Position numbers and translations under genes: made by a program. Below the pieces are notes generated by a model that did no database searches, had not been told where the DNA came from, and saw only the letters and a list, made by a program, of their open reading frames with translations. This document shows, one piece after another, positions 1 through 64,000 of a stretch of 64,000 nucleotides of DNA. This DNA comes from Nocardioides ganghwensis (lineage in GTDB: Bacteria > Actinomycetota > Actinomycetes > Propionibacteriales > Nocardioidaceae). The stretch covers positions 248,001-312,000 of the forward strand of contig NZ_JACXYX010000002.1 in the NCBI RefSeq assembly GCF_014779655.1, written 5' to 3'. How positions within the stretch are numbered: the first letter of the stretch is position 1; the number at the start of each line of letters is the position of its first letter.

Positions 1-792
1 CAGAAGATGACGCTCGCGGAGGGCGAGCTGGCCGGCACCAAGCTCTCGCCCGCGCTGGGCATCGGTGCGTTCGCCGAGAAGACCCTCGTCGCGGCCGGTC
101 AGTGCACGAAGGTCGACCCCTCGGCGCGGGCCGCGGCCGTCGGCCTCCTCGGGTGCGGCGTGATGGCCGGGCTGGGCGCGGCGATCAACACCGGCAACGT
201 GGGCCGCGGCTCGACCGTCGCCGTGATCGGCTGCGGCGGTGTCGGGGCGGCGGCGGTCGCCGGCGCCGCGCTGGCCGGCGCCTCGAAGATCATCGCCGTC
301 GACATCGACGACCGGAAGCTCGAGACCGCGAAGAAGCTGGGCGCCACCCACACCGTGAACTCCAGCGAGGTGGACGCGGTCACCGCGATCCGCGAGCTGA
401 CCCCGCCGCCCGACGGCACCGGCCACGAGGGCGGCGCTGACGTGGTCATCGACGCGGTCGGTCGCCCGGAGACGTGGAAGCAGGCGTTCTACGCCCGTGA
501 CCTGGCCGGCACGGTCGTGCTGGTCGGTGTCCCGACCCCGGACATGAAGGTCCCCGACCTCCCGCTCATCGACGTCTTCGGGCGCGGCGGGTCGCTCAAG
601 TCGTCCTGGTACGGCGACTGCCTGCCCTCACGTGACTTCCCGATGCTCGTCGACCTCTACCAGCAGGGCCGGCTCGACCTCGACGCCTTCGTGACCGAGG
701 AGATCGGCATCGGCGACGTCGAGGCCGCGTTCGACAAGATGCACGGTGGCCCTGACTCCGAGACGGTGCTCCGCTCGGTGGTGGTGCTCTGA
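1..792 (+). CDS. mscR: S-(hydroxymethyl)mycothiol dehydrogenase, 3' part
   Basis: Zinc- and NAD-dependent medium-chain dehydrogenase that oxidises the formaldehyde-mycothiol adduct. The frame is already open at base 1, so the N-terminal zinc-binding part lies outside the window; the ATG at 7 is internal. Visible are the Rossmann motif in [10 protein letters not shown], the stretch [13 protein letters not shown] and the C-terminal KMHGG motif, which together match the mycothiol-dependent family closely. The stop overlaps the next ATG by one base, and that pairing with a metallo-hydrolase is the usual actinobacterial arrangement (Rv2259-Rv2260 in M. tuberculosis). The identity rests on my memory of that family and is strong. 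Confidence 0.9.
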
Positions 793-1427
793 TGGCCGGG
801 GGTGTGCGTGTGGACCACGCCGTGGTCTCCGGGACCTTCTCGCTGGACGGCGAGACGCACGAGGTCGACAACAACGTGTGGGTGATCGGCGACGACGAGC
901 AGTGCCTGGTCATCGATGCCCCGCACGACGCCGACGCGATCCTCGAGGTCGTCGCCGGCCGGGCCGTGAAGGCGATCGTGTGCACCCACGCCCACGACGA
1001 CCACGTACGGGTCGCGCCCGAGCTCCGCCGGCGCACGGGCGCACCGATCCTGCTCCACCCCGACGACCGCCCCCTGTGGGAGCTCACCCACGGCGGCGAC
1101 CAGCCTGATGGGGAGGGCGCCGAGCTGTGGGACGTCGACCTCACCGACGGCCAGACGCTGACGATCGGCGGTGCCGCGGTCACGGTCATCCACACGCCCG
1201 GCCACGCACCGGGCGCCGTGTGCCTCTACGTCCACGACCTCGGCTGCGTCTTCACCGGCGACACCCTCTTCGAGGGCGGGCCGGGCGCCACGGGGCGCTC
1301 GTACAGCGACTCCGACCTCATCAAGGACTCGATCCGCCGGCGCCTGCTCGACCTGCCCGACGAGACGGTCGTGCACACCGGGCACGGCCCGGACACCACG
1401 ATCGGGGCCGAGCGGCAGAACCTCTGA
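792..1427 (+). CDS. MBL-fold metallo-hydrolase, mscR partner
   Basis: Metallo-beta-lactamase-fold hydrolase of 211 residues. Metal ligands are visible as HAHDDH at residues 66-71, H138 in HTPGH, D157 in TGDT and a late histidine in HTGHG. This is the glyoxalase-II-like set for two metal ions. Translation is coupled to mscR through a TGATG overlap. By analogy with its partner it probably hydrolyses the S-formylmycothiol or a related thioester formed during formaldehyde oxidation; that role is inferred from the pairing and has not been shown from sequence alone. Confidence 0.88.
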   Translation: MAGGVRVDHAVVSGTFSLDGETHEVDNNVWVIGDDEQCLVIDAPHDADAILEVVAGRAVKAIVCTHAHDDHVRVAPELRRRTGAPILLHPDDRPLWELTHGGDQPDGEGAELWDVDLTDGQTLTIGGAAVTVIHTPGHAPGAVCLYVHDLGCVFTGDTLFEGGPGATGRSYSDSDLIKDSIRRRLLDLPDETVVHTGHGPDTTIGAERQNL

Positions 1428-1433
1428 CGCCGC

Positions 1434-2066
1434 TCAGGCCGTCAGCCAGCCTGCAGGCGGTCGGAACCACGGTCGCTCCTCGAGGATGCGTCGCCGGCGC
1501 TGCTCCCTGAGCTCGTCGAGGTGGACCGCCTCCGCCACAAGCTGTTCGTGCGAGGGGTGGTCCACCGGGGTTCCGTCGAGGAGCCGGTAGAGGTGCCGCA
1601 ACGAGGTGTGGAAGACGACCCTCGGCGCTCGCCTCCGACGGGAGTGACGACGCCACCACAGGACGTCGGCCGTGGACTCGACCCCACGTGGACGCCACCA
1701 GCCGGCGACGTACAGGTCGACGTGCGCCGGGAAGCGGCGCCCGCCGCGGTCGCGCGCCCCGTCGTCGCGCATCGGCTCGACCTCCTCGCCCGTCTCGACG
1801 TCGTGGATTCGGCTCCCGAGACCGGCGAGGTGCAGCAGGTGCTGCAGCACCGAGGCCCGCGGACTCGTCCGGCCCGTCTCCCAGCGAGCCACGACGGACT
1901 GGGACACGCCCAGGATCGCGGCGAGGCCGCGCTGCGACACGTCGAGCACCCGCCGGACGCGGCGTACGGTGCCCGGGATCCCGCCGTCGAACGGCCCCAT
2001 GGCGTACCACTCCACCTCCTCGGGGGTCCAGCCCTCCATCTGCTGCCAGTCGAACTCCGTCTCCAT
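1434..2066 (-). CDS. XRE-family helix-turn-helix regulator
   Basis: A 210-residue cytoplasmic protein with a Cro/C1-type helix-turn-helix at about residues 33-82; the recognition region reads ILGVSQSVVARWETGRTSP. The C-terminal 130 residues are rich in Arg and Trp and match no domain I recognise. The ATG at 2066 is preceded by a purine-rich Shine-Dalgarno stretch (AGGGGGAAGG). It converges with the metallo-hydrolase, with a 6-base gap. Its target is unknown; the inverted repeat at 2193-2221 upstream of it is a candidate. Confidence 0.8.
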   Translation of the reverse strand: METEFDWQQMEGWTPEEVEWYAMGPFDGGIPGTVRRVRRVLDVSQRGLAAILGVSQSVVARWETGRTSPRASVLQHLLHLAGLGSRIHDVETGEEVEPMRDDGARDRGGRRFPAHVDLYVAGWWRPRGVESTADVLWWRRHSRRRRAPRVVFHTSLRHLYRLLDGTPVDHPSHEQLVAEAVHLDELREQRRRRILEERPWFRPPAGWLTA

Positions 2067-2192
2067 GCCTTCCCCCTACGTCGGTGTGTCCCTGCATCAC
2101 ACCGGCGCGCACCGACAGTCGGGAGCGCTTCTCCACAGGCTGCGCGGCCGTCCGGGTCGCCGTCCCCGCGTCGAGGGTCGTCGCGCTCACTC

Positions 2193-2221
2193 GCGACTGA
2201 GTCTCTGAGCGACTCAGTCGC
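2193..2221. promoter_or_regulatory. 11-bp perfect inverted repeat between divergent genes
   Basis: GCGACTGAGTC at 2193-2203 is repeated in perfect inverted form at 2211-2221 around a 7-base spacer. It lies in the divergent gap between the XRE regulator (start 2066) and the GNAT gene (start 2347), about 127 bases from the former. It could be the operator of the XRE protein or a hairpin; no T-tract follows, so an operator is slightly favoured. Confidence 0.5.
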
Positions 2222-2223
2222 CA

Positions 2224-2278
2224 GGGGGCGGGCCGGGCGGTGGGGGCGGGCTGGGCGGTGGGGAGCGGGCTGGGCGCG
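2224..2278 (+). repeat. G-rich tandem repeat, about 18 bp x 3
   Basis: Two 18-base units at 2224-2241 and 2242-2259 differ at one position (C or T in the GGGC.GGGCGGT part). A third, slightly altered 19-base unit follows to 2278. The plus strand carries more than eight runs of three or more G, so a G-quadruplex could form. It sits 60-110 bases before the GNAT start. Confidence 0.6.
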
Positions 2279-2334
2279 GAGAAGGGGCGATCGGACGATC
2301 GGGGAACGGATAGGCGGGAACGGTGCAGCGTGGG

Positions 2335-2340
2335 TACGGT
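2335..2340 (+). promoter_or_regulatory. -10 box for a leaderless GNAT transcript
   Basis: TACGGT is followed by exactly 6 bases and a GTG at 2347, the spacing expected when transcription begins at the start codon. There is no Shine-Dalgarno sequence before this GTG. Confidence 0.4.
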
Positions 2341-2346
2341 CGCGGT

Positions 2347-2805
2347 GTGGGGACCAACGCATTCGTTCCGTCGGACTTCCAGCCGCCGACCTCGCTGGGG
2401 ACGGAGAGCTTCCGGCTCGCGCCGCTCGGGCCGCAGCACAACGAGTCCGACCACGCGGCCTGGACGTCGAGCATCGCGCACATCCGTTCCACTCCGGGCT
2501 ACCCGGACGGACGGTGGCCGCCCGCTGAGGGCATGTCGCTCGAGGAGAACCTCGCCGACCTGACCCGCCACGCAGCCGACTTCGAGGCGCGCAAGGGGTT
2601 CACGTACACGGTTCTCGACCCGTCGAGCGGTGAGGTGATCGGGTGTGTCTACCTGTACCCGTCGGCGTCGCCCGAGCACGACGTCGAGGTGCAGTCCTGG
2701 GTGCGGGTCGACCGGGCCGAGCTGGACGAGCCGCTCGCCGATGCGGTGGCTGCCTGGCTGGAGTCCGAGTGGCCGTGGGAGCGTCCCGACCGACATGGCC
2801 GGTGA
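2347..2805 (+). CDS. GNAT-family N-acetyltransferase-like protein
   Basis: About 152 residues. It begins with a proline-rich lead and LGTESFRLAPLG, typical of RimJ/RimL-type GNAT proteins, and has the central strand VLDPSSGEVIGCVYLYPS. The usual acetyl-CoA motif A (R/Q-x-x-G-x-G/A) is not obvious: the region after the central strand reads VQSWVRVDRAELDEPLADAV, so catalysis is uncertain. I chose the GTG at 2347 because a -10-like TACGGT lies 6 bases upstream; an in-frame GTG at 2323 would add 8 residues. Confidence 0.7.
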   Translation: MGTNAFVPSDFQPPTSLGTESFRLAPLGPQHNESDHAAWTSSIAHIRSTPGYPDGRWPPAEGMSLEENLADLTRHAADFEARKGFTYTVLDPSSGEVIGCVYLYPSASPEHDVEVQSWVRVDRAELDEPLADAVAAWLESEWPWERPDRHGR

Positions 2806-2847
2806 CCGACGACGGGTCGACATCGGTGTCCGTGCCACCATGACGGG

Positions 2848-4641
2848 ATGCGTGCGCGGTCGATCTCCCTCCTGACGACGCTCGCGCTGGTGGCGTCCCT
2901 GAGCGCGTGCGACGGCGACGGCGGAGCCGAGGGTCCGGACCGGGGATCGGCGGAGACCGGTGCGGCGGGTGAGCCGACCAGTACGCCGACCGTCCCGCCG
3001 ACGCCGTCGGAGGAGCTCGGCCTGGTGGAGGGCTGGGGGCCGGACCGGTCCGAGCTGGACCGCGCCGCCAGGATCGTGGGACGGATGCGGTTGCCGGACC
3101 TCGCCGGCCAGGTCATCGTCGCCGACTGGCAGGGGACCGAGGCCCCGGTGCGGATGGTGCGCGAGCTGCACCTCGGAGGCGTCATCGCCTTCTCGTCCAA
3201 CGTCGCCTCGGCCGCCCAGGTCGCCCGCGTGAACACCACGTTGACGCGCCAGGTGCGACGGAAGTGGCCGCTGTTCCTCGGCGTCGACCAGGAGGGCGGG
3301 GTGGTCGAGCGCCTGCGCGGCGCGGCGACGAGGTTCCCCACGTTCATGAGCGCAGGGGCAGCGGGGGATGTCTCCCTCACCGAGCAGGCGTACGCGGCGA
3401 GCGGAGCCGAGCTGCGCCGACTCGGCTTCACCGTGGACTTCGCCCCCGACGCGGACGTGACCTCCGGGCCCGGCGATCCCACCATCGGGTCGCGCTCGGC
3501 CTCCTCGAGGCCGGGTCACGCCGCCGACCACGTGGTCGCGGCGGCCGCAGGGTTCGGTGCGGCGGGCGTGGTGCCGGTCGTCAAGCACTTCCCGGGGCAC
3601 GGGTCGGTGCCGGCCGACAGCCACCTGACGCTCCCGGTGCAGACCAAGACGTCGGCCCAGCTCGAGGCGACGGACCTGGTCCCGTTCCGCGCGGCCGTCG
3701 AGGCGGGGGTGCCCGCGGTGATGGTCGGTCACATCGACGTCCGGGCCGTCGACCCGCGGGTGCCGTCGTCCCTGTCGCGCAAGGTGACGACCGGGCTGCT
3801 GCGCGAGGAGCTCGGCTTCGGCGGCCTGGTGGTGACCGACTCGCTGGAGATGGCCGCGGTCACGCGTGGCCGGGACCCACGACGTACGGCCGTGCAGGCG
3901 ATGCGGGCCGGTTCCGACGTGCTCCTGATGCCGCCGTCGCCGGTCGTCGCGCGTGCCGCGCTGGTCCGTGCGGTCAGGTCGGGGGCGCTGCCGCGGCGTC
4001 GCCTGGAGCAGGCAGCAGCCCGTCAGATCGCGTTGCTGACACACCTGGCGGACGCGCAGCAGGAGCAGGCGGTCGCGCCCGCTGACGCGTCGCGGGCGCT
4101 GTCGGCGGCCGCCGTGACGGTGACGGACGGGGCGTGCTCGGGTCGCCTGACGGGTGACACGGTCCACCCGTACGGCGACCCCGGGGCCGTCGCCGTGTTC
4201 GCCGCCGCCGCTCGGGCGGCCGGCATGACGGTGCTGGTCCGCCAGTCGCCGCCGTCGAAGCTCACCGACGCGAAGCCCCGCCCGGAGCGACGCAAGAAGG
4301 AGGGCAAGCGGGCCTTCAAGAGGCGGACGCGGGAGTGGGTGCAGGCGGAGGAGAGACGCGTACGCCGCCTCGCGGCCTGGACCGCCCGGGAGGATGCCCG
4401 GCTCGCAGCCGGGACGGCCATCGGCTTCACGGGCTTCCGCGACGCCCCGGTCGACGGCCAGGTCGCCGTCGCCACCGACGCACCGTGGGTGCTCGGCAGG
4501 GTCACCGCGCCCACGCGGATCGCGACCTTCGGCGACACGCCTGCGGCGATGGCGGTCCTGGTCGAGGTGCTCCAGGGCCGGGCGACGGCGCCGGGCCGGC
4601 TCCCGGTCAAGGTCGCCGGGGTGGCGCGCCCCGGCTGCTAG
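2848..4641 (+). CDS. Glycoside hydrolase family 3 lipoprotein, beta-N-acetylhexosaminidase-like
   Basis: A 597-residue exported lipoprotein: signal peptide with lipobox LSAC (acylated C21), a Thr/Pro-rich linker, then a GH3 catalytic domain. Diagnostic motifs are VDQEGG near residue 146, KHFPGHG near 246 with a following DSH, and VTDSLEM with the nucleophile Asp at about 331. The KHFPGHG...DSH motif marks NagZ-type enzymes that remove N-acetylglucosamine from muropeptides or chitin fragments. The C-terminal 170 residues, including a Lys/Arg-rich stretch, form a separate domain. Anchored outside the membrane, it probably acts in peptidoglycan recycling. A CACCAT box 6 bases before the ATG suggests a leaderless start. 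Confidence 0.88.
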   Translation: MRARSISLLTTLALVASLSACDGDGGAEGPDRGSAETGAAGEPTSTPTVPPTPSEELGLVEGWGPDRSELDRAARIVGRMRLPDLAGQVIVADWQGTEAPVRMVRELHLGGVIAFSSNVASAAQVARVNTTLTRQVRRKWPLFLGVDQEGGVVERLRGAATRFPTFMSAGAAGDVSLTEQAYAASGAELRRLGFTVDFAPDADVTSGPGDPTIGSRSASSRPGHAADHVVAAAAGFGAAGVVPVVKHFPGHGSVPADSHLTLPVQTKTSAQLEATDLVPFRAAVEAGVPAVMVGHIDVRAVDPRVPSSLSRKVTTGLLREELGFGGLVVTDSLEMAAVTRGRDPRRTAVQAMRAGSDVLLMPPSPVVARAALVRAVRSGALPRRRLEQAAARQIALLTHLADAQQEQAVAPADASRALSAAAVTVTDGACSGRLTGDTVHPYGDPGAVAVFAAAARAAGMTVLVRQSPPSKLTDAKPRPERRKKEGKRAFKRRTREWVQAEERRVRRLAAWTAREDARLAAGTAIGFTGFRDAPVDGQVAVATDAPWVLGRVTAPTRIATFGDTPAAMAVLVEVLQGRATAPGRLPVKVAGVARPGC

Positions 4642-4653
4642 CCGCAGCCCGGG

Positions 4654-5829
4654 TCAGAACGGCTCGACCAGAAGTGCCGTGCCATGCCCGGCGACCCGCG
4701 TCATCACGAGCGTGGCCTCGTTGTCGCCGCGGAGGGCGAGCCGCTTGCGCAGCTCCTCGGGGACGACCTGCACGCCACGCTTCTTGATCGTCAGGCGGCC
4801 GATCCCGCGCTGGTGCAGCGCGGCCCGGAGCGGCTTCTCGCGGTAGGGCAGCTGCTCGAGCACGCGGTAGCCGCGGGCGAAGGGCGTACGGAAGGACGCG
4901 TCGCTGGTGACGTAGGCGATGTGCTCGTCGACCAGTCCGCCGTCGACCCCGGCGGCCACAGCCGTCACCAGCCCGGCACGCACGACGGCGCCGTCCGGCT
5001 CGTAGAGGTACGTCCCGACCTCGCGCACGCCGGCGCCCGGGTCGTCCTCGTCGGTGAGGGTGGCGAGCCCGCGCTCGCCGATCACGGTGGCGCGACGGTC
5101 GGTAGTCGACAGGCCGGGCGACCAGATGACCGCCTCCTTGACCTCGCCGCCGTCGCTGACCCACTCCGCCTCCGCGCCGGGCGGCACGAGGTCGTGGCCG
5201 ATGCCAGGGGCCACCTTGACGACGGCACGCCGCTGGAGCAGGTCGAGCACCCACGGCCACGGCGGCGTCCAGCCGTCCACGTCGAAGACGCGACCCCGGC
5301 CGCCGCGGCGGGCAGGATCGGCGAAGGCGGCGTCGAAGCCGCTCGGGTCGACCGTGGTGGCATCGCCTGCCTGGACCGCGCCGGGGAGCCCGAGAGCGTC
5401 GAGGTTGGCCCGCGCCATCGCGACGCGGACCGGGTCGAGGTCGATCCCGGCGGCGACGAGCCCGGCCCGGGCGAAGGCGATCAGGTCGCCGCCGATGCCG
5501 CAGCCGAGGTCCACGACGCTGCCGCCCGGGATCGCCGCGGCCAGCCGGGCCGCCCGGTGGTCCGCGACCCGCGTGCGCGTGGCCTGCTCGAGTGCATCGG
5601 GGGTGAAGAACATCTGGTGGGCGGCTTCGCCGAACTTGGCCACGCCCTTCGCGCGCAGCTGCGCCTGGGTGGTGGCGGCGGCGGCCTTCTCGGCGTCGGG
5701 CTCGAGGCGGCGTACGGCGGCGGCGACGCGCACCGGGTCGCCCGCGTGGTCCTCCCAGGCCCGGGTCGCGTGGACGAGCAGGCGACCACCCTCGGTCGTC
5801 CGCAGCCAGTCCAGCGTCTCGAGCTCCAC
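4654..5829 (-). CDS. Class I SAM-dependent methyltransferase with THUMP-like C-terminus
   Basis: A 391-residue protein with SAM-binding motif I VVDLGCGIGG at about 105-114, an acidic strand GIDLDP and a motif IV-like FADPARRGG. The C-terminal 90 residues (RGIGRLTIKKRGVQVVPEEL and beyond) match the THUMP-like domain found with these methyltransferases in actinobacteria, which suggests an RNA substrate. The substrate is unproven. It converges with the GH3 gene with a 12-base gap. The GTG start has a CAGGAT box 6 bases upstream and no Shine-Dalgarno, so it looks leaderless. Confidence 0.82.
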   Translation of the reverse strand: MELETLDWLRTTEGGRLLVHATRAWEDHAGDPVRVAAAVRRLEPDAEKAAAATTQAQLRAKGVAKFGEAAHQMFFTPDALEQATRTRVADHRAARLAAAIPGGSVVDLGCGIGGDLIAFARAGLVAAGIDLDPVRVAMARANLDALGLPGAVQAGDATTVDPSGFDAAFADPARRGGRGRVFDVDGWTPPWPWVLDLLQRRAVVKVAPGIGHDLVPPGAEAEWVSDGGEVKEAVIWSPGLSTTDRRATVIGERGLATLTDEDDPGAGVREVGTYLYEPDGAVVRAGLVTAVAAGVDGGLVDEHIAYVTSDASFRTPFARGYRVLEQLPYREKPLRAALHQRGIGRLTIKKRGVQVVPEELRKRLALRGDNEATLVMTRVAGHGTALLVEPF

Positions 5830-5886
5830 GTGGGCATCCTGTCAGGCGCCGCGTGAGACGCCCGGTGCGGACCGGGAACAGGTCCG

Positions 5887-5915
5887 GCTAGCACTCGGTT
5901 GGTCAGAGTGCTAGC
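5887..5915. promoter_or_regulatory. CIRCE element 1 (HrcA operator)
   Basis: CTAGCACTC-N9-GAGTGCTAG, a perfect inverted repeat that extends one more base on each side. This matches the HrcA-binding CIRCE consensus TTAGCACTC-N9-GAGTGCTAA. It lies about 165 bases before groES and next to a possible -10 TAGCGT at 5912-5917. HrcA itself is not in the window. Confidence 0.95.
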
Positions 5916-5922
5916 GTCTGTT

Positions 5923-5949
5923 CTGGCACTCTCGACCCGAGAGCGCCAA
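5923..5949. promoter_or_regulatory. CIRCE element 2, degenerate
   Basis: CTGGCACTC-N9-GAGCGCCAA keeps the 9-base spacing; the left arm has one change from CTAGCACTC and the right arm two from GAGTGCTAA. It starts 8 bases after element 1. Tandem CIRCE sites before groES are also reported in other actinobacteria. Confidence 0.8.
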
Positions 5950-6079
5950 CGCTCGTGAGCCTGGCACGACCCCCGCGACGGCGTGCCGCCCGGATCGCGA
6001 GCCCACGTCCTGGGAGCCCGGGCAAATCGATCCGGTCTCCTGAAGAATCTCGTGCAGAGAAAGTGGAGGTTGATCCGAA

Positions 6080-6373
6080 GTGTCGGTCAACATCAAGCCC
6101 CTCGAGGACCGCATCGTCGTCCAGACGCTCGAAGCCGAGCAGACCACCGCCTCCGGCCTGGTCATCCCGGACACCGCCAAGGAGAAGCCCCAGGAGGGCG
6201 AGGTCGTGGCGATCGGTCCCGGTCGCATCGACGACAACGGCAACCGTGTCCCGCTCGACGTCGCGGTGGGCGACAAGGTCATCTACAGCAAGTACGGCGG
6301 CACCGAGGTCAAGTACTCCGGCCAGGAGTACCTGATCCTCTCCGCCCGCGACATCCTCGCGGTCGTCTCCTGA
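6080..6373 (+). CDS. groES: Co-chaperonin GroES
   Basis: The 97-residue 10-kDa lid of the chaperonin, full length. It opens with [13 protein letters not shown], carries the mobile loop (residues about 17-34) and ends with [13 protein letters not shown]. The GTG start at 6080 has GGAGG ten bases upstream. It is the first gene of a groES-groEL operon under two CIRCE operators, so heat-shock control through HrcA is expected. Confidence 0.98.
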
Positions 6374-6447
6374 CGCACCTGGCATCCCGGCCGGCCCCCG
6401 CGCCGGCCGGGATCCGTGCACGTCAGGCCCTGATCAACCCTTCCTAG

Positions 6448-8082
<1,635 letters not shown>

Positions 8083-8105
8083 CCACGGCCGCTCATCGAG
8101 CACGC

Positions 8106-8153
8106 ACGGCCCGCTCCGCACTCCGCCACCTCGGCGGGGGCGGGGCGGGCCGT
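8106..8153 (+). terminator. groESL terminator hairpin
   Basis: A 14-bp outer stem (ACGGCCCGCTCCGC against a right arm ending GGGCCGT, one T-G wobble) encloses a 5-bp CCGCC/GGCGG inner stem and a small loop. It begins 24 bases after the groEL stop. No T-tract follows, as is usual at this GC content. Confidence 0.75.
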
Positions 8154-8224
8154 CGCCGTTCCAGGCCGCGGTGTGACGTGCGCGTTACGCCTCGCACCAC
8201 CTCCCGAAACATCGCCCGGGCAGC

Positions 8225-9118
8225 ATGGGCGACATGCTGTGGAGAGTGCGTACGACCCTGGACGACCGGCCCGGTGCCCTGGCCGAGCTGACGTCCGCCT
8301 GCGGCTCGGCGGGTGTGAACATCCTGGGGCTCCAGGTCTTCCCCGGCCTGGACCGGGTGACCGACGAGCTCGTCCTCCGTACGCCCGACGACTGGGAGCT
8401 CGCCGACCTCGCGGACCTCGTCGAGCGGTCCGGCGGCACCGGTGTGAGCGTGCTCCCGTGCACCGAGGCCGCGCTGGCCGACCAGCCCACCCGCTACGTG
8501 CTGGCGGCGCGGAGCATCCTCGCCGCTCCGGCGACCTTCCCCGACGTCGTGGCCCAGCTCTTCGACGCCGAGGCCGACCCCGACGGGGCGGGTCTCTCGG
8601 CGGTGATGGACGGCATGGACCTCGAGATCGGCGACGTCGTGGTCCAGCTGCGGCGTACGGCGCCGTTCACCGCAGCTGAGCACGCCCGCGGCCGGGCGCT
8701 CGCCGAGCTCGTCGCGGACGTGCTCGCCGCCTCGGCGGCCTCGGCCGCGCCCGAGCCGAAGGACCTGTCCACCGACGAGGAGCCGGTCCTCGAGGTCCGT
8801 GAGGGGGAGGTGTGCGCCGTCGTCGCGGCCGTCGTCGTCGGCCGGGCCGCCTGGGAGGTCGACGACGACGATCACGTGTGGCACGTCGAGCTGGCGGTCG
8901 ACCCGGCCTGGCGGCGCCGCCGGATCGGGTCGCGGCTGCTCCTCGAGACGGCTCGTGCAGCCCGGGGCTCGGACGCCGACGAGATCGTCCTGCGGACCGC
9001 CGCGGACAACCCGGCAGTGCTGCCGCTCGTGCTCGGCACGGGGCTGCGCGGCCGGATCCGGATGGGCAGCGACGACCTCACCGTGCGGATCCCGGTGCGG
9101 AGGCTCGCCACGGTCTGA
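8225..9118 (+). CDS. ACT-domain / GNAT acetyltransferase fusion
   Basis: A 297-residue cytoplasmic protein. Residues about 4-75 form an ACT domain (LWRVRTTLDDRPGALAEL, then GVNILGLQVFP), the small-molecule-binding fold of amino-acid-sensing proteins. Residues about 185-290 form a GNAT domain with motif A VDPAWRRRRIGSRLL. The middle, with TRYVLAARSIL and VQLRRTAPFT, is a linker domain. A ligand-gated acetyltransferase is a reasonable inference; neither ligand nor target can be read from the sequence. A CAGCAT box 7 bases before the second ATG (8234) suggests translation may begin there on a leaderless transcript. Confidence 0.75.
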   Translation: MGDMLWRVRTTLDDRPGALAELTSACGSAGVNILGLQVFPGLDRVTDELVLRTPDDWELADLADLVERSGGTGVSVLPCTEAALADQPTRYVLAARSILAAPATFPDVVAQLFDAEADPDGAGLSAVMDGMDLEIGDVVVQLRRTAPFTAAEHARGRALAELVADVLAASAASAAPEPKDLSTDEEPVLEVREGEVCAVVAAVVVGRAAWEVDDDDHVWHVELAVDPAWRRRRIGSRLLLETARAARGSDADEIVLRTAADNPAVLPLVLGTGLRGRIRMGSDDLTVRIPVRRLATV

Positions 9119-9127
9119 CGGGCGTGG

Positions 9128-10498
9128 TCAGCGGATGATCTCGCCGAGGTGTGCGGTCGCCCCGCTGCGGCCGAACAGCTCCACCTTGCTCCCGGCGGGC
9201 GTGGACCACAGGAGCTGGTCGCCGGGAGCGGGCCCCGCGGCGACGTTCCAGGCCGACGTGCCGTCGCCCAGCCGCAGCAGCCGACCCTCCTCGAAGTCGT
9301 AGAGGTAGGTGCCTCCCGTCGCCCTGTCGTACGCGGTCATGGTCAGGTAGTCCCCACCCCCGACCAGCTGACCGCCCTCGACACCGCTGTCCTGCACGGT
9401 CATGACCTGGTCGCCGTCCGTCGTGACGACCTGGACGCGGTCGTCCCGCACGCCGCCCTCGTAGGTGCCGCAGTACTGCGACATGGCGATGCGGTCGCCC
9501 GCCGCGCTGAAGCCGAGGAGGTTGCAGCGCTCCCCGAGGGCGGGGTCGAAGGAGGTCTCCTCGCCGGTGGCGAGGTCGCGCACGTGCACCCGACCGGCGT
9601 CGCCGTTCTGCGAGTCGGTCCACACCAGCGCGTCCTGCGTGAAGGCGAACGCGCCGACCCGCAGGCCCTCGTCGCGCACGTCACGCTGCTCGGTGAGCGA
9701 CACCGACCACAGGTCGTAGGTGTCGCCCTCGGCGTCGGCGTCGTCGGCCTCACCGTCGGGGCCCATCGGCCAGCCGCCCTCCGGGACCTCGCCCCGGGTC
9801 GCGAGCACGGGGACGTAGAGGCGCCCGTCCGGGCCGACCCGGGCGCCCCACGGCCCGTCGGTCGCCGGGAGGCCGGTCCAGCGCAACGTGTCCCAGGTGT
9901 CGCTCGCACGGTCGTACACGTGCGCCGTCAGGGCCATCGCCAGGTCGTCGCCGGACTCCACCGGCTCGCCGGGGCTCACGAGCACGAGCCGCTGCTCGCT
10001 GAGCTCGACGGCCCACAGCTGGCTCTGGCCGATGTCGCGGGCTTCCGTCAGCCAGTCCTTCTCCCCGGTCGCGGGGTCGAGGAGCGCGAAGCGCGGGTAG
10101 AGCTGCGTGGACCGCGGACCGTCCCGGAAGAGGACGAGGCCGTCGTCGGTGACCCCGTCGAAGTACTGGCCGTTGTCGGAGTCGAGGTCGTCGTTGGTGT
10201 GCGATGCCAGCTCCCGGTAGTCCTGGCCCTCCACCGCCGGCGTGGCCTCGGTGAGGCGCACGGTCGGTCCTGCCGGTCGGGGGACGCCGGCCGCGGCGAG
10301 GTCGGCCGGCGCCGGGTTGGTCCAGGCGAGCGACCCGAGGGCGATGGCGCCCGCCGCGAGCGACGTGCCGCCTGCGATCGCGACGCGCCGGACCCGCACC
10401 CGGCGCCGCCCCCGCCCGAGCACCGCGGTCAGGTCCGTACGGTCCTGCGGCGGGCTGGCCGACGCCTCGCGCATCAGCTCACGCAGCTCGTTCACCAT
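9128..10498 (-). CDS. Membrane-anchored propeller-like protein, partner of sigma factor
   Basis: 456 residues: a basic N-terminal cytoplasmic segment of about 35 residues (VNELRELMREASASPPQDRT), one membrane segment at about 36-58, then a large extracytoplasmic domain with repeated Trp/Gly-rich strands (GPDGRLYVPV, FAFTQDALVWTDSQNG) like a beta-propeller. The ATG at 10498 overlaps the sigma-factor stop by 7 bases, so the two are translationally coupled. The layout of small cytoplasmic tail, one helix and sensory exterior suggests an anti-sigma or sensing role. I see no zinc-binding anti-sigma motif, so this is inference. Confidence 0.75.
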   Translation of the reverse strand: MVNELRELMREASASPPQDRTDLTAVLGRGRRRVRVRRVAIAGGTSLAAGAIALGSLAWTNPAPADLAAAGVPRPAGPTVRLTEATPAVEGQDYRELASHTNDDLDSDNGQYFDGVTDDGLVLFRDGPRSTQLYPRFALLDPATGEKDWLTEARDIGQSQLWAVELSEQRLVLVSPGEPVESGDDLAMALTAHVYDRASDTWDTLRWTGLPATDGPWGARVGPDGRLYVPVLATRGEVPEGGWPMGPDGEADDADAEGDTYDLWSVSLTEQRDVRDEGLRVGAFAFTQDALVWTDSQNGDAGRVHVRDLATGEETSFDPALGERCNLLGFSAAGDRIAMSQYCGTYEGGVRDDRVQVVTTDGDQVMTVQDSGVEGGQLVGGGDYLTMTAYDRATGGTYLYDFEEGRLLRLGDGTSAWNVAAGPAPGDQLLWSTPAGSKVELFGRSGATAHLGEIIR

Positions 10499-11013
10499 GA
10501 CACCGCTCCCTCGGCCTGCTCGCTGGTCGGCGAGTCGCTCAACACGGACCGGAGCGAGAACAGCGCACGCGAGGTCTGGCTCTTCACCGTGCCCTCGGTG
10601 CACCCCAGCAGGGCCGCCGTCTCCGCCACCGAGAGGTCCTCGAAGTAGCGCAGCACCACGCACGCGCGCTGCCGCGGCGGCAGGTCGGCGAGGGTGGACA
10701 TCAGCGCCTGGCGGGTGGCTACGGCGGTGGCGACGTCCTCGCCGCTGGCCGTCGTGTGGTCGGCCTCCTGCGGTCGCTCGGTGCTGGACCGCCGCCGGGC
10801 GTGGTCGAGGCACGCGCTCACCACGGCCTTGCGGGCGTAGGCGAGCTCGCCGCCGTTGCGCTCCAGCCGCGGCCACCGGACGTACACCCGGATCAGCCCC
10901 TCCTGGACGAAGTCCGAGGCCCGCTCCCAGTCGCCGCACATCAGGTAGGCGGTGCGCCGGAGGTGGGCGCGCGACGACGCGGCGAACTCCACGAACGCCG
11001 CCTCGTCACGCAA
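10492..11013 (-). CDS. SigE-family ECF RNA polymerase sigma factor
   Basis: A sigma-70 family factor of about 173 residues with only regions 2 and 4. Region 2 reads AHLRRTAYLMCGD...ASDFVQEGLIRVY; region 4 reads LPPRQRACVVLRYFEDLS followed by the helix-turn-helix AALLGCTEGTVKSQ. I place the start at a TTG (11013) because GGAG lies 7 bases upstream and the product then begins RDEAAFVEFAASS, as this family usually does. A frame open to 11178 exists but its extra N-terminus looks non-coding. It is divergent from guaB. Confidence 0.85.
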   Translation of the reverse strand: MRDEAAFVEFAASSRAHLRRTAYLMCGDWERASDFVQEGLIRVYVRWPRLERNGGELAYARKAVVSACLDHARRRSSTERPQEADHTTASGEDVATAVATRQALMSTLADLPPRQRACVVLRYFEDLSVAETAALLGCTEGTVKSQTSRALFSLRSVLSDSPTSEQAEGAVSW

Positions 11014-11127
11014 TGTTCTGCTCCATGTCCGTCTGAACGCAGTGGCGCGGCCCGCAGGTTGCACGCACGTCCCGGGAATCCTCGACCACCCCGGGTCACC
11101 CGGGCCGGACGCCCCGCCGCCGCACCG

Positions 11128-11133
11128 TAGAAT
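11128..11133 (+). promoter_or_regulatory. -10 box of leaderless guaB
   Basis: TAGAAT, a near-consensus actinobacterial -10, is followed by 7 bases and the GTG start of guaB at 11141. No Shine-Dalgarno is present, so the transcript very probably starts at the GTG. Confidence 0.7.
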
Positions 11134-11137
11134 GTGA

Positions 11138-12643
<1,506 letters not shown>

Positions 12644-12798
12644 CGACCACTGGTCCAGACCACTGCGGACACGCCTGCGGCGGCCCCCACACATTGACTA
12701 CGGTGTCGTCGTATCCAATGGAGCCCGGGCTGGACGTGCGTGGGGCACGTGACGTCGCGGGGGTGACGACGGCGCGGCTCCACCGGATGGCACGTTCG

Positions 12799-12829
12799 CG
12801 TCGACGCCGGCAGGGGGCCGGCGTCGACG
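12799..12829. promoter_or_regulatory. Perfect 13-bp hairpin upstream of the TetR gene
   Basis: CGTCGACGCCGGC and its exact complement flank a 5-base loop (AGGGG). It ends 37 bases before the TetR start and begins 155 bases after guaB. It may be the guaB terminator, or a structure or operator in the regulator's leader; a TTGACT (-35-like) at 12694-12699 suggests a promoter upstream of it. Apart from these the gap 12644-12866 shows nothing I recognise. Confidence 0.55.
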
Positions 12830-12866
12830 GCGGACGCCCAGCGACCGCGACCGGAGGACTGCGAGG

Positions 12867-13499
12867 ATGACCGGCACCGCCGCGCCGCGCCGACGGGCGT
12901 ACGACGCCAGCGCCCGCCGCGCCGCCGCCGAGCAGCGACGGGCCCACGTCGCCGTGACGGCCGCCGGGCTCTTCGCCGACCTGGGGTGGCGACGTACGAC
13001 CATCGTCGCCGTCGCCCGCGAGGCGGAGGTCTCACCCGAGTACGTCACCAAGACGTTCGGCGGCAAGCACGGGCTGCTCATGGCGGCGATGCGTTCCGCG
13101 TCGTTCGGCAGGAGCGGATCGTTGCGGGACTCCTTCGCCGCGCTGCGGCTCGATGAGGAGCCGGACCCCGCCGTACGCCTGGACCGCTTCGTCGACTTCG
13201 CCTGTGACGTGGTGGTGCCGATGGCTCCCTTCGTCCCGGTGCTCGCCCAGGGGGCAGGGGACGACGACCGGATGAGGGACGTCCTGGAGGCCGCCCGGCA
13301 CGGGCACGTCGAGCTGGTCCGGTCACTCGTGGAACTGCTCGCCACCGGGCCGGTGCACCCCGACACGGTCGACGAGATCGTGGTGCTGACCCGGGCCGAG
13401 ACCTACTTGACCCTCGCTGACGAACGCGGCTGGTCGGTGGCTCGCTACGCAGCGTGGTTGCGCCGCTCCGTCGCGCAGGCGGTGAACGTCACGGCGTGA
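12867..13499 (+). CDS. TetR-family transcriptional regulator
   Basis: 210 residues. The N-terminal DNA-binding domain has the helix-turn-helix RTTIVAVAREAEVSPEYV and the following TKTFGGKHGLLMAAM, the classic TetR pattern. The ligand-binding C-terminal domain is helical and unassigned. The first 20 residues are Arg/Ala-rich. Its 3' end overlaps the convergent CHAP gene by 11 bases. There is no obvious co-regulated neighbour, so the effector and target are unknown; self-control through the hairpin region upstream is possible. Confidence 0.85.
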   Translation: MTGTAAPRRRAYDASARRAAAEQRRAHVAVTAAGLFADLGWRRTTIVAVAREAEVSPEYVTKTFGGKHGLLMAAMRSASFGRSGSLRDSFAALRLDEEPDPAVRLDRFVDFACDVVVPMAPFVPVLAQGAGDDDRMRDVLEAARHGHVELVRSLVELLATGPVHPDTVDEIVVLTRAETYLTLADERGWSVARYAAWLRRSVAQAVNVTA

Positions 13500-15189
13500 A
13501 CCCGGCGCTGGTCGGCACCGAGTCGTCGACCACGGCCGCCGCCGGGCGTGCCAGCAGGCGTGCGCCGGCGCGGGCGACCACGTAGACCCCGCCGTCGCGG
13601 CGGGTGAGCAGTCCCGGTGACAGCGTCAGGTCCCCCGCAGCGCGGGCTCCGCGCCCCACCTGGGAACGCTGCCCGGGCACGGCGCCGCGCACGACGACGG
13701 CACCTCCTGCTGCGGTCGCCGCCACGTGCAGGTCGCCGGCCACCTCGCCGACGGCAGGAGAGGCGTACGGCGACCACTGTCCTGACAACCACTCGGGCCG
13801 GCTCCACCGGCGGCCGTCGAGGGTGCGTACGCCGAGGCGACCCGTTGCGGTGACCTGGTGCAGACGCGTGGTGCCGGTGCTGTCCGTGGTGAGGGCGGGC
13901 GTCGAGGTGGGGGACGCCGGGGGCCCGCCGAGACGCTGCAGGCGGGTGCGCCCCAGCGACTGGGCGAAGGTGGTTCCGCGTTCCGTCACCGCCACGAGCC
14001 AGGTGCGTCCGCGGGCGTCGGTGTCGAGGACGGGAGCGGTGTGGGTGCCCCAGGAGGCGGGGCGTCCGACCCGGGTGGGACGGCTCCAGCCGCCGTGCAG
14101 GGTGAGGCGTCGGGTGACGAGGGTGCCGTCCGGGGACACGGCCGCCAGCAGGGGGCGCCCGGTGCGGGAGAGCGCGACCGCCGGGCTGGCGGTCGGCGCC
14201 GAGCGAGCGACCCGGCGCAGGACGAGCCGGCCGCGGCGAGGCGTGCCGGCCAGCACGCGTCCGTCCCGCGTCGTGGCGGCCAACCAGGGCAGCCCCTTGC
14301 GGGAGAGCGTCAGCGCCGGCGCGGCGACGGGCGAGAAGGTGCGACGAGGGCCGACGGTCCGGGCGGGACGGCCCGGACGCGCGAGCCGCAGGGTGCCCCG
14401 GTCGTCGACGCGGACGGTCCACGACCCGCCGCGGCTGTCGGGCGCCGCGACCACGGAGCGGTCCGAGCCGACGTACGGCGAGGGGGCGACGTCGTCGAGG
14501 TGGAGGTAGCGGAACTCGGCGACGGGGACCGTCCGGGTGCCGTAGCCACCGGGCAGCGCGTGGTTGTACTCCTCGACGGTCACCGTGCCCGGCCCGATGT
14601 CGCTGACCCAGGCCACGTGGCCGACCCGGCCCGCGTCGGTCTGCGCGACCGCGCCGATCGCCGGGACGGAGTCGACCCGGTAGCCGAGGCGGCGGGCGAC
14701 GTCGTCCCAGTTCTCCGCGTTGCCCCAGTGCTCCCCGCGGAAGTGGTTGGCGAAGCCGGCCATGCCGTTGCGCTCGTGGAGACGCCACGACACGAAGCTC
14801 GTGCAGTTGCGCCACACGAAGCCCCAGGGGTCGCCGATCGAGCCGTCGATCGACCACACCTGGCGCGCGCACGTCGGCCGCGGTCCGCGGGGGTCGTAGA
14901 GGTGGCCGGAGACGGGATCGAGCACCGGGGGCGGGGGCGGAGGCGGTGGTGGTGGTGGCTCGACGCCGGGCGCCGCGCCGCCGGGATTCCCGGGCTGCTG
15001 GCCGGACGCCTCCGGGCTCGGCTCAGGCTCCTCGATCGGCGGCTGCGGCACGATGGGGCACTGGCCCTCACCCGCCCACGGGTAGTCGTCCGACGCGTAC
15101 GCCGCCACGGCGCCCGCCCCCGCCACCCCACTGGCCAGGCAGGTCGCCGCGACGACGCGCGCGAGCCATCGGATCCCCGTCTTCCCCAC
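13489..15189 (-). CDS. Secreted CHAP-domain cell-wall hydrolase with repeat C-terminus
   Basis: A 566-residue exported protein. It has a signal peptide (basic start, hydrophobic core to about residue 32), a Pro-rich linker ending in eleven consecutive prolines at about 78-88, then a CHAP domain at about 110-215. The catalytic Cys129 (NCTSFVSW) and His191 (VGHVAWV) are present, with an acidic or Asn partner in VEEYNH. CHAP enzymes cut peptidoglycan stem peptides or cross-bridges. The last 320 residues form six or more degenerate strands with a GRPLLAAVSPDG-like pattern, resembling a propeller or lectin module, possibly for wall binding. The GTG start is fixed by a TACTGT box 7 bases upstream. 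Confidence 0.85.
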   Translation of the reverse strand: MGKTGIRWLARVVAATCLASGVAGAGAVAAYASDDYPWAGEGQCPIVPQPPIEEPEPSPEASGQQPGNPGGAAPGVEPPPPPPPPPPPVLDPVSGHLYDPRGPRPTCARQVWSIDGSIGDPWGFVWRNCTSFVSWRLHERNGMAGFANHFRGEHWGNAENWDDVARRLGYRVDSVPAIGAVAQTDAGRVGHVAWVSDIGPGTVTVEEYNHALPGGYGTRTVPVAEFRYLHLDDVAPSPYVGSDRSVVAAPDSRGGSWTVRVDDRGTLRLARPGRPARTVGPRRTFSPVAAPALTLSRKGLPWLAATTRDGRVLAGTPRRGRLVLRRVARSAPTASPAVALSRTGRPLLAAVSPDGTLVTRRLTLHGGWSRPTRVGRPASWGTHTAPVLDTDARGRTWLVAVTERGTTFAQSLGRTRLQRLGGPPASPTSTPALTTDSTGTTRLHQVTATGRLGVRTLDGRRWSRPEWLSGQWSPYASPAVGEVAGDLHVAATAAGGAVVVRGAVPGQRSQVGRGARAAGDLTLSPGLLTRRDGGVYVVARAGARLLARPAAAVVDDSVPTSAGFTP

Positions 15190-15196
15190 GTGCTCG

Positions 15197-15202
15197 ACAG
15201 TA
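15197..15202 (-). promoter_or_regulatory. -10 box of the leaderless CHAP gene
   Basis: On the minus strand, TACTGT is followed by 7 bases and the GTG at 15189. No Shine-Dalgarno sequence lies between them. Confidence 0.55.
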
Positions 15203-15264
15203 GGAAGGGGAGCGGTCGCGCGTGACCGGCTTTGCCGACCTGTGCACCGCCCGTTGCCGAAGCC

Positions 15265-16485
15265 TCACGCGCCGGTGCGCCAGCGTCGTACGACCGGCGC
15301 GGAGGACCGCGGCAGCGCGGACGAGCGGTCCCCCCGCATCTCCGTGCCGGGGCCGGTCGCCAGCCGGTAGGGGCCGGACAGCAGCAGGCTGCCGGCGAGC
15401 CGCCGCAGCCGTGACATCTCGGCGCGCACGGTCACGGTGCGGCTCGGGTCGTCGAACAGGTCCTCCGAGAGCTGGGTGGCCGTCCGCCCGTCGGGACCGG
15501 CGGCCAGGAGGGACAGCAGGATCTCGGCGTGCCGCGGCGACAGGGCGCGCGACCACGAGCCGCTCGGCCCGCTGACGCGCAGGCGTGGGTCGCCGTCGAG
15601 GTCGAGCACCAGCGCGGTGGTCGAGGGGTCGGCGGTCTCGCCGTCCTCGAGGCGCAGCAGCCAGCCGCCGTCGAGCGGCTCCGCGGTCGCGTGCCCCAGC
15701 AGGGGGAGCCACACGCGGCCGGCACCCAGGCGGTCGGGGAGCGCCACCCGGTCGGGGCTGTGGCTGCCGATGGAGGCGGCCAGGTGGCCGGCGTGGTCGA
15801 TGGCGAGGGCATCGCCCGTGAGCCCCGCGAGCAGCGGCGCGGCGCGGGCCCGCAGCCGGTCGAGGTCGGCGCGGTGGCGGGCGACCAGCTCGGAGGAGGT
15901 CATCTGCGCGGCCAGCTGCACCAGCGCCAGCTCCGCGGGGTGCATGCCGCGGCTCGGGCCGCTGACGTCGAGCACGCCCAGGGTGCGACCCGTCCACGGG
16001 TCGACGAGCGGTGCCGCCGCACATCCCCACCGGGTGTGCGACTCGACGAAGTGCTCCGGCCCCTGCACGTGCACCGCGGTGCCGAGCACGAGCGCGGTGC
16101 CGATGGCGTTGGTGCCGACGTTGGCCTCGGTCCACGCGGAGCCGCCGACGAACCCGAGGTCGTCGGCGAGACGGCGTACGCCGCTGCTGCCCAGGCGCCA
16201 CAGCACCCGGCCCTCGGCGTCGGCCACCACGACCAGCTGCCCGGCGTCGACCACCGGGGCCAGGGACTCCGCCAGCCGCGGGACGAGGTCGGCCAGCCCG
16301 CTCGCAGCGCGCCGTCGCTCGAGCTCGGACTCGGCCAGCGGCGGGACCTCGGCACCGGCGCCCGGGTCGAGCCCGGCGGCGGCGACGCGGCGCCACGACG
16401 CGGCGATCTCCGTACGTGCGCCGGGCGCCCGCGCGGCACCGGACATCGCCGCCTCCCGGCTGCGGTGCAGGTCGCGATCAGTCAT
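15265..16485 (-). CDS. GAF-domain transcriptional regulator (AcoR-like N-terminus)
   Basis: 406 residues. The opening TEIAASWRRVAAAGLDP and the GAF core with AWTEANVGTNAIGTAL and HTRWGCAAAPLVDP are the sensor half of AcoR-type activators. The sigma-54 AAA+ domain is absent. The C-terminus (SPRHAEILLSLLAAGPDGRT...VRAEMSRLRRLAG) is a winged-helix-like DNA-binding domain used by actinobacterial versions. The ATG at 16485 has GGAGGG 8 bases upstream; an earlier in-frame ATG at 16515 lacks one. It is divergent from the flavin monooxygenase and probably controls it. Confidence 0.82.
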   Translation of the reverse strand: MTDRDLHRSREAAMSGAARAPGARTEIAASWRRVAAAGLDPGAGAEVPPLAESELERRRAASGLADLVPRLAESLAPVVDAGQLVVVADAEGRVLWRLGSSGVRRLADDLGFVGGSAWTEANVGTNAIGTALVLGTAVHVQGPEHFVESHTRWGCAAAPLVDPWTGRTLGVLDVSGPSRGMHPAELALVQLAAQMTSSELVARHRADLDRLRARAAPLLAGLTGDALAIDHAGHLAASIGSHSPDRVALPDRLGAGRVWLPLLGHATAEPLDGGWLLRLEDGETADPSTTALVLDLDGDPRLRVSGPSGSWSRALSPRHAEILLSLLAAGPDGRTATQLSEDLFDDPSRTVTVRAEMSRLRRLAGSLLLSGPYRLATGPGTEMRGDRSSALPRSSAPVVRRWRTGA

Positions 16486-16589
16486 GCGTGGGTCCCTCCG
16501 GCCGAGCGGATGCAACGTCTCGCAACCCTGTCGCCGCCCGCCGCGGGAGGTGTGTGCTCGGTCACACCAGCGTAGGCGAAGGAGAGACG
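16486..16589. promoter_or_regulatory. Divergent regulator/monooxygenase control region
   Basis: It contains two direct GCAAC motifs at 16512-16516 and 16522-16526 spaced one helical turn apart, and a 6-bp inverted repeat GGTGTG-N8-CACACC at 16549-16568. A TAGGCG follows at 16573-16578. These are candidate sites for the adjacent GAF regulator; their assignment is inference. Confidence 0.45.
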
Positions 16590-18434
16590 ATGACCCAGAC
16601 CCTGGATCCCGGGACCGACACCACCACGGGCACCGAGGCCGACCCGCAGGCGCGCGTCGACGCGTGGCTCGCCCGCTTCGAGGCGGCCGTCGCCGCCGGC
16701 GACGCGCAGGCGGGGGCGGCCCTGTTCGCGACCGACTGCTACTGGCGCGACCTGGTGGCCTTCACCTGGAACATCAAGACCGTCGAGGGCCGCGACCAGG
16801 TGGCCGACCTCATCGGCAGCGTCGGGCAGCGGGTCGCCCCTGCCGGCTTCGCCACCACCGAGCCGCCGGACGAGGCGGACGGCGTGGTGACCGCCTGGAT
16901 CGGCTTCGAGACCGCGGTCGGCCGCGGCAACGGCCTGCTGCGGCTGACGCAGGAGGACGGGGAGGACCGGGCGTGGACGCTGCTCACCGCCCTCTACGAG
17001 CTGAAGGGGCACGAGGAGCCCCGCGGCACGCACCGCCCGATGGGCACCCAGCACGGCGCGACCAAGGAACGGGTGACCTGGAAGGAGCAGCGGCAGGCGG
17101 AGGCCGAGAGCCTCGGCAGCACGACCCAGCCGTACGTCCTGGTCATCGGCGGCGGGCAGGGCGGCATCGCCCTCGGCTCGCGGCTGCGCCAGCTCGGCGT
17201 ACCCAGCCTGGTCATCGACAAGCACCCGCGCCCGGGCGACCAGTGGCGCAACCGCTACAAGTCGCTGTGCCTGCACGACCCCGTCTGGTACGACCACCTG
17301 CCGTACCTGAAGTTCCCGGACAACTGGCCGGTCTTCGCGCCCAAGGACAAGATCGGCGACTGGCTCGAGTCCTACGTCAGGATCATGGAGGTGCCCTACT
17401 GGTCGAGCACGGTGGCCACCAGCGCCACGTGGTCGGAGGAGACGGGGGAGTGGACCGTCGAGGTCGAGCGCGAGGGCAGGCCGCTGACCCTCCGCCCGAC
17501 GCAGCTGGTCTTCGCCACCGGCATGAGCGGCAAGCCGCGGATGCCCGAGATCCCGGGCACGGACGTGTTCCGCGGCGACGTGCACCACTCGTCAGCGCAC
17601 CCCGGCCCCGACGCGTACGCCGGCAAGAAGGCCGTCGTGATCGGGAGCAACAACTCCGCCTTCGACATCTGCGGCGCGCTGTGGGAGCACGACGCGGACG
17701 TCACCATGGTGCAGCGCTCCTCGACGCACATCGTCAAGAGCGACAGCCTGATGGAGTTCGGTCTCGGCGACCTCTACTCCGAGCGCGCCCTGGCCGCCGG
17801 GGTCACGACGGAGAAGGCGGACCTGATCTTCGCCTCGTTGCCCTACCGGATCCTGCACACGTTCCAGATCCCCGCCTACGAGGCGATGGCGGAGAAGGAC
17901 GAGGACTTCTACGACCGGCTGGAGCAGGCCGGCTTCCGCCACGACTGGGGTGACGACGGGTCGGGGCTGTTCATGAAGTACCTCCGTCGCGGCTCGGGCT
18001 ACTACATCGACGTCGGCGCCGCCGAGCTGGTGGCGAACGGCGAGGTGAAGCTGGCCCACGGCCAGGTGACCCACCTGACCGAGGACGCAGTGGTGCTGGA
18101 GGACGGCACCGAGCTGCCGGCCGACGTGGTCGTCTTCGCCACCGGCTACAACTCGATGAACGGGTGGGTGGCGGACCTGGTCGACCAGGAGACCGCCGAC
18201 CGCCTCGGCAAGTGCTGGGGCCTGGGCTCGGACACCACCAAGGACCCCGGGCCGTGGGAGGGCGAGCAGCGCAACATGTGGAAGCCCACCCAGGTCGACA
18301 ACCTCTGGATGCACGGCGGCAACCTGCACCAGTCGCGGCACTACTCGCTCTACCTCGCGCTCCAGCTCAAGGCGCGCTACGAGGGGATCGAGACGCCGGT
18401 CCACGGGCGGCAGGAGGTGCACCACCTAGGCTGA
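16590..18434 (+). CDS. Flavin-containing monooxygenase with N-terminal NTF2-like domain
   Basis: About 614 residues. Residues 20-145 look like an NTF2/SnoaL-like alpha+beta domain (RFEAAVAAGDAQAGAALF, then YWRDLVAFTW). An FAD Rossmann motif VIGGGQGG follows at about 185, a GDQWRNRY segment typical of group B flavin monooxygenases, FATGMSGKPRMPEIPG, and a second nucleotide site VIGSNNSAFD. The family uses NAD(P)H and O2 to hydroxylate or carry out Baeyer-Villiger oxidation. The ATG has AAGGAG upstream. The substrate is unknown; control by the divergent GAF regulator is likely. Confidence 0.85.
   Translation: MTQTLDPGTDTTTGTEADPQARVDAWLARFEAAVAAGDAQAGAALFATDCYWRDLVAFTWNIKTVEGRDQVADLIGSVGQRVAPAGFATTEPPDEADGVVTAWIGFETAVGRGNGLLRLTQEDGEDRAWTLLTALYELKGHEEPRGTHRPMGTQHGATKERVTWKEQRQAEAESLGSTTQPYVLVIGGGQGGIALGSRLRQLGVPSLVIDKHPRPGDQWRNRYKSLCLHDPVWYDHLPYLKFPDNWPVFAPKDKIGDWLESYVRIMEVPYWSSTVATSATWSEETGEWTVEVEREGRPLTLRPTQLVFATGMSGKPRMPEIPGTDVFRGDVHHSSAHPGPDAYAGKKAVVIGSNNSAFDICGALWEHDADVTMVQRSSTHIVKSDSLMEFGLGDLYSERALAAGVTTEKADLIFASLPYRILHTFQIPAYEAMAEKDEDFYDRLEQAGFRHDWGDDGSGLFMKYLRRGSGYYIDVGAAELVANGEVKLAHGQVTHLTEDAVVLEDGTELPADVVVFATGYNSMNGWVADLVDQETADRLGKCWGLGSDTTKDPGPWEGEQRNMWKPTQVDNLWMHGGNLHQSRHYSLYLALQLKARYEGIETPVHGRQEVHHLG
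18427..18432 (+). promoter_or_regulatory. Possible -10 box of ldh
   Basis: TAGGCT lies 5 bases before the ATG at 18438, inside the last codons of the monooxygenase. The spacing is one base shorter than in the other leaderless genes here, so this is less certain. Confidence 0.4.
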
Positions 18435-18437
18435 GGC

Positions 18438-19361
18438 ATGACCTCCGCGAAGATCGCCATCGTCGGTGCCGGCGCCGTCGGCTCCACGCTCGCGTACGCC
18501 TGCCTGGTGCGCGGCGTCGCGACCACGGTCGCACTGCACGACGTCGACGCCGACAAGGTGCGCGCCGAGGAGCTCGACCTCCGCCAGGGCCTGCAGTTCC
18601 TGCCGACCGCCCACGTGGAGGCCTCCACCGACGTGTCGGTGTGCGCGGGCGCGCAGGTCGTCGCGGTGACCGCCGGGGCCAAGCAGCAGCCCGGCCAGTC
18701 CCGCCTCGACCTCGCGGCCTCGACGACGAGCATGCTCCGCACGCTCATGCCGGCCCTCGTCGCGGCAGCCCCGGACGCACGGTTCGTGATGGTCACCAAC
18801 CCCGTCGACGTCGTCACCTACGCCGCGCAGAAGCTCACCGGGCTCGGCACCGAGCAGCTCTTCGGCTCGGGCACGGTGCTCGACTCGGCGAGACTGCGCG
18901 GCCTGGTCGCGGCGCACTGCGGGGTCGCGGTGCAGAACGTCCACGCGTACGTCGTCGGCGAGCACGGTGACAGCGAGATCCCGCTCTGGAGCACCGCGAG
19001 CATCGGCGGCGTACCCGTCACCGACCTCGTGAGCGAGGCCGACCGCGATGCCATGGCCGCCGAGGTCGTCGGCGCGGCCTACGAGATCATCAAGGGCAAG
19101 GGAGCCACCAACTACGCGATCGGCGTCTCGGCGGGCCGCATCATCGAGGCGGTCCTGCGCGACGAGAAGCGCGTGCTGCCGGTGTCCACGCTGCTCACCG
19201 ACTACCACGGCATCGGCGACGTGTGCCTGTCGGTGCCGACGGTCGTGGGCCGGGGCGGGGCCGAGCGCCGCCTCGAGGTCCCGATGAGCGACAGCGAGCT
19301 CGCGGGGCTGCGCGCCAGCGCCGACCGCATCCGCGCCACCGCCCGCGACCTCGGCTTCTGA
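18438..19361 (+). CDS. ldh: L-lactate dehydrogenase
   Basis: 307 residues, NAD-dependent interconversion of pyruvate and L-lactate. It has the N-terminal Rossmann motif IVGAGAVGS, the specificity loop GAKQQPGQSRLDL, where Gln marks lactate over malate dehydrogenase, the catalytic His motif GEHGDSE and the TNPVDV strand. It begins 3 bases after the monooxygenase stop but carries its own -10-like box, so it may be transcribed separately. Full length and ordinary in composition. Confidence 0.93.
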   Translation: MTSAKIAIVGAGAVGSTLAYACLVRGVATTVALHDVDADKVRAEELDLRQGLQFLPTAHVEASTDVSVCAGAQVVAVTAGAKQQPGQSRLDLAASTTSMLRTLMPALVAAAPDARFVMVTNPVDVVTYAAQKLTGLGTEQLFGSGTVLDSARLRGLVAAHCGVAVQNVHAYVVGEHGDSEIPLWSTASIGGVPVTDLVSEADRDAMAAEVVGAAYEIIKGKGATNYAIGVSAGRIIEAVLRDEKRVLPVSTLLTDYHGIGDVCLSVPTVVGRGGAERRLEVPMSDSELAGLRASADRIRATARDLGF

Positions 19362-19372
19362 CCCGACGCCGT

Positions 19373-19378
19373 TAGGCT
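19373..19378 (+). promoter_or_regulatory. -10 box of leaderless guaB3
   Basis: TAGGCT is followed by 7 bases and the GTG start at 19386. No Shine-Dalgarno sequence is present. Confidence 0.6.
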
Positions 19379-19385
19379 TCGGCTC

Positions 19386-20495
19386 GTGACCGAGATCGAG
19401 ATCGGCCGTGCCAAGCGCGGTCGCCGCGCCTACTCCTTCGACGACATCGCGATCGTGCCCTCGCGGCGCACCCGCGACCCCGAGGAGGTCAGCACCGCCT
19501 GGCAGATCGACGCCTACCGCTTCGACATCCCCGTGCTGGCGGCGCCGATGGACTCGGTCATGTCGCCGTCGACCGCGATCGCGCTGGGCCAGATGGGCGG
19601 CCTCGGGGTGCTCGACCTCGAGGGCCTCTGGACCCGGTACGACGACCCGACCGGGCTGCTCGAGGAGGTCGCCGGCCTCCAGGGCGCCGAGGCGACCCGC
19701 CGCATGCAGGAGATCTACGCCGAGCCGATCAAGCCCGAGCTGATCACCGCGCGGCTGAAGGAGATGCGGGCGGCCGGGGTCACCGTCGCCGGCTCGCTGT
19801 CGCCGCAGCGCACCAAGGAGCACGTCAAGGCCGTCGTCGACGCCGGCGTGGACATGTTCGTCATCCGCGGCACGACCGTCTCCGCCGAGCACGTCAGCAG
19901 CCAGTCCGAGCCGCTGAACCTCAAGGAGTTCATCTACGAGCTCGACGTCCCCGTCATCGTCGGCGGCTGCGCGACCTACCAGGCCGCGCTCCACCTGATG
20001 CGCACCGGCGCCGCCGGCGTGCTCGTCGGCTTCGGGGGCGGCGCCGCGCACACCACCCGTACGGTCCTCGGCGTCGCCGTGCCCATGGCGAGCGCGGTCG
20101 CCGATGTCGCCGCCGCCCGCCGCGACTACCTCGACGAGTCCGGCGGCCGCTACGTCCACGTCATCGCCGACGGCTCCATCGGCAGCTCCGGCGACATCGC
20201 GAAGGCCATCGCCTGCGGCGCCGACGCCGTGATGATCGGCTCGCCGCTCGCGCGGGCCACCGAGGCGCCGGGCCGGGGCTTCCACTGGGGCAGCGAGGCC
20301 ACGCACGCCGAGCTGCCGCGCGGCCAGCGCGTCGAGTTCGCCCCGGTCGGGACGCTGGAGGAGATCATGTTCGGCCCCTCCCGCACGGCCGACGGGACCA
20401 TGAACCTCATCGGCGCCCTGCGCCGCGCGATGGCGACCACGGGCTACACCGAGGTCAAGGAGTTCCAGCGCATCGAGGTCGTCGTCCAGCACTGA
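19386..20495 (+). CDS. guaB3: GuaB3-family IMP-dehydrogenase-related protein
   Basis: 369 residues, an IMPDH-like TIM barrel without CBS domains. It begins IEIGRAKRGRRAYSFDDIAI, as GuaB3 proteins do, and keeps phosphate-binding glycine loops (IADGSIGSSGDIAKAI, GADAVMIGSPLA). The catalytic Cys loop GPGSxCTTR of true IMPDH is not recognisable; the corresponding stretch reads VGFGGGAAHTTRTVLG. It therefore probably lacks standard IMPDH activity, in line with the mycobacterial paralogue. The guaB-guaB3 pairing and the nearby ChoD-like gene mirror the mycobacterial chromosome. Confidence 0.93.
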   Translation: MTEIEIGRAKRGRRAYSFDDIAIVPSRRTRDPEEVSTAWQIDAYRFDIPVLAAPMDSVMSPSTAIALGQMGGLGVLDLEGLWTRYDDPTGLLEEVAGLQGAEATRRMQEIYAEPIKPELITARLKEMRAAGVTVAGSLSPQRTKEHVKAVVDAGVDMFVIRGTTVSAEHVSSQSEPLNLKEFIYELDVPVIVGGCATYQAALHLMRTGAAGVLVGFGGGAAHTTRTVLGVAVPMASAVADVAAARRDYLDESGGRYVHVIADGSIGSSGDIAKAIACGADAVMIGSPLARATEAPGRGFHWGSEATHAELPRGQRVEFAPVGTLEEIMFGPSRTADGTMNLIGALRRAMATTGYTEVKEFQRIEVVVQH

Positions 20496-20505
20496 TTGGG
20501 ATGAC

Positions 20506-20532
20506 GGAGTCACGAGGTCGTCCAGTGACTCC
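20506..20532 (+). terminator. Hairpin after guaB3
   Basis: GGAGTCAC pairs exactly with GTGACTCC around an 11-base loop, 10 bases after the guaB3 stop. The hairpin is also the left part of a 38-base repeat found again at 21400-21437. Confidence 0.5.
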
Positions 20533-20543
20533 ACGGCTCCGCG
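20506..20543 (+). repeat. 38-base degenerate direct repeat, copy 1
   Basis: GGAGTCACGAGGTC, 15 variable bases, then GGCTCCGCG. Copy 2 at 21400-21437 has GGAGTCACAAGGTC, 15 bases, GGCTCCGCG. The two copies flank the AbiEi-like pseudogene. Confidence 0.5.
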
Positions 20544-20610
20544 ACCTGCTCGTCCACAGATCGTCGCTGGCGTCTGGCAGGACCCGCCCCGGCCGCGCAG
20601 GGTGGGAGCC

Positions 20611-21388
20611 ATGCGCGAGGACCCGGCCCTGACCGAGCTCGCCAGCCTGCTCGCGCCCCAGTGTGGCGTCGTCTCGCGGCGCCAGGCGCTGGACCGCGGT
20701 CTGCAGCCGAACGACCTTCGTCGGCTCGAGCGTCGACGTGACCTGGTCCGCGTCCTGCCCCGTGTGTACGTCGACCACACCGGCGCTCCGACCTGGCTGC
20801 AGCGGGCATGGGCCGCGGTCCTCTACGCATGGCCGGCCGTTCTCGTCGGGGAGTCGGCGCTGCGCGCTGCCGACGGCCCCGGTCGTCCCGGGCACGATGC
20901 GGGAGCCATCCACGTCGGCATCGCACCAGAGCGCCGGATCCTGGCGGTGCCGGGCATCGTCGTCGTGCGCACGGCCGGGCTCGAGGAGCGGGCGCGGTGG
21001 AACCTGGGCCCGCCCCGGATGTCCTACGACGAGGCCGCGCTCCGCGGCGCGCGTTCCTCGAGGGCGTCCTCGCGGACGTGGCTGCCGGGACGTGCTCGGT
21101 GCTCGAGCACGCCTACCTCACCGGCGTCGAACGCCCGCACGGCCTGCCGAAGGCTCTGCGGCAGGTACGCGAGGTCACGGCCAGCGGGGTGGTCTGCAGC
21201 GTGACCGCGACTTCGAGCGAGACCTCGATGCCGCGGTGGCCGGAGCAGGCACGGTGCGCCTGTCCTGGGGCCAGGTGGTCGGCCGACCCTGCCGGACCGC
21301 GGACAAGCTCTCCGCGCTGGTCCGCCGACGAGGTGGCCCGCCGGCGCACCCGTGCGGACCGGGGTGTGCGGTCCGCGTCGTGGCCTGA
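20611..21388 (+). pseudogene. Decayed AbiEi-like / DUF559-type protein gene
   Basis: Three fragments of one protein appear in three successive frames. From the ATG at 20611 an AbiEi-type antitoxin N-terminal domain reads QCGVVSRRQALDRGLQPNDL and continues to about SYDEAALR near 21045. A second frame resumes with FLEGVLADVAAGTCSVLEH and YLTGVERPHGLPKALRQ to about 21180. A third frame supplies DRDFERDLDAAVAGAGTVRL and GRPCRTADKLSALVRRRG, the usual C-terminus, ending at 21388. The stretch between fragments is shorter than in intact relatives, so deletions accompany the frameshifts. It looks inactive. Intact relatives are common, poorly characterised actinobacterial proteins. Confidence 0.75.
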
Positions 21389-21399
21389 TCGAGGAGAGT

Positions 21400-21437
21400 G
21401 GAGTCACAAGGTCACGGGGCGCCCTTGCGGCTCCGCG
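21400..21437 (+). repeat. 38-base degenerate direct repeat, copy 2
   Basis: Shares the GGAGTCAC.AGGTC and GGCTCCGCG blocks, at identical spacing, with 20506-20543. It lies between the pseudogene and glpD. It lacks the complementary GTGACTCC, so no hairpin forms here. Confidence 0.5.
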
Positions 21438-21458
21438 TTCCGGCTTCGGTCGGCCTGC

Positions 21459-21464
21459 GACAAT
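21459..21464 (+). promoter_or_regulatory. -10 box of leaderless glpD
   Basis: GACAAT followed by 6 bases and the ATG at 21471; no Shine-Dalgarno sequence. Confidence 0.45.
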
Positions 21465-21470
21465 CGGGGC

Positions 21471-23183
21471 ATGACGCTCGCCAAGGCCCTCGATGCCGAC
21501 CAGCGCGCCGACGCGCTCCACCAGCTCGGGTCGGGCGAGCTCGACGTCCTGGTGGTCGGCGGCGGCATCGTGGGGGTGGGCGCCGCGCTCGACGCGGTGA
21601 CCCGTGGGCTCAAGGTCGGGCTGGTCGAGCAGCGCGACCTCGCCTCCGGCACGTCCTCGCGCTCGTCCAAGCTTGTGCACGGCGGGCTGCGCTACCTCGA
21701 GATGCTCGACTTCGCACTGGTCAAGGAGGCCCTCGAGGAGCGCGGGCTGCTCCTCACCCGGCTCGCGCCCCACCTCGTACGCCCGGTGCCGTTCCTCTAC
21801 CCGCTCGAGCACGCGTGGGAGCGGCCGTACGTCGGGGCCGGCGTCGCGCTCTACGACGGCATGGCGATGGCCGGCAAGTACGACATGGGCGTGCCCAAGC
21901 ACAAGCACGTCTTCCGCAAGCAGCTCGCCCGGATGGCGCCCGACATCAGGACGGACACGCTGCACGGCGCGATCCGCTACTACGACTGCCAGGTCGACGA
22001 CGCCCGGCTGGTGATGACCATCGCGCGCACCGCCGCCAACAACGGCGCGCACGTCGCGACCCGCACCAAGGTGACGGGGTTCCTCCGCGACGGCGAGCGG
22101 GTGGTCGGCGTACGCGCCCGCGACCTCGAGGGCCAGCGGGACCTCGAGATCCGCGCGCGGGTCGTCATCAACGCCGCCGGCGTGTGGACCGACGAGGTGC
22201 AGAAGCTGATCGGCGGGCAGGCGCAGCTCGACGTCGACGCCAGCAAGGGCATCCACCTCGTCGTGCCCCGGGACCGGATCCGCTCCGAGTGCGGGTTCAT
22301 CACCAAGACCGAGAAGTCGGTGCTCTTCGTGATCCCGTGGGGCCACTTCTGGATCATCGGCACGACCGACACCGCCTGGGACTACGACCTCGCGCACCCT
22401 GCCGCGAGCAAGACCGACATCGACTACCTCCTCGGGCACGTCAACCGTCTCCTCAAGGACCCGCTCGACCACCGCGACGTCATCGGCGTCTGGGCCGGGC
22501 TGCGCCCGCTGCTCAAGCCGATGCGCAAGGAGGGTGACATGGGGGAGACCACGAAGCTCTCCCGAGAGCACACCGTCACCAACCCGGTGCCCGGCCTCGT
22601 CCTGGTCGCCGGGGGCAAGCTGACGACCTACCGCGTCATGGCGAAGGACGCCGTCGACCACGCCATCCGCGACTTCGACGCCACGCCCGCCTCGATCACC
22701 GACCGGGTGCCGCTGATGGGCGCGTGGGGCCACGAGGCACGCACCAACCAGCGGGTCGCGCTGAGCAGGTCGTCGGGCCTCGACGTCGGCGTGATCGACC
22801 ACCTGCTCGGCCGCTACGGCGGGCTCGTCGACGAGCTGCTCGAGCTCATCCACGAGCGTCCCGAGCTGGGCGAGCCGCTCCCCGGAGCGGAGCACTACCT
22901 GCGCGCCGAGGTCCTCTACGCCGCCACCCACGAGGGCGCGCGCCACCTCGACGACGTGCTGGCCCGGCGTACGCGCGTGTCCATCGAGACCTTCGACCGC
23001 GGGATCTCCGCGGCCCGCCCGGCCGCCGAGCTGATGGCCGAGGCGCTCGGGTGGGACGAGGCGCAGGTCGCGGACGAGGTCGACCACTACCTGCGGCGCG
23101 TCGAGGCCGAGCGGCAGAGCCAGCTCATGCCGACCGACCAGGAGGCCGACGAGGCGCGCGTCAAGGCGCCCGAGATCGTCTGA
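21471..23183 (+). CDS. glpD: Aerobic glycerol-3-phosphate dehydrogenase
   Basis: 570 residues, FAD-dependent membrane-associated oxidation of sn-glycerol 3-phosphate to dihydroxyacetone phosphate with electrons passed to quinone. The FAD-binding motif is VVGGGIVGVGAALDAVTRG near residue 26, followed by SGTSSRSSKLVHGGLRYLE, the GlpA/GlpD signature. A C-terminal alpha-helical domain of about 130 residues (LLGRYGGLVDEL) is present. The frame stays open upstream through the pseudogene, but the family start and the -10 box fix the ATG at 21471. No glpF or glpK is adjacent. Confidence 0.95.
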   Translation: MTLAKALDADQRADALHQLGSGELDVLVVGGGIVGVGAALDAVTRGLKVGLVEQRDLASGTSSRSSKLVHGGLRYLEMLDFALVKEALEERGLLLTRLAPHLVRPVPFLYPLEHAWERPYVGAGVALYDGMAMAGKYDMGVPKHKHVFRKQLARMAPDIRTDTLHGAIRYYDCQVDDARLVMTIARTAANNGAHVATRTKVTGFLRDGERVVGVRARDLEGQRDLEIRARVVINAAGVWTDEVQKLIGGQAQLDVDASKGIHLVVPRDRIRSECGFITKTEKSVLFVIPWGHFWIIGTTDTAWDYDLAHPAASKTDIDYLLGHVNRLLKDPLDHRDVIGVWAGLRPLLKPMRKEGDMGETTKLSREHTVTNPVPGLVLVAGGKLTTYRVMAKDAVDHAIRDFDATPASITDRVPLMGAWGHEARTNQRVALSRSSGLDVGVIDHLLGRYGGLVDELLELIHERPELGEPLPGAEHYLRAEVLYAATHEGARHLDDVLARRTRVSIETFDRGISAARPAAELMAEALGWDEAQVADEVDHYLRRVEAERQSQLMPTDQEADEARVKAPEIV

Positions 23184-23193
23184 CCCGGACTTG

Positions 23194-23213
23194 CGGGCCC
23201 GGCGCCGGGCCCG
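23194..23213 (+). terminator. glpD terminator
   Basis: CGGGCCCG-GCGC-CGGGCCCG, a perfect 20-base palindrome 11 bases after the glpD stop. It forms an 8-bp GC stem with no T-tract. Confidence 0.65.
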
Positions 23214-23288
23214 TTGGACAAATGTGGTCGAAGTGTCAAATGCTGGGATGAAGTGACCAACCAGTAGCAACCGGGGTCGAGGGCGACC

Positions 23289-23294
23289 TACGCT
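23289..23294 (+). promoter_or_regulatory. -10 box of the leaderless gabD2 operon
   Basis: TACGCT, 6 bases, then the ATG at 23301. No Shine-Dalgarno sequence. Confidence 0.55.
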
Positions 23295-23300
23295 GCACGG

Positions 23301-24929
23301 ATGAGTGAGCACAGCCACACCGGCGCGTCCTCCGGCGGCTCGATCAGCGACGGACCCGCCGACCCCGAGCACGACAGCACGGCCGCCTACGGCCTCGACC
23401 GGGCGTACGTCGCGAGCCTGACGCGCCGCGTCGTCAGCACCACCGGCGAGACGGCCGCCGTGGCCTCGCCCATCGGGCGTACCCCGCTCGCGCACGTCCC
23501 GCAGTCGAGCCCGGCCGACGTGGCCGAGGCGTTCGCGCGGGCGCGCCGGGCCCAGGCGTCGTGGGCGGCGACCTCGATCGACGACCGCGCCGCCGCGCTG
23601 CTGCGGCTGCACGACCTGCTCCTCGACCGCCAGGACGAGCTGATCGACCTGGTCGTGTGGGAGTCCGGCAAGGCCCGCAAGGACGCCTACCTCGAGGTCG
23701 CGCACCTCGCGCTGACCGCGCGCTACTACGCCCGCACCGCCCACGAGCACCTCGACAGCGTGCGCGTCGGCGGCATGTTCCCGCTGCTCACCCGCGCCGA
23801 GGTCAACCGGGTGCCCAAGGGCGTGGTCGGCATCATCTCGCCCTGGAACTACCCGCTCAGCATGGCCCTGTGCGACGGCATGCCGGCCCTGCTCGCCGGC
23901 AACGCCGTCGTCGCCAAGCCCGACGCGCAGACGATGCTGACCGCCCTGCTGGCCGCGCAGCTGCTCGACGAGGCCGGCTTCCCGCCGGAGCTGTGGCAGG
24001 TCGTCGCCGGCCCCGGCCCCGAGGTGGGCGGCGCGATCGTCGCGCACGCCGACTACGTCTGCTTCACGGGCTCGACCGCCACCGGCCGCAAGATCGCGCA
24101 GGGTTGCGCCGACCGGCTCATCGGCTGCTCGCTGGAGCTCGGCGGCAAGAACCCGATGCTCGTCCTCCGCGACGCCGACGTGCAGCGCGCGGCGGAGGGC
24201 GCCACCCGCGCGGTGTTCTCCAACGCCGGGCAGCTGTGCGTGTCGATGGAGCGGCTCTTCGTCGCCGACCAGGTCTACGACCGGTTCGTCGACGCCTTCG
24301 TCTCGCGCACGCAGGCGATGACCCTCGGCGCCAGCCACGAGTGGTCGGTCGACATGGGCTCGCTGATCTCGCAGGCGCAGCTCGACACCGTCACCGCCCA
24401 CGTGGAGGACGCCGTCGCCAAGGGTGCGCACGTGCTCACGGGTGGGCGGCACCGGCCCGACCTCGGGCCGTTCGTGTTCGAGCCGACGATCCTCGAGGGG
24501 GTGTCGGCCGACATGGAGTGCTTCGGCAAGGAGACCTTCGGCCCGGTGGTCTCGATCTACCGCTTCCACAGCGAGGACGAGGCGGTCGACCGCGCCAACG
24601 ACGGCCAGTACGGCCTCAACGCCTCGATCTGGACGCGGGACGCCGCCCGCGGCCGCGCGATCGCCCGGCGCATCAAGTGCGGCACCGTCAACGTCAACGA
24701 GGCCTACGGCGCGACGTTCGGGTCGCTCGGCGCGCCGATGGGCGGTATGCGCGAGTCGGGCATGGGCCGCCGCCAGGGCGCCGAGGGCATCCTGCGCTAC
24801 ACCGAGTCCCAGTCCGTCGCGACGCAGCGCCTGATGCCGATCGCGCCGATGTTCGGGATGTCGGAGGAGACCAACGCCAAGGTCATGACCGCCGCGCTGC
24901 GCGTGCTCAACAAGCTGGGCCGCGCGTGA
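23301..24929 (+). CDS. gabD2: Succinic-semialdehyde dehydrogenase
   Basis: 542 residues, aldehyde dehydrogenase superfamily, NAD(P)-dependent oxidation of succinic semialdehyde or a similar aldehyde. Catalytic Glu in SLELGGKNP and Cys in GQLCVSMERLF are present, with the cofactor-binding FTGSTATGRKI. A Ser/Gly-rich N-terminal extension of about 30 residues precedes the domain. Overall it matches the actinobacterial SSADH type (GabD2). The stop codon overlaps the GTG of the GMC oxidoreductase (GTGA), so the two are co-translated; the pair may process an alcohol through its aldehyde. Confidence 0.85.
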   Translation: MSEHSHTGASSGGSISDGPADPEHDSTAAYGLDRAYVASLTRRVVSTTGETAAVASPIGRTPLAHVPQSSPADVAEAFARARRAQASWAATSIDDRAAALLRLHDLLLDRQDELIDLVVWESGKARKDAYLEVAHLALTARYYARTAHEHLDSVRVGGMFPLLTRAEVNRVPKGVVGIISPWNYPLSMALCDGMPALLAGNAVVAKPDAQTMLTALLAAQLLDEAGFPPELWQVVAGPGPEVGGAIVAHADYVCFTGSTATGRKIAQGCADRLIGCSLELGGKNPMLVLRDADVQRAAEGATRAVFSNAGQLCVSMERLFVADQVYDRFVDAFVSRTQAMTLGASHEWSVDMGSLISQAQLDTVTAHVEDAVAKGAHVLTGGRHRPDLGPFVFEPTILEGVSADMECFGKETFGPVVSIYRFHSEDEAVDRANDGQYGLNASIWTRDAARGRAIARRIKCGTVNVNEAYGATFGSLGAPMGGMRESGMGRRQGAEGILRYTESQSVATQRLMPIAPMFGMSEETNAKVMTAALRVLNKLGRA

Positions 24930-26641
24930 GCGCCCCGACGCACTACGACGTCCTCGTCGTCGGGTCCGGGTTCGGCGGCTCGGTCACCGCGCTGCGACTC
25001 ACCGAGAAGGGCTACAGCGTCGGCGTGCTGGAGGCGGGCGCGCGCTTCGAGGACGACGACCTGCCGGAGAACGGCGGGGACGTGAAGAAGTTCCTGTTCC
25101 GCCCCGAGGTGGGGCTCTACGGCATCCAGCGGATCGACATCGTCCGCGACTGCCTCATCCTGGCCGGAGCCGGTGTGGGCGGCGGTTCGCTCAACTACGC
25201 CAACACGCTCTACGAGCCGCTCGAACCGTTCTACCGGGATCCGCAGTGGGCGCACATCACGGACTGGAAGTCCGAGCTGGCGCCCTACTACGACCAGGCC
25301 AAGCGGATGCTCGGCGTGACGGAGTACGCCAGGACGACGCCCGCCGACGTGGCGATGAAGAAGGTCGCGGACGAGATGGGCGTGGGCGACACCTTCCACC
25401 CCACGCCCGTCGGGGTCTTCTTCGGCGAGCCCGGCCAGCCCGAGGGAGAGCGGGTGCCCGACCCGTTCTTCGGCGGCGCCGGACCCGACCGCACCACCTG
25501 CATCAACTGCGGCTCCTGCATGACCGGGTGCCGCCACAACGCCAAGAACACCCTCGTCAAGAACTACCTGCACCTCGCCGAGCAGGCGGGCGCCGTCGTC
25601 CACCCGCTCACCACGGTCACCGACGTCCGGCCCCGCGACGGAGGCGGCTACGAGGTCACCGCCCGCTGGACCAAGGCCAAGCTGTCGCGGCGTACGGCCA
25701 CGAAGATGTTCACGGCCGACCAGGTCGTGTTCTCCGCCGCCGCGATCGGCACGCAGCGACTGCTGCACCGGCTCAAGGCCGAGGGGTCGCTGCCACGGAT
25801 CTCCGACCGGCTGGGTGTCCTCACCCGCACGAACTCCGAGGCCATCCTCTGGGCGACGGCCAACGACGACTCGGTCGACTGGTCGGAGGGGGTGGCGATC
25901 ACCTCCAGCTTCCACCCCGACGAGCACACCCACGTCGAGCCCGTCCGCTACGGCCCCGGCCGCAACGTGATGCCGCTGATGGCGACGGTGCTGGTCGACG
26001 AGGTGACGGGCGAGAAGCGGTGGCGCACCTGGGGCAAGGAGCTCTGGCGCCAGCGCAACGGGCTGCGCGACCTCTACTCGCTGAACACGTGGTCGCGTCG
26101 GACCGTGGTCGCCCTCGTGATGCAGACCCTGGACAACTCGATCACGACGGTGTGGCGCACGCGCGGCGGCGTCGGCTACATGTCGTCGGTGCAGGGCCAC
26201 GGCGCACCCAACCCCACCTACATCGCCGCCGCCTACGACGCCGTACGCCGCCTCGCGCGGATCATGGGCGCGCGTCAGGCGTACGGCGCCGTCGGGGAGC
26301 CGCTCGGGATGCCGCTGACGGCCCACTTCATCGGGGGCTGCGCGATCGGCGACTCCCCGGAGGCCGGCGTCGTCGACCCCTACCAGCGGATGTACGGGTA
26401 CGAGGGCCTGCACGTCGTCGACGGCTCGGCGGTCTCGGCCAACCTCGGGGTGAACCCGTCGCTGACGATCACCGCGCAGGCCGAGCGGGCGATGGCGTTC
26501 TGGCCCAACAAGGGCGAGGCCGACCCGCGCCCTGCGCTGGGCTCGACCTACCGCCGGCTGGTGCCCGTCGAGCCGAAGAACCCCGTCGTGCCGGACGCCG
26601 CGCCGGGTGCGCTGCGCCTGCCGATCGTCGGCGTCAGCTGA
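24926..26641 (+). CDS. GMC oxidoreductase, ChoD/cholesterol-oxidase-like
   Basis: 571 residues. FAD Rossmann motif VVGSGFGGS at the N-terminus, ILAGAGVGGGSLNYANTL, a four-Cys motif C-INCGSC-MTGC at residues 192-202, and the C-terminal FAD/substrate motif VVDGSAVSANLGVNPSLTI. The Cys-rich segment and LVKNYLHLAEQ resemble mycobacterial ChoD. It oxidises an alcohol or sterol, substrate uncertain. The translated frame is open far upstream; the true start is the GTG that overlaps the gabD2 stop. No signal peptide is seen. Confidence 0.82.
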   Translation: MSAPTHYDVLVVGSGFGGSVTALRLTEKGYSVGVLEAGARFEDDDLPENGGDVKKFLFRPEVGLYGIQRIDIVRDCLILAGAGVGGGSLNYANTLYEPLEPFYRDPQWAHITDWKSELAPYYDQAKRMLGVTEYARTTPADVAMKKVADEMGVGDTFHPTPVGVFFGEPGQPEGERVPDPFFGGAGPDRTTCINCGSCMTGCRHNAKNTLVKNYLHLAEQAGAVVHPLTTVTDVRPRDGGGYEVTARWTKAKLSRRTATKMFTADQVVFSAAAIGTQRLLHRLKAEGSLPRISDRLGVLTRTNSEAILWATANDDSVDWSEGVAITSSFHPDEHTHVEPVRYGPGRNVMPLMATVLVDEVTGEKRWRTWGKELWRQRNGLRDLYSLNTWSRRTVVALVMQTLDNSITTVWRTRGGVGYMSSVQGHGAPNPTYIAAAYDAVRRLARIMGARQAYGAVGEPLGMPLTAHFIGGCAIGDSPEAGVVDPYQRMYGYEGLHVVDGSAVSANLGVNPSLTITAQAERAMAFWPNKGEADPRPALGSTYRRLVPVEPKNPVVPDAAPGALRLPIVGVS

Positions 26642-26779
26642 GCTGCAAGATTCATCCGGCCGGGCCGTAACCAGCACTCCCAGGGGTCGTTGGGCCGAGT
26701 AAGGGGTCCGGCAGTCATGCTCCCTCCCAAGGGTCGGGCTCCGAGTCTCGGCGCTGCTCGCAGGGCTGGGACTCAAGCG

Positions 26780-26818
26780 TCAGGGCCCGATCACCCTCCC
26801 TCCCCGATCGGGCCCTGA
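26780..26818 (+). terminator. Strong 13-bp hairpin after the GMC gene
   Basis: TCAGGGCCCGATC and its exact complement flank a 13-base CT-rich loop. It is located 139 bases after the GMC stop and 27 bases before the guaA -10 box. The rest of the 26642-26857 gap shows nothing I recognise. Confidence 0.7.
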
Positions 26819-26844
26819 TGCGATTTCGGGGAGCGACGTCTCGA

Positions 26845-26850
26845 TAGACT
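26845..26850 (+). promoter_or_regulatory. -10 box of leaderless guaA
   Basis: TAGACT followed by 7 bases and the GTG at 26858; no Shine-Dalgarno sequence. Confidence 0.65.
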
Positions 26851-26857
26851 CCGCGGC

Positions 26858-28435
26858 GTGACGCAGCCTGCAGAGCACGACCTGGTCCTCGTCGTCGACT
26901 TCGGGGCCCAGTACGCCCAGCTCATCGCGCGGCGCGTACGCGAGGCGCGGGTCTACTCCGAGATCGTGCCGCACACGATGCCCGTCGCCGACATGCTCGC
27001 GCGCAACCCCAAGGCGATCATCCTGTCCGGCGGGCCGTCCAGCGTGTACGCCGAGGGTGCGCCCGGCATCGACACGGCCGTCTTCACGGCCGGTGTCCCG
27101 GTCTTCGGCATGTGCTACGGCTTCCAGCTGATGGCCAAGGGCCTCGGCGGCGAGGTCGCCCACACCGGCGCGCGCGAGTACGGCCGTACGCCCGTCGCCG
27201 TCACCGAGCCCGGCACGCTGCTCGCCGGGATCCCGGGCGAGCACAAGGTCTGGATGTCGCACGGCGACTCGGTCGCCCAGGCGCCGGAGGGGTTCACCGT
27301 CCTCGCGTCCACCGACGTCACGCCGGTCGCCGCCTTCGAGGACGTCGGCCGCGGCCTCGCGGGCGTCCAGTGGCACCCCGAGGTGCTGCACTCCGAGCAC
27401 GGCCAGAAGGTCCTCGAGCACTTCCTGCACCACATCGCCGGTGCCCGGCAGACCTGGACGATGCTCAACATCGCCGAGGAGCAGATCGAGCGGGTGCGCG
27501 AGCAGATCGGCGACCGCGGGCTCGCGATCTGCGGGCTGTCGGGCGGTGTCGACTCCGCGGTGGCCGCGGCGATCGTGCAGCGCGCCATCGGCGACCGGCT
27601 GCACTGCGTCTTCGTCGACCACGGCCTGCTCCGCGAGGGCGAGGCCGAGCAGGTCGAGCGCGACTTCGTCGCCGCGACCGGCGTCAACCTCCACGTCTAC
27701 GACGCCCGTGAGACGTTCCTGGCCGCCCTCGCCGGGGTCACCGACCCGGAGGAGAAGCGCAAGATCATCGGCCGCGAGTTCATCCGCGCGTTCGAGGCCG
27801 CCGAGGTGCAGGTCCTGGGTGAGGCTGCCGAGCAGGGCGAGAAGGTCGGCTTCCTCGTGCAGGGCACGCTCTACCCCGACGTCGTCGAGTCCGGCGGCGG
27901 CGCCGGCACGTCCAACATCAAGTCCCACCACAACGTCGGCGGCCTGCCCGAGGACCTCGAGTTCGCGCTCGTCGAGCCGCTGCGCACCCTGTTCAAGGAC
28001 GAGGTACGCCTCGTCGGTGAGCAGCTGGGCCTGCCCGCCGAGATGGTGTGGCGCCAGCCGTTCCCCGGGCCCGGCCTCGGCATCCGGATCATCGGCGAGG
28101 TGACGGCCGACCGGCTCGACATCCTGCGCCGCGCCGACGCGATCGCCCGCCAGGAGCTGACCCGCGCCGGCCTCGACCGCGACATCTGGCAGATGCCGGT
28201 CGTGCTGCTCGCCGACGTCCGCTCCGTCGGCGTACAAGGTGACGGCCGCACCTACGGCCACCCCGTCGTGATCCGCCCCGTCACCTCCGAGGACGCGATG
28301 ACCGCCGACTGGGCGCGGCTGCCCTACGAGGTGATGGAGCGCATCTCGACCCGCATCACCAACGAGGTCGAGGAGATCAACCGGGTCACCCTCGACATCA
28401 CCTCGAAGCCGCCGGGCACGATCGAGTGGGAGTGA
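26858..28435 (+). CDS. guaA: GMP synthase (glutamine-hydrolysing)
   Basis: 525 residues, converts XMP, ATP and glutamine to GMP. It has a class I glutamine amidotransferase domain (nucleophile C86 in GMCYGFQ, His-Glu in QWHPEV), then an ATP pyrophosphatase domain with the P-loop LSGGVDSAV, then the dimerisation domain ending in KPPGTIEWE. Full length. It completes the guaB to guaA route, with all three gua genes on the same strand but under separate leaderless promoters. Confidence 0.97.
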
Positions 28436-28442
28436 TCCGGGC

Positions 28443-28464
28443 TGAGGCTCGCAGCATTGCCTCA
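28443..28464 (+). terminator. Weak hairpin after guaA
   Basis: TGAGGC and GCCTCA flank 10 bases, starting 7 bases after the stop. The stem is only 6 bp. Confidence 0.35.
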
Positions 28465-28471
28465 CCACGGC

Positions 28472-28500
28472 TTGATCTTCGGCCCTCTGACTGTCACGGT
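28472..28500 (+). promoter_or_regulatory. Promoter of the small gene at 28507
   Basis: TTGATC at 28472-28477, a 17-base spacer, CACGGT at 28495-28500, then 6 bases to the ATG. The geometry fits a sigma-70-type promoter with a leaderless start. Confidence 0.45.
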
Positions 28501-28506
28501 CGGCAG

Positions 28507-28836
28507 ATGGCGCACGTGCACGGTCTGCTGCTCGCGGAGTTCGAGGCCGCCGCCTCCCGTGCCGCTGCGGTGCGGCCCGAGGTCGACGAACAGACCGCGC
28601 GCGAGCTGATGTCCGAAGCAGCGGAGATGCTGCACAACAGCCTGGCGCTCGAGGCGCTCACCGAGGGCGACGCGGCCGTCGTCGTCCGCAACCTCGCCTC
28701 CGACCTGACGGCGCCCGACCCCGGGGCGGCCGTACGGGCCAGGTCCGCGGCGCTCGACCAGGAGCGCGCCGGGCTGGACGAACCCGATGTCGTGGCGGAG
28801 ACGTACCTCCTGTGTGCGGCGGTGCTCCAGCTCTGA
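28507..28836 (+). CDS. Small hypothetical protein
   Basis: About 109 residues, acidic and Ala-rich, probably all helical (LLAEFEAAASRAAAVRPEVD, LASDLTAPDP). No signal peptide, membrane segment, Cys cluster or catalytic motif is seen, and I recognise no family. The ATG at 28507 is preferred over a GTG at 28426 because a well-spaced promoter ends 6 bases before it and the upstream residues look non-coding. A palindromic hairpin at its stop suggests a single-gene unit. Confidence 0.55.
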   Translation: MAHVHGLLLAEFEAAASRAAAVRPEVDEQTARELMSEAAEMLHNSLALEALTEGDAAVVVRNLASDLTAPDPGAAVRARSAALDQERAGLDEPDVVAETYLLCAAVLQL

Positions 28837-28852
28837 CGGGGACGTCCCCGTC
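28835..28852 (+). terminator. Palindromic terminator at the stop of the small gene
   Basis: GACGGGG-ACGT-CCCCGTC, a perfect 18-base palindrome that overlaps the TGA stop. Confidence 0.55.
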
Positions 28853-28901
28853 GAGGCCCGTTCGGCGTCCGGCTGGTCGCGTCGCTGGCGACGTGCGCCC
28901 C

Positions 28902-28907
28902 TAGCCT
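28902..28907 (+). promoter_or_regulatory. -10 box of a leaderless GNAT gene
   Basis: TAGCCT followed by 6 bases and the ATG at 28914. Confidence 0.5.
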
Positions 28908-28913
28908 GTGGGC

Positions 28914-29468
28914 ATGGACACCCAGTTCGCCGATGACGTGCTGGAGGGCGACGGCTTCCGTCTGAGCCCTCTCGGCCCCGGTGACATCGAGGACGTCACC
29001 TCGGCGTGCCGCGACGAGGTCACCCAGCGATGGCTACCGCTGCCACTGCCCTACACCCCGGAGGTGGCCCGCGCGTTCGTCGAGGAGGTCGCACCCGGGA
29101 TGCGCACGAGCGGTGCAGGTCTGGTGCGACGGATCGAGGTCGACGGCCGCTTGTGCGGCGTCATCGACCTGAAGAAGACCGACTGGCGAGGGCGCACGAC
29201 CGAGATCGGCTACTGGGTCGCGCCCTGGGCGCGAGGACGCGGCCTTGCGGGCAAGGCGTCGAGAGTCCTTGCCGACTGGGCTCTGACCGATCAGGACATG
29301 GCGCGAGTCGTGATCCGCTGTGCGACCGGCAACGTGCCTTCGCAGAGGGCCGCCCTGTCGGCCGGGTTCGTCCACGAAGGAGTCGCGCGGTCGGCCGGGA
29401 TCGTCCACTCCGGACGCGTCGACCTGGAGGTCTTCAGCAAGATCCCGTCGGATCTGGACGTGGCGTAG
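28914..29468 (+). CDS. GNAT-family N-acetyltransferase, RimJ/RimL type
   Basis: 184 residues. GFRLSPLGPGDIEDV at the start, then the acetyl-CoA motif A region EIGYWVAPWARGRGLAGKA, with Arg-Gly-x-Gly-x-Ala intact, and RVVIRCATGNVPSQRAALSAGF, the Asn/Ser motif of RimJ/RimL-like ribosomal or amino-acid acetyltransferases. The substrate is not predictable. The ATG at 28914 fits the -10 box; a GTG two codons earlier is possible. Confidence 0.82.
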   Translation: MDTQFADDVLEGDGFRLSPLGPGDIEDVTSACRDEVTQRWLPLPLPYTPEVARAFVEEVAPGMRTSGAGLVRRIEVDGRLCGVIDLKKTDWRGRTTEIGYWVAPWARGRGLAGKASRVLADWALTDQDMARVVIRCATGNVPSQRAALSAGFVHEGVARSAGIVHSGRVDLEVFSKIPSDLDVA

Positions 29469-29491
29469 CAGCGCAGTGGTGCCGTGCTTCG

Positions 29492-29522
29492 CGCCCCCTA
29501 GGCGTTTGTCTGTCAGGGGGTG
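29492..29522. terminator. Bidirectional hairpin between convergent genes
   Basis: CGCCCCCT pairs with AGGGGGTG (one G-T wobble) around 15 bases. It lies between the GNAT stop and the HNH-gene stop, so it can serve both. Confidence 0.5.
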
Positions 29523-29532
29523 CGGTGCGGGG

Positions 29533-30996
29533 TCATCGTCGGCGGGGTCGCGGGACGCCGGGCGGATCTGGTGGGTCGAGTGCGGTGGTGCCTGATCTGT
29601 CGCGTCGGTAGCGGTGGCCGTGGGGGCTGGTCCACTCGAACACCCCGGGCGCGGTCATCCGGTAGTTCCAGGCCGAATGCGTCTTGAGCCGGTGGTGGAA
29701 CCGGCACAGGCAGGCGAGGTTGTCGCTGCGAGTCGGGCCGGGCTGGGGTCTGCCTTCGGCTTCGGCGTGATGGTCGTAGGCGGTGATGTGGTCGATGTCG
29801 CAGCCGCGAGCGGGTCTCGTGCAGGACGGGAACACGCAGGTGCGGTCGCGGAGGATGATCTGCTCGCGGATCCGGTCGGGGACCTCGTAGCCCTGCGCGG
29901 TGAGCTGGGTGTTGAGGTCGATGACGGGCTTGATGGTCACCTTCGTACGGGAGTCGGCACACCACGATCGGATCTGGTCGAGCAGCACGAGGCGCTGCCC
30001 GTTCTCCATGCGACCCGTGGGGCCGAACACGGTCTGCTCGCCGACCACGGAGGCGTCGAAGTGGGCGTGGATGACGACCTCGCGCGCGGCCGGCAGGTCC
30101 GGCCGGTCGTCGGTGGAGTCCACTCGGTCCTGTCTGCTGGTGTCCGGGTGCGGCCCGCTGGCGCGGTCCGTGCCCGGGCCCCCGGGCAGGAGGTCGAGCG
30201 CGGTCTGCGTGCGGGCGAGGTCCCCGAGGGCCTTGGCCCGCCGCACGTTGAGCGATTCGGTCGAGCCGAGGGCCTTCTGGAGTTCTGCGTGGTGGGCGAC
30301 GGCACGGTCGAGGTCGAGGGCATCGGCGATGTCGAGGTCGGCCTCCAGGTGCAGGGTGCCGGCGTAGTGCACGTCGTCGGTGTCCACGGTGACGTGGCGG
30401 GGGTCGACGTGCTGCCACCCCTCCTCGGGGTCCTTGGTGGGGTCGGCGGTGGCGAGGTCGTAGCGCTTGATGGTCTCGGCGAGGAGCCGGTCGAGCTGCG
30501 CCTGCCCGATCCGCCCGGCCACGGCGGCGACCTGGGAGTCGACGAACCCCGCCGCCTCACGGGTGAGGGAAGGAGCCGCGTGGATAGTGGTCTCCGCGAC
30601 GGCCCTGGCCCGCCACGCCGGCACCTGCCCGGCGTGGACCTGGCCCCACAACCGCGGGAGCCGGTGGCGCAGCTCGAGGGCGTGGCCGATGAGCTTCTTC
30701 GCCGCCGTGGTCGAGATGCCGAGGACGGTGCCGAGCTCGGCGACGCAGAACTCCGCCACCAGCGGAGTCCCGTCGCCGGCGATGGGCTCCTCGTGCTCAC
30801 ACCCCGGCACCGTGAACGAAGCCGCGTCGTGGATCGACTCCGGCGGGTGCAGGTCCGCCCAGCGGGCCGCGAGGACCAGCTGGTCTGCCGCAGCCCGGTG
30901 CTCGGCGGCCTTGCGGTCACGGATCGCGGACAGCACATCGGAGGCCGAGAGGTCGTCTGCGACCCCTCGTGCCCCGGCTGCCAGCCCGTCGATCAT
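29533..30996 (-). CDS. DUF222 / HNH endonuclease-domain protein
   Basis: About 487 residues. A long helical DUF222 region (VAELGTVLGISTTAAKKLIG, then LPRLWGQVHAGQVPAWRAR) is followed by a C-terminal HNH nuclease: CVFPSC, then CDIDHITAYDHH and NLACLCRFHHRLKTHSAW, with the Cys pair and His residues intact. This is the abundant actinobacterial family related to the mycobacterial 13E12 repeat proteins; many copies per genome are usual, and function is unknown. The ATG at 30996 has TACACT 7 bases upstream; about 69 codons of open frame before it run through an intergenic repeat and are not coding. Confidence 0.85.
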   Translation of the reverse strand: MIDGLAAGARGVADDLSASDVLSAIRDRKAAEHRAAADQLVLAARWADLHPPESIHDAASFTVPGCEHEEPIAGDGTPLVAEFCVAELGTVLGISTTAAKKLIGHALELRHRLPRLWGQVHAGQVPAWRARAVAETTIHAAPSLTREAAGFVDSQVAAVAGRIGQAQLDRLLAETIKRYDLATADPTKDPEEGWQHVDPRHVTVDTDDVHYAGTLHLEADLDIADALDLDRAVAHHAELQKALGSTESLNVRRAKALGDLARTQTALDLLPGGPGTDRASGPHPDTSRQDRVDSTDDRPDLPAAREVVIHAHFDASVVGEQTVFGPTGRMENGQRLVLLDQIRSWCADSRTKVTIKPVIDLNTQLTAQGYEVPDRIREQIILRDRTCVFPSCTRPARGCDIDHITAYDHHAEAEGRPQPGPTRSDNLACLCRFHHRLKTHSAWNYRMTAPGVFEWTSPHGHRYRRDRSGTTALDPPDPPGVPRPRRR

Positions 30997-31003
30997 GTGA
31001 TCG

Positions 31004-31009
31004 AGTGTA
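31004..31009 (-). promoter_or_regulatory. -10 box of the leaderless HNH gene
   Basis: Minus-strand TACACT, 7 bases, ATG at 30996. Confidence 0.5.
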
Positions 31010-31068
31010 GTCGTCGGGTCCGACAACGGCCGTGCCCGCGGATGGTTGCCGGCAAGTGCATCTGGACT

Positions 31069-31160
31069 GGTTTCGACACGGTCGCTGCGCGACCTGCTCA
31101 ACCGGCGGAGGGCGGGAGCGGGATGGTTTCGAGGCTTGCTGCGCTCGCACGTCGACCACC
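31069..31160. repeat. Nocardioides-type intergenic repeat, two half-units
   Basis: Two related blocks begin GGTTTCGA: 31069-31103 (GGTTTCGACACGGTCGCTGC and on to CTCAACC) and 31125-31160 (GGTTTCGAGGCTTGCTGCGC and on to GACCACC). Each contains a short GCTGCGC or GTCGCTGCGCGAC palindrome. A third copy of the second block occurs at 60957-60993. The region between the HNH start and the membrane gene holds nothing else. Confidence 0.6.
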
Positions 31161-31181
31161 GAGACTGCAGGCGTCGGGCGG

Positions 31182-31544
31182 TCAGCCCGACTCCTCCAGG
31201 CACGTCTCGTCGGGGACGTTGCGCGGGCAGCCGCGGAGGTCCGAGCCGATGACGAGCCCTGTGAGCAGGGTAGCGAGGACGGCGAGCGCGAGGGCGTACG
31301 CAGCGAGCCGCCCGCTGCGGCGTACGAGGGCGTAGATGGCCAAGGGGAGGCCGGCCACGACGCCGGTCGCGAGCAGCAGGACGCGGGTGAGGTCCGGGTC
31401 GGTCGCGCGGCCGAAGCCGCCGCCCGTGCAGCCCGAGACGCCGCAGATGGAGAAGCCGGCGACGAGGGCGGGTCCGGCGGCGAGCACCAGCCCCAGGACG
31501 ACGAGTGCCGCCGCGAGCGGCGCCGAGACGCTACGTGGCTCCAT
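31182..31544 (-). CDS. Small membrane protein
   Basis: About 120 residues with three hydrophobic segments: near the N-terminus (LAAALVVLGLVLAAGPALVA), in the middle (VLLLATGVVAGLPLAIYALV) and near the C-terminus (YALALAVLATLLTGLVIG). Two Cys pairs (CGVSGC after the first segment and CPRNVPDETC at the end) lie where they could form disulfides outside the membrane. No family recognised. I use the ATG at 31544, with CAGGGT 6 bases upstream; an in-frame ATG at 31580 adds 12 residues. Confidence 0.6.
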   Translation of the reverse strand: MEPRSVSAPLAAALVVLGLVLAAGPALVAGFSICGVSGCTGGGFGRATDPDLTRVLLLATGVVAGLPLAIYALVRRSGRLAAYALALAVLATLLTGLVIGSDLRGCPRNVPDETCLEESG

Positions 31545-31711
31545 CCCGTCACCCTGCCAGACGTCCAGGATCGGCCCCATGCCGCGCGTCCGATGGCTTC
31601 GAGGTCGAGGTCGTCGCCGGCGAGTGACCTCCGGAAGGGTGGTCGCGCCGGCCGCGGCATCGGGTCTAGGTTGCTGGGTGGTCCGACGAAGCTGATCCTC
31701 GGGAGGCGACC

Positions 31712-33424
31712 ATGGGCTCCGACACCCTCATCAATGCGACCTGGCTGGACTACCTGCTGGTCGCGATCTACTTCGGCTTCGTCCTCGGCATCGGGGTGAT
31801 GGCGCGGCGGTCGGTCTCGGACTCGATCGACTTCTTCCTCTCCGGCCGCTCACTGCCGGCGTGGGTGACCGGTCTGGCGTTCATCTCCGCCAACCTCGGT
31901 GCGGTCGAGATCATGGGCATGTCCGCCAACGGCGCCCAGCTCGGCCTGCCGACCTTCCACTACTTCTGGGTCGGTGCCGTCCCGGCGATGCTCTTCCTCG
32001 GCGTCGTGATGATGCCGTTCTACTACGGCTCCAAGGTGCGCTCGGTGCCGGAGTTCATGTTCCGCCGGTTCGGCACCGGAGCCCACCTGGTCAACGCCAT
32101 CAGCTTCGCGGTCGCCCAGCTGCTGATCGCCGGCGTCAACCTCGCCCTCCTCGCCGGCATCGTGCGCGCCCTGCTGGGCTGGCCGATCTGGGTCTCGCTC
32201 ATCGTCGCCGGGGCGGTGGTGCTGTCGTACATCACGCTGGGCGGACTGAGCGCGGCGATCTACAACGAGGTGCTGCAGTTCTTCGTCATCGTCGCCTCCC
32301 TGCTCCCGCTGACCCTCATCGGCCTGAACCGCGTCGGGGGCTGGGACGGCCTGACCGAGAAGATCAGCGCCGCCTCGGCGGGCGCGTCCTCGTCGTCCGA
32401 CGCGCCACCGGCCGAGCAACAGCTGAACGCCTGGCCGGGCGAGGCGCTCTCCGGCTTCGACTCCCCGCTCCTGTCGGTGATCGGCATCGTCTTCGGCCTG
32501 GGCTTCGTGCTGTCCTTCGGCTACTGGACGACCAACTTCGTCGAGGTCCAGCGGGCGATGGCCTCCGACTCCATCTCCGCCGCGAGGAAGACGCCGATCA
32601 TCGGCGCCTTCCCCAAGATGTTCGTGCCCTTCATCGTGATCGTGCCCGGCATGATCTCCGCCGTCCTGGTCGCGGAGATGATCGAGCTCAAGGACGGCGG
32701 CAGTCCCGCGGGCGGGGCCTCCGGCGACGTGACCTACAACGACGCCCTGCTCCTGCTGATGCGCGACGTCCTGCCCAACGGCCTCCTCGGCCTCGCGATC
32801 GCCGGCCTCCTCGCGGCCTTCATGGCCGGCATGGCGGCCAACATCTCCGCCTTCAACACGGTGTTCTCCTACGACCTGTGGCAGCGCTACATCCGCAAGG
32901 ACCACTCCGACGACTACTACCTGCGGATCGGCCGGCTGGCCACCGTGGGGGCGACGGTCATCGCGATCTTCACCGCCCAGATCGCGCTCGGCTACGACAA
33001 CGTCATGAACTACCTCCAGACGCTGTTCGGGTTCTTCAACGCCCCGCTCTTCGCGACGTTCATCCTCGGCATGTTCTGGAAGCGGATGACCCCGACGGCC
33101 GGCTGGGTGGGCCTGGTGGCGGGCACGCTGTCGGCCATCGCCGTCGACCGCGCCGCCGCGGCCGGCGTCTTCGAGCTGTCCGGGCAGGGGGTGGCGTTCC
33201 TCGCGGCGTCGGTCGCCTTCGTGGTCGACATCGTGCTGAGCATCGTGGTGTCGCTCGTGACCAAGCCCAAGCCCGCCGAGGAGCTCCGGGGCCTGGTCTA
33301 CTCCGAGACGCCCCGCGAGGACCGCACCGACCCGAACGAGGCGTCGTACCCGTGGTACCGGCGCACTGCACCGCTCGCCGGCATCGCGCTCGCGATGGTC
33401 ATCGTCCTCAACTTCGCCTTCTGA
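31712..33424 (+). CDS. Sodium:solute symporter (SSS family)
   Basis: 570 residues, about 13 membrane segments. Family features include the N-terminal YFLLAIYFGFVLG-like first helix, FFLSGRSLPAWVTGLAFISA, which is the conserved SSS start, and the gating-region sequence AGLLAAFMAGMAANISAFNT. A Ser/Ala-rich loop near residues 228-243 is unusual but harmless. GGGAGG precedes the ATG. It is the first gene of the purine island and probably imports urate, allantoin or another purine breakdown product with sodium; the substrate is inferred only from position. Confidence 0.9.
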   Translation: MGSDTLINATWLDYLLVAIYFGFVLGIGVMARRSVSDSIDFFLSGRSLPAWVTGLAFISANLGAVEIMGMSANGAQLGLPTFHYFWVGAVPAMLFLGVVMMPFYYGSKVRSVPEFMFRRFGTGAHLVNAISFAVAQLLIAGVNLALLAGIVRALLGWPIWVSLIVAGAVVLSYITLGGLSAAIYNEVLQFFVIVASLLPLTLIGLNRVGGWDGLTEKISAASAGASSSSDAPPAEQQLNAWPGEALSGFDSPLLSVIGIVFGLGFVLSFGYWTTNFVEVQRAMASDSISAARKTPIIGAFPKMFVPFIVIVPGMISAVLVAEMIELKDGGSPAGGASGDVTYNDALLLLMRDVLPNGLLGLAIAGLLAAFMAGMAANISAFNTVFSYDLWQRYIRKDHSDDYYLRIGRLATVGATVIAIFTAQIALGYDNVMNYLQTLFGFFNAPLFATFILGMFWKRMTPTAGWVGLVAGTLSAIAVDRAAAAGVFELSGQGVAFLAASVAFVVDIVLSIVVSLVTKPKPAEELRGLVYSETPREDRTDPNEASYPWYRRTAPLAGIALAMVIVLNFAF

Positions 33425-33435
33425 GAGGGGCCAGC

Positions 33436-33750
33436 ATGTCCACGACGACGTCCGAGACCGACGGCAGGCCCAAGAAGGCCGGCCTCTTCGACATCCGCAA
33501 CATCATCGGTGCCCTGATGGCGCTGTACGGCGTGATCCTCGCGCTGGCCGGCCTGTTCGGCGAGCACGAGCCGGAGAAGACCGGCGGGGTGAACGCCAAC
33601 CTCTGGACCGGCGTGGCCCTGCTCGCGGTGGGGCTGGGGTTCTTCGCGTGGGCGAAGATCCGGCCGATCGTCGTACCTCCCGACGTGGACCGCCCCGACG
33701 ACGACCCGACGCGCCCGGCGCCCCAGCGCAAGAGGCCGCCCGCGCACTGA
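33436..33750 (+). CDS. Small membrane protein linked to the symporter
   Basis: 104 residues, starting 11 bases after the symporter stop. An N-terminal hydrophilic stretch (KKAGLFDIRNIIG), two membrane segments (IIGALMALYGVILALAGLFG and LWTGVALLAVGLGFFAWAKI) and a Pro/Asp/Arg-rich tail follow. It may be an accessory subunit of the symporter, comparable to small partner proteins in other SSS operons. No catalytic motif. GAGAGGGG precedes the ATG. Confidence 0.75.
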   Translation: MSTTTSETDGRPKKAGLFDIRNIIGALMALYGVILALAGLFGEHEPEKTGGVNANLWTGVALLAVGLGFFAWAKIRPIVVPPDVDRPDDDPTRPAPQRKRPPAH

Positions 33751-33759
33751 GCCATGCCC

Positions 33760-33765
33760 TAGATT
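33760..33765 (+). promoter_or_regulatory. -10 box before the DUF6986-uricase operon
   Basis: TAGATT followed by 6 bases and the ATG at 33772; no Shine-Dalgarno. It suggests that the urate operon can be transcribed separately from the symporter. Confidence 0.5.
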
Positions 33766-33771
33766 CCCTGC

Positions 33772-35040
33772 ATGCAACGTCGCGAGCGCCTCGACCGCCT
33801 GGTGGGCGAGCTCACCGACGACCTCGACGCGCGGCTCGCCGCGGTCGACGACGCGCTGGCCGCGAACTACCCCGGTGAGCGCCCCGGGCGCCAGCCCGTG
33901 CACACGCTGTACGTCCCGGCCGACCGCTTCCACGCCGACCTCGTGGCCGAGCACGGGGCCGCCGCGCTGGCCGCCGTCGACGCCCACGAGGACCTGCTCC
34001 TCGGGGTCCTCGACGACGACCGGGGCCTGCTCGCCCGGGTCCGCGACAAGCTCACCCGCGAGCCCGTCGAGGACCTGCGCATCGACCTCGAGGACGGCTA
34101 CGGCACGCGTGCCGACGACGAGGAGGACCACGACGCCGAGCGCGCCGCGGCCGAGCTGCGCTCCGCGATCGACGCCGGCACGGCGCCCTCCTTCACCGGC
34201 ATCCGGGTCAAGGGCTTCGAGGCTCCGACCCGCCGCCGCGGCGTACGCACCCTGACCCTGTTCCTCGCCCGTCTCGTCGCGGACGGCCCGCTGCCCGGCG
34301 GGTTCGTCGTGACGCTGCCCAAGGTGACGGCGGTGGAGCAGGTCGAGGCGCTGGTGCACGCGGCCGGCCGGCTCGAGGCGGCGCTCGGGCTCGACGCGGG
34401 TGCACTGCGCTTCGAGATCCAGGTCGAGACCCCGCAGTCCATCCTCGGCCCCGACGGCACCGCGCTCGTGGCTCGGATGGTCCACGCCTCCGACGGCCGC
34501 TGCACGGGCCTGCACTACGGCACCTACGACTACTCCGCCTCCTGCGGGATCGCGGCCGCCCACCAGAGCCTCGAGCACCCGGTCGCCGACCACGCCAAGG
34601 CCGTCATGCAGGCCGCGGCGGCGGGCACGGGCGTACGCCTCTCCGACGGCTCGACCAACGTGCTCCCGGTCGGCGAGCCCGACCAGGTCGCGGCTGCGTG
34701 GCACAACCACCTCCGGCTGGTCCGCCGGTCGCTCGAGCGCGGCTACTACCAGGGCTGGGACCTGCACCCCGCGCAGCTCCCGACCCGCTACGCCGCCACG
34801 TTCGCGTTCTACCGCGACGGCTTCCCGGCCGCGGCGGCGCGGCTGCGCGCCTACCTCGGTCAGCAGAACTCCGCGATCCTCGACGAGCCCGCGACCGCCC
34901 GCGCGCTCGCCGACTTCGTGCTGCGCGGCCTCGACTGCGGCGCCGTCTCGCCGGACGAGGTCAAGGACGCCGGGCTGCTCGACATCCACGCGCTGGCCGG
35001 GCTGGCCCACCGCACCAGCGACACCGACGAAGAGGACTGA
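33772..35040 (+). CDS. DUF6986 protein, CitE/HpcH-like aldolase or lyase fold
   Basis: 422 residues, cytoplasmic. The core resembles the CitE/HpcH/malyl-CoA-lyase TIM barrel: LRIDLEDGYG (compare the DLEDAV motif), VTLPKVTAVEQVEALV, the metal-ligand-like FEIQVETPQSIL and YGTYDYSASCGIAAAHQ. The C-terminus YYQGWDLHPAQLPTRYAATF is specific to the family. It lies one base before uricase and must be co-translated with the urate pathway. No reaction is established that I know of. A role in handling glyoxylate or a ureido intermediate is inference from fold and position. Confidence 0.75.
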   Translation: MQRRERLDRLVGELTDDLDARLAAVDDALAANYPGERPGRQPVHTLYVPADRFHADLVAEHGAAALAAVDAHEDLLLGVLDDDRGLLARVRDKLTREPVEDLRIDLEDGYGTRADDEEDHDAERAAAELRSAIDAGTAPSFTGIRVKGFEAPTRRRGVRTLTLFLARLVADGPLPGGFVVTLPKVTAVEQVEALVHAAGRLEAALGLDAGALRFEIQVETPQSILGPDGTALVARMVHASDGRCTGLHYGTYDYSASCGIAAAHQSLEHPVADHAKAVMQAAAAGTGVRLSDGSTNVLPVGEPDQVAAAWHNHLRLVRRSLERGYYQGWDLHPAQLPTRYAATFAFYRDGFPAAAARLRAYLGQQNSAILDEPATARALADFVLRGLDCGAVSPDEVKDAGLLDIHALAGLAHRTSDTDEED

Positions 35041-35041
35041 G

Positions 35042-35902
35042 ATGGGGATCGTGCTGGGACCGAACCGCTACGGCAAGGCGGAGTCGCGGGTCGTACGCAT
35101 CGTGCGCGACACCGCGCGCCACGAGATCCGCGACCTAAACGTCTCGACGGCGCTCCACGGCGACTTCGCCGCAGCGCACACCGACGGCGACCAGTCGCAG
35201 GTCCTGCCCACCGACACCCAGAAGAACACGGCCTTCGCCTACGCCAAGAAGCACGGCGTCGCCTCGCCCGAGGACTACGCGATCGCCCTCGGAGGTCGGC
35301 TCCTCGAGGCCACTCCCGCCGCCCGGGGTGCGTCAGTGAAGGTCGAGGAGTACGCCTGGGACCGCATCGAGGTCGACGGGCGGGGCCACGACCACTCGTT
35401 CGTGCGGCGAGGGGGTGAGGTCCGCCTCGCCAGGGTCGACGTGGAGCGCGACCGCACCGAGGTCCGCGCCGGGCTCGAGGACCTCGTGGTGCTGAAGTCC
35501 ACCGGCTCGGAGTTCAAGGACTTCCTGCACGACGAGTACACGACGCTCCCCGACGCGGACGACCGCATCCTGGCGACCGCGCTGCGGGCCGAGTGGACCT
35601 ACGCGCGCGTCGACGGGATCGACTGGAACGCGACGTACGCCGACGTGCGGGCGATCATGCTCGCCACCTTCGCCACGACCCACAGCCGGGCCCTCCAGGA
35701 GACTCTCTACGCCATGGGGCGGGCCGTGCTGGAGGCGCATGGCGACATCCAGGCCATCGCCTTCAGGGCCCCCAACAAGCACCACTTCCTCGTCGACCTG
35801 GAGCCCTTCGGCCTCGACAACGCCGGCGAGGTCTTCATCGCCGCCGACCGGCCGTACGGCCTCATCGAGGCGACCGTGGTGCGCGAGGGGGAGCCGTCAT
35901 GA
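35042..35902 (+). CDS. pucL: Urate oxidase (factor-independent urate hydroxylase)
   Basis: 286 residues, cofactor-free oxidation of urate to 5-hydroxyisourate and H2O2. Tandem tunnelling-fold domains. The catalytic Lys in GPNRYGKAESRVVRI, the Thr in LPTDTQKNT and the His-containing PNKHHFLVDL are visible. Full length. The ATG is one base after the preceding stop, and the stop overlaps uraD by 4 bases. The translated frame is open far upstream, but the conserved start fixes the ATG. Confidence 0.96.
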   Translation: MGIVLGPNRYGKAESRVVRIVRDTARHEIRDLNVSTALHGDFAAAHTDGDQSQVLPTDTQKNTAFAYAKKHGVASPEDYAIALGGRLLEATPAARGASVKVEEYAWDRIEVDGRGHDHSFVRRGGEVRLARVDVERDRTEVRAGLEDLVVLKSTGSEFKDFLHDEYTTLPDADDRILATALRAEWTYARVDGIDWNATYADVRAIMLATFATTHSRALQETLYAMGRAVLEAHGDIQAIAFRAPNKHHFLVDLEPFGLDNAGEVFIAADRPYGLIEATVVREGEPS

Positions 35903-36408
35903 GCACGACCACACCGGGACTCGAGGCCTTCAACGAGGCCGACGAGCAGCAGGCCCGCGAGCAGCTGCTCACCTGCCTCGACGCGCCCGGCTGGGCCGAC
36001 CGCGTCCTCGCGGGGCGCCCGTACGCCGACCTCGGCGAGCTCGCGGCCGGCATGGGAGCCGCGGCGGCGACCCTCGACGACGCGGACCTGGAGCAGGCCC
36101 TCGCGCGGCACCCGCGCATCGGCGAGCGCGCCGACGCCGCGAAGCACGACGCGGACCACTCGACCCGCGAGCAGTCGGGCGTGGACGCGTCCGACGCCGA
36201 GCTCGCCCGGCGGCTGGCCGATGGCAACCGGGCCTACGAGGAGCGCTTCGGCCGGGTCTTCATCGTCAGGGCGGCCGGTCGCACCGGACCCGAGATCCTC
36301 GACCACCTCCGGCAGCGCCTCGACAACGATGACGACACCGAGCGCGCGATGACGATCGACCAGCTGACGCAGATCGCGGTCCTGCGCATGAAGGAGGCGT
36401 TGTCCTGA
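35899..36408 (+). CDS. uraD: 2-oxo-4-hydroxy-4-carboxy-5-ureidoimidazoline decarboxylase
   Basis: 169 residues, helical OHCU decarboxylase that converts the product of HIU hydrolase to (S)-allantoin. HPRIGE with the catalytic His, followed by EQSGVD, and FGRVFIVRAAGRTGPEIL match the family. ATGA overlap with uricase and a one-base overlap with uraH show tight coupling. Confidence 0.94.
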   Translation: MSTTTPGLEAFNEADEQQAREQLLTCLDAPGWADRVLAGRPYADLGELAAGMGAAAATLDDADLEQALARHPRIGERADAAKHDADHSTREQSGVDASDAELARRLADGNRAYEERFGRVFIVRAAGRTGPEILDHLRQRLDNDDDTERAMTIDQLTQIAVLRMKEALS

Positions 36409-36740
36409 TGGCCGCCACGACAGCTTCGCTGAGCACCCATGTCCTCGACACGGCGGCGGGCCGGCCCGCCGCCGGCGTCGCGGTCACCCTGGAGACCTCA
36501 GACGGCACGGTCCTCGCCGAGGCGGTCACCGACGCCGACGGCCGGATCGGTGACCTCGCCGCCGACCTGCCAGCGGGCGCGCTGCGGCTGCGCTTCGACA
36601 CCGGCGCCTGGTACGCCGCCCGCGGCGAGGTCACCTTCTATCCCGAGGTGGTGGTGGCCTTCACCCTCTCCGCTGCCGAGCACCACCACGTGCCGCTGCT
36701 GCTGAGCCCCTTCGGCTACTCGACCTACCGGGGAAGCTGA
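36408..36740 (+). CDS. uraH: 5-hydroxyisourate hydrolase (transthyretin-related)
   Basis: 110 residues, beta-sandwich of the transthyretin fold. LSTHVLDTAAGRPAAGVAV at the N-terminus with the active-site His, the middle segment FDTGAWYAARGEVTFYPEV and the C-terminal YSTYRGS signature are all present. Hydrolyses 5-hydroxyisourate to OHCU. It overlaps uraD by one base and is followed 2 bases later by allB. Confidence 0.95.
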   Translation: MAATTASLSTHVLDTAAGRPAAGVAVTLETSDGTVLAEAVTDADGRIGDLAADLPAGALRLRFDTGAWYAARGEVTFYPEVVVAFTLSAAEHHHVPLLLSPFGYSTYRGS

Positions 36741-36742
36741 GC

Positions 36743-38074
36743 GTGACGGACGAGCCCGACATCGTGGTCCGCGCCCGGCGGGCGGTCGTCGGAGGCCGGG
36801 AGCGCCCGGCCGACGTCGGCATCCGCGACGGTCGCGTCGTCGCGGTCACGGCGTACGGCGAGCTCGAGGCGCCCGAGGTCGTGGAGCTGGCCGACGACGA
36901 GGTGCTGCTCCCCGGCCTGGTCGACACCCACGTGCACGTCAACGAGCCCGGCCGCACGGAGTGGGAGGGGTTCGCCAGCGCGACGCGCGCCGCCGCCGCC
37001 GGCGGCGTGACCACGATCGTCGACATGCCGCTCAACAGCATCCCGCCGACCACCACCGTCGCGGCGCTGGAGGAGAAGCGCAACGTGGCCGATGGCCAGG
37101 TCTGGGTGGACGTCGGCTTCTGGGGCGGAGCGGTCCCGGGCAACGTCGGCGACCTCGCCGGACTGGACGAGGCCGGCGTCTTCGGCTTCAAGTGCTTCCT
37201 GCTGGACTCCGGCGTCGAGGAGTTCCCGCACCTCCCGCCGGCCGACTTCGCGGCCGCGATGGCCGAGGTCGCGCGGCTCGGCGCCCTGATGGTCGTGCAC
37301 GCCGAGGACGCCGACGAGGTCGCCGAGTGCGCCCACGGCACGGCCTACCGCGGGTTCCTCGAGAGCCGACCCGACGCGGCGGAGGAGCGGGCGATCGCGC
37401 TCGTCGTCGACACCGCCCGCGCCACCGGCGCCCGCGCCCACGTCGTCCACCTCAGTGCCTCGGGTGCCGTGCCCACCCTGCGTGCCGCCCGCGCCGAGGG
37501 CGTCGACGTGTCGGTCGAGACCTGCCCGCACTACCTGCACTTCGAGGCCGGCTCGATCCCCGACGGCGCCACCGAGCTCAAGTGCTGCCCGCCGATCCGC
37601 GACGCCGACAACCGCGACGCGCTGTGGGCCGCCCTCGGCAGCGGCGACATCGACATGGTCGTCAGCGACCACTCGCCGTGCACCGCCGAGCTCAAGCGCT
37701 CCGAGACCGGCGACTTCGCCGACGCCTGGGGCGGCATCGCCTCCCTCCAGCTCGGCCTGCCGGTCGTCTGGACGTCCGCGCGCGAGCGCGGCGTACCGCT
37801 GGCCGACGTGGTGCGGTGGATGGCGACGGCCCCGGCCCGTCGCGTCGGACTGGCCGGCAAGGGCGAGATCGCCGTCGGCGCCGAGGCGGACCTCTGCGTC
37901 TTCGCCCCGGACGAGGCATGGGTCGTCGACCCCGCCCGGCTGCACCACAAGAACCCCGTCTCGGCCTATGCCGGGCGTACGCTCACGGGCACCGTGCGGG
38001 CCACCTGGCTGCGCGGGCTCCCGGTCGACGTGTCGGCCGGGCCACGGGGTCGGCTGCTGAGGAGACGTGCATGA
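36743..38074 (+). CDS. allB: Allantoinase
   Basis: 443 residues, amidohydrolase superfamily, opens the ring of (S)-allantoin to allantoate. Metal ligands lie in DTHVHVNEPG, the bridging Lys in GFKCFLLDSG, His in VVHAED and VVHLSASG, and Asp in VVSDHSPC. GTG start with a 2-base gap after uraH. The 3' end overlaps the aminohydrolase by 4 bases. Full length. Confidence 0.94.
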   Translation: MTDEPDIVVRARRAVVGGRERPADVGIRDGRVVAVTAYGELEAPEVVELADDEVLLPGLVDTHVHVNEPGRTEWEGFASATRAAAAGGVTTIVDMPLNSIPPTTTVAALEEKRNVADGQVWVDVGFWGGAVPGNVGDLAGLDEAGVFGFKCFLLDSGVEEFPHLPPADFAAAMAEVARLGALMVVHAEDADEVAECAHGTAYRGFLESRPDAAEERAIALVVDTARATGARAHVVHLSASGAVPTLRAARAEGVDVSVETCPHYLHFEAGSIPDGATELKCCPPIRDADNRDALWAALGSGDIDMVVSDHSPCTAELKRSETGDFADAWGGIASLQLGLPVVWTSARERGVPLADVVRWMATAPARRVGLAGKGEIAVGAEADLCVFAPDEAWVVDPARLHHKNPVSAYAGRTLTGTVRATWLRGLPVDVSAGPRGRLLRRRA

Positions 38075-38916
38075 GCTACTGGGTCCCGCGGGGCGGGCTG
38101 GCGGCGCAGACCGACCTGACCACCGGCCAGTCCGGCCGGGCGGTCTTCACCGAGGCGTACGCCGTGATCCCGCGCGGCACCCTCAGCGACATCACCACCA
38201 GCCGGCTGCCGCACTGGGACGACACCCGGCTGTGGGTGATCGCGCGGCCGCTGTCGGGCTTCGCCGAGACGTTCAGCCAGTACGTCGTCGAGGTGGCGGC
38301 GGGCGGCGGGTCGGACCGGCCCGACGACGACCCCGACGCCGAGTCCGTGCTGTTCGTCGTCGACGGGTCCGCCGAGATGCGGATCGGTGGCGCGGACGGG
38401 GGAGGGGCGCACGCGCTGCGCCCCGGGTCGTACGCCTTCCTCCCGCCCGGCACGACCTGGACGCTGCGCAACACCTCCGGCGAGACCGCGACGTTCCACT
38501 GGATCCGCAAGGCCTACGAGCGCGTCGACGGCGTGGAGGTCCCCGAGGCGTTCGTGGTCCACGAGGACGACGTGGCGATCGAGCCGATGCCCGACACCGG
38601 TGGGGCGTGGGGCACGCAGCGCTTCGTCGACCCGCTCGACGTGCGGCACGACATGCACGTCAACATCGTGACCTTCGAGCCCGGCGGCGCGATCCCGTTC
38701 CCGGAGACGCACGTCATGGAGCACGGCCTCTACGTCCTGGAGGGCAAGGCGGTCTACCTGCTCAACCAGGACTGGGTGGAGGTGCAGGAGGGCGACTTCA
38801 TGTGGCTGCGCGCCTTCTGCCCGCAGGCCTGCTACGCCGGGGGACCGGGTCGCTTCCGCTACCTGCTCTACAAGGACGTCAACCGGCACCCGCGGCTGCG
38901 TCCGTACGGCGGCTGA
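38071..38916 (+). CDS. allE: (S)-ureidoglycine aminohydrolase (bicupin)
   Basis: 281 residues, two cupin domains, Mn-dependent release of ammonia from (S)-ureidoglycine to give (S)-ureidoglycolate. The first cupin holds SYAFLPPGTTWTLRN; the second holds EPGGAIPFPETHVMEHGLYV with the metal-binding His and Glu residues, then GDFMWLRAFCPQACYAGG. Last gene of the urate operon. Allantoate amidohydrolase, which makes its substrate, is not in the window. Confidence 0.92.
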   Translation: MSYWVPRGGLAAQTDLTTGQSGRAVFTEAYAVIPRGTLSDITTSRLPHWDDTRLWVIARPLSGFAETFSQYVVEVAAGGGSDRPDDDPDAESVLFVVDGSAEMRIGGADGGGAHALRPGSYAFLPPGTTWTLRNTSGETATFHWIRKAYERVDGVEVPEAFVVHEDDVAIEPMPDTGGAWGTQRFVDPLDVRHDMHVNIVTFEPGGAIPFPETHVMEHGLYVLEGKAVYLLNQDWVEVQEGDFMWLRAFCPQACYAGGPGRFRYLLYKDVNRHPRLRPYGG

Positions 38917-38967
38917 CGCCGCGACTGGGCGGTGACCGATCTCACTGCCGACGTGGCCCGCGTCACG

Positions 38968-38973
38968 TAGGAT
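38968..38973 (+). promoter_or_regulatory. Promoter -10 of the xdh operon
   Basis: TAGGAT lies in the only gap between the urate and xdh transcription units. A transcript from it would have a leader of about 90 bases before the xdhA GTG, unlike most genes here. Confidence 0.5.
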
Positions 38974-39038
38974 GAGAGGTGGCAGGTCGTCGTTCCGCAT
39001 GGACAACCGGCGGCCCGTGACTCCCAACCATGCGAGCG

Positions 39039-39056
39039 CCGGGCACCCCTGCCCGG
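39039..39056 (+). promoter_or_regulatory. Hairpin before the xdhA ribosome-binding site
   Basis: CCGGGCA-CCCC-TGCCCGG, a perfect 7-bp stem ending 5 bases before the GGGGAGG Shine-Dalgarno of xdhA. It might affect translation. It matches no riboswitch class I know. Confidence 0.4.
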
Positions 39057-39071
39057 GCCGAGGGGAGGACC

Positions 39072-40469
39072 GTGGCCGAGCCACAGATCACCGTCAACGG
39101 GCAGCCGCGTCCGCTGGCCGGCGTGCCGGCCCACACCAACGCGCTCGACTTCGTGCGCGGCCTCGGCCTGACCGGGGCCAAGGAAGGCTGCGCCGAGGGG
39201 GAGTGCGGCGCGTGCGCGGTGCTGGTGGCGCGTCCCGACGGGGACGGGAGCCGCTGGGCGCCGGTCAACGCCTGCCTCGTGCCCGCCCTCGCGCTCGACG
39301 GCCAGGAGGTGGTGACCGCCGAGGGTCTCGGCGGCCCCGACGACCTCCACCCGGTCCAAACCGGGCTGGCCGAGGCCGGCGGCTCCCAGTGCGGCTACTG
39401 CACGCCGGGCTTCGTGTGCTCGATGGCAGCCGAGTACTACCGCCCCGACCGGACGCCCGGTCCCGACGGGTTCGACGTCCACGCCATCGGCGGCAACCTG
39501 TGTCGCTGCACCGGCTACCGGCCCATCCGCGACGCTGCCTGCGCCCTAGGTTCCCCGTCGCCGGCCGACCCGCTGGCCGGGCGCCAGGACCGGCCCGCAC
39601 CGCCGCCGGCCCCGACCCGCGTCGACGGCTTCGCCCGCCCGGCCGACCTGGCCGAGGCCCTCGCCCTGCTCGCCGAGCACCCCGACGCGACGGTCCTCGC
39701 CGGCTCCACCGACTGGGGCGTGGAGGCCAACCTCCGCGGCCGGCGGGCGGCGTACGTCGTCGCGGTCGACCGCCTTCCCGAGCTGCGCGACCTCACGACG
39801 GGCGCGGACGGGGTCGAGATCGGCGCCGCCCTCACCCTCAGCGAGGTCGAGGCCGCGCTCGGCGACGACGTGCCGCTGCTCGCGCAGGTGTGGCCGCAGT
39901 TCGCCTCGCGGCTGATCCGCAACGGCGCCACCATCGGCGGCAACGTCGCCACCGCGTCCCCGATCGGCGACCTCGCTCCGGCGCTGCTGGCGCTGGACGC
40001 GCGGCTGGTGCTCGCCTCGGCCGCCGGCGACCGCGAGGTGGCGCTGGCCGGCTTCTTCACCGGCTACCGCGAGACCGTGCTGCGCCCGGCCGAGCTGGTC
40101 CGCGCGGTCCGCGTCCCGACCCCGCTGGCCGCGCACACGACGTTCCGCAAGATCGCCAAGCGCCGCTTCGACGACATCTCGAGCGTGGCCGTCGCGGTCG
40201 CGCTCGACGTGGTCGACGGCACCGTCGCCCGCGCCCGGATCGGCCTGGGCGGCGTCGCGGCCACCCCGGTGCGCGCGCTGGCCACCGAGGCCGCCCTCGA
40301 GGGCAGGCCGTGGGACCTCGACACGGTCGAGGCGGCCTCCGCCGTCCTCGCGGGAGAGGGGACGCCCATCGACGACCAGCGCGCGAGCGCTGCCTACCGC
40401 TCGGCCATGCTGGGCAACGCCCTCAAGGCCTGGTGGGACCAGGCATGGCAGGGAGGAGGGTCCGCATGA
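39072..40469 (+). CDS. xdhA: Xanthine dehydrogenase, FeS/FAD subunit
   Basis: About 465 residues. Plant-type [2Fe-2S] domain GCAEGECGACAVL, a second [2Fe-2S] helical domain GSQCGYCTPGFVCSM and GGNLCRCTGYRPI, then an FAD domain (VLAGSTDWGVEAN, RNGATIGGNVATASPIGD) and its C-terminal part. Transfers electrons from the molybdenum subunit to NAD. The GTG at 39072 has GGGGAGG just upstream at short spacing; an ATG at 39030 is possible but has no ribosome-binding site. Confidence 0.93.
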   Translation: MAEPQITVNGQPRPLAGVPAHTNALDFVRGLGLTGAKEGCAEGECGACAVLVARPDGDGSRWAPVNACLVPALALDGQEVVTAEGLGGPDDLHPVQTGLAEAGGSQCGYCTPGFVCSMAAEYYRPDRTPGPDGFDVHAIGGNLCRCTGYRPIRDAACALGSPSPADPLAGRQDRPAPPPAPTRVDGFARPADLAEALALLAEHPDATVLAGSTDWGVEANLRGRRAAYVVAVDRLPELRDLTTGADGVEIGAALTLSEVEAALGDDVPLLAQVWPQFASRLIRNGATIGGNVATASPIGDLAPALLALDARLVLASAAGDREVALAGFFTGYRETVLRPAELVRAVRVPTPLAAHTTFRKIAKRRFDDISSVAVAVALDVVDGTVARARIGLGGVAATPVRALATEAALEGRPWDLDTVEAASAVLAGEGTPIDDQRASAAYRSAMLGNALKAWWDQAWQGGGSA

Positions 40470-42841
40470 GTGACCTGTCCCGCCGGCCCGACGACGCCGC
40501 GGTCGGTCGCGCGCTGGCCCACGAGAGCGCCGCCCAGCACGTCACCGGCCACGCGCTCTACACCGACGACCTGGTGCACCGCACGCCCCACGTCCTCCAC
40601 GCGCACCCGGTCTGCTCGCCGCACCCGCACGCCCGGGTCACCCGTCTGGACACCTCGCGGGCGCTGGCGGTCGAGGGTGTGGTGCGCGTGCTGACCGCCG
40701 ACGACGTGCCCGGCACCAACGACGCGGGTGTGAAGCACGACGAGCCGCTGTTCCCCGAGATCGTGATGTTCGTCGGGCACGCGGTCTGCTGGGTGCTGGG
40801 GGAGACCCTCGAGGCCGCGCGGCTGGGCGCCGAGGCGGTCGAGGTCGACTACGAGCCGCTCCCCGCGATCGTGTCGCTGACCGAGGCGATCGAGGCAGAG
40901 AGCTTCCAGGGCGGGCAGCCCGTCGTCGCCAGGGGCGACGTCGAGCAGGGCCTCGCGGGCGCGGCCCACGTCTTCAGCGGCGTGACCGAGATGGCCGGAC
41001 AGGAGCACTTCTACCTCGAGACCCACGCCTCGCTCGCGCTGGTCGACGAGGCCGGCCAGGTGTTCGTGCAGAGCAGCACGCAGCACCCGACCGAGACGCA
41101 GGAGATCGTGGCCCACGTGCTCGGCCTCGACAGCCACCACGTCACCGTGCAGTGCCTGAGGATGGGCGGCGGCTTCGGGGGCAAGGAGATGCAGCCGCAC
41201 GGCTTCGCTGCGGTCGCCGCGCTCGGCGCCGTCCTCACCGGCCGGCCGGTCCGGCTCCGGCTCAGCCGCACCCACGACATGACGATGACCGGCAAGCGGC
41301 ACGGCTTCCACGCCCAGTGGAGGGCCGGCTTCGACGACGACGGACGCCTGACGGCGCTCGAGGCGACGTTGACCTCCGACGGCGGCTGGAGCCTCGACCT
41401 CAGCGAGCCCGTGCTCGCGCGGGCGCTGTGCCACGTCGACAACGCCTACTGGATCCCCCACGTGCTCCTCCACGGCCGGGTCGCCCACACCCACAAGACC
41501 TCCCAGACCGCGTTCCGCGGCTTCGGGGGGCCGCAGGGGATGCTGGTGGTCGAGGACGTGCTGGGCCGCTGTGCCCCACTGCTCGGCATCGACCCGGTCG
41601 AGCTGCGCCGCCGCAACTTCTACGTCGAGGGCCAGGCCACTCCCTACGGGCAGGTGGTGCGCCATCCCGAGCGCGTCGCCGCCGCGTGGGACCAGGTGAT
41701 GACGACCGGCGAGGTCGAGCGGCGCCGCAGGGAGATCGCCGCCTTCAACGCCGCCCACGAGCACACCAAGCGTGCCCTGGCGGTGACCCCGGTGAAGTTC
41801 GGCATCTCGTTCAACTTCACCGCGTTCAACCAGGCGGGTGCGCTGGTGCACGTCTACAAGGACGGCTCGGTGCTGATCAACCACGGCGGCACCGAGATGG
41901 GCCAGGGCCTGCACACGAAGATGCTCCAGGTCGCGGCCACCTCCCTCGGCGTACCGCTCGGCAAGGTCCGCCTGGCGCCGACCCGCACCGACAAGGTGCC
42001 CAACACCTCCGCCACCGCAGCGAGCTCGAGCGCCGACCTCAACGGCGGCGCCGTCAAGAACGCCTGCGAGCAGATCCTCTCGCGCCTGCGGCAGGTCGAC
42101 GCGGGGCGCGGCCTGCCGTGGGAGGACCTCGTCCGCGAGGCCTACTTCAGCCGGGTGCAGCTGTGGGCGGCGGGCTTCTACCGGACCGAGGGCATCCACT
42201 GGGACTCCACGGTCATGCGCGGCCACCCGTTCAAGTACTTCGCCTACGGCGTCGCTGCCGCGGAGGTCGAGGTGGACGGCTTCACCGGCGCCTACCGCAC
42301 CCGGCGCGTCGACATCGTCCACGACGTCGGCGACAGCCTCTCCCCGCTCGTCGACCTCGGGCAGGTGGAGGGCGGGTTCGTGCAGGGCGTGGGCTGGCTG
42401 ACGCTGGAGGACCTGCGGTGGGACGAGTCGTCGGGTCCCGGCCGCGGCCGGCTGACCACGCAGGCGGCCAGCACCTACAAGCTCCCGAGCATCGGCGAGC
42501 TGCCCGACGAGCTCAACGTCGCGCTGCTCGAGCACGCCCACGAGGACGGTGTGGTCTACGGCTCCAAGGCCGTCGGCGAGCCGCCGGTCATGCTCGCGTT
42601 CGCGGTCCGCGAGGCGCTGCGCGAGGCGGCCGCGGCCTTCGGGCCGGACGGCACCAGCGTCGACCTCGCCTCCCCGGCCACCCCCGAAGCGGTGTTCTGG
42701 GCGGCCGAGCGCGCGCGGAGCGCCGGGTCCGACCACGTGGTCGAGGGCCTGCCCGGCGCCGTCCCCGACCGGCCCGACCCGACGGCGCCGGCCCTGCACC
42801 CGCGGTCCGAGCAGGCCGACCGCGGCACGGCGGGGGGCTGA
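40466..42841 (+). CDS. xdhB: Xanthine dehydrogenase, molybdenum-binding subunit
   Basis: 791 residues, hydroxylates hypoxanthine and xanthine to urate. Molybdopterin motifs are GQEHFYLETHASLA, MGGGFGGKE, AFRGFGGPQGM and TEMGQGLHTKM; the catalytic Glu lies in KAVGEPPVML near the C-terminus. It starts within the xdhA stop (ATGA). Full length for the XdhB type. Confidence 0.95.
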   Translation: MSDLSRRPDDAAVGRALAHESAAQHVTGHALYTDDLVHRTPHVLHAHPVCSPHPHARVTRLDTSRALAVEGVVRVLTADDVPGTNDAGVKHDEPLFPEIVMFVGHAVCWVLGETLEAARLGAEAVEVDYEPLPAIVSLTEAIEAESFQGGQPVVARGDVEQGLAGAAHVFSGVTEMAGQEHFYLETHASLALVDEAGQVFVQSSTQHPTETQEIVAHVLGLDSHHVTVQCLRMGGGFGGKEMQPHGFAAVAALGAVLTGRPVRLRLSRTHDMTMTGKRHGFHAQWRAGFDDDGRLTALEATLTSDGGWSLDLSEPVLARALCHVDNAYWIPHVLLHGRVAHTHKTSQTAFRGFGGPQGMLVVEDVLGRCAPLLGIDPVELRRRNFYVEGQATPYGQVVRHPERVAAAWDQVMTTGEVERRRREIAAFNAAHEHTKRALAVTPVKFGISFNFTAFNQAGALVHVYKDGSVLINHGGTEMGQGLHTKMLQVAATSLGVPLGKVRLAPTRTDKVPNTSATAASSSADLNGGAVKNACEQILSRLRQVDAGRGLPWEDLVREAYFSRVQLWAAGFYRTEGIHWDSTVMRGHPFKYFAYGVAAAEVEVDGFTGAYRTRRVDIVHDVGDSLSPLVDLGQVEGGFVQGVGWLTLEDLRWDESSGPGRGRLTTQAASTYKLPSIGELPDELNVALLEHAHEDGVVYGSKAVGEPPVMLAFAVREALREAAAAFGPDGTSVDLASPATPEAVFWAAERARSAGSDHVVEGLPGAVPDRPDPTAPALHPRSEQADRGTAGG

Positions 42842-42842
42842 C

Positions 42843-43658
42843 GTGCACTGGCTGGCCGCAGTCGAACGACTCCGCGCGGAGCGGGAGGCGGGCGTGCTCG
42901 TCACCGTCGCCGACGTGCGCGGGCACGCCCCGCGCGACGCCGGCGCCAAGATGGTCGTCGCGGCCGGGCGCTCGTGGGGGAGCGTCGGCGGGGGCAACCT
43001 GGAGGAGACCGCGCTCGTCCGGGCCCGCACGATGCTCGAGGCGTACGCCGTCGCACCCGAGCAGCTCGTCCTCGGGCTGAGCGACAAGGCGCGCACCGAC
43101 CACGGGCGGCAGTGCTGCGGCGGCGAGGTGACGCTCCTGCTCGAGCCGCTGCCCGTCGTCCCGGCGGTCGCGGTCTTCGGGGTGGGCCACGTGGGGCTCG
43201 AGCTGGCCCGCATCCTCTCCGCCCACGACCTCGACCTGCACCTCGTCGACTCGCGCGCCGAGCAGCTCACCGACGAGCGCCTCGCCGTGCTCGAGGCGGG
43301 GACGGCGCGCGTACGCGTGCACCACGCACCGGTGCCCGAGCTCGCGCTCGGATCCGTCCCGCCGGGCACCCACGTGCTGGTGATGACCCACGACCACGCC
43401 GAGGACTTCGCCCTCTGCGACGCCGCGCTGCGCTGCACCCACCTCGCCACGATCGGGCTCATCGGGTCGGACGCCAAGTGGGCACGCTTCCGGTCCGGAC
43501 TGGCGGTCGAGGGGCACGACACGGCACACGTCGACCGGATCAGGTGCCCGATCGGGCTGCCAGGGCTCGACGCCAAGGAGCCGGCCGCGATCGCGGTGTC
43601 GGTCGCGGCGGAGCTGCTCCAGGCGTTCGCCGCCGACCGCTCGCGAGCGAAGGCATGA
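42843..43658 (+). CDS. xdhC: Xanthine dehydrogenase accessory protein
   Basis: 271 residues, cofactor-insertion chaperone that delivers sulfurated molybdenum cofactor to XdhB. The N-terminal XdhC/CoxI domain reads VTVADVRGHAPRDAGAKMVV and SVGGGNLE; the C-terminal Rossmann-like domain reads AVFGVGHVGLELARIL and MTHDHAEDFAL. GTG start one base after the xdhB stop; the 3' end overlaps guaD by 4 bases. Confidence 0.92.
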   Translation: MHWLAAVERLRAEREAGVLVTVADVRGHAPRDAGAKMVVAAGRSWGSVGGGNLEETALVRARTMLEAYAVAPEQLVLGLSDKARTDHGRQCCGGEVTLLLEPLPVVPAVAVFGVGHVGLELARILSAHDLDLHLVDSRAEQLTDERLAVLEAGTARVRVHHAPVPELALGSVPPGTHVLVMTHDHAEDFALCDAALRCTHLATIGLIGSDAKWARFRSGLAVEGHDTAHVDRIRCPIGLPGLDAKEPAAIAVSVAAELLQAFAADRSRAKA

Positions 43659-45025
43659 GCGTCCCGGTCGTCTACCGCGCCCGGGCCTACGACACCCCCG
43701 ACGACCCGTTCGACCCCGCGACCGCCGCCCCCGGCTTCCGCTACGACGACGACCTCGGCCTCGCGGTGTCCGACGACGGGGTGATCGTCATGCGGGGCCC
43801 GTACGCCGCCGTCGCGGCCGCGCACCCGGGCACCCCGGTGCTCGACCTCCGCGCCGGCCTCCTGCTGCCGGGACTCGTGGACACCCACGTGCACTTCCCC
43901 CAGGTGCGCGTCATCGGCGCGCTCGGCATGCCGCTGCTGGAGTGGCTGGAGCGGTGCGCGCTGCCGGAGGAGGTGCACCTCGGGTCGCCCGACTACGCCG
44001 CCACCATCGCCGAGGAGTTCGTCGCGAGCCTCATCGCGGCGGGGACGACCACCTCGCTCGTCTTCGGCTCGCACTTCGCACCGGCGGTCGACCTGCTGCT
44101 CGCGGAGGCGGAGCGCTACGGGCTGCGGGTGACGACCGGGCTGGTCGTCAGCGACCGCATCCTCCCCGAGCCGCTGCTCACCACCCCCGACCGCGCGTAC
44201 GCCGAGGCCCTGGGGCTGGCGAGCCGCTGGCACGGACGCGGCCGGATCCGTTATGCCGTGACGCCGCGCTTCGCGCTGTCCGCCTCCGACCCGGTGCTCG
44301 CGGCCTGCGCCTCCGTGCTGGACGAGGTCGGCGGATCGCTGTTCACCACCCACGTCAACGAGAACTCAGCCGAGGTCGCCACGGTCGCCGGGCAGTTCCC
44401 CCACCGCGACCACTACGTCGACACCTACGACCACCACGGGCTGCTGGGGCCGCTGTCGGTGCTGGCGCACGATGTGCACCCCACCGATGCCGAGCTGGAC
44501 GTGATGGCGGCGCGCCGCACCTCCGTCTCGTGGTGCCCGACGAGCAACTCCGCCCTCGGCTCCGGCATCTTCCCGCTGCGGCGCCACCTCGCGGCGGGCG
44601 TACGGGTCGCGCTCGGCAGCGACGTGGGCGCGGGCACCGGGTTCTCGGTGTTCAAGGAGGGCCTGCAGGCCTACTTCCTCCAGCACCTGCTCGGCGACGA
44701 CGGGATGCCGCTCGGCGCCGGCCACCTGCTGCACCTGAGCACTGCGGCGGGAGCGGCCGCGCTGGGGCTGGCCGACACCGTCGGCGACCTGTCGGAGGGC
44801 AAGCAGTTCGACGCCGTGCTGCTCCGGCCGCCGCCGGGCACGGCGCTCGACCTCGGGCTGCGGCACGCCGACTCCCCGGAGTCGGCGCTCGGCAAGGTGT
44901 TCGCGCTCGCCGGGGACGCCGACGTCGCCGAGGTGTGGGTGGGCGGCGACCAGGTCGCCTCCGGCGGTTTCGTCCGGCCCGTCACTCCCCGCGAGCCAGC
45001 AGCACCTCGTAGGCCTGCAGGGTGA
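43655..45025 (+). CDS. guaD: Guanine deaminase
   Basis: 456 residues, amidohydrolase that turns guanine into xanthine, the substrate of the adjacent dehydrogenase. The zinc-site motif LVDTHVHFPQ is diagnostic for guanine deaminase; THVNENSAEV, LAHDVHPTD and ALGSDVGAGTGFS supply further ligands. ATGA overlap with xdhC. The 3' end runs 44 bases into the convergent malate synthase gene, an unusually long tail-to-tail overlap. Confidence 0.92.
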   Translation: MSVPVVYRARAYDTPDDPFDPATAAPGFRYDDDLGLAVSDDGVIVMRGPYAAVAAAHPGTPVLDLRAGLLLPGLVDTHVHFPQVRVIGALGMPLLEWLERCALPEEVHLGSPDYAATIAEEFVASLIAAGTTTSLVFGSHFAPAVDLLLAEAERYGLRVTTGLVVSDRILPEPLLTTPDRAYAEALGLASRWHGRGRIRYAVTPRFALSASDPVLAACASVLDEVGGSLFTTHVNENSAEVATVAGQFPHRDHYVDTYDHHGLLGPLSVLAHDVHPTDAELDVMAARRTSVSWCPTSNSALGSGIFPLRRHLAAGVRVALGSDVGAGTGFSVFKEGLQAYFLQHLLGDDGMPLGAGHLLHLSTAAGAAALGLADTVGDLSEGKQFDAVLLRPPPGTALDLGLRHADSPESALGKVFALAGDADVAEVWVGGDQVASGGFVRPVTPREPAAPRRPAG

Positions 45026-46571
45026 GGAAGTCCGGGTAGTCGTCCCCGAGCGCGCACCCGACGAACAGGCGTCGCGCGTCGGGGTCGACCGAGCCCAGCG
45101 AGGCCTCCAGCGCCGCGTGCTCCTCGTCGACGAGCCGCTCGACCAGGGCCCGGTCGATCACCTCGCCGGTGTCGAGGGTGGCGCCGGTGTGGACCCACTG
45201 CCAGACCTGCGAGCGGGAGATCTCGGCCGTCGCCGCGTCCTCCATGAGGTTGTCGATGCCCGCCGCGCCGTTGCCGGAGAGCCACGCGTGGAGGTAGTGC
45301 ATGCCGATCCGCACGTTGCCGCGCAGCCCTTGCTCCGTACGCTCCCCGGGCGTGCGGTCCACGGCGAGGAGGTCGGCCGCGGTGACGGCGACGTCCTCGC
45401 GGCGTACGTCGAGCTGGTTGTCCCGGGGGCCGAGGACGCCGTCGAACACCTCGGCGCACAGCGGGACGAGGTCCGGGTGGGCCACCCACGAGCCGTCGAA
45501 GCCGGCGGTCGCCTCGCGCGTCTTGTCCTCGCGCACCTTGGCGAAGGCGCGCTCGTTGACCTCGGGGTCGCGCCGGCTCGGGATGAAGGCCGCCATGCCG
45601 CCGATGGCGAAGGCGCCGCGGCGGTGGCAGGTCTGCACGAGCAGGTCGCTGTAGGCCCGCATCATCGGGGCCGCCATCGTCACCGCGTTGCGGTCGGGGA
45701 GGGTGAAGTCCGCCCCGGCGTCGCGGAAGTTCTTGATGATGCTGAAGAGGTAGTCCCAGCGGCCCGCGTTGAGCCCGGCCGCGTGGTCGCGCAGCTCGTG
45801 GAGGATCTCGTCCATCTCGAAGGCCGCGGTGATCGTCTCGATCAGCACGGTCGCCCTGATCGCGCCGTGGGGGAGCCCCAAGGTGGCCTCGGCGTGGGTG
45901 AACACCTCGTCCCACAACCGCGCCTCGAGGTGCGACTCCATCTTGGGCAGGTAGTAGAAGGGCCCGCGCCCCTGCTCGTGCAGCTCGCGGCCGTTGTGGA
46001 AGACGTGGAGCCCGAAGTCGACGAGCGCCGCGACCACGGGCCGCCCCTCCCGGGTCAGGTGCGCCTCGTCGAAGTGCCAGCCGCGCGGACGGGGCAGGAC
46101 CACCGGTGCGGTGGCCGGGTCGGCGACGGCGTACTCCCGGCCGTCGGGCGAGGTGAACGCCAGGCACCCGCGGGTGGCGTCGCGCAGGGTGAGCTGGCCC
46201 CCGACGACGTTGCGCCAGTGGGGAGTGTTGGCGTCCTCGAGGTCGGCCAGCCACACCCGGGCGCCGGAGTTGAGGGCGTTGATCGCCATCTTGGGGTCGG
46301 TCGGGCCGGTGATCTCCACCCGCCGGTCGCGGAGCGCCTCCGGCACCGGCGCCACGGTCCAGTCGCCCGCGCGGACCGCGGCCGTCCCGGGGAGGAAGTC
46401 GAGGGTGGCCGTCCGGGCGACCTCCGCCCGGCGGTCCCGGCGCGCGGCCAGCAGCTCGTCACGGCGTACGTGGAAGCGCTCGTCGAGGTCGGCGACGAAG
46501 GCGAGCGCCTCGGTCGTGAGGACCTCGTCGGACCGGTGGACGGACGGGGCGGAGACGACGAGCTCGGTCAT
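44982..46571 (-). CDS. aceB: Malate synthase A
   Basis: 529 residues, condenses glyoxylate with acetyl-CoA to malate. TDPKMAINALNSGARVWLAD, the catalytic-region VLIETITAAFEMDEIL, GRWDYLFSIIKNF and the C-terminal domain ending with a loading-region HAALEASLG are all typical of the A isoform. No isocitrate lyase is adjacent; placed against the purine island it would consume glyoxylate from ureidoglycolate. A TAGCGT box 6 bases before the ATG indicates its own leaderless promoter. Confidence 0.94.
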   Translation of the reverse strand: MTELVVSAPSVHRSDEVLTTEALAFVADLDERFHVRRDELLAARRDRRAEVARTATLDFLPGTAAVRAGDWTVAPVPEALRDRRVEITGPTDPKMAINALNSGARVWLADLEDANTPHWRNVVGGQLTLRDATRGCLAFTSPDGREYAVADPATAPVVLPRPRGWHFDEAHLTREGRPVVAALVDFGLHVFHNGRELHEQGRGPFYYLPKMESHLEARLWDEVFTHAEATLGLPHGAIRATVLIETITAAFEMDEILHELRDHAAGLNAGRWDYLFSIIKNFRDAGADFTLPDRNAVTMAAPMMRAYSDLLVQTCHRRGAFAIGGMAAFIPSRRDPEVNERAFAKVREDKTREATAGFDGSWVAHPDLVPLCAEVFDGVLGPRDNQLDVRREDVAVTAADLLAVDRTPGERTEQGLRGNVRIGMHYLHAWLSGNGAAGIDNLMEDAATAEISRSQVWQWVHTGATLDTGEVIDRALVERLVDEEHAALEASLGSVDPDARRLFVGCALGDDYPDFLTLQAYEVLLARGE

Positions 46572-46577
46572 CCGCCC

Positions 46578-46583
46578 ACGCTA
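46578..46583 (-). promoter_or_regulatory. -10 box of leaderless aceB
   Basis: Minus-strand TAGCGT, 6 bases, ATG at 46571. Confidence 0.5.
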
Positions 46584-46701
46584 GCCGTCCCGGCCGGGTG
46601 GTGGCGGGACGGTGGACCAGTCCAGTGACACCTCTGCGACCCGTTTTGGTAACGAAGCGGCAACGGGGCGGGCGACGGTCTGGACGTGATGACCGTCACT
46701 C

Positions 46702-46726
46702 CATATGTTGTCCGGAACAACATATG
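46702..46726. promoter_or_regulatory. Operator upstream of xylF
   Basis: CATATGTTGT-N5-ACAACATATG, a perfect 10-bp inverted repeat. It is strikingly AT-rich for this genome. It sits 56 bases before the xylF GTG and is a likely site for one of the two ROK regulators of the locus. Confidence 0.75.
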
Positions 46727-46781
46727 CCCGTCGGCTGAGGACACTAGCCGACGTGCACGAAATCGCTAGGAGGCGGTTCGC

Positions 46782-47879
46782 GTGAAGCGGAAGCACAACT
46801 TGGTCCTCGTCACCCTCGTGGGTGCGGCCCTGACCCTGACGGCATGCGGCAGCGACGACGGCGGCAGCACCGGCAGTGGCAGCGACGACAGCGGCAGCGC
46901 CGCCGAGGTCGGCAAGGTCGGCGTCATCCTCCCCGACACCGAGTCCTCGGTGCGCTGGGAGAGCGCGGACCGCCCGGCCCTCGAGGCCGCCTTCGAGGAG
47001 GCCGGCGTCGACTACGACATCCAGAACGCCGAGGGTGACGCCGAGCGGATGACCCAGATCGCCGACACCATGATCGGTGACGGCGTGACGGTCCTCGCGA
47101 TCGTCAACCTCGACTCCGAGTCGGGCGCGGCCATCCAGGAGAAGGCCGCCTCGCAGGGCGTCGCCACCATCGACTACGACCGCCTCACCCTCGGCGGCTC
47201 GGCGGAGTACTACGTCTCCTTCGACAACACCGTCGTCGGCGAGCTGCAGGGCCAGGGCCTCGCGGACTGCCTCGGCGACAAGGAGGCGAACATCGTCTAC
47301 CTCAACGGCTCGCCCACCGACAACAACGCGACGCTGTTCGCCGAGGGCGCCCACAGCGTGCTCGACGAGATCGACAGCTACACCGTCGTCGGTGAGCAGG
47401 CCGTCCCCGACTGGGACAACGAGGAGGCCGCCACGATCTTCCAGCAGCTCTACACCGCTGCGGACGGCAAGGTCGACGGCGTGCTCGCCGCCAACGACGG
47501 TCTCGGCGGCGCCGCGATCAGCATCCTCGAGGGCAACGGCCAGGCCGGCAAGGTCCCGGTCACCGGTCAGGACGCCACGGTCGAGGGCCTGCAGAACGTG
47601 CTCGCGGGCACCCAGTGCATGACGGTCTACAAGTCCGCCACGCAGGAGGCGCAGGCCCTGGCCGACGTCGCCATCGCGCTCGCCAACGGCGAGGAGGCAG
47701 AGGTCACCGGCACCACGGTCGACTCCTCGGACGACACCGAGGTCCCCTCGATCCTGCTCGAGCCGCAGTCCATCACCAAGGACAACGTCGGTGACGTGAT
47801 CGAGGACGGTGGCCAGAAGGCCGAGGACGTGTGCACCGGCGAGTTCGCCGACCTGTGCGCCGAGGCCGGCATCTCCTGA
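46782..47879 (+). CDS. xylF: Xylose ABC transporter, substrate-binding lipoprotein
   Basis: 365 residues, type I periplasmic-binding fold. Signal peptide with lipobox LTAC (C22), a Gly/Ser/Asp-rich linker, then VGVILPDTESSVRWESADRP, typical of XylF, with TIDYDRLTLGG and VLAANDGLGGAAISIL in the two lobes. Binds D-xylose outside the membrane and passes it to XylH. GTG start with AGGAGG upstream. It is followed by a large hairpin before xylG. Confidence 0.9.
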   Translation: MKRKHNLVLVTLVGAALTLTACGSDDGGSTGSGSDDSGSAAEVGKVGVILPDTESSVRWESADRPALEAAFEEAGVDYDIQNAEGDAERMTQIADTMIGDGVTVLAIVNLDSESGAAIQEKAASQGVATIDYDRLTLGGSAEYYVSFDNTVVGELQGQGLADCLGDKEANIVYLNGSPTDNNATLFAEGAHSVLDEIDSYTVVGEQAVPDWDNEEAATIFQQLYTAADGKVDGVLAANDGLGGAAISILEGNGQAGKVPVTGQDATVEGLQNVLAGTQCMTVYKSATQEAQALADVAIALANGEEAEVTGTTVDSSDDTEVPSILLEPQSITKDNVGDVIEDGGQKAEDVCTGEFADLCAEAGIS

Positions 47880-47888
47880 TCACCTGAC

Positions 47889-47931
47889 GTGGGACGGCGT
47901 CCGGGCGCTCGACGCCCAGGCGCCGTCCCAC
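47889..47931 (+). terminator. Large hairpin between xylF and xylG
   Basis: An 11-bp stem GTGGGACGGCG/CGCCGTCCCAC encloses a 5-bp stem GGGCG/CGCCC and a 5-base loop, nearly continuous. No T-tract follows. It probably acts as a partial terminator or 3'-end stabiliser that raises xylF mRNA over xylG-xylH. Confidence 0.65.
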
Positions 47932-48007
47932 CCCCAGATCCGTCCGCCGACATGGCCCTCCGTTCTGTCGATGCGGACAACAAATTCTTTGCGATCGGAG
48001 TAGTTCC

Positions 48008-48784
48008 ATGGCTGAACCGCTGCTCGAGCTGCGCGGCGTCAACAAGAGCTTCGGTGTGGTGCACGTGCTGCACGACGTCGACTTCGCCGTCTATCCCGGC
48101 CAGGTCACCGCGCTCGTCGGCGACAACGGCGCCGGCAAGTCCACGCTGGTCAAGATCATCGCCGGCATCTACGGCCGCGACAGCGGTGACTACCTGTTCG
48201 AGGGCAAGAAGGTCGAGGTGCACGGCCCGCGTGACGTGGCCGCCCTCGGCGTCGAGGTCGTCTACCAGGACCTCGCGCTGTGCGACAACCTCGACATCGT
48301 CCAGAACATGTTCCTCGGCCGCGAGGAGACCAAGGGCCTCGGCCTCGACGAGGTGACGATGGAGTCCCGCGCCCGCGAGACCCTCGCGTCCCTCTCGGTC
48401 CGCACGGTGAAGTCCGTGCGCCAGAGCGTCGCCAGCCTGTCGGGCGGCCAGCGCCAGACCGTGGCGATCGCCAAGGCCGTGCTGTGGAACTCCAAGATCG
48501 TCCTCCTCGACGAGCCGACGGCGGCGCTGGGCGTGGCCCAGACGCGCCAGGTGCTCGACCTCGTGCGCCGCCTCGCCGACCGCGGGCTCGGCGTGGTGCT
48601 GATCTCGCACAACATGGGCGACGTCTTCGAGGTCGCCGACCGCATCACGGCCCTCTACCTCGGCCGGGTGGCGGCCGACGTCCCGGCGAAGGACGTCACG
48701 CACAGTCAGGTCGTCGAGCTGATCACAGCCGGACGCTCCGGCGACCTCGGCATCGCCGAGAACCCCGCGACAGCGACCGTCTGA
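48008..48784 (+). CDS. xylG: Xylose ABC transporter, ATP-binding protein (single-domain)
   Basis: 258 residues with one ABC domain: Walker A GDNGAGKST, Q-loop YQDLALCDN, signature LSGGQRQ, Walker B IVLLDEPTAAL and the switch His in ISHN. Sugar CUT2 ATPases such as E. coli XylG have two fused domains of about 500 residues, so this is a half-size form that must dimerise. GGAG precedes the ATG. Confidence 0.88.
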   Translation: MAEPLLELRGVNKSFGVVHVLHDVDFAVYPGQVTALVGDNGAGKSTLVKIIAGIYGRDSGDYLFEGKKVEVHGPRDVAALGVEVVYQDLALCDNLDIVQNMFLGREETKGLGLDEVTMESRARETLASLSVRTVKSVRQSVASLSGGQRQTVAIAKAVLWNSKIVLLDEPTAALGVAQTRQVLDLVRRLADRGLGVVLISHNMGDVFEVADRITALYLGRVAADVPAKDVTHSQVVELITAGRSGDLGIAENPATATV

Positions 48785-48803
48785 GAAGGACCGGAGACAC
48801 ATC

Positions 48804-50069
48804 ATGAGTGCTGACACCGACACCGCGTCCGCCCCCAGCGGCTTCGACAACGACAACCGCCAGGCCGCCACCATCGGCGACTCTGCGCGCGACTACCTCA
48901 ACCGCCTGCGCGGCGGCGACATGGGCTCGCTGCCGGCCATCCTCGGCCTGATCTTCCTCTTCGCGGTCTTCTCCTCGCTCAACGACCGCTTCCTCACGAC
49001 CTACAACATGGCCAACCTGGTCATCCAGGCCGGCTCGATCATCGTGCTGGCCATGGGCATCGTCTTCGTGCTGCTGCTCGGCGAGATCGACCTGTCGGCC
49101 GGCGTCGCGGGCGGCGCGTCGGCGACGATCATCGCGCTGATGCTCATCGACTACGACTGGACGTGGTGGATGGCCACGCTCGCCGGCGTGGCGGTGGGTG
49201 CGGTGATCGGCCTGGCGATCGGCTCGCTGGTCTCCATGCTGGGGATTCCCTCGTTCGTCGTGACGCTTGCGTTCTTCCTCGCCCTCCAGGCGGTGCCGCT
49301 GCGGCTGATCGGCTCGGGCGGGTCGCTCCGCTTCAACGACGAGGTGCTGCGCGGGCTGTCGATCAAGAACGTCCCGGTCACCGCCGGCTGGATCGCGGCG
49401 ATCCTGATCGTGGTCGGTTTCGCCGCGCTCTCGCTCTGGCGCTACCGCTCGCTGTCGGCCAAGGGCCTGGTCCACGAGCCGCTCGGCCTCGTGGTCGTCA
49501 AGATCGTCGTGCTGGCCGCAGTCGTGCTCGGCCTGACCGCGCTGCTCAGCGCCAACCGTGCGCCCAACCCCAACTTCAACATCAGCGGCATCCCGTGGGT
49601 GGCACCGGTCGTCATCGCGCTGCTGCTCTTCTGGACCTTCGTGCTGACCAAGACCCGGTTCGGCCGCCACCTCTACGCCGTCGGCGGCAACGCCGAGGCC
49701 GCGCGCCGCGCCGGCATCAACGTCCTGCGCGTCAAGATCATGGCCTTCGTCATCTGCTCCTCGATGGCGGCGATCAGTGGCCTGCTGGCGGCGTCCTACA
49801 CCGGCAAGGTGTCCCCTGGCTCCGGTGGTGGCAACGAGCTGCTGTACGCCGTGGGCGCGGCCGTGATCGGCGGCACCAGCCTCTTCGGTGGCCGGGGCCG
49901 GGCGATGGACGCCGTGATCGGCGGTCTCGTGATCGCGACCATCCCCAACGGCCTGGGCCTGCTCGACCAGGCGAGCTACATCAACTTCCTCGTCACCGGC
50001 GGCGTCCTGCTGCTCGCGGCGAGCGTCGATGCCATCTCGCGTCGTCGTCGGTCCTCGGCGGGCGTCTAG
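48804..50069 (+). CDS. xylH: Xylose ABC transporter, permease
   Basis: 421 residues, 10 or more membrane segments of the BPD_transp_2 (CUT2) family. GIVFVLLLGEIDLSAGVAGG and the cytoplasmic-coupling region YAVGGNAEAARRAGINV are the conserved family landmarks; LLYAVGAAVIGGTSLFGGRG follows. An N-terminal cytoplasmic stretch of about 40 residues precedes the first helix. It starts 20 bases after xylG with GGAG upstream. Confidence 0.92.
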   Translation: MSADTDTASAPSGFDNDNRQAATIGDSARDYLNRLRGGDMGSLPAILGLIFLFAVFSSLNDRFLTTYNMANLVIQAGSIIVLAMGIVFVLLLGEIDLSAGVAGGASATIIALMLIDYDWTWWMATLAGVAVGAVIGLAIGSLVSMLGIPSFVVTLAFFLALQAVPLRLIGSGGSLRFNDEVLRGLSIKNVPVTAGWIAAILIVVGFAALSLWRYRSLSAKGLVHEPLGLVVVKIVVLAAVVLGLTALLSANRAPNPNFNISGIPWVAPVVIALLLFWTFVLTKTRFGRHLYAVGGNAEAARRAGINVLRVKIMAFVICSSMAAISGLLAASYTGKVSPGSGGGNELLYAVGAAVIGGTSLFGGRGRAMDAVIGGLVIATIPNGLGLLDQASYINFLVTGGVLLLAASVDAISRRRRSSAGV

Positions 50070-50078
50070 GTCACGAGC

Positions 50079-51308
50079 ATGACCCCGCAGCGGCGCGCGG
50101 GCCTCGGCACCAACCAGGAGGCCGTCCGGCGCCACAATCTCGGAACCCTGCTCCGGCACGTCCACGGGGCCGGTCAGATCTCGCGCGCCGAGCTGACCAG
50201 CCTCATGGGGCTCAACCGCAGCACCATCGCCGGCCTGGTCGGCGAGCTGGAGTCGCTCGGGATCTCCGAGCACGCCACGCCGATGGGCGGCGCCCGGCAG
50301 GGAGCCGGGCGCCCGTCCGCGGGCGTGCGCATCGCGGCCGGGGGCCCGTACGTGATCGCGGTGGACCTCGGGGTCGACCGGGCCGTGGTGGCCCGGGTCG
50401 GCCTCGGGGGCCGGGTGCTCGCGCGTGCCCAGGCGCCCGTGCACAGCCACGGCGAGGCGTGGCAGGTCGGAGCCTCGGTCGCCGCCCTCATCCGTCAGGT
50501 CGTCGAGGACGCCCCTCCCGCGGCGGCCCTCGTCGGCATCGGGATCAGCGTCCCCGGCCTCGTGCGCCGCCGGGACGGGCTGGTCCGGCTGGCGCCCAAC
50601 CTGGAGTGGCACGACGTGTCGTTCGGCGGGATCGTCCTCGCCGCGCTGGGCCTCGACGTGCCGGTGTCGCTGGCCAACGACGCCGACCTCGGTGCCCTCG
50701 CCGAGCACGTCCGCGGCGCGGGCGTCGGGGTCGACGACCTGATCTACGTCTCGGGCAACGTCGGCGTCGGCGCCGGTGTCATCGCAGGCGGCGTACGCCT
50801 CGAGGGGGCCGGCGGCTACGCCGGCGAGGTCGGGCACCTGCGGTTCAACCCGCAGGGTCGCCCCTGCCACTGCGGCAACCTCGGGTGCTGGGAGACCGAG
50901 GTGGGCGCGCACGCCATCGCCGAGGCCATCGACTGCCCTCCCGACAAGGTCGCCCAGCTCGACGAGGTGCTCGAGGGGTTCACGGAGCCGCCGCGCGAGC
51001 TGCGCGCGACCGGCACCGCGCTGGGCCACGGGCTGGCGAGCATCGTCAACACGTTCAACCCGCGCCTCATCGTCCTCGGCGGCTACTTCCGCTCGCTCTA
51101 CCCGCTCGTGGGGGCGGAGGTCGACTCCGGCCTCGCCGACCGGGCACTCCCGGCCCCTCTCGAGTCGGTGACGCTGGTCCTGCCGGCGCTGGGGTCCGAC
51201 TCCGCGCTGCTCGGTGCGGCGGAGATCGCCCTGGAGCCGCTCTTCGTGGACCCGGTGGCGGCCCTCGGTGCAGCGCTCGTCGACGTACGGTCCCGGCTCG
51301 CGGGCTGA
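50079..51308 (+). CDS. ROK-family transcriptional regulator 1
   Basis: 409 residues: N-terminal winged helix (SRAELTSLMGLNRSTIAGLV) plus a ROK sugar-kinase-like domain with ATP-binding AVDLGVDRAVV and the zinc motif C-HCGNLGCWE. It starts 9 bases after xylH, so it is the fourth gene of that operon. It is the likely repressor acting at 46702-46726, with xylose as inducer; this pairing is inferred from position. Confidence 0.88.
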   Translation: MTPQRRAGLGTNQEAVRRHNLGTLLRHVHGAGQISRAELTSLMGLNRSTIAGLVGELESLGISEHATPMGGARQGAGRPSAGVRIAAGGPYVIAVDLGVDRAVVARVGLGGRVLARAQAPVHSHGEAWQVGASVAALIRQVVEDAPPAAALVGIGISVPGLVRRRDGLVRLAPNLEWHDVSFGGIVLAALGLDVPVSLANDADLGALAEHVRGAGVGVDDLIYVSGNVGVGAGVIAGGVRLEGAGGYAGEVGHLRFNPQGRPCHCGNLGCWETEVGAHAIAEAIDCPPDKVAQLDEVLEGFTEPPRELRATGTALGHGLASIVNTFNPRLIVLGGYFRSLYPLVGAEVDSGLADRALPAPLESVTLVLPALGSDSALLGAAEIALEPLFVDPVAALGAALVDVRSRLAG

Positions 51309-51312
51309 CGGT

Positions 51313-51324
51313 CCCGGGCCCGGG
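51313..51324. terminator. Short palindrome between convergent ROK genes
   Basis: CCCGGGCCCGGG in the 30-base gap between two convergent stops. It is small, so termination here is tentative. Confidence 0.3.
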
Positions 51325-51338
51325 GCGGGGGTCGCCGC

Positions 51339-52496
51339 TCAGGCGGTGAGGTCGCGCTCGCCGGCGAAGACCGGTCCGAGCGACTGCTCGGCCGCGCCGA
51401 GGGCGGCGGCCCGGATGCCGAGGCTGCTCGGGCGCAGCTCCGGGCGGACCTGGGCGGGGGAGGCGAGCCGCTCGTCGAGGGTGCGTCGAGCGGGCTCGAG
51501 GACGAGGTCGCCGAGCGCGGCGAAGTAGCCGCCGAGCACCACCACCTCGGGGTCGAGGATGCTGCTGAGCATGGCGATCCCGAGGCCGAGGTCGTGGCCC
51601 ACCCGCGCGAGCCCGGCTCGTACGGCCGGGTCGTCGGCGGCCCGGGCGGCCACCGACTCGGCGCTGCGCAGCGGGGTGTCGAGCTCCGGCATGCCGACGG
51701 CGGCGAGCATCGCGTGCAGCCCGACCGACGCCTCCCAGCAGCCGCGGCGGCCGCAGCCGCACACCGCGGCGGAGTCACCCACGGGCATGTGTCCGACCTC
51801 ACCGGCGAAGCCGGCCCCGCCGCGGACGAGCTCGCCGTGCTGGAGGATGCCGGCGCCGATGCCGACCGTCCCGGTCAGGTAGAGCGCGTGCCGCACGCCG
51901 CGGGCCGCCCCGTGGTGCGCCTCGGCGTACGCCGCGCAGTTGGCGTCGTTGCTCACCTGGACCGTGCCGGGGACGAGGGCGCGGAGGGCCTCGGCGAGGT
52001 CGTGGCCCTCGACGTCGAGGTTCGGCGCCCAGGCGACCGTACGGTCGTCGCCGCGCACCAGGGCCGGGACGGCCAGCGTCGTGCCGACCACCTCCCGGCC
52101 GTCGACGCGCTGGCCGACCACGTCGCGCACGAGGCCGGTCAGGGCGTCGGGACCGGTCGCCGGCCGGCTGTCGCCGAACAGCACCGTGCCGGCGAGGTCG
52201 AGCACGACGGCGGAGACGTAGTCGACGTTGAGCTCGAGGCCGAGGCCGACGAAGCGGTCGCCGCGCAGCGCGACGGGTCGCCCGGGACGACCCCGGGCGC
52301 CCGGTCGCGAGTCCTCCTCGACCACCGCCCCCGCGGCCTCGAGGCCCGCCACGATGACGCCGACCGTGGCCTTGGCCAGCCCCGTGAGCTGCGCGAGCTC
52401 GGCGCGCGAGGACGCTCCGTGCTCGCGCAGCGCCCGCAGGACGGCGGCCGTGTTCTGCCGGCGCAGTCCCTCGGTCCCGGCGTTGCGAGGTTGCAC
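51339..52496 (-). CDS. ROK-family transcriptional regulator 2 (XylR-like)
   Basis: 385 residues. Winged helix SSRAELAQLTGLAKATVGVI, ROK domain with GLELNVDYVSAVVLDLAG, and the zinc motif CGCGRRGCWEASVG. The GTG start lies 2 bases after the xylA stop, making it the third gene of xylB-xylA-regulator. The frame is open far upstream through xylA but the family start is clear. Likely acts at the operator before xylB. It is only moderately similar to ROK regulator 1, so the two probably read different sites. Confidence 0.87.
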   Translation of the reverse strand: MQPRNAGTEGLRRQNTAAVLRALREHGASSRAELAQLTGLAKATVGVIVAGLEAAGAVVEEDSRPGARGRPGRPVALRGDRFVGLGLELNVDYVSAVVLDLAGTVLFGDSRPATGPDALTGLVRDVVGQRVDGREVVGTTLAVPALVRGDDRTVAWAPNLDVEGHDLAEALRALVPGTVQVSNDANCAAYAEAHHGAARGVRHALYLTGTVGIGAGILQHGELVRGGAGFAGEVGHMPVGDSAAVCGCGRRGCWEASVGLHAMLAAVGMPELDTPLRSAESVAARAADDPAVRAGLARVGHDLGLGIAMLSSILDPEVVVLGGYFAALGDLVLEPARRTLDERLASPAQVRPELRPSSLGIRAAALGAAEQSLGPVFAGERDLTA

Positions 52497-52498
52497 TG

Positions 52499-53665
52499 TC
52501 AGCGGACGCCGTACAGGTGCTCGAGGGCCAGCTGGTCGAGGTGCTCGAAGGCACCGCCGCGCGCGGCCAGCACCTCGGGGTCGGCGAGCTCGGCATCGAG
52601 CAGGCCGGGCCACCCCTCGCCGTCGCCCACGGTCGGGACCGACAGCTCGGGCACCTTCGCCGCCTCGAGCGCGGCCTGCACCTCGGGGTCGGCGCGGAAG
52701 GCCTTCACCTTCTCGCGCAGGATGAGGTAGTTGCGCATGTTGGCCGCGGCCGAGACCCACACGCCGTCCTCGTCCTCGGTGCGCGCGGGCTTGTAGTCGA
52801 AGTGCACGGGGCCGTCGTAGCCGCCCTCGAGCAGCGCGTCGACCACCCAGAACGCGCCCCGCACGTTGCCGGCGCCGAAGCGGAGGTCCTGGTCGTACTT
52901 GGGGCCGTTCTGGCCGTTGAGGTCGATGTGGAAGAGCTTGCCGGCCCAGATCGCCTGGGCGTAGCCGGCGGCGGCGTTCATGCCCGCCATCTCCTCGTGG
53001 CCGATCTCGGGGTTCACGCCGACCAGCTCGGGCCGCTCGAGGCGCTCGATGAAGGCGAGGGCGTGGCCGATCGTCGGGAGCAGGATGTCGCCGCGCGGCT
53101 CGTTGGGCTTGGGCTCGATCGCGAAGCGCAGGTCGTAGCCGTTGTCGGTGACGTAGTCGCCGAGGACGTCGAAGGCCTCCTTCATGCGGTCGAGGGCCAC
53201 GCGGGTGTCCTGCGAGCCGCCGTACTCGGCACCCTCGCGGCCGCCCCACGCGACGTAGACCTTGGCGCCGAGCTCAGCGGCGAGGTCGATGTTGCGCATG
53301 ACCTTGCGCAGCGCGAAGCGGCGGATGTCGCGGTCGTTGTTGGTGAAGCCGCCGGCCTTGAAGACCGGGTGGCTGAAGAGGTTGGTGGTCGCGGTGGTGA
53401 CGACCAGGCCGGTGTCCTCGAGGCCCTGCTTGAAGCGGGCGATGATCTGCTCGCGGGTGGCCTCGTCGCTGCCGAAGGGGATCACGTCGTCGTCGTGGAA
53501 GTTCACGCCGTAGGCACCGAGCTCCGCGAGCTTCTCGAGGGCGTGGACGGTGTCCATGTGCGGGCGGGTGGCGCCGCCGAACGGGTCGACGCCCTGCCAG
53601 CCGACGGTCCAGAGGCCGAAGGAGAACTTGTCCTCGGGGGTCGGGGTGGGGATCTGCGTGCTCAT
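52499..53665 (-). CDS. xylA: Xylose isomerase
   Basis: 388 residues, metal-dependent conversion of D-xylose to D-xylulose. Class I (actinobacterial) length. Motifs [13 protein letters not shown], the [13 protein letters not shown] segment with Glu, the metal ligands in [10 protein letters not shown] and [11 protein letters not shown], and [15 protein letters not shown]. Start ATG at 53665, 38 bases after xylB. Downstream is ROK regulator 2. Confidence 0.97.
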
Positions 53666-53703
53666 GGGGGTGCTGCCTTCCGTTGCGGGGTTCGAGGGGT
53701 GGA

Positions 53704-55092
53704 TCAGGAGGTCCAGGGGGCGGTGCGCTCGCGGAGGTCGGCGTACGCCTCGCGGACGTGGGGGGTGGGCTCTGCGTCGAGCACGGTGCCCTCGCGCTCG
53801 GGCCAGGCGGGCGGCGCGTGCGATCCGGCGAGGGCCCAGGCGGCCTGGCGGGCCGCACCCAGGGCGACGTACTCGCCCTCCGGGGGCAGCACGACCTCGC
53901 GGCCCAGCACGGCGGGCGCCAGCGCCCGCAGGGCGGCGCTCCTGGTCGCACCGCCCACCATGAGCAGGCGCCGGGGCTCCTGCCCGGTGGTGGCGACCAG
54001 GCGGTCGACCGCGTCGGCGAGCGAGCAGAGCAGCGCCTCGTACGCCGCGCGGGCGAGGTCGGCGCGGGTCGTGGCCGGCGTCAGTCCCGTCCAGGTGCCG
54101 ACGGCGCCGGGGCGGTCGGGGGAGCGCTCGCCGCCGTAGTAGGGGAGCAGGGTGACCCCGCCTGCGCCGGGCGTCGAGGACAGGGCGAGCTCGGCGAGGC
54201 CGTCGTGGTCGACGCCTAGCCAGCGGGCCTGGAGGTCGAGGATGCCGGCGGCGTTGAGGGTGGTGACCATCGGCAGGTAGCCGCCCGCGGCGTCGGCGAA
54301 GCCGGTGACGACGCCCGTGCCGTCGGCGACCGGGTCCGGGCTGATCGTGGACGCCACGCCGGACGTGCCGACCGAGACCAGCAGGTCGCCGGGGGCCAGC
54401 GCCATGCCGAGGGCGGCGCCCATGTTGTCGCCGGTGCCGCCCGCGACGACTGCTCCGCCGCGCGACTCGGCGGCGACCGCCCCGGGCGCGACGATGCGGG
54501 GAAGGTCGACCTCGTGCCCGAGCGCGAGGGCCGCGAGGTCGGGGCGCCAGGCGTCGTCGGGTGCGGAGAAGTAGCCCGTGCCGGACGCGTCGCCGCGGTC
54601 GGTGAACGCGCCGGTCCCGGGGGCGCTCAGGTGGAGGGACACGTGGTCGTGCGGCAGCCGTACGGACCGCACGCGCGCGGCGTGGTCGGGCTCGTGGTCG
54701 CGCAACCAGCGCAGCTTGGAGGACGTGAAGGAGGCGACCAGGACGCTGCCCACGGCGTCGGCGCAGGCCTGCGGGCCACCCATCTCGTCGACGAGGTCGC
54801 GAGCCGCCGCGGCGGAGCGGGTGTCGTTCCACAGGAGCGCGTCGCGCACCGGTGCGCCGGAGTCGTCGACGGCCACCATGCCGTGCTGCTGGCCGGCGAC
54901 CGAGACGGCGTCCGCGCGCTCGAGCAGGCCCTGGGTGGCCGCGTCGACGGCGTGCAACCACGCCGTGGGGTCGACCTCCGTGCCGGGCGGGTGGGGAGCG
55001 GTCTGCTGCGCCACGACCGTCCCGTCGGCGGCGTCGACGAGGAGGGCCTTGGTCGATTGCGTCGAGGAGTCGACGCCGAGCACGAGGGTCAC
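53704..55092 (-). CDS. xylB: Xylulokinase
   Basis: 462 residues, FGGY-family kinase that phosphorylates D-xylulose. N-terminal [16 protein letters not shown], the catalytic-region [11 protein letters not shown], and the C-terminal [11 protein letters not shown] nucleotide-binding motif are present. First gene of the xylBA-regulator operon. GTG start with a TAAATA box 6 bases upstream, apparently leaderless, under the operator at 55101-55123. Confidence 0.94.
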
Positions 55093-55098
55093 GGGATC

Positions 55099-55128
55099 TA
55101 TTTAGTACGACACTCGAACTAAAGTCAA
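55099..55128 (-). promoter_or_regulatory. xylB promoter with embedded operator
   Basis: On the minus strand TTGACT (55128-55123) and TAAATA (55104-55099) are 18 bases apart, with the GTG of xylB 6 bases further. The inverted repeat TTTAGTACGA-N3-TCGAACTAAA (55101-55123, one mismatch) fills the space between and overlaps both boxes. Its TTTAGT half-site resembles Bacillus xyl operators (TTAGTTTG). Repression by ROK regulator 2 is likely. Confidence 0.8.
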
Positions 55129-55165
55129 TGGCCTGCCGGGTGCGCGCTGGACCGGTCCGGCTCGA

Positions 55166-55171
55166 TAACCT
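55166..55171 (+). promoter_or_regulatory. -10 box of a leaderless lipoprotein gene
   Basis: TAACCT, 7 bases, ATG at 55179; no Shine-Dalgarno. The gene is divergent from xylB, with about 37 bases between this box and the operator. Confidence 0.5.
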
Positions 55172-55178
55172 CCTCGCG

Positions 55179-55883
55179 ATGCTCCGCGCCCGCTCCTCCT
55201 CCCTCGCGCTCGCCGTCGCCCTGGTCGCCGTCGGGCCGCTGCTGTCCGCGTGCACCGCCGACGAGCCCACGGTCGCCCTGCTCGTCGCCGACGGCACCGA
55301 CTCCTCGTCGCGGGCCGTGGACGTCGACGTGTTCACCGAGCGGGTCGAGGCGACCTGCGACGAGTGCCGGGTCCGGGTCTACGACGCCGAGGGCGACGCG
55401 GACGCGCAGAAGAGCCAGGCCCGACAGGCCGAGGCGACGTCCGCCGACGTGGTCGTCGTCGTGCCGGTCGAGCCCGACGACCTCGGGACGCTCACCGGCA
55501 GCGGCCTGCCCGTCGTGTCGCTCGGCGAGCTCGTCCCCGGCTCCGACCGCCATGTCGGCCTCAGGGGCGGAGCCGTGCCGAGCCAGTCGGGCAGCGACCT
55601 CGAGGCTGCCCGTGACGTCCTCCTCGGCGAGGAGGAGTCGATGACCTACGTCCCCACCCGCGCCATGAGCGAGCGGGCCGCCGACGTCGCCGTGGCGTTC
55701 CTCGCCGACGCGCCCGCGGCCGACGGCGAGGTCGTCGACGGCGTGGAGTCCTGGCTCTACCGCGACCGCGAGGTCACCGTCGACTCGCTCACCTCGGTGC
55801 TCGTGGCCCAGGGGGTCGTCGACCTCGACGAGCTGTGCAGCGGCACCACCGAGAAGCGCTGTGCGAGGCTGGGGCTGCGATGA
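55179..55883 (+). CDS. XylF-like lipoprotein, reduced periplasmic-binding domain
   Basis: 234 residues: signal peptide with lipobox LSAC, then a region resembling the first lobe of type I binding proteins ([56 protein letters not shown]) in the same order as in the nearby XylF. The second lobe is shortened: [20 protein letters not shown] ends the protein. It probably descends from a sugar-binding protein; a ligand is not predictable. Its stop overlaps the map start by 4 bases, linking it to methionine aminopeptidase. Confidence 0.65.
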
Positions 55884-56662
55884 TCGAGATCCTCACGCCC
55901 GGCCAGGTCGACAAGGCCCGCCGCACCGGCGCCCTCGTCGGCGACATCCTCGCCACGCTCCGGCAGCGCAGCGAGGTCGGCACCAACCTGCTCGACCTCG
56001 ACCGGTGGACGGCCGAGATGATCCGTGACGCCGGCGCGGAGTCCTGCTACGTCGACTACGCCCCGTCCTTCGGCCGCGGCCCGTTCGGCCACTACGTGTG
56101 CACGGCCGTCAACGACGCCGTGCTGCACGGGCGCCCGCGCGACCAGCGCCTCGCCGACGGAGACCTGCTGACCCTCGACCTGGCCGTACGCCTCGACGGC
56201 ATCGCCGCCGACTCCGCGATCAGCTTCGTGGTGGGGGAGAGCCGCCCTGCCGGGAGCGTCCACCTCATCGAGACCACCGAGCGCGCGCTCGCCGCCGGCA
56301 TCGCCGCGGCCGGGCCCGGCGCCCGGATCGGGGACCTGTCCCACGCCATCGGCACCGTGCTCACCGACGCGGGCTACCCGATCAACATGCAGTTCGGTGG
56401 CCACGGCATCGGCACGACGATGCACCAGGACCCGCACGTCTCCAACGCCGGCCGACCCGGTCGCGGCTACCAGCTGCGCCCCGGGCTGCTGCTCGCGCTC
56501 GAGCCGTGGATCATGGCCGACACCGCCGAGCTGGTCACCGACGACGACGGCTGGACGCTTCGCAGCGCCACCGGGTGCCTCACGGCCCACAGCGAGCACA
56601 CGATCGCGATCACCGAGGACGGTGCCGAGGTCCTGACGCTGCCAGGCTGGCAGCCGGCCTGA
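55880..56662 (+). CDS. map: Type I methionine aminopeptidase
   Basis: 260 residues, removes N-terminal Met from nascent proteins. The five metal ligands are seen as LTLDLAVRLDGIAADSAI (two Asp), GGHGIGTTMHQDPHVSN (His), LEPWIM (Glu) and AHSEHTIAI (Glu). The ATG overlaps the lipoprotein stop. Many actinobacteria have more than one map gene, and this may be a secondary copy given its unusual operon partner. Confidence 0.92.
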   Translation: MIEILTPGQVDKARRTGALVGDILATLRQRSEVGTNLLDLDRWTAEMIRDAGAESCYVDYAPSFGRGPFGHYVCTAVNDAVLHGRPRDQRLADGDLLTLDLAVRLDGIAADSAISFVVGESRPAGSVHLIETTERALAAGIAAAGPGARIGDLSHAIGTVLTDAGYPINMQFGGHGIGTTMHQDPHVSNAGRPGRGYQLRPGLLLALEPWIMADTAELVTDDDGWTLRSATGCLTAHSEHTIAITEDGAEVLTLPGWQPA

Positions 56663-56693
56663 CATGGCTGGTGCCGGATGCCGGGCGACCACT

Positions 56694-56760
56694 GGCCATG
56701 ACGTCCGACAGCGACGTCATGGCCCGCGGTCGCCGGCGCCACCACCGGCCATGACGTCCG
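56694..56760. repeat. Three copies of GGCCATGACGTC between convergent genes
   Basis: The 12-mer occurs at 56694-56705 (direct), 56713-56724 (inverted) and 56747-56758 (direct). The first two form a perfect 12-bp hairpin with a 7-base loop that may terminate both map and the MMPL gene. Flanking bases (GCGACC-like, 3 bases before each copy) are partly shared, so the repeated unit is longer. Confidence 0.7.
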
Positions 56761-56794
56761 GCCCGCTCCTGGCCGCCGGTCCGGACGCCCGCCG

Positions 56795-58945
56795 CTAGTG
56801 CACCGTCTCCAACGGTGCCTCGGCCTCCGTCGCGGTGAGCGGGGCGTCCTCCCGGTCGAGCCTGCTGGGCCACCAGATCTTCCCGCCCAGGTCGAGGTTG
56901 ATCGCGGTGACGAGCACGGACCGCACGATGAGCGTGTCGATCATGACGCCCAGCGCGACGGCCACGCCCAGCTCGGCGAGGAAGACCAGCGGCAGCGAGC
57001 CCAGGACGAGGAAGGTCGCCGCCAGCACGACACCGGCCGAGGTGATCACCCCGCCCGTCGAGGCCAGCGCGATGAGTGAGCCGCGGCGGGTGCCGTGGGT
57101 CGCGGTCTCCTCGCGGACCCGGGTCATCAGGAAGATGTTGTAGTCGATGCCCAGCGCCACGAGGAACACGAACGCGAACAGCGGGAACCCCGGGTCGGAC
57201 CCCGCGAACCCGAAGACGTACTCGAACAGCAGCGCGGAGATGCCCAGCGCCGCGCCGAACGACAGCACGACCGTCGCGATGAGGATGAGCGGCGCGAGCA
57301 GCGCCCGCAGCAGGCCGATGAGGATGAGCAGCACCACGACCAGGACCAACGGCATGATCACCCAGCTGTCCCGCACCGACGCGATCTTGGTGTCGAGGTA
57401 GAACGCGGACCCACCGCCCACGAGGGCGTCGGCACCGTCCACCGCGTGCACCGCGTCCCGCGTGTCCTCGACGACGCCGGCCGCCGTGGAGGAGGAGATG
57501 TCGGCGTCGATCGTCGCCTCGAACCAGACCCGGTCGCCGGACAGCGGCTGGACCTCGCCGGGCGTGCCGAGCAGCTCGATGCCCGCCAGGGACGCGACCA
57601 CCTCGTCCGCACGAGCGGCGTCGGTCACGACCTGCACGGTGTTGGAGTTGTCGGAGAGACCGTGCTCCTCGAGCAGCTTCTGGCCCTTGATGGAGTCGAA
57701 CTCCTTGGTGTAGGTGTCCTCGGTCGCGAGGCCCGAGGTGTCGAGCCGGAACAGACCCAGGCAGGCCAGGAGCAGCAGGCCGGTCGTGGTCACCCACACG
57801 CGGCGGGGGCGGTGGCTGATGCGCCGGCCGACGCCGGCCCAGAGGCCGTCGGCGGTCGGCTCGGGGCTGCCGAAGCCGGGACGCTTGGGCCAGAAGACCC
57901 AGCGCCCGCAGATGACGAGCAGGGCGGGGAGCAGCGTGACCATCACCAGCATCGTCACGACGACGCCGATCGCGGCGACCGGACCGAGGCCCGCGGTCGA
58001 GTTGAGCTCGGCGAAGGACAGGCACAGCATGCCGACCGCGACCGTCGCGGCGCTGGCGAGGATCGCGGGGGAGGCGCGGTGCAGGGCGAACGCCATCGCC
58101 TCGTGGCGGTCCGCGTGGCGCCGCAGCTCCTCGCGGTAGCGGGCGACCAGCAGCAGGGCGTAGTCGGTGCCGGCCCCGATCACGAGGATGCTGAGGATGG
58201 CCTGGCTCTGGCCGTTGACGGTGAGACCTGCGTGCTTGGCCAGCAGGTAGACCAGCCCGGTGGCGATGGTGTTGGCCACCACGGCGCAGATGATCGGGAG
58301 CAGCCACAGGACCGGGCTGCGATAGGTGAAGAGCAGGATCACCACGACCACGCTGAGCGTGATCAGGATGAGGTCGGTGTCGATCCCCTCGAAGGCCTCG
58401 GCCGAGTCGGCCGCCTGCCCGCCGAACCCGGCCAGGTGGACCTCGCCGCCGTCGAGCGTCGCGATCTCGCGGATCTCGTCGGCGGCGTCCGGGATGGCGG
58501 CCCACCCGTCAGCGCCGAAGTTGAGCACGAAGTAGAGGTACGCGACCTCGCGGTCGTCGGAGACGAGCGTCGGGACGGGTGCTCCCTGTGCTGCCGCTGC
58601 CTCGGCGGCGGCCGGCGTGAGCACGCCCTGCTCGGTGACGCCGTCCATCTCCGCGATCTCCGGCCCGTCGGCCTCCAGCTGCGCGAGGTCGTCGTCGGTC
58701 AGGCCGCCGTCGCGGTGGTAGACCACCAGGGTCGGGATGTCGTTGGGGTCGACGGACTCCGACAGCTCGTCGAGCACCTGGGTCGACTCGGCCGACTCGG
58801 GCAGCCACGACGACGCCTCGTTGTTCTGGACGTCCACCAGCTGGGTGGAGAACATCCCCATGAAGCCGGTGACCACGACGACGACGGCGAAGATGATCCA
58901 CTTGGTGACCGGGCCGGTCAGCGACCCTGCGATCCGACGGTGCAT
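56795..58945 (-). CDS. MMPL-family transporter
   Basis: About 716 residues, RND superfamily, roughly 12 membrane segments in two halves. The proton-relay motifs are GAGTDYALLL in the first half and LGIDYNIFL in the second. Two large extracytoplasmic loops. MmpL-type proteins export lipids or drugs by proton antiport; no lipid-biosynthesis genes are adjacent, so the substrate is unknown. I use the ATG at 58945 (MHRRIAGSLTG) with GAGGA just upstream; an earlier in-frame start at 58981 is less likely. Confidence 0.88.
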   Translation of the reverse strand: MHRRIAGSLTGPVTKWIIFAVVVVVTGFMGMFSTQLVDVQNNEASSWLPESAESTQVLDELSESVDPNDIPTLVVYHRDGGLTDDDLAQLEADGPEIAEMDGVTEQGVLTPAAAEAAAAQGAPVPTLVSDDREVAYLYFVLNFGADGWAAIPDAADEIREIATLDGGEVHLAGFGGQAADSAEAFEGIDTDLILITLSVVVVILLFTYRSPVLWLLPIICAVVANTIATGLVYLLAKHAGLTVNGQSQAILSILVIGAGTDYALLLVARYREELRRHADRHEAMAFALHRASPAILASAATVAVGMLCLSFAELNSTAGLGPVAAIGVVVTMLVMVTLLPALLVICGRWVFWPKRPGFGSPEPTADGLWAGVGRRISHRPRRVWVTTTGLLLLACLGLFRLDTSGLATEDTYTKEFDSIKGQKLLEEHGLSDNSNTVQVVTDAARADEVVASLAGIELLGTPGEVQPLSGDRVWFEATIDADISSSTAAGVVEDTRDAVHAVDGADALVGGGSAFYLDTKIASVRDSWVIMPLVLVVVLLILIGLLRALLAPLILIATVVLSFGAALGISALLFEYVFGFAGSDPGFPLFAFVFLVALGIDYNIFLMTRVREETATHGTRRGSLIALASTGGVITSAGVVLAATFLVLGSLPLVFLAELGVAVALGVMIDTLIVRSVLVTAINLDLGGKIWWPSRLDREDAPLTATEAEAPLETVH

Positions 58946-59036
58946 GTCCTCAGTCGAGCAGCCGGGGCTCCGTGCGCGCATCGGTAATTGCCCCGAGGTC
59001 TAGACAGGGTTCATCCCCCGGACTCCCCGTCGGGGT

Positions 59037-60089
59037 CTAGCGCGTCTGGAGCCCGAACGGCGCGCGGAGGTCCATCGTGCCGCGGCGAGGTGCCACGGCG
59101 AACTCCATCGACCCGTCGACGCCGAGCCGCACGACCGCCCACCTGTCGGCCTGGTAGGTCACGACGAGCACGTGCTCCGGGTCCTCCCAGACCTCGTCGA
59201 AGTACGTCGCCGAGCTGCCGTCGCGCGCCGAGGTGAACGAGTGCTCCACGGAGCCGTCGGCGGTCGCGAGCACGTCGAGCGAGCCGGGACCGAAGCCGTC
59301 GGCGTACGCCGGGGTGCCGAGGACGCGGCGGTTGTCCGGCGAGAGGTCGGAAAGCTGGTTGTCGCAGGTGCGCCACCGCACCGCCGAGCTGCGCAGCAGG
59401 GCGCTGCACGAGCCGGTGTCGCTCAGCGACGTGATGCCGCCGAGCCACCTGCCGCGCCCCGTCGACACCAGCCGCAGGCGCGGCACGCGGTCGACGATGC
59501 CGTGCGAGGAGGTGTACCAGGCGCGGCGCGGGCCGTTGACGTGGACGGTGCAGCCGTTGCTGGTCGCGCTCTCCTTGCAGTCCTCGCCCACCAGTGCGAC
59601 CGCGCGCGCGGTGCCGCTGGTCGGGACCGGGGTGAAGGACAGCACGCGGTCGCCCTGCCGGTCGACGGACCACACCTTGCCGGCCCTGCCGGCGAAGGCG
59701 ACCGCCCGCCCACGGGCCGACACTGCGAGCCCGTGGCCGCTGCGCCACACGCGGCGCCCCGGCGAGCCGTCGGCCCCGACCCACTGCGTACGCCGCCCGT
59801 AGCGGGTCTGGACGACGTAGCCCGACCCCATCGGCGCGAGCTCGTCGACGGCGCCCGCCACCGGGGTCCGCGTGCCGGTCGTGCCGTGGATGACGGTCCG
59901 GCCGCCCCGTCGCTCGCTCCACGCGACCGCCGGCGGGTCGCCCTGGGGGAGGTCACGGACGTCGAGGACGGTGCGGGGCGCGGAGCGGTCGTCCGGGCCG
60001 GGCGCGGACAGGGCGGGAGCGGCCGTCGAGAGGCCGGCGGACAGCGCGATCGCGCACGCCACCAGGAGGGTCCGGGAGCTGGTCGTCAT
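59037..60089 (-). CDS. Secreted propeller-like protein of unknown function
   Basis: 350 residues. A signal peptide (LLVACAIALSAGLSTAAPAL) precedes repeating strands with Trp/Gly and DxSG-type turns (VAWSERRGGRTVIHGTTGT, VWRSGHGLAVSARGRAVAFA), like a TolB/WD-type beta-propeller. Four Cys residues in the middle (DCKESATSNGC; GSCSALL; RTCDNQ) may form disulfides. No catalytic signature. It is alone between the MMPL gene and the glycerophosphodiesterase gene, all on the minus strand. Confidence 0.72.
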   Translation of the reverse strand: MTTSSRTLLVACAIALSAGLSTAAPALSAPGPDDRSAPRTVLDVRDLPQGDPPAVAWSERRGGRTVIHGTTGTRTPVAGAVDELAPMGSGYVVQTRYGRRTQWVGADGSPGRRVWRSGHGLAVSARGRAVAFAGRAGKVWSVDRQGDRVLSFTPVPTSGTARAVALVGEDCKESATSNGCTVHVNGPRRAWYTSSHGIVDRVPRLRLVSTGRGRWLGGITSLSDTGSCSALLRSSAVRWRTCDNQLSDLSPDNRRVLGTPAYADGFGPGSLDVLATADGSVEHSFTSARDGSSATYFDEVWEDPEHVLVVTYQADRWAVVRLGVDGSMEFAVAPRRGTMDLRAPFGLQTR

Positions 60090-60127
60090 GACAGGGAGAC
60101 GTCGTGCACGGCCGCGAGGTTGCGTGG

Positions 60128-60982
60128 TCAGCCCGAGAACGCCGGCGGCAGCTCCAGCCCTTCAGCGGCGAGCACCTCCCGCAGCCGCTCGGGGCGGTTG
60201 GTGATGAGCCCGTCGACGCCGAGCCGCACGAGGTGGCGCATCGTCGCCGTGTCGTCCACGACGTACGGGATGACGGCGAGCCCGGCGGCATGGGCGGCGT
60301 CGACGAGGGCGGCGGTGGTGAAGGGCCGGTACGCCGGGTCGTCCACGCCGGAGGTGTAGGGCGAGCCGTGGATCGGGGAGACGGCGGTGAAGCCCTCGTC
60401 CGCCGCGGCGCGCACGAAGTCGGCGCCGACCTCGAGCCCGTCGAACCAGGGCGAGGGCGCCTCGGTGGTGCCCCTGAGGTACTTCGGCGAGACGAGCAGG
60501 TTGCGCCCGAGGAGGGGCTCGGCGTCGCCGACGCGGCGCAGCACGCCCCAGTCGAAGCACTGGATGCTGGTGCGCGCGACGAGGTCGTCGACCCGGAGCG
60601 CCTCGACGACCCGCGCCACGAACTCCGCGCGCGACGTCAGGCCGCTCGCGTCGATCGCGTCGTACTTGATCTCCAGGTTGACCCCCACCGGGTCGGCCTC
60701 GCGCTCGTCGAGCAGCGCCGCGACCTGCCGCAGCAGCGGCATGGTCGGCGGGAGGGCGGAGCGGGTGAGCTCGCGGATCCTCCGGGTGTCGTCGAGGACC
60801 GGGTCGTGGGCGACCACGACGTCGTCCTCGGCGGTGAGGTGCACGTCGAGCTCGAGAGTGGAGACCCCCAGGGCCAGGGCGCGCCCAAAGGCTTCGAGCG
60901 TGTTCTCGGGCCAGAGCCCCGCGCCGCCGCGGTGGGCCTGGAGGTCGAAGGGCGCGGGTCTCGAGGCTCGCTCCGCTCGCAC
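60128..60982 (-). CDS. Glycerophosphodiester phosphodiesterase
   Basis: 284 residues, TIM-barrel GDPD. QAHRGGAGLWPENTLEAF with the catalytic His-Arg and Glu, ELDVHLTAEDDVVVAHD with metal ligands, and NLEIKYDAI are all typical. No signal peptide, so probably cytoplasmic. The GTG start and the first eight residues (VRAERASR) are encoded by an intergenic repeat shared with 31125-31160, and the start is one base after the fadD stop. Confidence 0.88.
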   Translation of the reverse strand: MRAERASRPAPFDLQAHRGGAGLWPENTLEAFGRALALGVSTLELDVHLTAEDDVVVAHDPVLDDTRRIRELTRSALPPTMPLLRQVAALLDEREADPVGVNLEIKYDAIDASGLTSRAEFVARVVEALRVDDLVARTSIQCFDWGVLRRVGDAEPLLGRNLLVSPKYLRGTTEAPSPWFDGLEVGADFVRAAADEGFTAVSPIHGSPYTSGVDDPAYRPFTTAALVDAAHAAGLAVIPYVVDDTATMRHLVRLGVDGLITNRPERLREVLAAEGLELPPAFSG

Positions 60983-60993
60983 CTCAACCAGCG
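60957..60993. repeat. Intergenic repeat spanning the fadD stop and GDPD start
   Basis: GGTCTCGAGGCTCGCTCCGC and the following CTCGCACCTCAACCAGCGG match the block at 31125-31160 at most positions. On the minus strand it supplies the last residues and TGA of the ligase and the GTG and first codons of the phosphodiesterase. Confidence 0.65.
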
Positions 60994-62855
60994 GAGCCGT
61001 AGAGCGAGTCGACCACGTCGGCGTACTTGGTCTTCACCACGCGCCGCTTGAGCTTGAGCGTCGGGGTGAGCTCCTCGGACTCCGCCGTCCACTCGTCGGC
61101 CAGCAGCTCCCAGGCCTTGACCTGCTCGGGGCGTGAGAGGCGCTCGTTGGCCTTGTCGACGGCCGCCTGAGCCATCGCGCGGATCTCCGGCTTGGCGGAC
61201 AGGTCGGCGAGGTCGGTGAACTCGATGCCCATCCTCGCCGCGACCAGCGGGGCGATCTCGCCGTCGAGCGTGAGGATCGCGACGACGTACGACCGGTCGT
61301 CGCCGAGCGCCATGGCGTGGCCGATGATCGGTGACTCCTTGAGGTAGTTCTCGATGTTGGAGGGCGCGATGTTCTTGCCGGCGGAGGTGATGATCAGCTC
61401 CTTCTTGCGGTCGATGATCGAGTAGAAGCCGTCCTCGTCGACCGTCCCGATGTCGCCCGTGTGGATCCAGCCGTCCTCGTCGATGAGGTCCCGCGTGGCC
61501 TGCTCCTGCAGGTGGTAGCCGGGGGTGTTGACCGGACCGCGGCAGAGGATCTCGCCGTCCTCGGCGAGCCGGACCTCGATGCCGGGGTTGGGGCGCCCGA
61601 CCGTGCCGAGCTTGAAGGCGCCCGGGCCGTTGGAGGTGAAGGCGCCGGTGGTCTCTGTCATGCCGTAGACGTCGTAGACCTGCAGGCCGAGCCCGCCCAT
61701 GAACTTCGCGACCTCGAGCGGCATCGGCGCTGCTGCACTGGCGGCCCAGCGCACCTGGTCGAGCCCGAGCAGGAGCCGCAGGAAGCCGAGGATCGCCTCG
61801 TCGGCCCTGGCGTACGCCTCCTCGACCTCGGGCGTGATCTGGTTCCCGTACTCGTGGGCCTGCGTCCAGGCCAGCCCGGCGGCCATCGCGTTGGTGACCA
61901 GCTCGTGGTTGGCGGGGTCCGGGTCCTCGGCGAGCTTGGCGGAGATGCCGGTCTTGATCTTCTCCCACACCCGCGGGACCCCGAAGAACGCGGTCGGGTG
62001 CACCTCGCCGAGCGCGCCGAGCAGGCCGGCCGGGTCGGGGATCGCGTGCACGTGGTTGCCGAGGAACGGGGGAGCGTACGTCGCCAGCACCCGCTCGGCG
62101 ATGTGCGCGAGCGGGAGGTAGCTGATCGTGCGCTGCGGTCCTCGGAGCCCTGCGGCGTCGAGGGTGGAGACGGCCTCGTACATCACGTTGTGGTGGGTGA
62201 GCACCACGCCCTTGGGGTTGCCGGTCGTGCCGGAGGTGTAGAGGAAGGTCGCCGGGAGGTCGGGTGTGATCCGTTCCATCCGCTCCTCGACGCCGCTCGT
62301 GTCCCCGCCGCGCGCGAGGAGGTCGTCCCACGTCATCACGCGCGGGTCGTCGACCCGGTCGGCGTCGGCCAGCATCACGACGTGGCGGATCGAGTCGACC
62401 TCGTCGAGCGCCTTCTCCCACCGCTGGTAGCGGTCGTGGTCCTCGAGCACCACGACGACGGGACGCGACTCGCCGGCGATGAACGCGACCTGGTCCTGCG
62501 CGAGGGTGTTGTAGATCGACATCGGCACGGCCGCGGCGGTCATCGCGCCGTAGTCGGCCAACGTGTGCGCGGTGCGGTTGGCGGCCATGATCGCCACCGG
62601 GTCGCCCTTCTCGACACCGAGGGCGATGAGCGCCGCGGCCACCTGCTGGGTCAGCTCCCACGTCTCGGTCCAGGTGATCGTGGACCACGCCTCGCCCTCG
62701 GGCACGTCGAACCGGTCGGAGAACGCCGGCTGGTCGCCGTACTTGTCCGCGGCCTGGCGCACCGTGGCCGGCATGTGCAGGCCGAGGATGCGCGCCTCGT
62801 ACTGCTCCCGTACTGCCAGGACGTCGGGGTCGGGCGCGAGATCGGGGTCGGGCAT
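60984..62855 (-). CDS. Long-chain fatty-acid--CoA ligase (FadD15-like)
   Basis: 623 residues, AMP-forming. P-loop FLYTSGTTGNPKGVVLTH, the Tyr-containing core VYDVYGMTETTGAF, GWIHTGDIGTVDEDG and the C-terminal Lys-containing LKLKRRVVKTKYADV. Activates fatty acids to acyl-CoA for degradation or lipid synthesis. Start ATG with GAGGAG upstream. The final GSAG-stop comes from the intergenic repeat. Confidence 0.92.
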   Translation of the reverse strand: MPDPDLAPDPDVLAVREQYEARILGLHMPATVRQAADKYGDQPAFSDRFDVPEGEAWSTITWTETWELTQQVAAALIALGVEKGDPVAIMAANRTAHTLADYGAMTAAAVPMSIYNTLAQDQVAFIAGESRPVVVVLEDHDRYQRWEKALDEVDSIRHVVMLADADRVDDPRVMTWDDLLARGGDTSGVEERMERITPDLPATFLYTSGTTGNPKGVVLTHHNVMYEAVSTLDAAGLRGPQRTISYLPLAHIAERVLATYAPPFLGNHVHAIPDPAGLLGALGEVHPTAFFGVPRVWEKIKTGISAKLAEDPDPANHELVTNAMAAGLAWTQAHEYGNQITPEVEEAYARADEAILGFLRLLLGLDQVRWAASAAAPMPLEVAKFMGGLGLQVYDVYGMTETTGAFTSNGPGAFKLGTVGRPNPGIEVRLAEDGEILCRGPVNTPGYHLQEQATRDLIDEDGWIHTGDIGTVDEDGFYSIIDRKKELIITSAGKNIAPSNIENYLKESPIIGHAMALGDDRSYVVAILTLDGEIAPLVAARMGIEFTDLADLSAKPEIRAMAQAAVDKANERLSRPEQVKAWELLADEWTAESEELTPTLKLKRRVVKTKYADVVDSLYGSAG

Positions 62856-63009
62856 CTCCGGCTCCTCTGGTGCGGGGGTGTGGCGGGGGTCACATCATCA
62901 TGGGACCCCGGGCCGCGTGGCTAGGGCCCTGGGCGACACGGCCGGACGTGCCGGGGCGGAACTGGTCCAGACGTCTCGTCGTCCTGCTGCCGGCGCCCGC
63001 GGACGGACG

Positions 63010-63015
63010 TAGCCT
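63010..63015 (+). promoter_or_regulatory. -10 box of the secreted Ig-like gene
   Basis: TAGCCT about 36 bases before the ATG at 63051, so this gene has a leader of about 28 bases and uses GGAGG at 63040-63044. It is an exception to the leaderless pattern. Confidence 0.45.
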
Positions 63016-63050
63016 GAAAGTCCGAGTCCCTTCCTCGATGGAGGCGCGCC

Positions 63051-64000
63051 ATGAACCGCCGTCGTGCACCACTCGTGACGGCCGTCGTCACGCTCGTCGT
63101 CCTGGTCGTGTCACTCGCCTCGGCGCCCGCCGGAAGCGCCCAGCCAGAGGTCGGCCCTGGCGCTGTGAAGGGCGTGGTGACCGATGTCGGGGGTGCCCCG
63201 GTGCCCGACATCGTGGTGTCCTTCTACCGCGGTGGCAGCCTCGTCGGCCAGGACGAGACCGACGCGACCGGGGCCTACGAGGTGGCCCCCCTCCAGCCGG
63301 ACACCTTCGGCTACTACGTGGAGTTCTACGACCCCGACGGCGAGTTCGCCACGGAGTGGTACGACGACCGGAGCCCCGGCGACTTCCTCTACGTCCCGGT
63401 CTCCGTCGCGGCCGACACGACGAGGACCGGGATCAACGCCGTGCTGGAGGCCGCGGCCACCATCACCGGGCGTCTGACGACTGCGACCGGGGCACCGCTC
63501 GTGGGCGGGAAGGTGTCCATGTGGCTCGGCGCGGGGGGCGGTTACTGGTCGTGGCGCACCGTGTACACGACCGACGCCAACGGTCGCTACACCATCGACC
63601 GGCTCAAGGCGCGCACCTACCTCGTCGAGTTCTACGACCCGGCGACCGGGATCCAGGAGTTCTGGGACAACGCGTCGAACCTGTACGCCTCGACCCCGAT
63701 CGCGCTGGCGAGCGGCAGCACGGTGACGGCCGACGCGATGCTCGGCGGCACCATCGCCAACACCCGGGCGCCGACCATCAGCGGGACGCCCGAGGTGGGC
63801 AAGGCGCTCACCGCGTCCCCGGGTGCGTGGACTCCTGCGGGCATCGCGCTCAGCTACCGCTGGGTGGTGGGAGATGACAGCGACCCGACCGACGACCCGA
63901 CGGGCGCCGTCTACGTGCCCCGTGCTGCCGACGTCGGCAAGACCATCCGGGTCCGCGTCACCGGCACTGCACTGGGCTGGCTGCCGGGCTCTGCACTCTC
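63051..64000 (+). CDS. Secreted protein with carboxypeptidase-regulatory-like and Ig-like repeats, 5' part
   Basis: The frame is open to the window end, giving the first 316 residues. Signal peptide (LVTAVVTLVVLVVSLASAPA, then GSAQ), followed by two carboxypeptidase-regulatory-like (Cna-B/SdrD-like) beta-sandwich repeats: VKGVVTDVGGAPVPDIVVSF and ITGRLTTATGAPLVGGKVSM, each ending with a Tyr-x-Val-Glu-Phe-Tyr-Asp-Pro strand. A third region starting PTISGTPEVGKALTASPG, with SYRWVVGDD and DVGKTIRVRVTGT, is an Ig-like repeat frequent in actinobacterial surface proteins. Likely adhesive or structural and exported. Further repeats probably follow beyond the window. Confidence 0.85.
   Translation, partial: MNRRRAPLVTAVVTLVVLVVSLASAPAGSAQPEVGPGAVKGVVTDVGGAPVPDIVVSFYRGGSLVGQDETDATGAYEVAPLQPDTFGYYVEFYDPDGEFATEWYDDRSPGDFLYVPVSVAADTTRTGINAVLEAAATITGRLTTATGAPLVGGKVSMWLGAGGGYWSWRTVYTTDANGRYTIDRLKARTYLVEFYDPATGIQEFWDNASNLYASTPIALASGSTVTADAMLGGTIANTRAPTISGTPEVGKALTASPGAWTPAGIALSYRWVVGDDSDPTDDPTGAVYVPRAADVGKTIRVRVTGTALGWLPGSAL

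Follow-up and report, generated by a model that had tools for sequence, protein, structure and literature searches.

A DUF6986 protein from the urate operon of Nocardioides ganghwensis: a proposed ureidoglycolate lyase of Actinomycetota

The urate operon and its DUF6986 gene

The window, that is, the whole stretch of 64,000 nucleotides of Nocardioides ganghwensis DNA that was analysed, contains the following genes in and around the urate operon, with the supporting profile matches or other evidence in brackets.

31712..33424, forward strand: sodium/solute symporter of the SSS family, a possible first gene of the operon (TIGR00813, 236.8 bits)
33436..33750, forward strand: 104-aa small protein between symporter and DUF6986 (open reading frame and gaps)
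33772..35040, forward strand: DUF6986 protein, proposed ureidoglycolate lyase (PF22484, 574.5 bits; model pLDDT 92.3; Z 27.5 to 4l9y)
35042..35902, forward strand: uricase (TIGR03383, 338.4 bits)
35899..36408, forward strand: OHCU decarboxylase (TIGR03180, 161.2 bits)
36408..36740, forward strand: 5-hydroxyisourate (HIU) hydrolase (TIGR02962, 120.1 bits)
36743..38074, forward strand: allantoinase AllB (TIGR03178, 571.9 bits)
38071..38916, forward strand: bicupin (S)-ureidoglycine aminohydrolase (NF008373, 485.8 bits; NF040771, 469.9 bits; TIGR03214, 293.1 bits; all above cut-off)
39030..40469, forward strand: xanthine dehydrogenase 2Fe-2S/FAD subunit XdhA, start codon uncertain (PF00941, PF03450, PF01799)
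40466..42841, forward strand: xanthine dehydrogenase molybdopterin subunit XdhB (PF20256, PF02738)
42843..43658, forward strand: XdhC accessory protein (PF13478, PF02625)
43655..45025, forward strand: guanine-deaminase-like amidohydrolase (PF01979)
44982..46571, reverse strand: malate synthase A, convergent (PF01274, 346.4 bits)

The DUF6986 open reading frame starts with ATG and encodes 422 amino acids; between the end of its stop codon (35040) and the ATG of uricase (35042) there is a single base, and the protein carries the motifs DLEDGYG, VETPQ and YDYSAS. Reading frame, motifs and gap had been described in a first-pass annotation made from sequence alone, and all of them held. Its placement of DUF6986 as the first gene of the operon probably did not, as the symporter and the 104-aa gene precede it on the same strand with gaps of 11 bases (symporter to 104-aa gene) and 21 bases (104-aa gene to DUF6986). 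At the position of this small gene, locus L031 has a gene of 103 aa. After xdhC, a Tsukamurella plasmid (L129) has a gene annotated guaD.

The absence of an allantoate amidohydrolase from the window, equally claimed by the annotation, is perhaps just apparent, because the bicupin passes the NCBIfam profile NF040771 (AAH_UGLYAH2, 'bifunctional allantoicase/(S)-ureidoglycine aminohydrolase'; about 470 bits, cut-off 350). By its profile matches, the bicupin is the maker of the substrate proposed for DUF6986 and might be active on allantoate too, and the convergent malate synthase A is the likely sink for glyoxylate.

Distribution, co-occurrence and gene neighbourhoods

The strongest clue to the role of DUF6986 is its distribution. 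Among 236 genomes sampled from the class, DUF6986 occurs in 82, allantoicase in 70 and ureidoglycine aminohydrolase in 15, the two latter enzymes, either of which counts here as a producer of ureidoglycolate, never being found together. A producer is present in 81 of the 82 genomes with DUF6986 (allantoicase 66, ureidoglycine aminohydrolase 15) as compared with 4 of the 154 without (Fisher p 4e-57, no correction for kinship); counted by genus, the figures are 34/34 and 1/66. In a sample of 296 genomes across the phylum, all 25 genomes with a full-length DUF6986 (defined as >370 bits) have a producer of one kind (21 allantoicase, 4 ureidoglycine aminohydrolase above cut-off), versus none of the 20 that have uricase without full-length DUF6986. 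That the gene tracks uricase as such was considered and rejected, with these 20 uricase genomes lacking DUF6986 and 2 of the 25 full-length genomes lacking uricase; since both uricase-less genomes keep a producer, the gene follows ureidoglycolate rather than urate. Physical linkage alone does not explain the co-occurrence either, because many pairs of DUF6986 and producer are far apart: in the 81 genomes the distance is ≤20 kb in 46 and >500 kb on the same contig in 11, while in 23 the two genes lie on different contigs. In a tree of 67 rows, built from the window, 20 of the 25 loci of the phylum sample, 41 of the 80 named loci, 2 plasmid loci and 3 CitE-like outgroups, DUF6986 persisted through one or more replacements of the upstream enzyme.

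Exceptions exist in both directions. The sole class genome with DUF6986 and no producer (G422) has its contig cut inside the HIU hydrolase gene beside DUF6986, and an assembly gap is a possible, unproven explanation. Conversely, four class genomes, three of one genus and G310, possess allantoicase and neither DUF6986 nor PF04115, so that allantoicase users can do without DUF6986, be it by an unidentified enzyme or by spontaneous decay; in G310, no DUF6986 lies beside allantoicase and the contig ends shortly after.

These counts depend on the thresholds applied. In the phylum sample, PF22484 matched 113 of 296 genomes at E 0.001 and 100 above cut-off, the rows that are not full-length scoring ≤55.5 bits; these weak matches are likely CitE relatives plus a single fragment in G013, which lies in two pieces at the end of a contig. 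TIGR03214, searched in 45 genomes, matched 25 at E 0.001, of which 4 pass the cut-off and the others score ≤28 bits. The class searches were run at raised strictness (E 1e-30, 1e-15, 1e-25) and fragments may be missed. The named loci, 80 in number, are the best among at least 589 candidates, and all sampling is within Actinomycetota. A1 comprises 24 of the 25 full-length phylum loci, with L022 (internal stop) omitted, and A2 the window and 57 of the 80 named loci.

Most sampled actinobacteria with DUF6986 show, among the genomes tested, no known enzyme for the splitting of ureidoglycolate. The AllA-type lyase family PF04115 is found in 3 of the 82 class genomes with DUF6986 (1/12 and 2/70), with marginal scores of 26.5-32.9 bits. 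AllD was above cut-off in none of 78 genomes tested, 74 of these with DUF6986, and AllD-like proteins far under the cut-off occur in 17 of the 78. Both were thus rejected as hidden alternatives, being absent or marginal in DUF6986 genomes. M20 hydrolases of the TIGR01879 type have homologues in 52 of the 78 genomes, and at E 1e-30 none was detected in 23 of the 74 with DUF6986; they are unlikely to be the general answer and are not excluded in every genome. For the Nocardioides genome itself, the earlier claim that a known ureidoglycolate-cleaving enzyme is missing held with respect to PF04115 and to AllD above cut-off; one M20-type hydantoinase/carbamoylase homologue of unknown specificity is encoded, unlinked, on another contig. 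In one Arthrobacter strain (sp. Rue61a), which grows on allantoin, the genes leading from allantoate to glyoxylate 'were not obvious' (PMC3534580). The first-pass annotation had named complete ureidoglycolate enzymes in all genomes with the gene as part of what would refute its hypothesis; the gene survey found the opposite, producers accompanying DUF6986 nearly throughout, PF04115 nearly absent and AllD never above its cut-off.

In the gene neighbourhoods, malate synthase A is present in 35 of the 80 named loci, in 34 of them directly upstream of DUF6986, and a carboligase in 16, both routes being found in 7; among 67 further stretches, only 6 have malate synthase A near DUF6986. Malic enzyme lies directly before DUF6986, without malate synthase in the available flank, in six named loci and likewise in 4 of the 67 further stretches (L172, L175, L183, L190); in L043 malic enzyme and DUF6986 are fused. 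In L074, the genes that follow DUF6986 belong to the carboligase route, and the neighbourhood is free of malate synthase and malic enzyme. Two reduced genomes of 1.5 Mb (G462 and G480) display on one strand the row malate synthase-AllB-allantoicase-DUF6986, headed in G462 by malic enzyme, in which AllB overlaps allantoicase, and allantoicase DUF6986, by 4 bp, and neither PF04115 nor TIGR01879 was found in these two genomes. As this row leaves one reaction without an enzyme and one protein without a reaction, DUF6986 is proposed for the reaction by elimination.

With respect to urea, DUF6986 precedes ureABCFGD on a Gordonia plasmid (gap of 143 bases) and adjoins ureA-ureC-ureG in G409, the protein of which is 71% identical to that of the plasmid; because the two are close relatives, this adjacency counts once. 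Directly neighbouring urease genes are uncommon, and L079 and L149 encode urease at another place in the cluster. For neighbour-gene cluster 19, a Tsukamurella gene in the corresponding position carries the annotation aspartate/glutamate racemase family. Neighbour genes were called by tblastn or by our own gene caller with subsequent clustering, and several loci are cut off inside the flank.

Predicted fold and conserved residues of the protein

With 574.5 bits against a Pfam cut-off of 27, the window protein is a member of PF22484 (DUF6986); the only other Pfam match is PF03328 (HpcH/HpaI aldolase/citrate lyase), barely passed with 27.4 bits (cut-off 25), and membership of the AllA family PF04115 is not met. 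The malyl-CoA lyase equivalog NF041626 gave 20.6 bits, far under its cut-off of 500, and no match to TIGR01879 was obtained. When the protein sequence alone was searched against solved structures, only chance matches came up (best E 0.58); with the family profile, malyl-CoA lyases were recovered at 6e-5 and 2e-4. The confidently predicted model (mean pLDDT 92.3) superimposes on malyl-CoA lyase 4l9y_A with Z 27.5 over 291 residues (rmsd 2.7), and the 50 structure matches considered consist of lyases of malyl-CoA, citramalyl-CoA and citrate together with malate synthases, among them that of Haloferax at Z about 25 and the A type at Z 23.9, and include no amidohydrolases. The CitE/malyl-CoA lyase fold, which the first-pass annotation had read from the motifs and for which it had asked a structure comparison with malyl-CoA lyase, can thus be assumed with high confidence, with its TIM barrel and C-terminal lid, as predicted by a model.

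The conservation analysis covered 170 distinct sequences, with 177 rows within E 1e-60 in hmmsearch. D105, E107, D108, R145, E219, H248 and D253 are invariant in all 170, and D330 (169), D371 (168) and K147 (165) are nearly so. By MAFFT and profile comparison, E219, D253, R145, E107, D108 and D105 align with the metal and substrate residues of three CitE-like relatives. In Rhodobacter sphaeroides numbering, these are the Mg ligands Glu141/Asp168, Arg76, Glu44/Asp45 and Asp42, with functions as described (PMC3832036), all of which have counterparts in 170/170 DUF6986 sequences. The lid acid Asp299 is placed less uniquely: both aligners point to E372 (E in 166, D in 2, 2 gapped), unlike the motif (DEPAT vs DEAS), which points to D371 (D in 168, 2 gapped); one subgroup of the superfamily is described to carry Glu at this position (PMC3832036). 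H248, D330 and mostly K147 are specific to the family and, as inferred from conservation, are catalytic candidates together with D105, E107, D108, R145, E219, D253 and D371 or E372. Residue 252, directly before the Mg-ligand Asp, is Y or F, where the aligned malyl-CoA lyases have Ala.

Proposed reaction, alternatives and known systems

Residue conservation, gene context and co-occurrence are established directly for DUF6986, and its fold is a confident prediction. The likely reading of these data is that DUF6986 is an Mg2+-dependent ureidoglycolate lyase with the activity EC 4.3.2.3, which converts ureidoglycolate to glyoxylate and urea; substrate, products, metal, mechanism and activity are all inferred and no activity data exist. 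The earlier suggestion that a lyase or aldolase releasing or capturing glyoxylate fills the gap in the pathway is hence supported in its releasing form, without a measured activity, the releasing half being favoured over capture (malate synthase) because malate synthase A so often stands directly upstream.

The chemistry would copy that of malyl-CoA lyase, because ureidoglycolate, HO-CH(COO-)-NH-CO-NH2, is an aza-analogue of the malyl thioester, HO-CH(COO-)-CH2-CO-SCoA. (S)-ureidoglycolate, delivered by allantoicase or the cupin ureidoglycine aminohydrolase, would be held, by superfamily analogy, through the carboxylate and hydroxyl of its glyoxylate half by Mg2+ bound to E219 and D253, with E107 and D108 positioning metal waters and R145, held by D105, stabilising the developing carbonyl. 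A base would remove the hydroxyl proton, the C-N bond would break, and an acid would protonate the departing urea; candidates for this acid are the lid residue D371 or E372, probably contributed by the adjacent subunit, and H248 or D330, both specific to the family. Glyoxylate would proceed to malate synthase and malic enzyme or into the glyoxylate carboligase route, and urea to urease where present. By the CIP rules, (S)-ureidoglycolate corresponds spatially to the (R)-malyl unit, and the hand of binding must therefore differ from malyl-CoA lyase. A CoA-dependent reaction remains possible, because the lid acid that serves in CoA chemistry still has an acidic counterpart in DUF6986. The wider proposal, towards which the balance tips only modestly, is that a malyl-CoA lyase-type C-C lyase scaffold has turned into a CoA-independent C-N lyase by way of the aza-analogue, the glyoxylate half being held as before and urea/aza-enolate leaving instead of the acetyl-CoA enolate, and that Actinomycetota in general cleave ureidoglycolate with DUF6986, which persisted while allantoicase and the cupin replaced each other upstream.

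The main rival, considered unlikely, sees in DUF6986 a malate synthase of the CitE type known from Haloferax, which would condense glyoxylate and acetyl-CoA to malate, ureidoglycolate being cleaved otherwise or decaying. In its favour are the fold matches to the Haloferax enzyme and to malate synthase A, the retained metal-site residues and Arg of the superfamily, the loci that combine malic enzyme and DUF6986 without malate synthase nearby, the fusion of the two in L043, and the bulky residue 252; in place of an Ala found in malyl-CoA lyases, malate synthase G has Leu454 (PMC3832036), and this position may, by inference, be that of residue 252. Against it, malate synthase A is already encoded in 35 of the 80 loci and in the G462/G480 gene row, where a second one would be redundant; the ureidoglycolate step stays empty; L074 has the carboligase route and neither malate synthase nor malic enzyme nearby; and the urease neighbours are left unexplained. 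A hydrolytic or other cleavage of ureidoglycolate, such as one yielding glyoxylate, ammonia and carbon dioxide, in which the substrate is right and urea is not the product, draws on the same co-occurrence and elimination evidence, but is very unlikely given the lack of amidohydrolases among the 50 structure matches and the urease genes beside DUF6986 on the Gordonia plasmid and in its close relative. Equally improbable is an action on glyoxylate or urea after spontaneous cleavage, such as another aldol/Claisen reaction or glyoxylate detoxification: ureidoglycolate is chemically unstable and one genus lives with allantoicase alone, but DUF6986 is kept whichever glyoxylate route is nearby, where a post-glyoxylate enzyme would be expected to follow one route.

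The ureidoglycolate lyase assignment provides a testable identity for a Pfam family of unknown function present in 82 of 236 sampled class genomes. If true, allantoin breakdown in these bacteria would have no unassigned step left, the final one being taken by an enzyme unrelated to the one known for the ureidoglycolate lyase reaction, a C-C lyase fold would have been adapted to cleave a C-N bond, and metabolic reconstructions of soil actinobacteria and of the two reduced 1.5-Mb genomes would close. 'DUF6986' had no match in the open-access literature searched (subscription journals being outside the scope), in which, judged by titles and abstract openings, no CitE-like protein was found assigned to ureidoglycolate either.

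Among known systems, the ureidoglycolate/allantoate amidohydrolases (M20, TIGR01879) share the pathway position, but DUF6986 does not match their profile and almost a third of the DUF6986 genomes (23/74) have no such gene at E 1e-30. The AllA-type ureidoglycolate lyase (PF04115) shares the proposed reaction, but no sequence match from DUF6986 exists and the family is nearly absent where DUF6986 occurs; the fold of AllA-type lyases is cupin-like and different. The Haloferax-type malate synthase (3oyx, 3pug) has the CitE-like barrel (Z about 25) and, according to the structure title of 3oyx, binds glyoxylate and Mg, but is only about 15% identical, and DUF6986 adjoins malate synthase A in many loci. 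The malyl-CoA lyase and CitE-like proteins (4l9y, 4l80 and CLYBL, 5vxc) share the TIM barrel with C-terminal lid (Z 26.9-27.5) and the conserved Mg ligands, Arg and water-binding Asp-Glu-Asp at just 17-20% identity, whereas DUF6986 has its own N-terminal helix (2-32), extra helices between the first two strands (within 57-96), its own H248, D330 and mostly K147, an aromatic residue before the Mg-ligand Asp and a gene context of ureide breakdown.

A putative link between ureidoglycolate and glyoxylate

The allantoicase and cupin routes share ureidoglycolate as a metabolite; what the malate synthase and carboligase routes share is glyoxylate. As DUF6986 is present in all these route combinations, the protein most likely joins ureidoglycolate to glyoxylate, an activity that is inferred and has not been assayed. 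The features considered in the window are:

31712-33750, SSS symporter followed by a 104-aa small protein, directly before DUF6986
33772-35040 (+), DUF6986 protein
38071-38916, bicupin ureidoglycine aminohydrolase

The DUF6986 reading frame with its motifs, reported by a first-pass annotation, was confirmed in the sequence. Its product matches Pfam PF22484 (DUF6986) with 574.5 bits and, weakly, the HpcH/HpaI aldolase/citrate lyase family (27.4 bits, cut-off 25); the malyl-CoA lyase model scores 20.6 bits, far under its cut-off of 500. One base separates the gene from uricase, after which follow OHCU decarboxylase, HIU hydrolase, allantoinase, the bicupin, xanthine dehydrogenase genes, XdhC and a guanine-deaminase-like gene, with a convergent malate synthase A at the far end of the row. 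The claim that DUF6986 is the first gene of the operon probably fails, because symporter and small protein precede it with gaps of only 11 and 21 bases. An SSS homologue is also found upstream in the Nocardioides loci L031-L033, and the symporter of the window might import urate or allantoin.

The same annotation had noted two gaps, the lack of an allantoate amidohydrolase and that of a ureidoglycolate-cleaving enzyme; the first is perhaps removed by the cupin, which passes NCBIfam NF040771 (470 bits, cut-off 350), named bifunctional allantoicase/(S)-ureidoglycine aminohydrolase, that is, a protein said to act on allantoate too. Among 15 cupin-type genomes of the class draw, an M20 hydrolase of the TIGR01879 kind was found in 12 and not found in three (G008, G288, G456), which are compatible with a possible double role of the cupin on allantoate and ureidoglycine.

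Co-occurrence and gene context

In the phylum draw of 296 genomes, full-length DUF6986 (>370 bits) occurs in 25 and uricase in 43, the latter in 23/25 genomes with full-length DUF6986 versus 20/271 others. Of these 25, 21 carry allantoicase and the other four a ureidoglycine aminohydrolase scoring over cut-off; the 20 genomes that have uricase and lack full-length DUF6986 carry neither of these producers of ureidoglycolate. The partly overlapping class draw of 236 genomes holds DUF6986 in 82, allantoicase in 70 and ureidoglycine aminohydrolase in 15, the two producers never together. A producer accompanies DUF6986 in 81/82 of these genomes versus 4/154 without it, or, by genus, 34/34 versus 1/66; since related genomes are not independent, the p value of 4e-57 is only descriptive. 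Of the 13 Nocardioides genomes in the class draw, two carry DUF6986 together with the cupin; the other 11 lack both. The pair lies at most 20 kb apart in 46/81 class genomes and 24 kb apart in one; in 11 the two genes share a contig at a distance of more than 500 kb, and in 23 they are on different contigs. The association is therefore more than an inherited operon. In G442 the DUF6986 match (L119:7781-9273) is split in two pieces, possibly by a frame break or assembly error.

Gene context was analysed in 80 named loci, the nearest relatives of the window protein (best 80 of 589; all Actinobacteria by titles). Upstream, the gene next to DUF6986 is malate synthase A in 34 loci, 30 of them with a gap below 30 bases; downstream it is ureidoglycine aminohydrolase in 36, 33 of them with a gap this short. 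A frequent order begins with a divergent IclR regulator and continues with malic enzyme and malate synthase, then DUF6986 and ureidoglycine aminohydrolase. Other orders are allantoinase-allantoicase-malate synthase-DUF6986 (L059), allantoinase-allantoicase-DUF6986 (L079) and DUF6986-Hyi-GlxR-Gcl-allantoinase-ureidoglycine aminohydrolase (L074). None of six urate/ureide genes looked for was near DUF6986 in 18/80 loci, 14 of them from Streptomyces, Kitasatospora or Amycolatopsis. In 67 further stretches from both draws, a producer is near DUF6986 in 45 (allantoicase 32, ureidoglycine aminohydrolase 13) and malate synthase in six.

The clearest cases are two 1.5-Mb genomes, G462 and G480. Both have a same-strand row of malate synthase, allantoinase, allantoicase and DUF6986, in which each of the last three genes overlaps the next by 4 bp, and an adjoining NCS1 permease; in G462 malic enzyme leads the row. 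Only a single reaction is missing here between allantoin and malate, and the one protein of the row without an assignment is DUF6986. A complete urease operon follows DUF6986 on a Gordonia plasmid, and urease genes adjoin it in G409, where the protein shares 71% identity with the plasmid one; this adjacency, counted as one lineage, points to urea as product. On a quick tree (67 rows, 49 labelled by producer), the producer label requires a minimum of two changes, one forced by well-supported branches; DUF6986 was kept while the upstream enzyme was exchanged.

Two side observations concern neighbouring genes. In Kribbella and Leekyejoonella, DUF6986 is followed by a pair of small genes, of 79-92 and 124-145 aa (L038:11290-11896, also L041, L057, L058, L105), the L038 pair being without NCBIfam match. 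On a conjugative Paenarthrobacter plasmid (L128, NZ_CP068014.1 177933-195036), a divergent DUF6986 has a polysaccharide-deacetylase-type gene on one side and an NCS1 symporter on the other, possibly a mobile allantoin module.

Missing cleavage enzymes and the malate synthase alternative

AllA-type ureidoglycolate lyase (PF04115) was found in 1/12 and 2/70 class DUF6986 genomes, at 26.5-32.9 bits; AllD exceeded its cut-off in 0/78 genomes searched, with AllD-like proteins far under cut-off in 17/78. The M20 family (TIGR01879), search target for allantoate and ureidoglycolate amidohydrolases, had no match at E 1e-30 in 23/74 DUF6986 genomes examined. A published Arthrobacter is recorded as growing on allantoin, even when this is the only source of nitrogen, and candidate genes from allantoate to glyoxylate "were not obvious" in its genome (PMC3534580); this strain was not checked for DUF6986.

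Against the lyase reading, four genomes, three of them from a single genus, have allantoicase but neither DUF6986 nor PF04115. The loci of that genus (L114-L118; G074, G038, G429) contain allantoicase, a racemase-like protein, an NCS1 permease and a PuuE-type allantoinase (TIGR03212, 513.6 bits in L114), with urease nearby in L114; neither DUF6986 nor PF04115 was found in the three genomes.

The alternative that DUF6986 is itself a malate synthase stays alive, although we consider it unlikely, no assay speaking either way. In its favour, malic enzyme stands beside DUF6986 without malate synthase in the flank examined in six named loci and 4/67 further stretches (L172, L175, L183, L190), and the two are fused in a Lapillicoccus MAG:

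L043:3584-6346 (+), single 920-aa chain of malic enzyme (N-terminal part) and DUF6986

Fold, active site and comparison with CitE-like enzymes

For DUF6986 as a proposed ureidoglycolate lyase, both reaction and superfamily are known, and their combination is absent from the annotation sources examined, where the family is labelled either unknown or "aldolase/citrate lyase family protein"; literature searches without subscription journals retrieved no paper naming DUF6986. The predicted structure (58 aligned sequences; mean pLDDT 92.3, pTM 0.88) matches best malyl-CoA lyases (4l9y_A: Z 27.5, 291 residues, rmsd 2.7), followed by human CLYBL (Z 26.9), Haloferax malate synthase (Z ~25) and malate synthase A (Z 23.9).

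Ureidoglycolate is an aza-analogue of a malyl thioester and would suit a malyl-CoA lyase active site, where, as inferred from fold and residues, Mg2+ and Arg would hold the glyoxylate half and urea would leave. As (S)-ureidoglycolate spatially equals an (R)-malyl unit by our own CIP reasoning, the substrate must sit differently than in malyl-CoA lyase.

A paper on malyl-CoA lyases (PMC3832036) gives Glu44, Asp45, Arg76, Glu141, Asp168, Asp42 and lid Asp299 as conserved throughout the superfamily, except that one lyase group has Asn in place of Asp42 and one subgroup Glu in place of Asp299. When DUF6986 is aligned with three CitE-like relatives, MAFFT and profile comparison alike pair the first six with E107, D108, R145, E219, D253 and D105, respectively. 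The lid residue may be E372, where both aligners place it, or D371, as the motif suggests. Over 170 distinct DUF6986 sequences, these six and H248 are invariant, D330 (169/170, one gapped) and D371 (168/170, two gapped) are never altered, position 372 holds E in 166 sequences but D in two, K147 is K in 165 and position 252 is always Y or F. H248 and D330 differ from the residues of the aligned CitE-like proteins and are the candidates for handling a urea group.
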